Source: Acidobacteriota bacterium
GTDB taxonomy: Bacteria > Acidobacteriota > Vicinamibacteria > Vicinamibacterales > UBA2999
Direction: 5' to 3'
DNA: 32,139 bases
Assembly: GCA_021731165.1 (NCBI GenBank)
Contig: JAKFXY010000013.1
Span: forward strand, 1 to 32,139
In this document: in pieces, positions 1-32,139 of the stretch
Layout of the letters: each line of letters begins with the position of its first letter
How positions within the stretch are numbered: position 1 is the first letter of the stretch
The notes under the pieces: generated by a model
What the model was told of the DNA's origin: nothing
The model's input: only the letters and a program-made list of their open reading frames with translations
Database searches by the model: none
Position numbers and translations under genes: made by a program

Positions 1-613
<613 letters not shown>

Positions 614-814
614 AATTTGCTGCTTCTCCTCGACTTGCCGACTCACGCCGGTTCGCTCAGAGTTACAACTGTTTAACGCGAGAACTGATGACTTAGCTCT
701 TGCGTTGTTCCGTACTTGTGCTTGGATGGTTCACCAACATCCGCGCCTTTCAGCGCATCCGCTGATGCCACCCGCTGACACTCGACGGGCTTTAGTGCTT
801 GCACGCACTATCTA

Positions 815-828
815 GTTTTCAAAGAACC
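815..828 (-). promoter_or_regulatory. boxA-like antitermination element in rRNA leader
   Basis: Minus strand reads GGTTCTTTGAAAACTAG, resembling rRNA boxA/leader elements, about 200 nt upstream of the 16S 5' end. Confidence 0.5.
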
Positions 829-892
829 GAAACACCCGGTGCCGCCCCACTGGCTTCACCGCGCGCCCCCATCAAACAGGCCGTTTTAATCA

Positions 893-924
893 GCGCTAGG
901 GGAACCTTGCAAGGTTACTAGCGC
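893..924. repeat. Interrupted palindrome in rRNA leader
   Basis: GCGCTAG-GGG-AACCTTGCAAGGTT-A-CTAGCGC: a perfect 14-bp central palindrome flanked by a 7-bp inverted repeat. Confidence 0.85.
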
Positions 925-940
925 CCTTCTGCCTTGTCAA
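912..940 (-). promoter_or_regulatory. Candidate proximal rRNA promoter
   Basis: Minus strand: TTGACA (935-940), 17-nt spacer, TAACCT (912-917). Perfect -35, weak -10. Confidence 0.45.
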
Positions 941-1077
941 TCCCTAATTCGCCAATCGACGATGGGTTCGTCGCCAGGAAGGAGGTGTCGAGGGCCACAG
1001 AACCCTCTTCTAACCACCCATACTCAGCCGCTGGAAGCCATGCTCCCACGGCAGGGGCGCATCAGGACCGTTCAGTG

Positions 1078-1106
1078 ATCCTATGGATCGCGATGGAACC
1101 TGTCAA
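1078..1106 (-). promoter_or_regulatory. Candidate distal rRNA promoter
   Basis: Minus strand: TTGACA (1101-1106), 17-nt spacer, TAGGAT (1078-1083). Confidence 0.55.
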
Positions 1107-1159
1107 TCCCCGTCCCCTTCTCGCCCGTTCAGCGCTGGTCGCAGTCCAGATACTCACTC

Positions 1160-2431
1160 TCACACAAGCTTCACTAGGCACTGCTGCCGCTGGCCTTTCC
1201 TCAATACAAACAACCGCCCTTCGATGGCATGACTCGCACGCAATCGTGTGTGCAAGTCAGAAAGGCGGCGATTATTGACGTAGATACCACCGGATTGCAC
1301 AAGACGCCGCGCCTCACCCTTCGAGGTCGCCAGCTGCACCCGCGTGAGCAAGTCCACGACCGCTACACCCTCACCAGAAAACTCACTCGCAACGATGTCC
1401 GTCGAGGGCACATCGTCGAACACCGCGAGCACTTCCTCGACGGCAAGCGTCGCAATCTCCTCCCCGAACAGCAGCGACGATGCGCGGGCGGCTCGATCCG
1501 CTTGCTCCCCACCGTGTACTAGCACGGTCACCTCCCGGGCGAGCACACGTTGCGCCTCACGCTTCTCCGGGGACTCCTTGACCGCCTCTTCCAGAGCATC
1601 AATCGTCGGGCGGTCGAGGAACGTGAAGTACCTAAGGAAATGTCCTACCTCGCGATCATCGGTGTTGAACCAGAACTGATAGAACCTGAACGGTGACGTA
1701 CGTGTCGCGTCGAGCCAGACCGCGCCGAGTTCGGTCTTCCCGAATTTCGCGCCAGACGCGGTAGTAATCAGGGGCAGGACGAGACCATGGGCCCTCCCCC
1801 CACGGAAACGTCTGATCAGGTCCATCCCCGCAGTGATGTTTCCCCACTGATCGCTGCCTCCCATCTGGAGCGTGCAGTTGAAGCGGTCGTGCAGCACCAG
1901 GTAGTCATATGCCTGCAGAAGCAGATAGCTGAACTCGGTGTAGGAGATGCCGTCCGAGCTCTCGATTCGCCGCTTCACCGATTCCTTGGCGAGCATCCCG
2001 TTGACAGTGAAGTACTTCCCTACGTCGCGCATGAACTCAACAGCGCTCAGCTTTGTGAGCCAATCGGCGTTATTCAACAATCGCGCAGGGTTGGCTGAGG
2101 TATCGAAATCAAGAAAGCGTTCGAGCTGCAAGCGCAATCCCTGCACGTTTGCCTCGACCTGCTCGACGGTCATCAGCGTCCGCTCTGCACTCTTGCCACT
2201 GGGGTCGCCTATCAGCCCTGTTCCGCCGCCAACAATCGCAATAGGCGCATGGCCAAACCGTTGGAGCCGAGCCAGCGCCATGAGCGGGAGCAGCGAACCT
2301 ACGTGCAGACTCGATGCTGTGGGATCAAAACCGACATAAGCGGTCAGTGAGCTGCGCGCCAGCACTTCGCGCAGGCCTTCGGTGGCGTCGTACACCATCC
2401 CGCGCCACTCGAATTCGCCATAGAGGTCCAT
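1160..2431 (-). CDS. tyrS: Tyrosyl-tRNA synthetase
   Basis: 423 aa; TyrRS features YVGFDPTASSLHVGSLLPL (HIGH-like), KFGKTE (KMSKS-like), C-terminal S4-like domain. Confidence 0.96.
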   Translation of the reverse strand: MDLYGEFEWRGMVYDATEGLREVLARSSLTAYVGFDPTASSLHVGSLLPLMALARLQRFGHAPIAIVGGGTGLIGDPSGKSAERTLMTVEQVEANVQGLRLQLERFLDFDTSANPARLLNNADWLTKLSAVEFMRDVGKYFTVNGMLAKESVKRRIESSDGISYTEFSYLLLQAYDYLVLHDRFNCTLQMGGSDQWGNITAGMDLIRRFRGGRAHGLVLPLITTASGAKFGKTELGAVWLDATRTSPFRFYQFWFNTDDREVGHFLRYFTFLDRPTIDALEEAVKESPEKREAQRVLAREVTVLVHGGEQADRAARASSLLFGEEIATLAVEEVLAVFDDVPSTDIVASEFSGEGVAVVDLLTRVQLATSKGEARRLVQSGGIYVNNRRLSDLHTRLRASHAIEGRLFVLRKGQRQQCLVKLV

Positions 2432-2563
2432 CCGCCGCTACTATACAACCCTCAGGTGGCCTGCCTTTCCCACGCGTCGCGGGCCGCTCCGTTCTCGCGG
2501 CCCGTTGATCGCGCTTGGAGGCCATGTGTGACTGGTACTCAATCAGTCCGGACGGTCCACTAG

Positions 2564-3388
2564 ATGGCCCTCTCGCGCCGCGCGGCCATTAAGGGTGCGC
2601 TCGTCACCACCATCGGCGCAATCACCGGCGCCGGTTTGTACGGTGTCGGCTACGAGCGCCACCACGTTGGTCTCACTGAATCGACGTTGCCTGTCTCAGG
2701 CCTGGCGGAAGCGCTGGAGGGCCTGCGCATCGCCCTCATCACCGACATCCACCACAGTCAGACGGTGTCTGCCGACGATGTGCACCGCGCGGTGCAGTTG
2801 GTCATGACGCAACACCCGGATCTCATCGTGCTTGGAGGGGACTACGTCACATGGGGCGACAGGAGCTACGTGGAGCCCGCTGCAGAGCTCCTTGCGCCGC
2901 TGACCGCGCCGCACGGCGTATTCGCGATTCTCGGGAACCATGATGACGACCGCGACATGCCGGCGGCCCTGACCAAACATCACATTGCCGTATTGCGCGA
3001 CGCACGCACCAGACTAATGATTCGGAGCGAAGGCTTGGAGCTGGCCGGTATTCGGTTCTGGACTCGAAGGATGGAAGATATCGCGCGCGTGCTGCGATCC
3101 GCCAAGGGCACCGCGATCCTATTGGCGCACGATCCGCGACGTCTTACCGAAGCGGCAGCCTTGAATGTACCGGCCGTCTTGTCCGGCCACACTCACGGTG
3201 GACAGGTCGTCATCCCCGGAGTGGGCGCCATGGCGCGCCGTAACTTCCCGGTCCTAGCCGGACTCGCCTCGCGCGGCGACACTTCGCTGTTCGTGAGCCG
3301 AGGAGTAGGGACCGTATATGTACCCGTACGGATCAACTGCCCGCCAGAGGTGGCGATTCTCACCTTGCGGCGGAAGTCCGAGCCCTAA
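2564..3388 (+). CDS. Metallophosphoesterase, YkuE/YaeI-like, with Tat-type signal
   Basis: 274 aa; SRRAAIKG twin-arginine N-terminus; DIHHS, GGDY, GNHDDD, GHTHGGQ calcineurin-type motifs. Confidence 0.9.
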   Translation: MALSRRAAIKGALVTTIGAITGAGLYGVGYERHHVGLTESTLPVSGLAEALEGLRIALITDIHHSQTVSADDVHRAVQLVMTQHPDLIVLGGDYVTWGDRSYVEPAAELLAPLTAPHGVFAILGNHDDDRDMPAALTKHHIAVLRDARTRLMIRSEGLELAGIRFWTRRMEDIARVLRSAKGTAILLAHDPRRLTEAAALNVPAVLSGHTHGGQVVIPGVGAMARRNFPVLAGLASRGDTSLFVSRGVGTVYVPVRINCPPEVAILTLRRKSEP

Positions 3389-3983
3389 GGAAGCGTCGCC
3401 CTTCAATCCGCCATTCACCGTCGAGCAACAACCCGACCGCCGTTGGATACGCGAGGTGTTCCTCCTGCAGGATGCGGTCGGCCAGTGTTTCAGGCCGATC
3501 ATCGTCCAGAACCCGCACCACACGTTGCAGGATGATGGGGCCATCGTCGAGCTCGGCCGTCACGAGATGGACCGTCACTCCACTCACCTTCACGCCATGA
3601 TCGAGCGCCTTCCTCTGGGCATCAACACCAGCAAACGAGGGCAATAGGGACGGATGGACGTTTACAATGGCGTTCGGATATGCATCGAGCAGCGGTGACC
3701 CGACCACTCGCATGAAGCCGGCAAGGCACACGAGCCCTACGTTTCGCCGCCGCAACTCGTCTACGAGTGCGCGATCGTAATCGTCCCGCGACAACCACCC
3801 ATGATGACTGATGCAAATGGCCTCGATGCCGGCCTGTCTGGCCCGCTCCAGGCCGCTCGCGTCCTCTCGATTGGAGATCACGACGGCGATCGTCGCGTCG
3901 AGCCGCCCGTGCTTGATTGCGTCGATGAGCGCCTGAAGGTTGCTGCCGCGGCCGGAAATCAGAACGCCGAGTATCCGGTTCAC
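3360..3983 (-). CDS. purN: Phosphoribosylglycinamide formyltransferase
   Basis: 207 aa; VLISGRGSNLQALIDA, LAGFMRVVG, NVHPSLLPSFAG, GVTVHLV motifs. Confidence 0.95.
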   Translation of the reverse strand: MNRILGVLISGRGSNLQALIDAIKHGRLDATIAVVISNREDASGLERARQAGIEAICISHHGWLSRDDYDRALVDELRRRNVGLVCLAGFMRVVGSPLLDAYPNAIVNVHPSLLPSFAGVDAQRKALDHGVKVSGVTVHLVTAELDDGPIILQRVVRVLDDDRPETLADRILQEEHLAYPTAVGLLLDGEWRIEGRRFLRARTSAAR

Positions 3984-5017
3984 GGCAGGTTGACGTAGGA
4001 CACCGACGGTGGCTCGCCCCTCACGACCTCGCCGATGATTCGTGCATCCCGCCCGCCACGCGCCGCCAGCTCTTCGGTAAGCTGTTCAGCCCGGTCGCGG
4101 GATACGGCAATGATCAATCCAATGCCCATGTTAAACGTGCGCATCATGTCTTCCATCGGCACCCTGCCGTTGGCCTGGAGCCAACGGAAAAGCGGCGGGA
4201 ATTCCCATGAAGCGGCGTCCACGACCGCGGCCGTGCCGTGTGGAAGCATTCGGGGCAGATTCTCCGTAATTCCACCACCCGTGATGTGCGCCATTCCCTT
4301 CAGCCGCCCACCGTCAAGAAGCGGCCGCACGAGTGGAAGGTACGATCGATGCGGCTCGAGCAGGAAGTCGCCTACGGTTTGCCCAAGTTCGAGTACCTGG
4401 CTTCCGATGTCCAGCTTGAGGTGCTCGAAGATTATCTGCCGCGCCAACGAGTAGCCGTTGGTGTGCAAGCCCGAAGATGGGACCCCGACGAGCACGTCGC
4501 CTACGGCGATCGTCCGCCCGGTGATCAGTTTGTCCCGCTCCACCGCGCCGACGATGAAGCCGGCGACATCGTACTCGCCATCGGCGTAGAAGCCTGGCAT
4601 CTCCGCGGTTTCGCCCCCGAGCAGCGCGCAGTTGTTCTCGCGGCATGCGGCGGCCATCCCGCCGACTATCGACTCCGCGACCTCCGGCGACAGTCGGCCC
4701 ACGGAGAGATAGTCAAAAAAGAAAAGCGGCGCCGCTCCTTGCACGAGGATGTCGTTGACACAGTGATTCACCAGGTCAACACCAATGGTGTCGTGACGTT
4801 TCGCAAGAAAGGCCACCTTGAGCTTCGTGCCGACACCGTCGGCACTGGACACGAGCACGGTCTCCCTGAATCGGCCCGGCTCGAGGCGGAACAGGCCGCC
4901 AAAAGACCCTATGTCCGACAGGACACCTTCGGTGAAGGTCGAACGGGCTAGCGTGCGAATTCGCCGGATCGCTTCATTACCGGCATCGATGTTCACACCA
5001 GCGGTCTTGTAGTCCAT
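3980..5017 (-). CDS. purM: Phosphoribosylformylglycinamidine cyclo-ligase
   Basis: 345 aa; MDYKTAGVNIDAGNEAI, DGVGTKLKVA, GGETAEMPGFY, ITGGGITENLPR. Confidence 0.97.
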   Translation of the reverse strand: MDYKTAGVNIDAGNEAIRRIRTLARSTFTEGVLSDIGSFGGLFRLEPGRFRETVLVSSADGVGTKLKVAFLAKRHDTIGVDLVNHCVNDILVQGAAPLFFFDYLSVGRLSPEVAESIVGGMAAACRENNCALLGGETAEMPGFYADGEYDVAGFIVGAVERDKLITGRTIAVGDVLVGVPSSGLHTNGYSLARQIIFEHLKLDIGSQVLELGQTVGDFLLEPHRSYLPLVRPLLDGGRLKGMAHITGGGITENLPRMLPHGTAAVVDAASWEFPPLFRWLQANGRVPMEDMMRTFNMGIGLIIAVSRDRAEQLTEELAARGGRDARIIGEVVRGEPPSVSYVNLP

Positions 5018-5179
5018 CAGCGATCCAAGGTCTGCGCGATCGTCGTCATCAGTTTTCGCGCCGGCGAATCCTCAACGGCCATCTGGCACGCTCCGCACGG
5101 CACCGGTCACACTTCCTCTCCGGCGAGACACGCTGACAGCCCGATGAGCACCGCGAGCGTGGAGGAATGGTCACGGGGC

Positions 5180-6652
5180 TCAACTGGTGACCGGATCTGT
5201 GTCGAACCGGACAGGCATTGGCCGCTTCTCTCCGGCCTCAGGAGTGTCGCCATTCAACTTCAAAGCGAGCTGCAGGTATGCCGCCTCGTCGCGGGGAAAA
5301 GCGACGGGATACAGTCCGGTGTAGCACGAGGTGCAGTACTTCGTTCGACCGTGTCGAACGCTTCCCATTAAGCCATCGAGGCTCAGATACGACACGCTGT
5401 CGGCGTCCAGGTACTTCCGGATCTCCTCGAGTGTGTGCGTGGCCCCAATCAGCTCGGATCGCCGTGGCGTGTCGATCCCGTAGAAACAGGGGGACACGGT
5501 GGGTGGGCAGCTCACACGCATGTGCACTTCGCGCGCACCGGCGCTGCGGACCATTCGAACGATCTTCCGGCTCGTCGTGCCACGCACGATCGAATCGTCC
5601 ACCAGAACCACGCGCTTGCCCTCCAGGATGCTGCGGACAGGGTTCAGCTTCACGCGGACCCCGAAATGCCGAATCGATTGCTGCGGCTCGATGAACGTGC
5701 GGCCTACGTAGTGGTTGCGAATGAGGCCCATGCGCATCGGGATGTCGGACGCCTCGGCGAAGCCGACCGCCGCGCAGACCCCGGAGTCGGGAATGGGCAC
5801 GATGACATCTGCGCCCACGGGGGCTTCGCGTGCGAGCCGGCGGCCCAGCTCGGTCCGCACCTCATTGACACTCTCGCCGAACACGTAGCTATCGGGACGC
5901 GCGAAGTACACGTGCTCGAAGATGCACTGCGAGTGTGATGCCGGAGCGAAAGGCTTGATGGATTTCAACCCGCTTGCACTGGCGACAACCACCTCACCCG
6001 GCTCGACGTCACGCACATAGGTCGCCCCGATGAGGTCCAGAGCGCACGTCTCGGAGCAGATAACCCACGCGTCGCCCAGCCTGCCGATAGCCAACGGTCT
6101 AAACCCATGGGGGTCGCGGATGCCGATGACACGGTCCTTCGTCATCATGATGAACGAGAAGGCGCCGCGAACCTGGCTGATGGCCTCGATGATCGCGCCT
6201 TCGGCGCTAGTCTCCCGTGACCGCGCAAAGAGATGCACAACGATCTCCGTGTCGCTGCTGGTCTGGAAAATCGCGCCGTCTCGAATCAGCGCGTCTCGCA
6301 CCTCGCCGGCGTTCACCAGGTTGCCGTTGTGGCCAATAGCAAACTGTCCGTGGATGCTGTCGATGACGATGGGCTGGGCGTTGGAGAGCCTGCTTTCCCC
6401 GGCGGTCGAGTAGCGCACGTGTCCGATGGCGAGAGTCCCAGGAAGGCCGGCGAGCGTTTCGCCGTTGAAGGCTTCGTTGACGTAGCCCATGGCCTTGGAA
6501 TGACGAACGTGCGCGCCGTCAGAGGCGGCGATGCCCGCGCTCTCCTGTCCACGGTGCTGGAGGGCGTAGAGACCGAGGTACGTGAGATTGGCAGCCTCCG
6601 GGTGCCCGAAGATGCCGAAGACGCCGCACTCATCTCTGAACTTGTCGAGCAT
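5180..6652 (-). CDS. purF: Amidophosphoribosyltransferase
   Basis: 490 aa; DECGVFGIFGH Ntn/GATase II start, GHVRYSTAG, VVLVDDSIVRGTTS PRPP motif. Confidence 0.97.
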   Translation of the reverse strand: MLDKFRDECGVFGIFGHPEAANLTYLGLYALQHRGQESAGIAASDGAHVRHSKAMGYVNEAFNGETLAGLPGTLAIGHVRYSTAGESRLSNAQPIVIDSIHGQFAIGHNGNLVNAGEVRDALIRDGAIFQTSSDTEIVVHLFARSRETSAEGAIIEAISQVRGAFSFIMMTKDRVIGIRDPHGFRPLAIGRLGDAWVICSETCALDLIGATYVRDVEPGEVVVASASGLKSIKPFAPASHSQCIFEHVYFARPDSYVFGESVNEVRTELGRRLAREAPVGADVIVPIPDSGVCAAVGFAEASDIPMRMGLIRNHYVGRTFIEPQQSIRHFGVRVKLNPVRSILEGKRVVLVDDSIVRGTTSRKIVRMVRSAGAREVHMRVSCPPTVSPCFYGIDTPRRSELIGATHTLEEIRKYLDADSVSYLSLDGLMGSVRHGRTKYCTSCYTGLYPVAFPRDEAAYLQLALKLNGDTPEAGEKRPMPVRFDTDPVTS

Positions 6653-6674
6653 CGGTTCCTATCAGTGTACGGTG

Positions 6675-8912
6675 TCAGGCCATCGCGCGCGAGGCCTCGA
6701 AGTGGCGCTCGATGGCCGTCGACCAGATTCGCTCAGCATCCACGAGAAGCGTATCGATTGCCGTCATCCCGTCGATCGCGATGCGGATGCCCGTACCGCC
6801 CACGAGGCCAACGCGGGTCACCGGAACGCCGTGCGTACCAGCCAGCGCGAACAGGTCGGACACCCGATCAGCGCTCACCGAAACCACGACCCGCGAGGCC
6901 GATTCGCTGAAAAGCGTGGCCACTTCCTTCATGTACGACGCGTCAACGGGGACCGAGTTGAGATCGATCGTCGCTCCTAGACCCGTCTCGAAACAGGATT
7001 CGGCGAGAGTCACGGCAAGACCGCCCTCGGCGCAGTCATGCGCAGAACGGATGAGACCGGCCGCGGCCCCTTCCACCAAGACTTGCTGCAGGGCAACCTC
7101 CTTTGCCAAGTCCAACGCAGGCGGTACGCCGCGAATCAGCCCGTGAATCACCTTCAGGTATTCGCTCCCGCCGAGTTCCGCACGGCTGTCTCCAAGCAGC
7201 ACGATGACGTCGCCTTCGGCCTGGAACGCTCGACGCACAACCCTGTCGGCGTTTTCGATCAGGCCGACAACACCCAGTACCGGCGTCGGCAAGATCGCCC
7301 GGCCGTCGGTCTCGTTGTACAGGCTCACGTTGCCGCCAGTGATGGGCAGGTCTAGCGCGCGGCACGCAGCGCCCATTCCTTCCACCGCCCGGGCAAACTG
7401 CCACATAATCTCTGGCCGCTCCGGGTTGCCAAAGTTCAGGCAGTTCGTCGCCCCGATTGGCTGCGCGCCGGCACAGGCCACGTTCCGCGCGGCCTCCGCC
7501 ACCGCAAGCTCAGCGCCCGCGTAAGGGTCGAGGTATACAAAGCGCGCGTTGCAGTCCGCCGAAAGCGCGAGCGCGCGATTGGTGCCCTTCACGCGTACGA
7601 CTCCGGCGCCCATTCCTGGCACGACGAGGGTATTGGTCCGCACCATGTGGTCGTATTGGCGATAGACCCAACGCTTACTGGCAATCCCGGGCGAGGCCAG
7701 AAGGCGCGCGAACACCTCCGCCACGGGAGGCGGTACACCGAGCGAAACGAGCGACAGCTGCCGAACCGCGGAGAGATACGCCGGCTCCGTCATCGGACGC
7801 CGGTACACGGGCGCTTGATCGGTCAGCGCACCATTTGGGATATCGGCTACGACGTCTCCCCGGTCTTTGACGCGCATCCGGCCATCGGTCGTGACGACGC
7901 CGATCCGCACGGCGTGGAGGTCCCACTTGTCGAAGATACGCTCGACCTCGCCCTCGCGCCCCTGCTTCACCACGAGCAGCATGCGCTCCTGAGACTCGGA
8001 CAGCATGATCTCGTAGGGCGTCATTCCCGTCTCGCGTTGGGGAACGAGCGACACATCGATCTCGACACCGGCGCCGCCCCGCGAGCCCATTTCACAGGTC
8101 GAGCACGAGAGGCCGGCGGCACCCATGTCCTGGATGCCAACGAGGGCGTCGGTTTTCATCACCTCGAGACACGCCTCGAGGAGAAGCTTCTCCATGAACG
8201 GGTCACCGACCTGAACAGCGGGGCGCTTCTCCGCGGACTTCTCATCGAACTCCGCCGATGCCATCGTCGCGCCGTGGATACCGTCGCGGCCAGTCTTGGC
8301 TCCGACGTAGTAGACCGCATTCCCAACGCCGGAGGCGGTGCCCTTGATAATCTCGTCGGCCCTGGAGATACCCAAACAGAACACGTTGACCAGCGGGTTG
8401 CCGGTGTAGCTCTCGTCGAAGCCAATCTCGCCGCCGACCGTCGGAATGCCGATGCTATTACCGTAGCCGGCGATCCCGGCCACGACGCCCTCGAACGTGC
8501 GCCGCACCAGCGGCAGATCGAGCGGGCCGAACCGCAGCGAGTTCAGAAGCGCGATAGGCCGCGCACCCATCGTGAAGATGTCGCGGATGATGCCGCCGAC
8601 CCCCGTCGCAGCGCCCTGGTAGGGCTCGATGAACGACGGATGGTTGTGGGACTCGATCTTGAACACCGCGGCGAGACCGTCGCCGATGTCCACCGCGCCG
8701 GCGTTCTCGCCCGGGCCCTGGAGCACACGCTTGCCTGTGGTCGGCAGCGTTCTCAGATGCACGCGCGAACTCTTGTAACTGCAGTGCTCCGACCACATCA
8801 CCGAGAAGATGCCGAGCTCGGTCATTGTCGGCTCACGGCCGAGCATCTCCAGGATGCGCTGATACTCGTCCGGGGCCAAGCCGTGACGCTCGAGAACCGC
8901 GCGCTCCATCAT
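6675..8912 (-). CDS. purL: Phosphoribosylformylglycinamidine synthase subunit PurL (small type)
   Basis: ORF 6675-9296 contains PurL from [20 protein letters not shown] (start at 8912); [46 protein letters not shown]. The upstream part of the ORF is antisense-frame read-through over purQ. Confidence 0.96.
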
Positions 8913-9628
8913 GCGTGTGGCGCCGCCGCAAAGGCGCCCTGGGAGACGAACTGCACGGCGGATTCGAACAGCACGAGCCCGTCGGCGCTGCCGACCGCGA
9001 GCTCGCAGGCACGCTCCGGATGCGGCATCAACCCGACCACGTTGCGCGATCGGCTGCACAGGCCCGCGATGTTGTGCGCTGATCCGTTTGGATTGGCGTC
9101 GTCGGTAACGCGGCCGTCGGCGGTGGTGTAGCGGAAGATCACCTGCCGATTCGCCTCGAGGTCCGCGAGCACGTCCGGATCGGCGTAGTAGTTCCCTTCG
9201 CCGTGAGCGATCGGCATACGCAGCACCTGACCAGCGGCGCAGGCGGAGGTAAATGGTGTGTCCGTCTGCTCGACCCTCACGTGCACCTGCTGGCACACGA
9301 ACTTCACGCTGCGGTTGCGCAGCATGGCGCCGGGCAGCAGGCCGGCTTCGAGCAGCACCTGAAAACCGTTGCAGATGCCCAGGACAGGACCGCCGGCCGC
9401 CGCGAATCGTTTGACTTCCTGCATCACCGGCGAGAACCGGGCAATGGCGCCGGTGCGAAGGTAGTCGCCGTGCGCGAAGCCCCCCGGCAGCACAACCACG
9501 TCGGCACCGCCCAGGCCGGTGTCCTTGTGCCAGACGAACTCAGCGTCCTCGCCGAGCACGTGCCGCGTAGCGTAATACGCGTCGTGATCGGAGTTGGAAC
9601 CTGGAAAGACGACAATGGCGAACTTCAT
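8909..9628 (-). CDS. purQ: Phosphoribosylformylglycinamidine synthase, glutamine amidotransferase subunit
   Basis: 239 aa; [45 protein letters not shown]. Confidence 0.97.
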
Positions 9629-9864
9629 GCGATCTCGATCCGGTAGCTCTCGATCACTGGGTTGGCCAGCAGCTTGTCCGCGGCCGCGGCTGCGAGGCTC
9701 TTCGCCTCCTCGGCCGTCGCGGCGTCGATGTCGAGCTCGAAGTACTTTCCCTGCCGAACGTGTCGGACGGCGACGTATCCCATCGTGTGTAACGCGTCAG
9801 TGACGGTCTGGCCCTGGGGATCGAAGACCGATGGCTTGAGGGTGACAAAGACGCGCGCGCGCAT
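9625..9864 (-). CDS. purS: Phosphoribosylformylglycinamidine synthase subunit PurS
   Basis: 79 aa; [26 protein letters not shown]...[12 protein letters not shown]. Confidence 0.95.
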
Positions 9865-11168
9865 CAGACGGCTACCTCCTGAAAGACCCGCGTATAGATG
9901 TCATCGACGTGCCGGAGCTGCTCGTTCAGGTCAAAGGCCCGCTCGATGTCCGCGTCCGTGAGCACCGTAGCGACGTCCGGGTCGGCCTGCAGCAGCGACT
10001 TAAAATCGCACCGCTCGTGAAAGGCACGCATGGCGTTGCGCTGAACCCACTCGTACGCGTCTTCCCTCGACACACCACGGCGCGCAAGCTCCAGCAGAAC
10101 TGTGCCGGAGAAGACCACGCCGCGCGAGCGCTCGAGATTCTCCCTCATCCGAACGGGGTAGACGACCATGCCAGCAACGATCTTCGTGAAGCGGCGAAGC
10201 ATGTGATCGAGCACGATGAAGCTGTCAGGCAGAATCACGCGTTCAACCGATGAATGCGAAATGTCGCGCTCATGCCAAAGCGCGTTGTTCTCGAGCGCGG
10301 CGTGGGCGTTGCCGCGCAGCAGCCGCGCCAAACCCACAATCTGCTCACAGCCGATCGGGTTGCGCTTGTGCGGCATCGCAGAGGAACCCTTCTGGCCCTT
10401 GGCGAACGGCTCCTCGAGTTCGCCAATCTCCGTCTTCTGCAGACCGCGCACTTCGAGCGCGAACTTCTCGAGCGAGGATCCCGTGATGGCGACGACGGTC
10501 ATGAGCTCAGCGTGACGATCGCGCTGGATGACCTGCGATGCGACCGGCGCCGGCTCGAGACCGAGACTTCGGCAGACGGCCTCCTCGATGGACGGCGGCA
10601 GGTGCGCATAGGTACCCACGGCACCCGAAAGCTTGCCTACCGAGATGCCCTCGCGTGCGCGCGTGATACGAGTCACCGCGCGCGCCAGCTCCGCGTGCCA
10701 GAGCGCGAGCTTCAGTCCAAACGTCATCGGCTCGGCATGGACTCCGTGGGTCCGGCCGATCATCTCGGTGCGGCGATGCTCGGCCGCGCGGGTGCGAACG
10801 GCGTCCATCAGCGCGGCAAGACCTCTCAGGAGAAGGTCGCACGCATCCCGCATTTGCAGAGCTTGTGCCGTGTCGATCACGTCGGAGGAGGTCAGACCAA
10901 AGTGAAGCCACCGCGCTGCCGGACCGACATGCTCGGCCACCGCGGTGGTGAAAGCGATCACGTCGTGCTGGGTGACCTGTTCGATCTCCTCGATACGCGC
11001 GACGTTGAAGGTCGCCTTCGCACGAAGGTCACGAGCCGCGTCGACAGGCACGATCCCTGCGGCGGCCATCGCATCGACAGCCGCGAGCTCGACCTGCAGC
11101 CAGGTCTCGTACCGCCGCTGGTCGCTCCAGATGCGCCCCATCTCGGGGTTCGTGTACCGCGCAATCAT
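9864..11168 (-). CDS. purB: Adenylosuccinate lyase
   Basis: Start MIARYTNPEMGRIWSDQRRYETWLQVELA at 11168; TSSDVIDTAQ, GRTHGVHAEPMTFG, GSSAMPHKRNPIGCE signature. Confidence 0.96.
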   Translation of the reverse strand: MIARYTNPEMGRIWSDQRRYETWLQVELAAVDAMAAAGIVPVDAARDLRAKATFNVARIEEIEQVTQHDVIAFTTAVAEHVGPAARWLHFGLTSSDVIDTAQALQMRDACDLLLRGLAALMDAVRTRAAEHRRTEMIGRTHGVHAEPMTFGLKLALWHAELARAVTRITRAREGISVGKLSGAVGTYAHLPPSIEEAVCRSLGLEPAPVASQVIQRDRHAELMTVVAITGSSLEKFALEVRGLQKTEIGELEEPFAKGQKGSSAMPHKRNPIGCEQIVGLARLLRGNAHAALENNALWHERDISHSSVERVILPDSFIVLDHMLRRFTKIVAGMVVYPVRMRENLERSRGVVFSGTVLLELARRGVSREDAYEWVQRNAMRAFHERCDFKSLLQADPDVATVLTDADIERAFDLNEQLRHVDDIYTRVFQEVAV

Positions 11169-12436
11169 GCGAGGGCCAGACGCTCGCCTGGAATCTTTAG
11201 TCCGTTCACGGCGCCCACCACCGTCGCCGCGAGGGAGCCGTCGGCGAACAGATCGCGAGCCACCCTCTGCACATCGTCGAGCGTCACGCGCTCCACGCCC
11301 TGCAGGGTTTCGTCGAGACCGAACTGACGATCGAAGTAGATCTCCTGTCGCGCCAGATGCGACATCCGACTCGAGGTGCTCTCGAGGTTCAGCATCAGGC
11401 TGCCCTTGAGATGGTCCTTGGCTCGCTGAAGTTCCGCGGCGGGTATCGGCTCGTCCTTGATGCGCCGCAGTTCCGACACCACCACATCGATCAGCTCTCC
11501 GACCGCCGCATTGGCGCACCCAGCATAAATCGTCAGCGACCCGGCATCGCGGTACGCGCTTAGACTGCTGAACACCGCGTACGCCAGCCCCCGCTTTTCG
11601 CGAACGTTCTGAAACAGTCTCGAGCTCATCGAGCCGCCAAGAATTGTGTTCAGGACGTAGCTGGAATAGCGATCGGCGTGATCCTGCTGATATCCGCTCG
11701 TGCCGAGGCAAACGTGGCTCTGCTCGAGCTCCTTATTGCGAATCACAACACTGGGAATTACCCGGGGAGGCTCTTCATGAACCACCGCGCAATCGCTCTG
11801 CAGTTCCTCAAATGCCCGGATCACGAGATCCCGAACCATGGCGTGCTCGATGTTGCCGACGGCCGCCACGATCAGGTTTGGCGATGAGTAGGTGCCAGTG
11901 AAATAGCGCCGGAGCGCATCAGCGGTGAGAGCCTGCACCGTGTCGGGTGTGCCCAGAATCGGCCGGCCAAGCGGGTGATTTGCCCAGAAGTGTTCAGTGA
12001 AGAGCTCATGAACCAGATCGTCGGGTGTGTCCTCGACCATCTTGATCTCTTCGAGGACCACCTTCTTCTCGCGATCGACATCCGCGACGTCAAACGCCGG
12101 CCGCATCACGATATCGGAAAGGATCTCCAGTGCGAGCGGCAAGTGCTCGTCAAGCACCTTGATGTAATAGCTCGCGTACTCCTTCGCCGTAAACGCGTCC
12201 ATCTGGCCGCCAATGGAATCAATCGTCTGCGCGATATCCTCGGCGCTCCGCGTGGCCGTCCCCTTGAAGAGCATGTGCTCGCAAAAGTGGGCGATCCCGC
12301 TCTGCGCCTGTGACTCATGCCTTGATCCACGCGCCAACCAGACGCCGATGCTCACCGAGCGCACGTGCGGCATCTGCTCGGTGAGGAGACGAAGGCCGTT
12401 TGGAAGGATGTCGCGAACAATCACTGGTTGAGACAC
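11165..12436 (-). CDS. M16 family zinc metallopeptidase (processing-peptidase-like)
   Basis: 423 aa; GIAHFCEHMLFKGT inverted zinc motif HxxEH; GSMSSRLFQNVREKRGLAY. GTG start. Confidence 0.94.
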   Translation of the reverse strand: MSQPVIVRDILPNGLRLLTEQMPHVRSVSIGVWLARGSRHESQAQSGIAHFCEHMLFKGTATRSAEDIAQTIDSIGGQMDAFTAKEYASYYIKVLDEHLPLALEILSDIVMRPAFDVADVDREKKVVLEEIKMVEDTPDDLVHELFTEHFWANHPLGRPILGTPDTVQALTADALRRYFTGTYSSPNLIVAAVGNIEHAMVRDLVIRAFEELQSDCAVVHEEPPRVIPSVVIRNKELEQSHVCLGTSGYQQDHADRYSSYVLNTILGGSMSSRLFQNVREKRGLAYAVFSSLSAYRDAGSLTIYAGCANAAVGELIDVVVSELRRIKDEPIPAAELQRAKDHLKGSLMLNLESTSSRMSHLARQEIYFDRQFGLDETLQGVERVTLDDVQRVARDLFADGSLAATVVGAVNGLKIPGERLALA

Positions 12437-12540
12437 CGAAGGCGTTTGGGACAGTGGTTGCCGGGGCCGCGCCCATCATGGGCCTGCGTGGTTGACACGC
12501 TGCAAACCATTGACAGGCAGGGAATTAGAAGAACAGAAAA

Positions 12541-12569
12541 ATCATAGCACGCAGGCCGTGCGCTCGCAA
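12541..12569 (-). promoter_or_regulatory. Candidate promoter for M16-pur operon
   Basis: Minus strand TTGCGA (12564-12569), N17, TATGAT (12541-12546), preceded by TGC (extended -10). Confidence 0.5.
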
Positions 12570-12681
12570 TACGGAATCCGTCGCGACCGGTGACCCGATG
12601 CCGAAGTCTCATCAGGGGGGACGCGATCGGTTTGCTACAATCGACTGTCTGCATCTCTCACAAAATGCGAGACATAGCACC

Positions 12682-13758
12682 ATGACGCCGCGGATAGATC
12701 TGGCAGAGCTCGACCCGGCCGAAATGGAGGCCGTGCTCGAATCACAAGGCGGTGAGAGGTTCCACGCTCGTCAACTGTACCGTTGGATCTATCGTCGCGG
12801 TGTCACAGACATCGAGCGGATGACTGATCTTTCGAGGCCGCTCCGCGCCCGGCTCGCCGCCGAGTTCACAATCGGCACGCCGCAGCTCGTGAGCGAGGCC
12901 CGCTCCGTCGATGGCACTCGCAAGTTCGTCTTGGAACTCGAGGATCGGCGCCGAATCGAATCCGTTTTCATCCCTGACACGCCCGCGATGACCTTCTGCA
13001 TCTCGACGCAGGTCGGTTGTGCCATGGGGTGCGGTTTTTGCCTGACAGGAACGATGGGGCTCGTCCGCAATCTCACGGCGGGAGAAATCACCGCGCAGGT
13101 ACGCGTGCTGGCGGCCAACACCGGCCTTCTCGACCAGCCGTTCAATATCGTGCTGATGGGAATGGGCGAACCGCTCCACAACTACGACAACACGATGAAA
13201 GCGTTGCGTATGCTCCACTCCGAGGACGGTTTCGCCATGTCACCGAGGCGAGTAACGCTTTCAACGGTCGGGATCGTACCAGAACTCGAGCGGTTGGCCC
13301 GGGAGCCGCTGATGCCGAACCTGGCTATCTCCCTTCACGCAACGACCGACGTGCAGCGGACGACACTCGTGCCGCCCAACCGGAAGTACCCTCTCGCCCT
13401 AGTCCTTGAAACATGCCGCCGCTTTCCGCTGAAGAAGCGGAGCCGGATCACCTTTGAATACGTGATGCTGAGCGGCGTCAACGACACGACCGACGACGCA
13501 AAGCGGCTGGTCAAGCTGTTGTCCGGCATCAAGGCTAAGGTAAACCTGATCCCGTTCAATGCGGCCCCCGGAATCCCGTACGAACGCCCGCCGGACGAGC
13601 GAGTGGCCCACTTCGCTCAGATCCTCGCCGACCGCCATGTGACTGTCTCTGTGCGAAAGAGCCGCGGCCGAGACATTCGCGCAGCATGCGGCCAGCTGAT
13701 CGTGGAAGGCGGAACAAAGAAGTCAGCGGCGCAGCACATGGCGCTGTTGATTCGCTAG
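12682..13758 (+). CDS. rlmN: 23S rRNA (adenine2503-C2)-methyltransferase, radical SAM
   Basis: MTPRIDLAELDPAEMEAVL...; STQVGCAMGCGFCLTG (Cx3Cx2C), MGMGEPLHNYDN, SLHATTDVQR. Confidence 0.95.
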   Translation: MTPRIDLAELDPAEMEAVLESQGGERFHARQLYRWIYRRGVTDIERMTDLSRPLRARLAAEFTIGTPQLVSEARSVDGTRKFVLELEDRRRIESVFIPDTPAMTFCISTQVGCAMGCGFCLTGTMGLVRNLTAGEITAQVRVLAANTGLLDQPFNIVLMGMGEPLHNYDNTMKALRMLHSEDGFAMSPRRVTLSTVGIVPELERLAREPLMPNLAISLHATTDVQRTTLVPPNRKYPLALVLETCRRFPLKKRSRITFEYVMLSGVNDTTDDAKRLVKLLSGIKAKVNLIPFNAAPGIPYERPPDERVAHFAQILADRHVTVSVRKSRGRDIRAACGQLIVEGGTKKSAAQHMALLIR

Positions 13759-13823
13759 GCGAGTCCACAGACCCACCGCCAGCATCTGACCTGCTCTGCA
13801 TTCAGGAGAGGCAACTCCTTACT

Positions 13824-15104
13824 TCATTCCGCGTTGAGCGTCTTCTGTCCGATATCCCGCCGAAACTGCATTCCCTCGAACCGTATGTGCGAAACCGCAT
13901 CGTACGCCACGTCAATGGCAGCACGGTAGGTGGACCCGCTACCCACAACCGTAAGCACGCGCCCACCCGCTGTCACGAGATTGCCGTCGTCACGCGCGGT
14001 CCCCGCATGGAAGATAAGCGCGCCTGGCACCCTTTCAGCAACGTCGAGACCCGTAATGACTTTTCCATTCTCCGTGGAATCTGGATAGCCACCGGCCGCA
14101 ATCGCCACCGCGACGTGCGGAACCGAGCGGAAGCGGGCCGGACGCGATGGCAAGACACCTGTCGCGGCTGAGGCGAGAAGCCAGGATAGATCCTCGTCGA
14201 GCATCGGGAATACGACTTGTGCTTCGGGGTCGCCGAACCGGACGTTGAACTCCACCACCCGAGGGCCGTCGGCCGTCAACATGAGCCCCACGTACAAGAA
14301 GCCGCGAAACGGGTGACCCTCCTGCGCCATACCTTGCAGAACAGGCTGGACGATCTCAGCGACGACGCGCCGCTCTACGTCGGCCGTGACGAGCGGGCTC
14401 GGCGCGAAAGCGCCCATGCCGCCTGTATTGGGGCCACGGTCGTCGTCGAGGAGCCGCTTATGATCCTGGGCAGAGGAGAATGCGACGAACTGTGTATCGT
14501 CGGCGAGCACGAAGTAGGACGCCTCGTCGCCCACCAGAAATTCCTCGATGACGATGCGCTCACCGGAAGCGCCGAACCGACGATCGATCATTGCCGCCCC
14601 GATCGCCGACTCCGCTCCCGCCCGATCTTCCGCGATGACTACGCCCTTGCCCGCCGCAAGCCCGTCTGCCTTGATCACCACCGGGTAGCCAAATTCGCCC
14701 AGGGCGATCGTCGCCAAAGCATCGCCGGCTGAAGTGCAAATCTTGAAGCGAGCGGTTGGAACCCGGTGCCGGGCCATGAAATCCTTTGCGAATGCCTTGC
14801 TCGACTCAAGGGCGGCGGCCGCCCGGGTCGGACCGACAATCGGCATACCACGCTCTGTGAAGACGTCAACCACGCCGCAACTGAGGGGGAACTCCGGTCC
14901 CACCACCGTCAACTCGACGTTTTCGCGGGTCGCAATCTCCGCCAGTTCGAGCGGGTTGCCCACATCAGCCGGCAGACACCTGGCCACCGCGGCGATGCCG
15001 GGATTCCCTGGAGTGCAAAGGACGTCTGAGACATCTCGCTCGCCTGACAGCTTCCAGGCAATCGCGTGTTCGCGGGCGCCGCTGCCTACAACGAGAATCT
15101 TCAT
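13824..15104 (-). CDS. purD: Phosphoribosylamine-glycine ligase
   Basis: 426 aa; MKILVVGSGAREHAIAWKL, KADGLAAGKGV, GGMGAF, VVEFNVRFGDPEAQVV. Confidence 0.97.
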   Translation of the reverse strand: MKILVVGSGAREHAIAWKLSGERDVSDVLCTPGNPGIAAVARCLPADVGNPLELAEIATRENVELTVVGPEFPLSCGVVDVFTERGMPIVGPTRAAAALESSKAFAKDFMARHRVPTARFKICTSAGDALATIALGEFGYPVVIKADGLAAGKGVVIAEDRAGAESAIGAAMIDRRFGASGERIVIEEFLVGDEASYFVLADDTQFVAFSSAQDHKRLLDDDRGPNTGGMGAFAPSPLVTADVERRVVAEIVQPVLQGMAQEGHPFRGFLYVGLMLTADGPRVVEFNVRFGDPEAQVVFPMLDEDLSWLLASAATGVLPSRPARFRSVPHVAVAIAAGGYPDSTENGKVITGLDVAERVPGALIFHAGTARDDGNLVTAGGRVLTVVGSGSTYRAAIDVAYDAVSHIRFEGMQFRRDIGQKTLNAE

Positions 15105-15203
15105 GAACCGGCGGCTAATCCGCAGTAGGACAGAGGTTTAGGTGATGGGAAGCAGCGAAGGCAGTGGGGCGGAAACGGACGCTCGCGATCCTCGACTATT
15201 TCG

Positions 15204-15233
15204 TTGACGCAGCCCCGGGTTGCACCCTAGAAT
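15204..15233 (+). promoter_or_regulatory. Candidate rpsU promoter
   Basis: TTGACG (15204-15209), N18, TAGAAT (15228-15233), about 90 nt upstream of the rpsU start. Confidence 0.5.
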
Positions 15234-15323
15234 CCGCGCCTGCCTGTGATAGCCTAGCACGTTCGCCACTTTTCAACGGACTCTCACAGGGAGCACCGGG
15301 TTGGTTAGGGGGTGTGTGCACGC

Positions 15324-15521
15324 GTGGCCGAAGTCAAGATTCAGGAAGGCGAGTCGATTGAGAGCGCCCTCCGCCGATTCAAGCGCAAGGTTCAGCAGGA
15401 AGACATCATCAAGGACATCAAGAAGCACTCCTTCTATCTGAAGCCGGGTGACAAGCGTCGGGCCAAGCAGGCGCTGGCGCGAAAGCGTAATCGCAAGAAG
15501 ATCAGGCGAGAATCGGAATAG
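15324..15521 (+). CDS. rpsU: 30S ribosomal protein bS21
   Basis: VAEVKIQEGESIESALRRFKRKVQQEDIIKDIKKHSFYLKPGDKRRAKQ; GTG start at 15324. Confidence 0.93.
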   Translation: MAEVKIQEGESIESALRRFKRKVQQEDIIKDIKKHSFYLKPGDKRRAKQALARKRNRKKIRRESE

Positions 15522-15558
15522 GGCGCCTGAGATCGCGACGAGCACGAGGTGGCGACCA

Positions 15559-15867
15559 ATGGAGTTCCAGGACAGGTCCCTCAGGTGTGTGGATTGCGGG
15601 GCGGAGTTCATCTGGACGTCGGGAGAACAGCTGTTCTTCGCTGACAAACAGTTCAAGAACGAGCCCAAGCGCTGCAAGGCATGCAAGGCCAACCGGGCGA
15701 ACCGAACGTCGGCTGGTCCCGCGACGCAGAGCAGGGTTGAAACCACGACCAATTGCTCGGCGTGCGGTAAGGAAACGACCGTGCCTTTTCGTCCTACTCA
15801 AGGCCGCCCCGTGTTCTGTAAGGAATGCTTCCAGCAGCGGAAGTTTACGGGCGTCGCAGGAGCCTAG
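15559..15867 (+). CDS. Small zinc-ribbon domain protein
   Basis: 102 aa; RCVDCG...RCKACK and NCSACGKETTVPFRPTQGRPVFCKECF: paired CxxC knuckles. Confidence 0.85.
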   Translation: MEFQDRSLRCVDCGAEFIWTSGEQLFFADKQFKNEPKRCKACKANRANRTSAGPATQSRVETTTNCSACGKETTVPFRPTQGRPVFCKECFQQRKFTGVAGA

Positions 15868-15916
15868 TCGCGCGCGTTTCGGAACTCCACGATCGGTCGC
15901 TGCGGCGGGACCTCCT

Positions 15917-15954
15917 GGGCCAGACGTATCACTATTGAACACCACGTCTGGCCC
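15917..15954. repeat. 11-bp perfect inverted repeat, possible terminator or operator
   Basis: GGGCCAGACGT - 16 nt - ACGTCTGGCCC between the zinc-ribbon gene and the STAS gene. The T-tract downstream is weak (GATTTCTGTG). Confidence 0.6.
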
Positions 15955-16009
15955 GATTTCTGTGTGCTAGAATCGCGGTCTTTGGGGCCACTTCGAGGAT
16001 AATTTTTTG

Positions 16010-16363
16010 ATGCAGATCGAGGAACGCGCGGCTGGCGATGTGACGCTGCTGGACCTGAAAGGCAAGTTGACCCTTGGCGAGGGCGACGAGCTCCTCAAGG
16101 ACAAGATTAACAGCATGATCCAGCAAGGGCAGCGCAAGATTGTCCTGAACCTCGCGGAGGTCCCGTACATCGACAGCGCCGGTCTCGGTGAGATCGTGCG
16201 GACCTACACGACCATCAGCCGCCAGGGCGGCCAGTTGAAACTGCTCAATCTTACGAAGCGAATCACCGATCTCCTGTCGATCACGAAGCTGCTGACGGTC
16301 TTCGACACCTACGATACCGAGGCTGACGCCGTCCGGAGCTTCTCCTCCTCGGCGCCGGTCTAG
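16010..16363 (+). CDS. STAS-domain anti-sigma factor antagonist-like protein
   Basis: MQIEERAAGDVTLLDLKGKLTLGEGDELLKDKI...IVLNLAEVPYIDSAGLGEIVRTYT; conserved DSAGLG. Confidence 0.92.
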   Translation: MQIEERAAGDVTLLDLKGKLTLGEGDELLKDKINSMIQQGQRKIVLNLAEVPYIDSAGLGEIVRTYTTISRQGGQLKLLNLTKRITDLLSITKLLTVFDTYDTEADAVRSFSSSAPV

Positions 16364-16374
16364 GCGGCGGCGCC

Positions 16375-17319
16375 GTGGCCGTGCGCTCACCGCTAGCGGC
16401 GTCTGCCCCAAGCCCCGCGGCCTCGAACGATTCCTCCGTCGCCCTCATCATCCGCTCGCTTCGACCAGCGCAGTGGACCAAGAACCTATTCGTATTCGCC
16501 GGGCTGGTGTTCGGCAAGCGGCTGACCGACGCCGGCGCAGTTGGGGCGGCGATCGCCACGTTCGGCATCTTCTGTGCTCTATCGGGCGCGGTCTACCTGT
16601 ACAACGATGTCTCCGATCGCGCCGCCGATCAGGCGCATCCGTTGAAGCGCTTTCGCCCCATCGCCTCCGGCCGCCTCTCAACGCGCGTGGCGCTGGTCAC
16701 GGCGGCCGGCCTTGGCGGAAGCGCGGTTGGCGCGGCGTGGCTGATCTCGCCAACCCTCGCCCTCGTCAGTGGCAGCTATCTCGCATTCCTCCTCTTGTAT
16801 TCGGCGGTCCTGAAGCACATCGTCATTGCGGATGTCCTGACCATCGCGTTTGGCTTCGTCCTGCGAGCCGTGGCCGGTGCCGTAGCCGTGGCTGTCCCCA
16901 TCAGTGACTGGCTACTGATGTGCACGACGCTGCTGGCGCTGTTTCTTGCGCTGAGCAAGCGACGACACGAACTGACCTTGCTCGCTGATAGCGCCGGTGG
17001 CCACCGGCCCATTCTCGAGGAGTACACACCGTATCTCCTCGACCAGATGGTCGGCGTGGTGACGGCGTCCACACTCGTGGCGTACGCGTTCTACGCCATC
17101 AGCGCCGACACGGCCGAGAATCTGGGGACCGACCGGCTTATTCTGACCGTTCCATTTGTGCTCTACGGCATCTTCCGATATTTGTACCTAGTGCACCAGA
17201 AGCATGGTGGCGGCAGCCCCGCAGAATTGCTGCTGACAGATCGGCCGTTGCTGGCCTGCGTCGGGCTGTGGATTGTGACGCTCGTTCTGCTCCTGTATAC
17301 CCCGCTTGGCGGACGATAG
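16375..17319 (+). CDS. UbiA-family prenyltransferase, decaprenyl-phosphate phosphoribosyltransferase-like
   Basis: RPAQWTKNLFVFAGLVFGKRL; YLYNDVSDRAADQAHPLKRFRPIASG resembles the DPPR synthase NDxxDxxxDxxHPxKRxRPIASG pattern; multiple hydrophobic segments. Confidence 0.85.
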   Translation: MAVRSPLAASAPSPAASNDSSVALIIRSLRPAQWTKNLFVFAGLVFGKRLTDAGAVGAAIATFGIFCALSGAVYLYNDVSDRAADQAHPLKRFRPIASGRLSTRVALVTAAGLGGSAVGAAWLISPTLALVSGSYLAFLLLYSAVLKHIVIADVLTIAFGFVLRAVAGAVAVAVPISDWLLMCTTLLALFLALSKRRHELTLLADSAGGHRPILEEYTPYLLDQMVGVVTASTLVAYAFYAISADTAENLGTDRLILTVPFVLYGIFRYLYLVHQKHGGGSPAELLLTDRPLLACVGLWIVTLVLLLYTPLGGR

Positions 17320-17329
17320 GGATTTACGT

Positions 17330-18454
17330 ATGACTACGGTAGTTGAGACGCCTCAAGAGTCGCTCGGTGCGAACGCCTCGGCAACGGCGCGCGTGGCCGT
17401 GGTTCGCACGCGCCCTGACACCGTCCTCGAGGACTACGCACGAGTCATGGAGCTGGCCGGGTACCGCAACACGCTGTCACCCGATCGGGACACCCTCATC
17501 AAGCTGAACCTGTCATGGACGAAGTACTTTCCCGCGTGCTCGTCGCAGCCGTGGCAAGTCGATGGCGTCGTCGGCAAGATGCTCGCGGACGGGTTCCCGC
17601 GCGAGCGGCTCATCCCGATCGAGAACAAGACCGTCGTCACCGATCCTCGCGTGGGCTGCAGGAATAACCGGTGGGAGCCGGTGCTAGAGCGTCACGGTCT
17701 GACCTTTATACCGCTCCCGGAGGTTGAGTGGCGGGTGTACCCGTTCAAGAGCCCGCTACTCAAGCTCAACGAGATCTTTCCTGAGGGCATCCAGATTCCA
17801 GCCATGTACCCCGGCCGACAGATTCTCCACCTGCCGACGGTCAAGACCCACGGTCATGCCGTAATGACCGGCTCGGTGAAGAACTCCTTCGGTGGGCTGC
17901 TGCGTGAGGTCAGGCATTACGCGCACAAGTACATGCACGAGGTTCTCGTGGACCTGCTGTACATGCAGCGGGAGCTGCACCCGGCGGTGTTCACAGTGAT
18001 GGACGGCACGATCGCCGGCGACGGAGCGGGACCGCGCACGATGATCCCACGCGTCAAGAACCTTCTCCTCGCGGCATCGGATTCGGTGGCCATCGACTCG
18101 ACGGCCGCGCGTCTCATGGGCTTCGACCCGCTGTCGATCCCGTTCCTGCGGATGGCGCAAGAGCGCGGCCTCGGCGTGGCCGATCCTCGTCGCATTGAGA
18201 TCGTCGGCGACGACGTGTCGATGGAAAACTTTGGGTTTCAAACCAAGCGATCGCTGGTCGTCTGGGGCGACCAGATGATCCGCAAGGGCTTCCTGCGTCC
18301 ACTCGAACGGATTCTTCTCCACTCGCCCTTGGTGGTGTGGGCGCCGTTTGCGTCGAATGTGTATCACGACATGATGTGGTACCCCACGGTCGGGCGGTCC
18401 CGTATCCGGGACTTCATGCAGACCGAGTGGGGCGCCCTTTTCCGAAAGTACTGA
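17330..18454 (+). CDS. DUF362 domain-containing protein
   Basis: ATG at 17330; LKLNLSW, LPTVKTHGHAVMTGSVKNSFGGLLRE, VMDGTIAGDGAGPR, AASDSVAIDSTAARLMGFDP. No Fe-S Cys cluster seen. Confidence 0.85.
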   Translation: MTTVVETPQESLGANASATARVAVVRTRPDTVLEDYARVMELAGYRNTLSPDRDTLIKLNLSWTKYFPACSSQPWQVDGVVGKMLADGFPRERLIPIENKTVVTDPRVGCRNNRWEPVLERHGLTFIPLPEVEWRVYPFKSPLLKLNEIFPEGIQIPAMYPGRQILHLPTVKTHGHAVMTGSVKNSFGGLLREVRHYAHKYMHEVLVDLLYMQRELHPAVFTVMDGTIAGDGAGPRTMIPRVKNLLLAASDSVAIDSTAARLMGFDPLSIPFLRMAQERGLGVADPRRIEIVGDDVSMENFGFQTKRSLVVWGDQMIRKGFLRPLERILLHSPLVVWAPFASNVYHDMMWYPTVGRSRIRDFMQTEWGALFRKY

Positions 18455-18458
18455 CGCG

Positions 18459-19652
18459 ATGGACCACCATTCACAGGGCCGACGTCCGCACTCCCACAGG
18501 GGCCGTCGCGGTCCGGACCGCCGCAATCCGGATCGCCGCCAGCCGCCGCAACCGGAACGGGCTGGTCGCGGAGGGGACCAGGTCGACGTGGAGCAGATCA
18601 TGCGCGACATCCGTGCACGGATCGCCACGAGTCACGGCATCGATCTCACCTCCCAGCAGATTCAGGAGCTCGCCGCACGGCGCCTAGAGGCGATCCTCGA
18701 TCCGCGAACGATGAAGCCGGGGCTCCTGGATCAGCTCCGCAAGGGCGCGGGCGTGCCTCGTCAGGCCGAGCCGGATTCACCGCGGCGCGCCGCGCCGTAC
18801 ACGTTCGACGAGACGTCACTGTATGAATCACATCGCGGACTGCTGCGATTCATCCGATCGCTTCTGAAACCGGTCCTCAAGCTTTTCCTCAACCCGGCCC
18901 CGCTGGTCACCGCGCTGAAGACGCAGGTCACCCTCAACGCGGAAGCGGCCGCGCGTGAGGACGACAACGATCGCCGTCAAGCGGAATGGAATGCGCTGCA
19001 CTATGAAGTGCTACAACGCGTGGTAACGGAGACGGCGCGTGTGAGCATCGAGTTGCAGAGCCTGTCGATGCACGTCGAGTCACTCTCCGGGAAGGTGGAC
19101 TTCAACGATCGGCGGGTCCGGGCGATGGAAGGCGCCTCGCCCCTACAGTCCAGGGCTGCACTGCGGCAGGTCGAGCCGTACGCCGCCGCGCCGCCGCGCC
19201 ATCAGGTCGTCGCATCCGACGTCGCCGAGGTGCCCCGTTCCGCCGCTGACGATCGCCCTGCTCCCGAAGACGTGCGGATGCCCGATGAACTCCAGGCCGG
19301 CGATGCGGTGAGGCCAGCTGACGGCCGGCCCCGCCGCCGACGCCGGCGGCGGGGCCGGCGCAGCGCCACCCCATTAGGCGAGACCCCGCCGACCTCCACA
19401 GCCGGAGTCCCTGACTCGGTTAGTCTGGCGGGCGGGCGGGAAAGCGAAGACGCGGACGAGGATACCGAGGCACCCATGAGCGCCAACGAAGTGGCCTGGG
19501 GAACCGCTGAAACTCCGGCTGTATCCACGGTGGCTCTCACGGACGCCACTCCGACCCCTCAGTACGAGGAATCAGAGCCCAGAACTCCAAGCGTGCCAGC
19601 GGCCGTCCCGGAGGCCGGGGACCGGTCGGAGCCCGGAGCCACCGAGGGGTAG
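18459..19652 (+). CDS. Hypothetical protein: conserved helical/coiled-coil segment with Arg-rich and disordered flanks
   Basis: 397 aa; QVDVEQIMRDIRARIATSHGIDLTSQQIQELAARRLEAI core; low-complexity Arg/Pro/Glu-rich ends; collinear with neighbours (4-bp gap to the DUF362 gene). Confidence 0.75.
   Translation: MDHHSQGRRPHSHRGRRGPDRRNPDRRQPPQPERAGRGGDQVDVEQIMRDIRARIATSHGIDLTSQQIQELAARRLEAILDPRTMKPGLLDQLRKGAGVPRQAEPDSPRRAAPYTFDETSLYESHRGLLRFIRSLLKPVLKLFLNPAPLVTALKTQVTLNAEAAAREDDNDRRQAEWNALHYEVLQRVVTETARVSIELQSLSMHVESLSGKVDFNDRRVRAMEGASPLQSRAALRQVEPYAAAPPRHQVVASDVAEVPRSAADDRPAPEDVRMPDELQAGDAVRPADGRPRRRRRRRGRRSATPLGETPPTSTAGVPDSVSLAGGRESEDADEDTEAPMSANEVAWGTAETPAVSTVALTDATPTPQYEESEPRTPSVPAAVPEAGDRSEPGATEG
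19324..19359. repeat. Perfect 16-bp GC hairpin inside CDS
   Basis: GCCGGCCCCGCCGCCG-ACGC-CGGCGGCGGGGCCGGC, all 16 bp complementary, 4-nt loop. Confidence 0.9.
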
Positions 19653-19689
19653 CGCCCTCCGGGTCGGGATCTCCTGAACTGATCGAGGC

Positions 19690-21000
19690 ATGAAGCTGGC
19701 GATCGTCGTGCAGCGGTACGGCACCGATATCAATGGCGGCGCCGAGCTGCACGCGCGCTACGTAGCCCAGCATCTGGCTCGCCACGCCGACGTCCGTGTG
19801 CTCACGACCTGCGCACGTGACTACGTGACATGGCGGAACGAAGTGCCTTCAGGCGAGGAACGGGTCAACGGAATTCCGGTGGAGCGCTTCCCTGTGAGGC
19901 ACGAGCGTGATCTGCGCGATTTCGGCCCGCGCTCAACGCATGTCTTCACTCGTCCGCACTCGCTCAACGACGAGTTGCGGTGGCTCGAAAGCGAAGGGCC
20001 CGCCAGCCCCACCCTGATCGCACGTGTGCGGAAGGCGCACCGCGACTCCGACTTCGTGCTGCTGTTCAGCGCACGTTACTATCAGGCCTATCACGGTGCG
20101 CGGGTTGCGGCTGATCGGGCGATCCTGGTTCCCACGGCCGAGCGCGAACCCGCGGTCGGCCTGAGCATGTTCGGACCGATCTTCCGGGGCGTCCGCGCCC
20201 TCATGTACAACTCGCACGAGGAACGAGCGCTCATCCAGGGATTGTCCGGCAATCACGACGTGCCGGCCGTCGTGGTGGGTGTCGGCTCGGAGATACCTGC
20301 TCGCACCGAGCCCGGTCGTGCCCGGCAGAAGTTCGGCCTGCACGGACCGTTCATCATCTACGTCGGCCGAATCGATGCGAACAAGGGCTGTGGGGAACTG
20401 TTCGATTACTTCTTGAAGTACCTCGAGCGATCCGGCCGACCCTTGACGCTGGCGCTGATCGGTCACCCGGTCATCGACATTCCGGTTCACCCCCAGATTA
20501 GGCACCTGGGCTACGTCTCGGACCAGGACAAGTTCGACGCCATCGCAGCCAGCGAGGCGCTCATCGTGCCCTCCTACTACGAGAGCCTGTCAATGGTGGC
20601 GCTCGAGGCGTGGGCACTCGGGCGACCGGTCATCGCCAACGCGGCCTGCGACGTCCTGCTCGGTCAGTGCCTTCGCAGCCACGCAGGGTTGTACTATGAC
20701 GACGCCTTGGAGTTTGCCGGCATACTTGATGCGGTGATCGACGACCCCGGTTTGGCCGCCGCGCTGGGGGCAAACGGCCGTGAGTTCTTCGCCAGCCATT
20801 ACAGCTGGCCTGTAGTCGAGCGGAAGTACCTGGACATGTTTGATCGACTGACGGCCGAGCCCGCGGCGCGGCGGATGGAGCCGCTTCCTGGATGGCGTGC
20901 GCGGCGGATGAGAACACTACCCGCGGCCGCCGAAGTGGTCGAGCGGATACCTACTGGCCCCGCCGAGTGGCGTCCGGCAGCACGAGGATCCGATCAGTGA
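19690..21000 (+). CDS. Glycosyltransferase family 4 (group 1) protein
   Basis: 436 aa; NGGAELHARYVAQHLA, IYVGRIDANKGCGELFDYF, VPSYYESLSMVALEAWALGRPVIA (canonical EX7E and Lys). Confidence 0.9.
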   Translation: MKLAIVVQRYGTDINGGAELHARYVAQHLARHADVRVLTTCARDYVTWRNEVPSGEERVNGIPVERFPVRHERDLRDFGPRSTHVFTRPHSLNDELRWLESEGPASPTLIARVRKAHRDSDFVLLFSARYYQAYHGARVAADRAILVPTAEREPAVGLSMFGPIFRGVRALMYNSHEERALIQGLSGNHDVPAVVVGVGSEIPARTEPGRARQKFGLHGPFIIYVGRIDANKGCGELFDYFLKYLERSGRPLTLALIGHPVIDIPVHPQIRHLGYVSDQDKFDAIAASEALIVPSYYESLSMVALEAWALGRPVIANAACDVLLGQCLRSHAGLYYDDALEFAGILDAVIDDPGLAAALGANGREFFASHYSWPVVERKYLDMFDRLTAEPAARRMEPLPGWRARRMRTLPAAAEVVERIPTGPAEWRPAARGSDQ

Positions 21001-22262
21001 GATTCGCGTTCATCACCCCGCGCTATGGCGCGGAAATCAGCTCCGGGCCTGAGCATGCGTGTCGGCTGCTGGCCGAGCAGATGGCACAACGACATGACGT
21101 GGATGTCATCACGACCTGCGCGCGTGACGCCGCCACGTGGAAGAACGAAGCCGCGGAAGGACCCGACAAGATCCGCGGCGTCGTCGTGCGGCGGTTCACT
21201 GTGACTCAGCCGCATGATGCCGCGGCCTTCGAGGCGCTGACCTTACGCCTTCAGAATGCTCCTCCGTCGAGAGCCGATGAGCTCGAATGGGTGCGTCAGC
21301 TCGGGCCATGGTCGCCAGGATTGATCGAGCATCTCAAGCGCCAGCACCGGACGTACGATGCCCTGGTCTTCTTCTCGCTGCACCACGCAACCACGGTCCA
21401 CGGCTTAGACATCGCGCCTGACCGCTCCGTGCTCTTTCCCTACGCTCAACTTGGTCCGGTCCTTCGTTTTGGCCTCTGGGTCGACGTGTTTCGCAAGCCC
21501 CAGGGTGTTGGTTTGTTGTCAGGCGCCGAACGCCGCTTGATCCGCGAATACGTGCACGTCACGCCGGCACATGAGGAGCTCGTTGGGATCGGCGTAGACC
21601 CGTCGCCACAGCAGACCTACCCTCGCCACCAGCAGGATCCCGCCGACGTCGTTGCCGATGAAGACGCCTCCGTGGAGACCGATGGACAGGAGGAGGTCGG
21701 CTACCTGGGCGGACGGGGAATCCCCTTCCGCAGGCGCCATCGTCTGTACGGACCCATCCTCCTGTACGGCGGCCGGGTCGAACCGGACAACGGCTGCGAG
21801 GAGATGTTGGATTACTTCCATGCCTACGCGGCCACTGACAGAGACACCGCGCTCGTGCTGATGGGCGCGAAGATGATGAAGATCCCTGAGGAGGAATACG
21901 TCAAGCTCGCAGGAGTTCTGCCCGCTGGCGAACGCATGGTGGCATATGAGGCGGCTGAGGTCACGATAACGCCGGCATCGGACGATCTCCTCGCGGAGGC
22001 GCTCATGGAGAGCCTCGCCGTGGGAACGCCCGTGCTCGCCAGTGCGCGAAACGAGGCAGCCGTCGAGCACTGCAGGTGCGCCAACGCCGGACTGTATTAC
22101 GCCACTCGGGACGAGTTCGTAGAAGGGCTCCGCCTGCTCATGACCAACACAAAGCTGCGCGAACGGCTCGGCGAGAACGGCCGACAGTACGTCCGTCAGC
22201 AGTATCTGTGGGACGCGGTGATGAGCAGGTTCGAACGTCTGGTCATGCGGCCCCGGAAATAG
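20997..22262 (+). CDS. Glycosyltransferase family 4-like protein, divergent paralog
   Basis: GTG start at 20997 overlapping the upstream TGA; VRFAFITPRYGAEISSGPEHACRLLAEQMAQ, YGGRVEPDNGCEEMLDYF, GTPVLASARNEAAVEHCRCANAGLYY; clear similarity to the preceding GT. Confidence 0.85.
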   Translation: MRFAFITPRYGAEISSGPEHACRLLAEQMAQRHDVDVITTCARDAATWKNEAAEGPDKIRGVVVRRFTVTQPHDAAAFEALTLRLQNAPPSRADELEWVRQLGPWSPGLIEHLKRQHRTYDALVFFSLHHATTVHGLDIAPDRSVLFPYAQLGPVLRFGLWVDVFRKPQGVGLLSGAERRLIREYVHVTPAHEELVGIGVDPSPQQTYPRHQQDPADVVADEDASVETDGQEEVGYLGGRGIPFRRRHRLYGPILLYGGRVEPDNGCEEMLDYFHAYAATDRDTALVLMGAKMMKIPEEEYVKLAGVLPAGERMVAYEAAEVTITPASDDLLAEALMESLAVGTPVLASARNEAAVEHCRCANAGLYYATRDEFVEGLRLLMTNTKLRERLGENGRQYVRQQYLWDAVMSRFERLVMRPRK

Positions 22263-22263
22263 C

Positions 22264-23730
22264 TCACTCGCGAGCCAGTCGCGCCGCGTGCTGTGCGGCC
22301 TTGGACCGCGCGGCCGACTCCTCCTCCAAGGCCTGGTCGGACTTCTTCCGGCGAGTGCCGATTTCGTACCTCTTGATCATCTCGTTCAACGTGGTTGGCT
22401 TGATGCCGAGTAGCTCAGCGGCCCGCTTCTGTACGCCGCCCGCGGCCTCGAGCGTCGACTCGATCAGTCGCTTCTCCACGCTCGTGACGACATCCTTGAA
22501 CGAGATACCCTCGGGTGGAACGACGAATGGCGGAATCTGGAACTTCGCCGGCGTCCGCACGTGATCCGGAATGAGGTCCAGGCCGATCTTCGCACCTGAA
22601 CTGAGCACCACCGCTCTCTCCATGACGTTCTCCAGCTCTCGCACATTCCCAGGCCAGTCGTACTCAATCAGCAGGTCCAGCGCATCACCCGCCAACTCGA
22701 GCCCCGGCCTCTGATTCTCCTGTCCGTACTTCTCGAGGAAATAATGCGCGAGCAGCGGGACGTCTTCCTTGCGCTCGCGCAGTGGCGGCAGCAGGATGTT
22801 GATCACGTGCAAGCGGTAGAAGAGGTCCTCCCTGAATCGTCCGTCCTCGACCATCTCCCGAAGATCGCAGTTCGTTGCGGCAATGATGCGCACATCGACC
22901 TTGATGGTGTCCATGCCTCCAAGGCGCATGAACTCCCGCTCCTGCATCACGCGTAGCAGCTTGGCCTGTGTCTCCAGGGAAATATTGCCAATCTCGTCGA
23001 AGAAGATGCTCCCCTTGTCGGCCCTGTCGCACAGTCCCTTCTTGGGATAGACCGCTCCCGTAAACGCCCCCTTGACATGCCCGAACAACGTGGATTCGAG
23101 CAGGTCCGGTGGCAGATTGCCGGAATTCACGGTCACGAACGCGCGATCGGCGCGCGCCGAGTTCGTGTGGATCGCTCGCGCGACGAGCTCTTTGCCGGTG
23201 CCGCTCTCACCGGTGATTAGAATCGTCGAGCGACTCGGCGCCGCCTGGATAATCAAGTCGAACACTTGCTTCATCCGCGAACTTCGCCCGATGATTCCGG
23301 CAAAGCGCTGTGACTGCGCCTGCAGATTCTGTCGGAGCGCGGTATTCTCGGCCATCAACCGGCGACGCTCGACGGCGTTGCGGACGACGACGAGGACCTC
23401 GTCATTCTTGAACGGCTTGGTGATGTAGTCGAAGGCACCGCGCTTCATCGCGGCAATGGCGGTCTCGACAGACGCGAACGCCGTAATCATCAGTACCGGC
23501 AGATCGTCGTCGTTCTTCTTCAGCCCGTCGAGCGTGGCAATGCCGTCCATCCCCGGCATCATGACGTCCACGATGGCCGCGTCGAACGGTACCGATCGTG
23601 CCAGCTCAATTCCCTCCGCGCCGTCCACGGCAAGACGAACGTCGTACCCTTCTCGCGTGAGGAGCGTGTCGAGGATCTCGCGCATGATCTCCTCGTCGTC
23701 AATGACCAGAACGGAGCCCTTGCGCGCCAT
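22264..23730 (-). CDS. Sigma-54-dependent response regulator (NtrC family)
   Basis: Start MARKGSVLVIDDEEIM at 23730; receiver DVMMPGMDG, GESGTGKELVARAIH Walker A, GAFTGA motif, C-terminal Fis-type HTH. Confidence 0.95.
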   Translation of the reverse strand: MARKGSVLVIDDEEIMREILDTLLTREGYDVRLAVDGAEGIELARSVPFDAAIVDVMMPGMDGIATLDGLKKNDDDLPVLMITAFASVETAIAAMKRGAFDYITKPFKNDEVLVVVRNAVERRRLMAENTALRQNLQAQSQRFAGIIGRSSRMKQVFDLIIQAAPSRSTILITGESGTGKELVARAIHTNSARADRAFVTVNSGNLPPDLLESTLFGHVKGAFTGAVYPKKGLCDRADKGSIFFDEIGNISLETQAKLLRVMQEREFMRLGGMDTIKVDVRIIAATNCDLREMVEDGRFREDLFYRLHVINILLPPLRERKEDVPLLAHYFLEKYGQENQRPGLELAGDALDLLIEYDWPGNVRELENVMERAVVLSSGAKIGLDLIPDHVRTPAKFQIPPFVVPPEGISFKDVVTSVEKRLIESTLEAAGGVQKRAAELLGIKPTTLNEMIKRYEIGTRRKKSDQALEEESAARSKAAQHAARLARE

Positions 23731-23743
23731 CGACACCCAGTCC

Positions 23744-26656
23744 TCAGTGCCGTGCCGCACGGGCCGCCAGCTGGGCTGGCGCGGTGGGAAGGGAGAGAGT
23801 GAAACGGGTACCATGGCCAGGACCACTCTCGCAGTCGATCAAGCCATCGTGTTCGCGCACAATGCCGTAGGTAATCGACAGACCGAGGCCCGTGCCCTGT
23901 CCGATCGACTTCGTCGTGAAAAACGGATCGTAGATGCGAGCCAGGTGCTCACTGGGAATCCCTGAGCCCGTATCGGCCACCTCCGCAATCGCTCGACCGT
24001 CATCGATTCGAGTCGAGACCGACAACCAGCCGCCTTTCGGCATCGCGTCCTTGGCATTGAGAAACAGGTTGAGAAACACCTGCTGCAGCTTGTGTTCGAT
24101 GCCACGTACGATGAGAGGTTCAGACGCAAGCTCTCGCCGCATCTTGATGCGGTGAATTTCGAACTGATGCTCGAGCAACGACAGCACGTCGGTGATCACC
24201 ACGTTGACGTCCACGGTAGTCAGATCGGAGGCCCCGATTGCGGCGGGCCGCGAGAGGTTCAGCAGTCCGTTGACAATCTTCGCGGCACGAAAGGTCTGAC
24301 GCTCGATCTTCTCGAGCAGGCGCGTGCGGGGGTCCTCCGGGTCGGCGCCTTCCAGAAGCATCTGCGTGAAACTGGAAATGCCGGTCAGCGGCGTGTTCAC
24401 CTCGTGAGCCACCCCGGCCGCCAACAGACCGATTGACGCCATCTTCTCGGAGATCTGCAACTGCTCCTCGAGCTGCACACGGCGCGTGATGTCCTCGACA
24501 ATCACGATTGTCCCGACCGTGGTCATCGCTGCGTCCGCCGACGCGCGCAGCGGCACTACCGACGCATTGACGATGATCGTGCGCCCCTCGCCGGCCGAAC
24601 GGCCGGCCAGCGGAATTCGCGAGAGAGTCGTGCCGCGAGGACAGTCGCGGCGTGCCGCCCGGACCGCTTCAACGAATGGCGGGGCGAACATGTCGTGGAG
24701 ATGGCGCCCGACGGACTCGCTGCGAGACACGCCGTACAGCTGTTCAAGTGCGTGGTTCCATCGGACGATTCGATCGTCGAGATTGACGACCAAGAGGCCG
24801 TCATCCAGTGACTCGAGGATGTTCTCATTGAAGCTGTGGAGCCGATCGAGTTCATCCGCCTTGACGTGCAGCTGCCGGTAGAGACGCGCATTCTCGAGCG
24901 CCGTTGCTATCTGACCGGCCACGGTCGCGAGCAACCCCATGTCCTCACTATTCAGCGGCCTGCCGGTAGCCTTCCGGCCAAGCGCGATGATGGCGATCGT
25001 GCCTTCCTTCGCCACACATGGAACGAAGTAGTACAGCCCGGCATCGCGCCAGAACTCGATCTCTTCGACTGGGAAGCGACTGACGGCCATCGGATCGTCG
25101 AGTGCCACGGTATGACCATCGCCAAGGCGTGTGCCGAGACCGGACTGTCGGGATAGTTCCGGCGGATGGCCATCACTAAAGCCCGACGCGCGAACGGAAC
25201 GGAAGTGTGGCTCTATCTCGTCATCGAGCATGAGGGCCATGCGATCGACAAGGAGGGTCTCTACGACACGCGAGACGAGGCGTTCGGCCAGCCGGTTCAG
25301 ATCGAGGTCGCTGTTGAGGTCACGGGCAAACCCGACAAGCGCACGGCGGTAGTCGTACCGATCGCGGTAGAACGCACGATCGAGCAGGCTCTGCATCGCT
25401 TCCTTCACCGGGGGCGCGAGCAGGAGTGCCACCAGGGTTGCGAGCACCGCGATCAACCAGTTGTGTCCGGTGTCGCCCTTGAGGAGCACCCGCTCCACGG
25501 CCTGCAGAAGAATCGCGTAGATCGCGACGATCGCCGAGAGCGCTGCTACGTATACCAGCGCGCGTTTGACGATGACCTCCACGTCCATCAGGCGATAGCG
25601 AACGATCGCCGAGGCGTACGCGAGCGGAATCAGACTCAACGGGATGGCTGACAATTGCATCGGCAGCGACGGCTCAATGCCAAAGGCATACGGCAGCGCA
25701 TATCCGAGCGCGAACGGCGTTGCCCCCAGCGTGGTACCCCAGGCAATCCAGCTGAGCTGTCGGCGTCCGGTGATCGAGCGAACCTCGGCCAATGCTCGGC
25801 CGAGGATGGCGAGGCCGCCGATGAAGGATACGGCCAGGTAGAAGAGCTCAATTCGATCGAGCGTCTCGATCAACCGAATGAACACCGGCGCACCCAGGCC
25901 ACCACGCGCAACCGCCACGACCCGGGCGGCGCCGAGCACGGCGGCCGGCACATAGAGCAGCGGGATGATGGTGCGGCCGGGCGAACCGGCGGTCCAGCGT
26001 CGTTCGCGCTCGGGAAAGATCAGTGTGAAGTGCAGGAAGAGCGGCGGGAGCAGCAACGTGGCCACGACGTCGCCCCAGTAGAAGATCCAATCCAGACGAT
26101 CGAGCCGGCCGCTAAAGGAGAATGTGAACAGGCCGAAGAAGGCGACCGATAGCCAGAAGAAGTGCAGCGTGGCCGGGTCGCGCGGGCGGCGGAGACGCAC
26201 GGCCCCGCCGATGATCAGCGTGAAGATGCCGACGCCCGCGAGCAGAAAGTAGAACGCGCCTGGGGCGTTGGGAATCGGGGCGACACGTACCTCGATGACT
26301 TGCGGCGAACCGAGGCGGAAGACGGTATATCGAACCAAGTCCCCGGCAGCGGCCGCGTGGAGAGCTCTGACCACGTCATCGACCGCCTGGACCGGACGGC
26401 CGTCAATGGCCAGGAGAACGTCCCCGGCCATGAGGCCGGCAACGGCCGCCGGGGTATGTGGTGCAATCTCTCCGACAACGACGCCTTCGGCTCGATGCGC
26501 CCAAAGGACTCCGTCCTCGAACTCATTCCAGGTAGCCACGGTCGCCACGTTTGCCACACCAAGACAAAGCAGCACAGCCACGACGACGGCCGGAAACACC
26601 GGTTGATGCCATCGCGCTAAGTCCAAGGCGCCGGTAAAAGAGCGGATCGCCGTCAT
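23744..26656 (-). CDS. Membrane sensor histidine kinase with N-terminal PDZ, GAF and PAS domains
   Basis: Likely start MTAIRSFTGALD at 26656; PDZ-like VVGEIAPHTPAAVAGLMAGDVLLAIDGRPV; multi-TM block; HisKA AAGVAHEVNTPLTGI; HATPase LFLNAKDAMPKGG, DTGSGIP, GTGLGLSITYGIV. Confidence 0.92.
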   Translation of the reverse strand: MTAIRSFTGALDLARWHQPVFPAVVVAVLLCLGVANVATVATWNEFEDGVLWAHRAEGVVVGEIAPHTPAAVAGLMAGDVLLAIDGRPVQAVDDVVRALHAAAAGDLVRYTVFRLGSPQVIEVRVAPIPNAPGAFYFLLAGVGIFTLIIGGAVRLRRPRDPATLHFFWLSVAFFGLFTFSFSGRLDRLDWIFYWGDVVATLLLPPLFLHFTLIFPERERRWTAGSPGRTIIPLLYVPAAVLGAARVVAVARGGLGAPVFIRLIETLDRIELFYLAVSFIGGLAILGRALAEVRSITGRRQLSWIAWGTTLGATPFALGYALPYAFGIEPSLPMQLSAIPLSLIPLAYASAIVRYRLMDVEVIVKRALVYVAALSAIVAIYAILLQAVERVLLKGDTGHNWLIAVLATLVALLLAPPVKEAMQSLLDRAFYRDRYDYRRALVGFARDLNSDLDLNRLAERLVSRVVETLLVDRMALMLDDEIEPHFRSVRASGFSDGHPPELSRQSGLGTRLGDGHTVALDDPMAVSRFPVEEIEFWRDAGLYYFVPCVAKEGTIAIIALGRKATGRPLNSEDMGLLATVAGQIATALENARLYRQLHVKADELDRLHSFNENILESLDDGLLVVNLDDRIVRWNHALEQLYGVSRSESVGRHLHDMFAPPFVEAVRAARRDCPRGTTLSRIPLAGRSAGEGRTIIVNASVVPLRASADAAMTTVGTIVIVEDITRRVQLEEQLQISEKMASIGLLAAGVAHEVNTPLTGISSFTQMLLEGADPEDPRTRLLEKIERQTFRAAKIVNGLLNLSRPAAIGASDLTTVDVNVVITDVLSLLEHQFEIHRIKMRRELASEPLIVRGIEHKLQQVFLNLFLNAKDAMPKGGWLSVSTRIDDGRAIAEVADTGSGIPSEHLARIYDPFFTTKSIGQGTGLGLSITYGIVREHDGLIDCESGPGHGTRFTLSLPTAPAQLAARAARH

Positions 26657-26853
26657 GCTTCGACTGAATTGGGCTGAGGTACGCACCTCGGCACCCGATG
26701 AGGGAGCAATCGGTATACCAGCGCGAGGATCAGGGTTTTTCGCGTAAATCACTATAAATAAGTCTCTTATCAGCGGCTCTCACATCAAATAGCGTCCACG
26801 GATCCAACTGAAGGGAGTAGATATTCAACTTTTCGGAGACGCCGTCGAAAGAC

Positions 26854-26877
26854 AAAAAAAGGAGGCGATGCCTCCTT
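26854..26877 (-). terminator. Rho-independent terminator downstream of barrel gene
   Basis: Minus strand AAGGAGGC-ATC-GCCTCCTT followed by a T-tract (TTTTTTTGTC). Confidence 0.88.
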
Positions 26878-26902
26878 GGTCCGTGGACCCGTACGTCGCC
26901 AG

Positions 26903-28795
26903 CTAGAAGCGGACGGTAAGGCCTCCGACCACGCGCGTGGGCGGCTTCACGACGAGCAGTTCATCGTAGATGGAACCACTCAACAGTTCTTCGCTGAACA
27001 GGTTGCGGACTGACACCAGCATCTCCCACTCCGCCGTCGAGAAGTTCAGGAACGGTAGTGCCTGGATCAGTTGGACGCCGAAACGTGCACCCAGCCGGCC
27101 GTTCGACGAAGAAGTGGCAGTGGCAAAGCCGGTGTTCAACTTGTAGACGGCAAGAAACTGGGTTGCCGTGACGGGGATTCGGCTCTCGATTGAGATCGTA
27201 ATGTCGTGGGTCCGCTCTGAGCCGGTTCGGACTGTCGATCCGGCAACCGCCACCAGCTGCGCTCGATCCGGAGACACGCGCTGCCAGTCGGCGTCCGCCT
27301 GCGTGTAGTCGATTGAAGCGCGGAGCCCGTCAACCATCTGGCGGCTGATGCCGAGTCCCCAACCACGCGCCACGAAGTCGCCACCGGAACCAACGTAGTA
27401 ATGCCCGATGCTGGCGGCCGCAGTCCCTGGCAGAGCGACACCGAACAGAGTTGCTATTTGGTCCTCGACTTCCTGACGGAAGCCGCGGATACCGATCATG
27501 AAATCACCCAGCCACTGCCGCTCGATGGAAGCCTCGACATGATCGACGTGCTCTGACGCAAGTCCGTGGCGCTGGGAGACCGGTGAGAAGGTGCGCTCCG
27601 GGGGCAGCCAGAGGCCAGTCGACGGCGGCAAGAACTCCTCGCCGCCAGGGGCCACTTCCCGATGCGACACGCTGCCATGGATCCGGATACTGCTCTCGAG
27701 GCTCGGAGCGAAAGTGATGCTGGCGCTCGGGCTGAGCAGGCCGCGATCATTCAGGTAGTCGTACCGCGCGTACTTGGCACCATAGCTCACACTGACTCGT
27801 GGCCCAGGCGTCCAGTGGTCGAACGCGTAGACCGCGCCGACGTTACGGCTGCCATCGGACATCGCGGCAAGCGCGTCAACGTTTCCTCCCACGTACTGCT
27901 GGGTTCCGTAGGAAAGGCCCGCTTCGTACTGATGCGCGGTCGGTGCACGGCTCAAGTAGGAGCCGGAAACAATCCAGGACGACAGGTCGCCCTGTGTCAT
28001 TGCGCCGCGCATTGCCCACTCGCCCGTGCCAGTCGGTACCGACAACGCCAGGTAGGTCACGCCATGCGGCATTCCGTCGAGGGCAAACAGCTCACCAGGA
28101 CGGTCGAACGACGTCCTCGTCAGCAGATTGATCTGGCCGCTGAGCGGCAGCGCGCTGAACAATCCCAGCGGGAATCGTGGCGAACGAGCGGAGGCTGAGC
28201 TCAGGCCGGCCAGTGAATCGCCCCCCAGGGCATCACCCTGGTCGTCAGTGAAGGATTCGATGTCGGCGTCTCTCAAGACGCTGCGCTTCAGGTGGCGAAG
28301 GCGCCACGCCACCTCACCATGATCGTGCGCGTCAGCGTCGGTCTCTTGAGTCTCACCGCTCGTCGCCGCGCCTGCGATTCCCGCCTCGAGCAGCTCTGGC
28401 TTGTCCCCGCTGTCGCCGCGGCGGTTCAGCTCAATTGTCGAAGAGGTGCGTGCGGCAGCCTTGACCTGAACCGTGCGCGCACGAGCAGGAACGTAACCCT
28501 CCAGGTGCGCCCGTACGAGGTAGGGACCAGGGGGAAGATTCCTAAAAATGAAGGCCCCGTCACGGGCAGAGACCGCAAAGACGCTGGTGGCACTGACTGC
28601 GGAGACGACAACCCCCGCAAGCGGCAGACCGCTCTGGTCGAGCACCGTACCGTACAGGTCGCCTTGGGGCACGACCGCCGCTGCCGGCTTGATGACCCCC
28701 ACAAGGCTGCGTGGCATGAGCTGTGCGGCCACCGGCGCAGACCCTGCCATCAGGACCATCGCCACCACAGGGCACAGGGTCAGGAAGTGGGTCAT
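26903..28795 (-). CDS. Carboxypeptidase-regulatory-like domain plus outer-membrane beta-barrel (TonB-receptor-like) protein
   Basis: 630 aa; signal peptide; GTVLDQSGLPLAGVVVSAVSATSVFAVSARDGAFIFRNLPPGPYLVRAHLEGY; alternating barrel-like sequence; terminal ...GLTVRF. Confidence 0.8.
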   Translation of the reverse strand: MTHFLTLCPVVAMVLMAGSAPVAAQLMPRSLVGVIKPAAAVVPQGDLYGTVLDQSGLPLAGVVVSAVSATSVFAVSARDGAFIFRNLPPGPYLVRAHLEGYVPARARTVQVKAAARTSSTIELNRRGDSGDKPELLEAGIAGAATSGETQETDADAHDHGEVAWRLRHLKRSVLRDADIESFTDDQGDALGGDSLAGLSSASARSPRFPLGLFSALPLSGQINLLTRTSFDRPGELFALDGMPHGVTYLALSVPTGTGEWAMRGAMTQGDLSSWIVSGSYLSRAPTAHQYEAGLSYGTQQYVGGNVDALAAMSDGSRNVGAVYAFDHWTPGPRVSVSYGAKYARYDYLNDRGLLSPSASITFAPSLESSIRIHGSVSHREVAPGGEEFLPPSTGLWLPPERTFSPVSQRHGLASEHVDHVEASIERQWLGDFMIGIRGFRQEVEDQIATLFGVALPGTAAASIGHYYVGSGGDFVARGWGLGISRQMVDGLRASIDYTQADADWQRVSPDRAQLVAVAGSTVRTGSERTHDITISIESRIPVTATQFLAVYKLNTGFATATSSSNGRLGARFGVQLIQALPFLNFSTAEWEMLVSVRNLFSEELLSGSIYDELLVVKPPTRVVGGLTVRF

Positions 28796-28827
28796 CGCGA
28801 TGTCACCGCGTGATCATGTTTACGCCT

Positions 28828-29943
28828 TCAGGACGCGTTCACCGTGAAGTTCACGTTCTGGGTGATCGACTTGCCTGCTGCCTTATCCGTGATCTTGATT
28901 TCGAGCCGGTAGTCGCCCGCTGGGAAGATCATCACCGGGACGGCCAGACCGCCCGGCACCGCGTGGCCGGCGGCCAGACTGAACTCGGGAGGCAGCGACT
29001 GCGCATTGAATTCCTGAGGTGCGGTCTTATTGAAGTACTTCTCGCCTTCGGCCGTCTTCTGGTGGAAGCTGAACTCCACGAGTACGTTGGGTTTGGTCGT
29101 CACCGGATCGGCGCTGACGCCGTAAATCCAGAAGGCCAACGAAAGTTCCCCGGCCTTGGCCAACTTCGCTTCCTTCGTCGGCTCGACTTTCATCGTCCCG
29201 AAGACGTAAGGATTCTCTGCCTGTTGATTTGCCGGAAGAGGGGACGTCAGCGGCTCGATGGCGCCCACGAGAATGCTACTCGTCTGCAGCCCGTCCTTCG
29301 TGAAGTCCGGAACGCTCAAACCGTGGCGCAGCAACCCCATCTTCGGCATCTGCTTCTTGTCGCCGGAGGACTGCTCCTTCATCGCGATGAAGAGGTCGTA
29401 CTCGCCGCCCGCCAGTGCCATGGCTCTCTGAAACTGACCGTCGCTCTTCAACGTAGCAAATGAGGCGGTGTCCCACGCATAGAGAGGACGCGCCGGCTGC
29501 TTGTCCTTGTCGTCGCCGGCCTTCTTATCGCCGCTGGCGGCCGCTGGGGCCGGGGGGGGATTCCTATTGACCGCGCGAACGTAAACCGCTGTGTTAGCCG
29601 ACGTGCCTGCGGGACGGTTGACCTTCAACGAAAACGGGATGTAAGTCGTCCCGTCCTGGCTCTTGATGAAGTGGTTCAAATCCCACGCGATCTCGATCTC
29701 ACCCTGCCGCTGATCTGCGCTGCCAGAAGCTGGGCTGACCGGTTCCGCGGCAGTGACTTTATCAACGAGCTGCACCAGCGCACGCACGTCCTCTTCCTGC
29801 TGCTTGTTGCGCTTTTCCTGCTCCTTGGCAACCTTCGGCGCCTGCGCAAACAGGAGGGTAGAGCCGCTCGAAAGGAATGCCAAAGCGGCACAGAGGGTAA
29901 TGACGCGACGAATCAACATGATGCCTCTCATCAAACGAGTCAT
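28828..29943 (-). CDS. Secreted hypothetical protein
   Basis: 371 aa; N-terminal hydrophobic signal segment (LIRRVITLCAALAFLSSGSTLLFAQ), charged helical stretch, C-terminal FPAGDYRLEIKITDKAAGKSITQNVNFTV. Confidence 0.75.
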   Translation of the reverse strand: MTRLMRGIMLIRRVITLCAALAFLSSGSTLLFAQAPKVAKEQEKRNKQQEEDVRALVQLVDKVTAAEPVSPASGSADQRQGEIEIAWDLNHFIKSQDGTTYIPFSLKVNRPAGTSANTAVYVRAVNRNPPPAPAAASGDKKAGDDKDKQPARPLYAWDTASFATLKSDGQFQRAMALAGGEYDLFIAMKEQSSGDKKQMPKMGLLRHGLSVPDFTKDGLQTSSILVGAIEPLTSPLPANQQAENPYVFGTMKVEPTKEAKLAKAGELSLAFWIYGVSADPVTTKPNVLVEFSFHQKTAEGEKYFNKTAPQEFNAQSLPPEFSLAAGHAVPGGLAVPVMIFPAGDYRLEIKITDKAAGKSITQNVNFTVNAS

Positions 29944-30108
29944 GCGGCGCCAGGACTGGAGCCGGCCTGGAATTTAAACCGGCTGATTGTAGGCTCGAAA
30001 CGCGGGCAAGTCAAACAGCCAAATCGGAGAAAATGCTAGCAATACTTGCCTTCGCTCGAGCTTCAAAGGCGGAGGCCCGTGCTATCATCGGCACCCCGCT
30101 GGGCATCC

Positions 30109-32139
<2,031 letters not shown>

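Follow-up and report, generated by a model that had tools for sequence, protein, structure and literature searches.

The window analysed here, a stretch of 32,139 nucleotides from an acidobacterium of the order Vicinamibacterales, carries six tightly packed genes on the plus strand. They encode a STAS-domain protein, a UbiA-family protein, a DUF362 protein, a helical protein (gene 4) and two GT4 glycosyltransferases, GT4a and GT4b (Table 1). An earlier note on this DNA had described six collinear genes with gaps of 11, 10, 4 and 37 bp and a 4-bp GTGA overlap between the last two, and we could confirm all of its open reading frames, coordinates and family assignments. Relatives agree with the start codons of the DUF362 gene (17330) and of gene 4 (18459). 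GT4b starts at GTG 20997, as read from the sequence, and its relatives are of similar length. A promoter and terminator scan, which is a weak method, detected no promoter-like site within the block.

Table 1. Features of the six-gene block and its borders (positions in the window)
Feature	Position	Strand	Evidence
purD, conserved left border	13824..15104	-	NCBIfam match; 39/39 loci
STAS-domain protein, SpoIIAA-like, 117 aa, first gene of the block	16010..16363	+	PF01740 62.4 bits; TIGR00377 73 bits
UbiA-family protein, 314 aa, predicted polyprenyl-phosphate phosphoribosyltransferase (PPPRS/DPPR synthase)	16375..17319	+	UbiA Pfam 77 bits; NF008977 309.6 bits
NDxxDxxxD motif of UbiA (N77, D78, D81, D85)	16603..16629	+	invariant in 87/87 aligned homologues
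DUF362 protein, 374 aa, probable LarA-like fold, candidate NPN-dependent epimerase	17330..18454	+	PF04015 75.4 bits; AF2 model
DUF362 codons for His174, Lys184 (17879-17881) and His199	17849..17926	+	LarA-like spacing
Gene 4, 397 aa, helical N-terminal and basic/disordered C-terminal parts	18459..19652	+	no Pfam or NCBIfam match
GT4 glycosyltransferase a (GT4a)	19690..21000	+	PF13692/PF00534; position kept order-wide
GT4 glycosyltransferase b (GT4b)	20997..22262	+	PF00534 46.8 bits
AtoC-like sigma-54 response regulator and PDZ-GAF-PAS histidine kinase, convergent conserved border, outside the transcript	22264..26752	-	profile matches

From sequence and structural model alike, the UbiA protein is strongly predicted to be a polyprenyl-phosphate phosphoribosyltransferase. 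It passes the cut-offs of the NCBIfam equivalog for DPPR synthase, NF008977 (309.6 bits, cut-off 234), and of NF008978 (221.6 bits, cut-off 207), and it does not reach that of the heme O synthase model (28.9 bits, cut-off 210). Its sequence match in the PDB is 8j8j (Rv3806c; E = 1.3e-39), which is also the best fold match of the AF2 model (E = 5e-13, TM 0.78/0.84), with archaeal UbiA prenyltransferases ranking behind. The residues R22, K28, Y70, N73, D77, K87, R90, Y138 and K143 of the PRPP site of Rv3806c, whose roles have been described (PMC10994848), all have equivalents in the window protein, where the contacts with the 5′-phosphate, pyrophosphate and Mg correspond to R30, K36, Y74, N77, D81, K91, R94, Y142 and K147. 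The NDxxDxxxD motif holds Mg-PRPP in Rv3806c (PMC10994848; PMC11127046). The site departs from that of Rv3806c at three positions, Q135 (a ribose contact) being replaced by L, Y157 by F, which occurs in mycobacteria too, and K208 by P. Score, residues and fold rule out a menaquinone, heme or archaeal-lipid prenyltransferase. The earlier note had called this protein DPPR-synthase-like, and the equivalog cut-off, fold and PRPP residues all agree with it.

To follow the locus, we compared UbiA neighbourhoods, 39 in all, in further genomes belonging to this order, with open reading frames called by codon usage (L097 was left out, as its UbiA is a different one). UbiA is accompanied by STAS in 38/39 of them and by a gene-4 homologue and purD/bS21 in all 39, while GT4a lies alongside in each of the 33 loci with enough DNA. 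The order STAS-UbiA-gene 4-GT4 is preserved between purD/bS21 and the AtoC-type regulator, a border that recurs elsewhere in the order wherever the available sequence reaches far enough. Another order in the same class likewise keeps STAS, UbiA, gene 4 and GT4s together (L138, L139). Such conservation goes beyond chance. The six-gene set is conserved as a unit only in part: the STAS-UbiA-gene 4-GT4 core stands, but DUF362 is found inside the block in only 24/39 neighbourhoods. In addition, many relatives carry two extra GT4 genes between GT4a and GT4b, both of which are absent from the lineage of the window. Because synteny holds and UbiA groups with DPPR synthase, the lipid-linked pentose pathway that had been proposed for this cassette is now well supported.

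The phosphorylatable serine of the STAS DSAGL motif is kept in 36/38 cases. This protein is probably a regulator, and both this role and its earlier description as a switch are guesses. Gene 4 matches no known family in Pfam or NCBIfam; an alignment of its homologues shows that the helical N-terminal part is conserved (DVEQIMRDIRARI...). We would guess that it acts as a membrane-side scaffold of the GT4 enzymes.

DUF362 lies directly downstream of UbiA in the window. Among genomes, the two co-occur strongly (64/68 versus 45/179, p = 1.9e-24, a value that, like all association p-values given here, overstates independence because the genomes are related). They are adjacent in 26 of the 64 genomes that have both, in 15 families, and the pair is also present at one planctomycete and one Margulisbacteria locus. 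There are good grounds to place DUF362 in the same pathway as UbiA. We found no record of a function for DUF362 in the literature searched.

The LarA superfamily consists of nickel-pincer nucleotide (NPN) 2-hydroxyacid racemases and epimerases. When the AF2 model of DUF362 (pLDDT 86, pTM 0.86) was searched with Foldseek, all six PDB matches with E ≤ 0.001 belonged to the LarA family (probability 1.00), with a partial overlap of the folds (TM 0.40-0.45, 9-13% identity). DUF362 retains the LarA pattern His-x9-Lys-x14/15-His (spacing 10 + 15 versus 10 + 16 in LarA), in which H174, K184 and H199 correspond in position to the second catalytic His, the NPN-linking Lys and the Ni-ligand His. These residues are invariant in 22/22 close DUF362 members, and H-x9-K-x13..16-H recurs in 8/11 distant ones against a background of 9/482 open reading frames. 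With deeper profiles, hhalign placed a matching patch on LarA (P = 0.0065), whereas the simple, narrow profile comparison gave no significance and a sequence search of the PDB with DUF362 gave no match. Unlike LarA, DUF362 bears extra C-terminal helices and shows no clear counterpart of the DxTR motif and the first catalytic His, having KxNxSW and ENxTVV in their place. The LarA N-terminal model PF09861 does not match it; PF04015 alone does, and DUF362 is therefore not filed as LarA. DUF362 and LarA nevertheless share a Pfam clan, in which the former has been used just as an outgroup (PMC11770544). Fold, residues and spacing suggest that DUF362 may be a LarA-fold, NPN-dependent enzyme.

Genes for NPN biosynthesis show a related tendency. 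The genome of the window encodes LarB (293 bits, cut-off 175; contig C32), LarC (459 bits; C36) and LarE (308 bits, cut-off 150; C11), all above cut-off, and LarA was not found there. DUF362 co-occurs with LarC (66/68 versus 117/179 genomes, p = 2.5e-8), also within the UbiA-positive genomes (p = 2.9e-6) and when counted by family (p = 1e-3); in the absence of DUF362, UbiA has no such link (p = 0.72). The association is not significant within the order itself (p = 0.36), and LarC is present in many genomes that lack both LarA and DUF362. We therefore dropped LarC as simple proof that DUF362 depends on the cofactor. DUF362 divergently adjoins larB in one genome (G051); its other neighbourhoods in Acidobacteriota, away from UbiA, have no recurrent partner except larB in one family.

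In mycobacteria, the DPA pathway comprises the UbiA enzyme Rv3806c, the phosphatase Rv3807c, DprE1 and DprE2. The first enzyme of our locus is the same by family, fold and PRPP-site residues, and DprE1 and DprE2 are present in some relatives of the window genome, where DprE1 was checked to be genuine and DprE2 is in one case fused to a phosphoribosyltransferase (G091). In contrast, the window genome (an assembly that is 86.7% complete) has DUF362 in place of DprE1, for which neither PF04030 nor a same-order DprE1 query found a match, and the block contains no arabinosyltransferase. PF04030 proved too insensitive, since it missed a genuine DprE1 (G053), and was replaced by the same-order query. 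Among 59 related genomes, DUF362 and DprE1 are mutually exclusive (0/7 versus 41/52, p = 9.3e-5; p = 6e-4 when counted by genus-state units). DUF362 thus appears to behave as a replacement for DprE1/DprE2, a behaviour that, together with the probable LarA-like fold, had escaped the earlier note.

These observations are consistent with the following scheme. UbiA would transfer 5-phosphoribose from PRPP onto polyprenyl phosphate, a strongly supported step, and a phosphatase, whose gene was not located, would strip the 5′-phosphate. DUF362, with NPN on Lys184, could then abstract a hydride from the sugar ring and give it back, thereby epimerizing the lipid-linked ribose. The most likely product is lipid-linked arabinofuranose, so that DUF362 alone would do the work of DprE1 plus DprE2. 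Once the pentose is flipped, a GT-C enzyme whose gene lies outside the block would use it on an acceptor glycan that the clustered GT4 enzymes may help to build in the cytoplasm. No phosphatase, flippase or GT-C gene lies within the block; GT-C genes adjoin UbiA in other taxa. As a whole, this scheme, which makes the six genes a core locus for an envelope glycan, seems to us evenly poised between right and wrong.

Another pathway that starts in this way is known from Citrobacter youngae O1 and O2, whose three-component pentofuranose systems consist of PPPRS-PRP, a MATE flippase and a GT136 GT-C enzyme (PMC11127046). There too, a polyprenyl-phosphate phosphoribosyltransferase feeds an envelope glycan, but our block has DUF362 and GT4s instead of a fused phosphatase, a MATE flippase and a GT-C enzyme; a HAD-UbiA fusion of the PPPRS-PRP kind is encoded separately, elsewhere in the window genome (L103). 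As in C. youngae O1, polyprenyl-phosphate ribose could be used directly for ribofuranose side chains, with DUF362 acting elsewhere or on the finished glycan. Such direct use is established for undecaprenyl-phosphate ribose (PMC11127046), and DprE1, not found in the window genome, is rare in the order. Moreover, both DUF362 and DprE1 are missing from six UbiA-positive genomes, two of which belong to a single genus and consist of one contig each (G037, G049), and an epimerase is therefore not always needed. We nevertheless consider this reading unlikely, though well worth keeping in mind, as neither the exclusion between DUF362 and DprE1 nor the tight linkage of UbiA and DUF362 would be expected from it. 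Alternatively, DUF362 could belong to the pathway in a role other than NPN-dependent epimerization; it might be the missing 5′-phosphatase, say, or a binding or handling protein with a degenerate LarA fold. This would suit its strong linkage to UbiA in a block devoid of a phosphatase, and the lack of an evident first catalytic His, but it sits badly with the LarC association, the exclusion of DprE1 and the preserved Lys/His spacing, and appears rather improbable. That unrelated housekeeping-type genes have merely been kept together by descent, with UbiA and the GT4s in separate pathways, is very improbable: purD, bS21 and the two-component genes on the flanks are equally conserved and UbiA stands apart from GT4s in other classes, but the genes are tightly spaced on one strand, and the STAS-UbiA-gene 4-GT4 order is kept in two orders while DUF362 and two GT4s come and go.

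If the epimerase scheme is true, it would provide a second chemical route to lipid-linked arabinofuranose. The DprE1 step of the first route is a drug target in mycobacteria. DUF362 would represent a new branch of NPN enzymes, in which a single polyprenyl-phosphate ribose epimerase replaces the FAD/NAD pair DprE1/DprE2, a proposal that we advance tentatively and at somewhat less than even confidence. Some 15% of the prokaryote genomes surveyed are reported to encode LarB, LarC and LarE in the absence of larA, with an unknown user of the cofactor (PMC11796402); relatives of DUF362 could be the NPN users in such genomes. DUF362 is in any case a concrete and clonable candidate, with a predicted substrate. 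A core envelope-glycan locus would also be defined for a major, little-studied group of soil bacteria. Should the conservative part alone hold, the first enzyme of this locus would be assigned and DUF362 would have gained a pathway partner.

Checked against the sequence, the collinear six-gene array described in the earlier note agrees in order, strand, gaps and GTGA overlap. Domain searches identified STAS, UbiA, DUF362, a helical/disordered protein without family (gene 4) and two GT4 glycosyltransferases (GT4a and GT4b), and the starts of DUF362 and gene 4 match those of close relatives. An assembly of 3.0 Mb, 87% complete and probably of the order Vicinamibacterales, contains the window as its contig C29. 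Among 39 neighbourhoods with a core-type UbiA gene, all in genomes of the window's own family and order, the left border (purD and bS21) and a gene 4 homologue are always present (39/39), STAS occurs in 38, GT4a in 33 of the 33 having enough DNA, and the right border, a convergent AtoC-like regulator, in 23, most of the others ending short of that position. DUF362 lies inside the block in 24/39, and most of the other genomes encode it elsewhere. The order STAS-UbiA-gene 4-GT4s recurs in two genomes from another order of the class (loci L138 and L139), so that synteny beyond close strains, a point raised earlier, holds across the order and into a second one. The block is thus a class-wide locus and no strain peculiarity.

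Many relatives carry two additional GT4 genes between GT4a and GT4b; this mutually related pair (L069, L077, L089) is found in most of the order and is absent from the window and its close kin. A PDZ-GAF-PAS histidine kinase and the AtoC-like regulator flank the block across the order, and a similar pair adjoins UbiA in Aminicenantes loci L031, L033 and L045.

Coordinates of the block and of related features
Feature	Sequence	Position	Strand
Six-gene block	window	16010-22262	+
DUF362 start	window	17330	+
Gene 4 start	window	18459	+
Histidine kinase, N-terminal PDZ before GAF and PAS domains	window	23744-26752	
Second phosphoribosyltransferase of the same genome, HAD-phosphatase-UbiA fusion (PRK08238, 563 bits)	L103 (G000:C105)	2968-4503	
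DprE2-phosphoribosyltransferase fusion, 535 aa	L156 (genome G091)	9407-12345	

The UbiA protein had been likened to DPPR synthase, and it groups with that family, to which the mycobacterial enzyme Rv3806c belongs. It scores 310 bits with the NCBIfam decaprenyl-phosphate phosphoribosyltransferase equivalog (cut-off 234) and far under the cut-offs of the prenyltransferase families; Rv3806c is its sole match in a PDB sequence search and the top fold match of its AF2 model (pLDDT 92; TM 0.78/0.84), followed by archaeal UbiA. Equivalents of R22, K28, Y70, N73, D77, K87, R90, Y138 and K143 are retained (contacts mapped from PMC10994848), including the 5'-phosphate binders K28 and Y70 (PMC10994848), and three positions differ (Q135 to Leu, Y157 to Phe, K208 to Pro). 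Sequence and modelled fold thus strongly support phosphoribosyl transfer from PRPP to polyprenyl phosphate as its very probable activity. The closest named relatives are from Aminicenantes and other Acidobacteriota; in a quick tree the protein sits within its own order's clade, deeper placement being unsure owing to long branches. UbiA is present in 54/59 related genomes. The L103 fusion clusters with sugar transferase, polysaccharide deacetylase-like, FemAB-like and GT2 genes.

Several observations connect DUF362 with LarA and its cofactor, the nickel-pincer nucleotide (NPN). The two families share Pfam clan CL0471 (PMC11770544). A DUF362 model from a 22-homologue alignment (pLDDT 86, pTM 0.86) gave six PDB matches with E<=0.001, all of the LarA family, as are ranks 7-10, with partial fold overlap (TM only 0.40-0.45). 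In LarA, NPN is carried by a lysine, a histidine ligates the nickel, and catalysis involves histidines (PMC12611868). H163-x9-K173-x15-H189 is the LarA pattern in these genomes, and DUF362 has an invariant H174-x9-K184-x14-H199; the pattern H-x9-K-x13..16-H is present in 8/11 distant DUF362 proteins versus 9/482 other ORFs of similar length. A narrow DUF362-LarA profile comparison fell short of significance; a deeper one picks the His-Lys-His patch, aligning H174 and K184 with LarA residues (P 0.0065). The first catalytic histidine and DxTR motif of LarA have no evident counterpart in the DUF362 sequence. A second LarA-like group (L220-L227, 420-590 aa) shows the same spacing and matches only the later part of PF09861.

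Across 247 Acidobacteriota genomes, metagenome assemblies whose relatedness makes the phylogenetically uncorrected p-values overstate independence, UbiA occurs in 64/68 with and 45/179 without DUF362 (p 1.9e-24), and LarC in 66/68 and 117/179, respectively (p 2.5e-8). The LarC link persists among UbiA-containing genomes (62/64 versus 28/45, p 2.9e-6) and when counted by family (27/28 versus 13/23, p 1e-3); among genomes lacking DUF362, UbiA and LarC show none (p 0.72). By coordinates, DUF362 and UbiA are side by side in 26 of the 64 genomes with both, from 15 families. DUF362 adjoins larB divergently in G051, shares a short contig with it in G070, one gene between, and lies ~6.5 kb away in G096. 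In the window's genome LarB, LarC and LarE all score above cut-off, and LarA was not found. Because larB, larC and larE are near-universal in the order while LarA (PF09861) occurs in 20/59 genomes, NPN users beyond LarA and DUF362 are likely there.

DUF362 appears to exchange with DprE1, part of the mycobacterial epimerase pair DprE1/DprE2. The DprE1 model PF04030, without a match in the window's 87% complete assembly, was dropped as insensitive and replaced by a DprE1 encoded beside a different UbiA in G053, which is genuine (PDB DprE1, E 6e-77) and scores 365 bits with NCBIfam, below that model's strict cut-off of 500. This query detected DprE1 in 7/59 related genomes and not in the window's. 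DUF362 is present in 0/7 genomes with and 41/52 without DprE1 (p 9.3e-5; restricted to the window's assembly and those with a completeness of 90% or more, p 4.9e-5; genus-state units, p 6e-4), a post hoc comparison among related genomes, spotted after the searches. Five of the seven retain the core UbiA. Genus and family codes suggest perhaps four or five independent exchanges, and six UbiA-containing genomes, two of them single-contig genomes of one genus, have neither protein. Outside the class, the G091 fusion adjoins DprE1, which ties DprE1/DprE2 to this UbiA family within the phylum; G091 lacks DUF362 and LarC.

We propose that UbiA would convert PRPP and polyprenyl phosphate to polyprenyl-phosphate-ribose-5-phosphate, a reaction taken from family knowledge (PMC10994848, PMC11127046), and that the 5'-phosphate would then be removed, the L103 fusion being one possible phosphatase source. 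By analogy with LarA, DUF362 may use NPN to carry a hydride that is taken from the lipid-linked ribose at C2 (or C3) and then given back; C2, giving arabinofuranose, is favoured because DUF362 appears to exchange with DprE1. The sugar would probably be transferred by a GT-C enzyme encoded outside the block; PMT-type GT-C genes adjoin UbiA in Firmicutes, Dehalococcoidia and other Acidobacteriota. The GT4 enzymes may assemble the acceptor in the cytoplasm, and we would guess at regulation for STAS and scaffolding for gene 4.

For the UbiA step, the type of reaction is already known. As tested, the block belongs neither to the three-component systems (PMC11127046) nor to the mycobacterial pathway, its nearest counterparts. 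In the literature searched, which covers a minority of subscription papers, we found no assigned DUF362 function and no DUF362-DprE1 link. Many genomes make NPN without LarA, and its user there is an open question (PMC11796402); that user is expected to have a fold unlike LarA (PMC11796402), whereas DUF362 would differ from LarA in sequence yet share a LarA-like predicted fold. DUF362 bears on the missing NPN user in LarA-less genomes.
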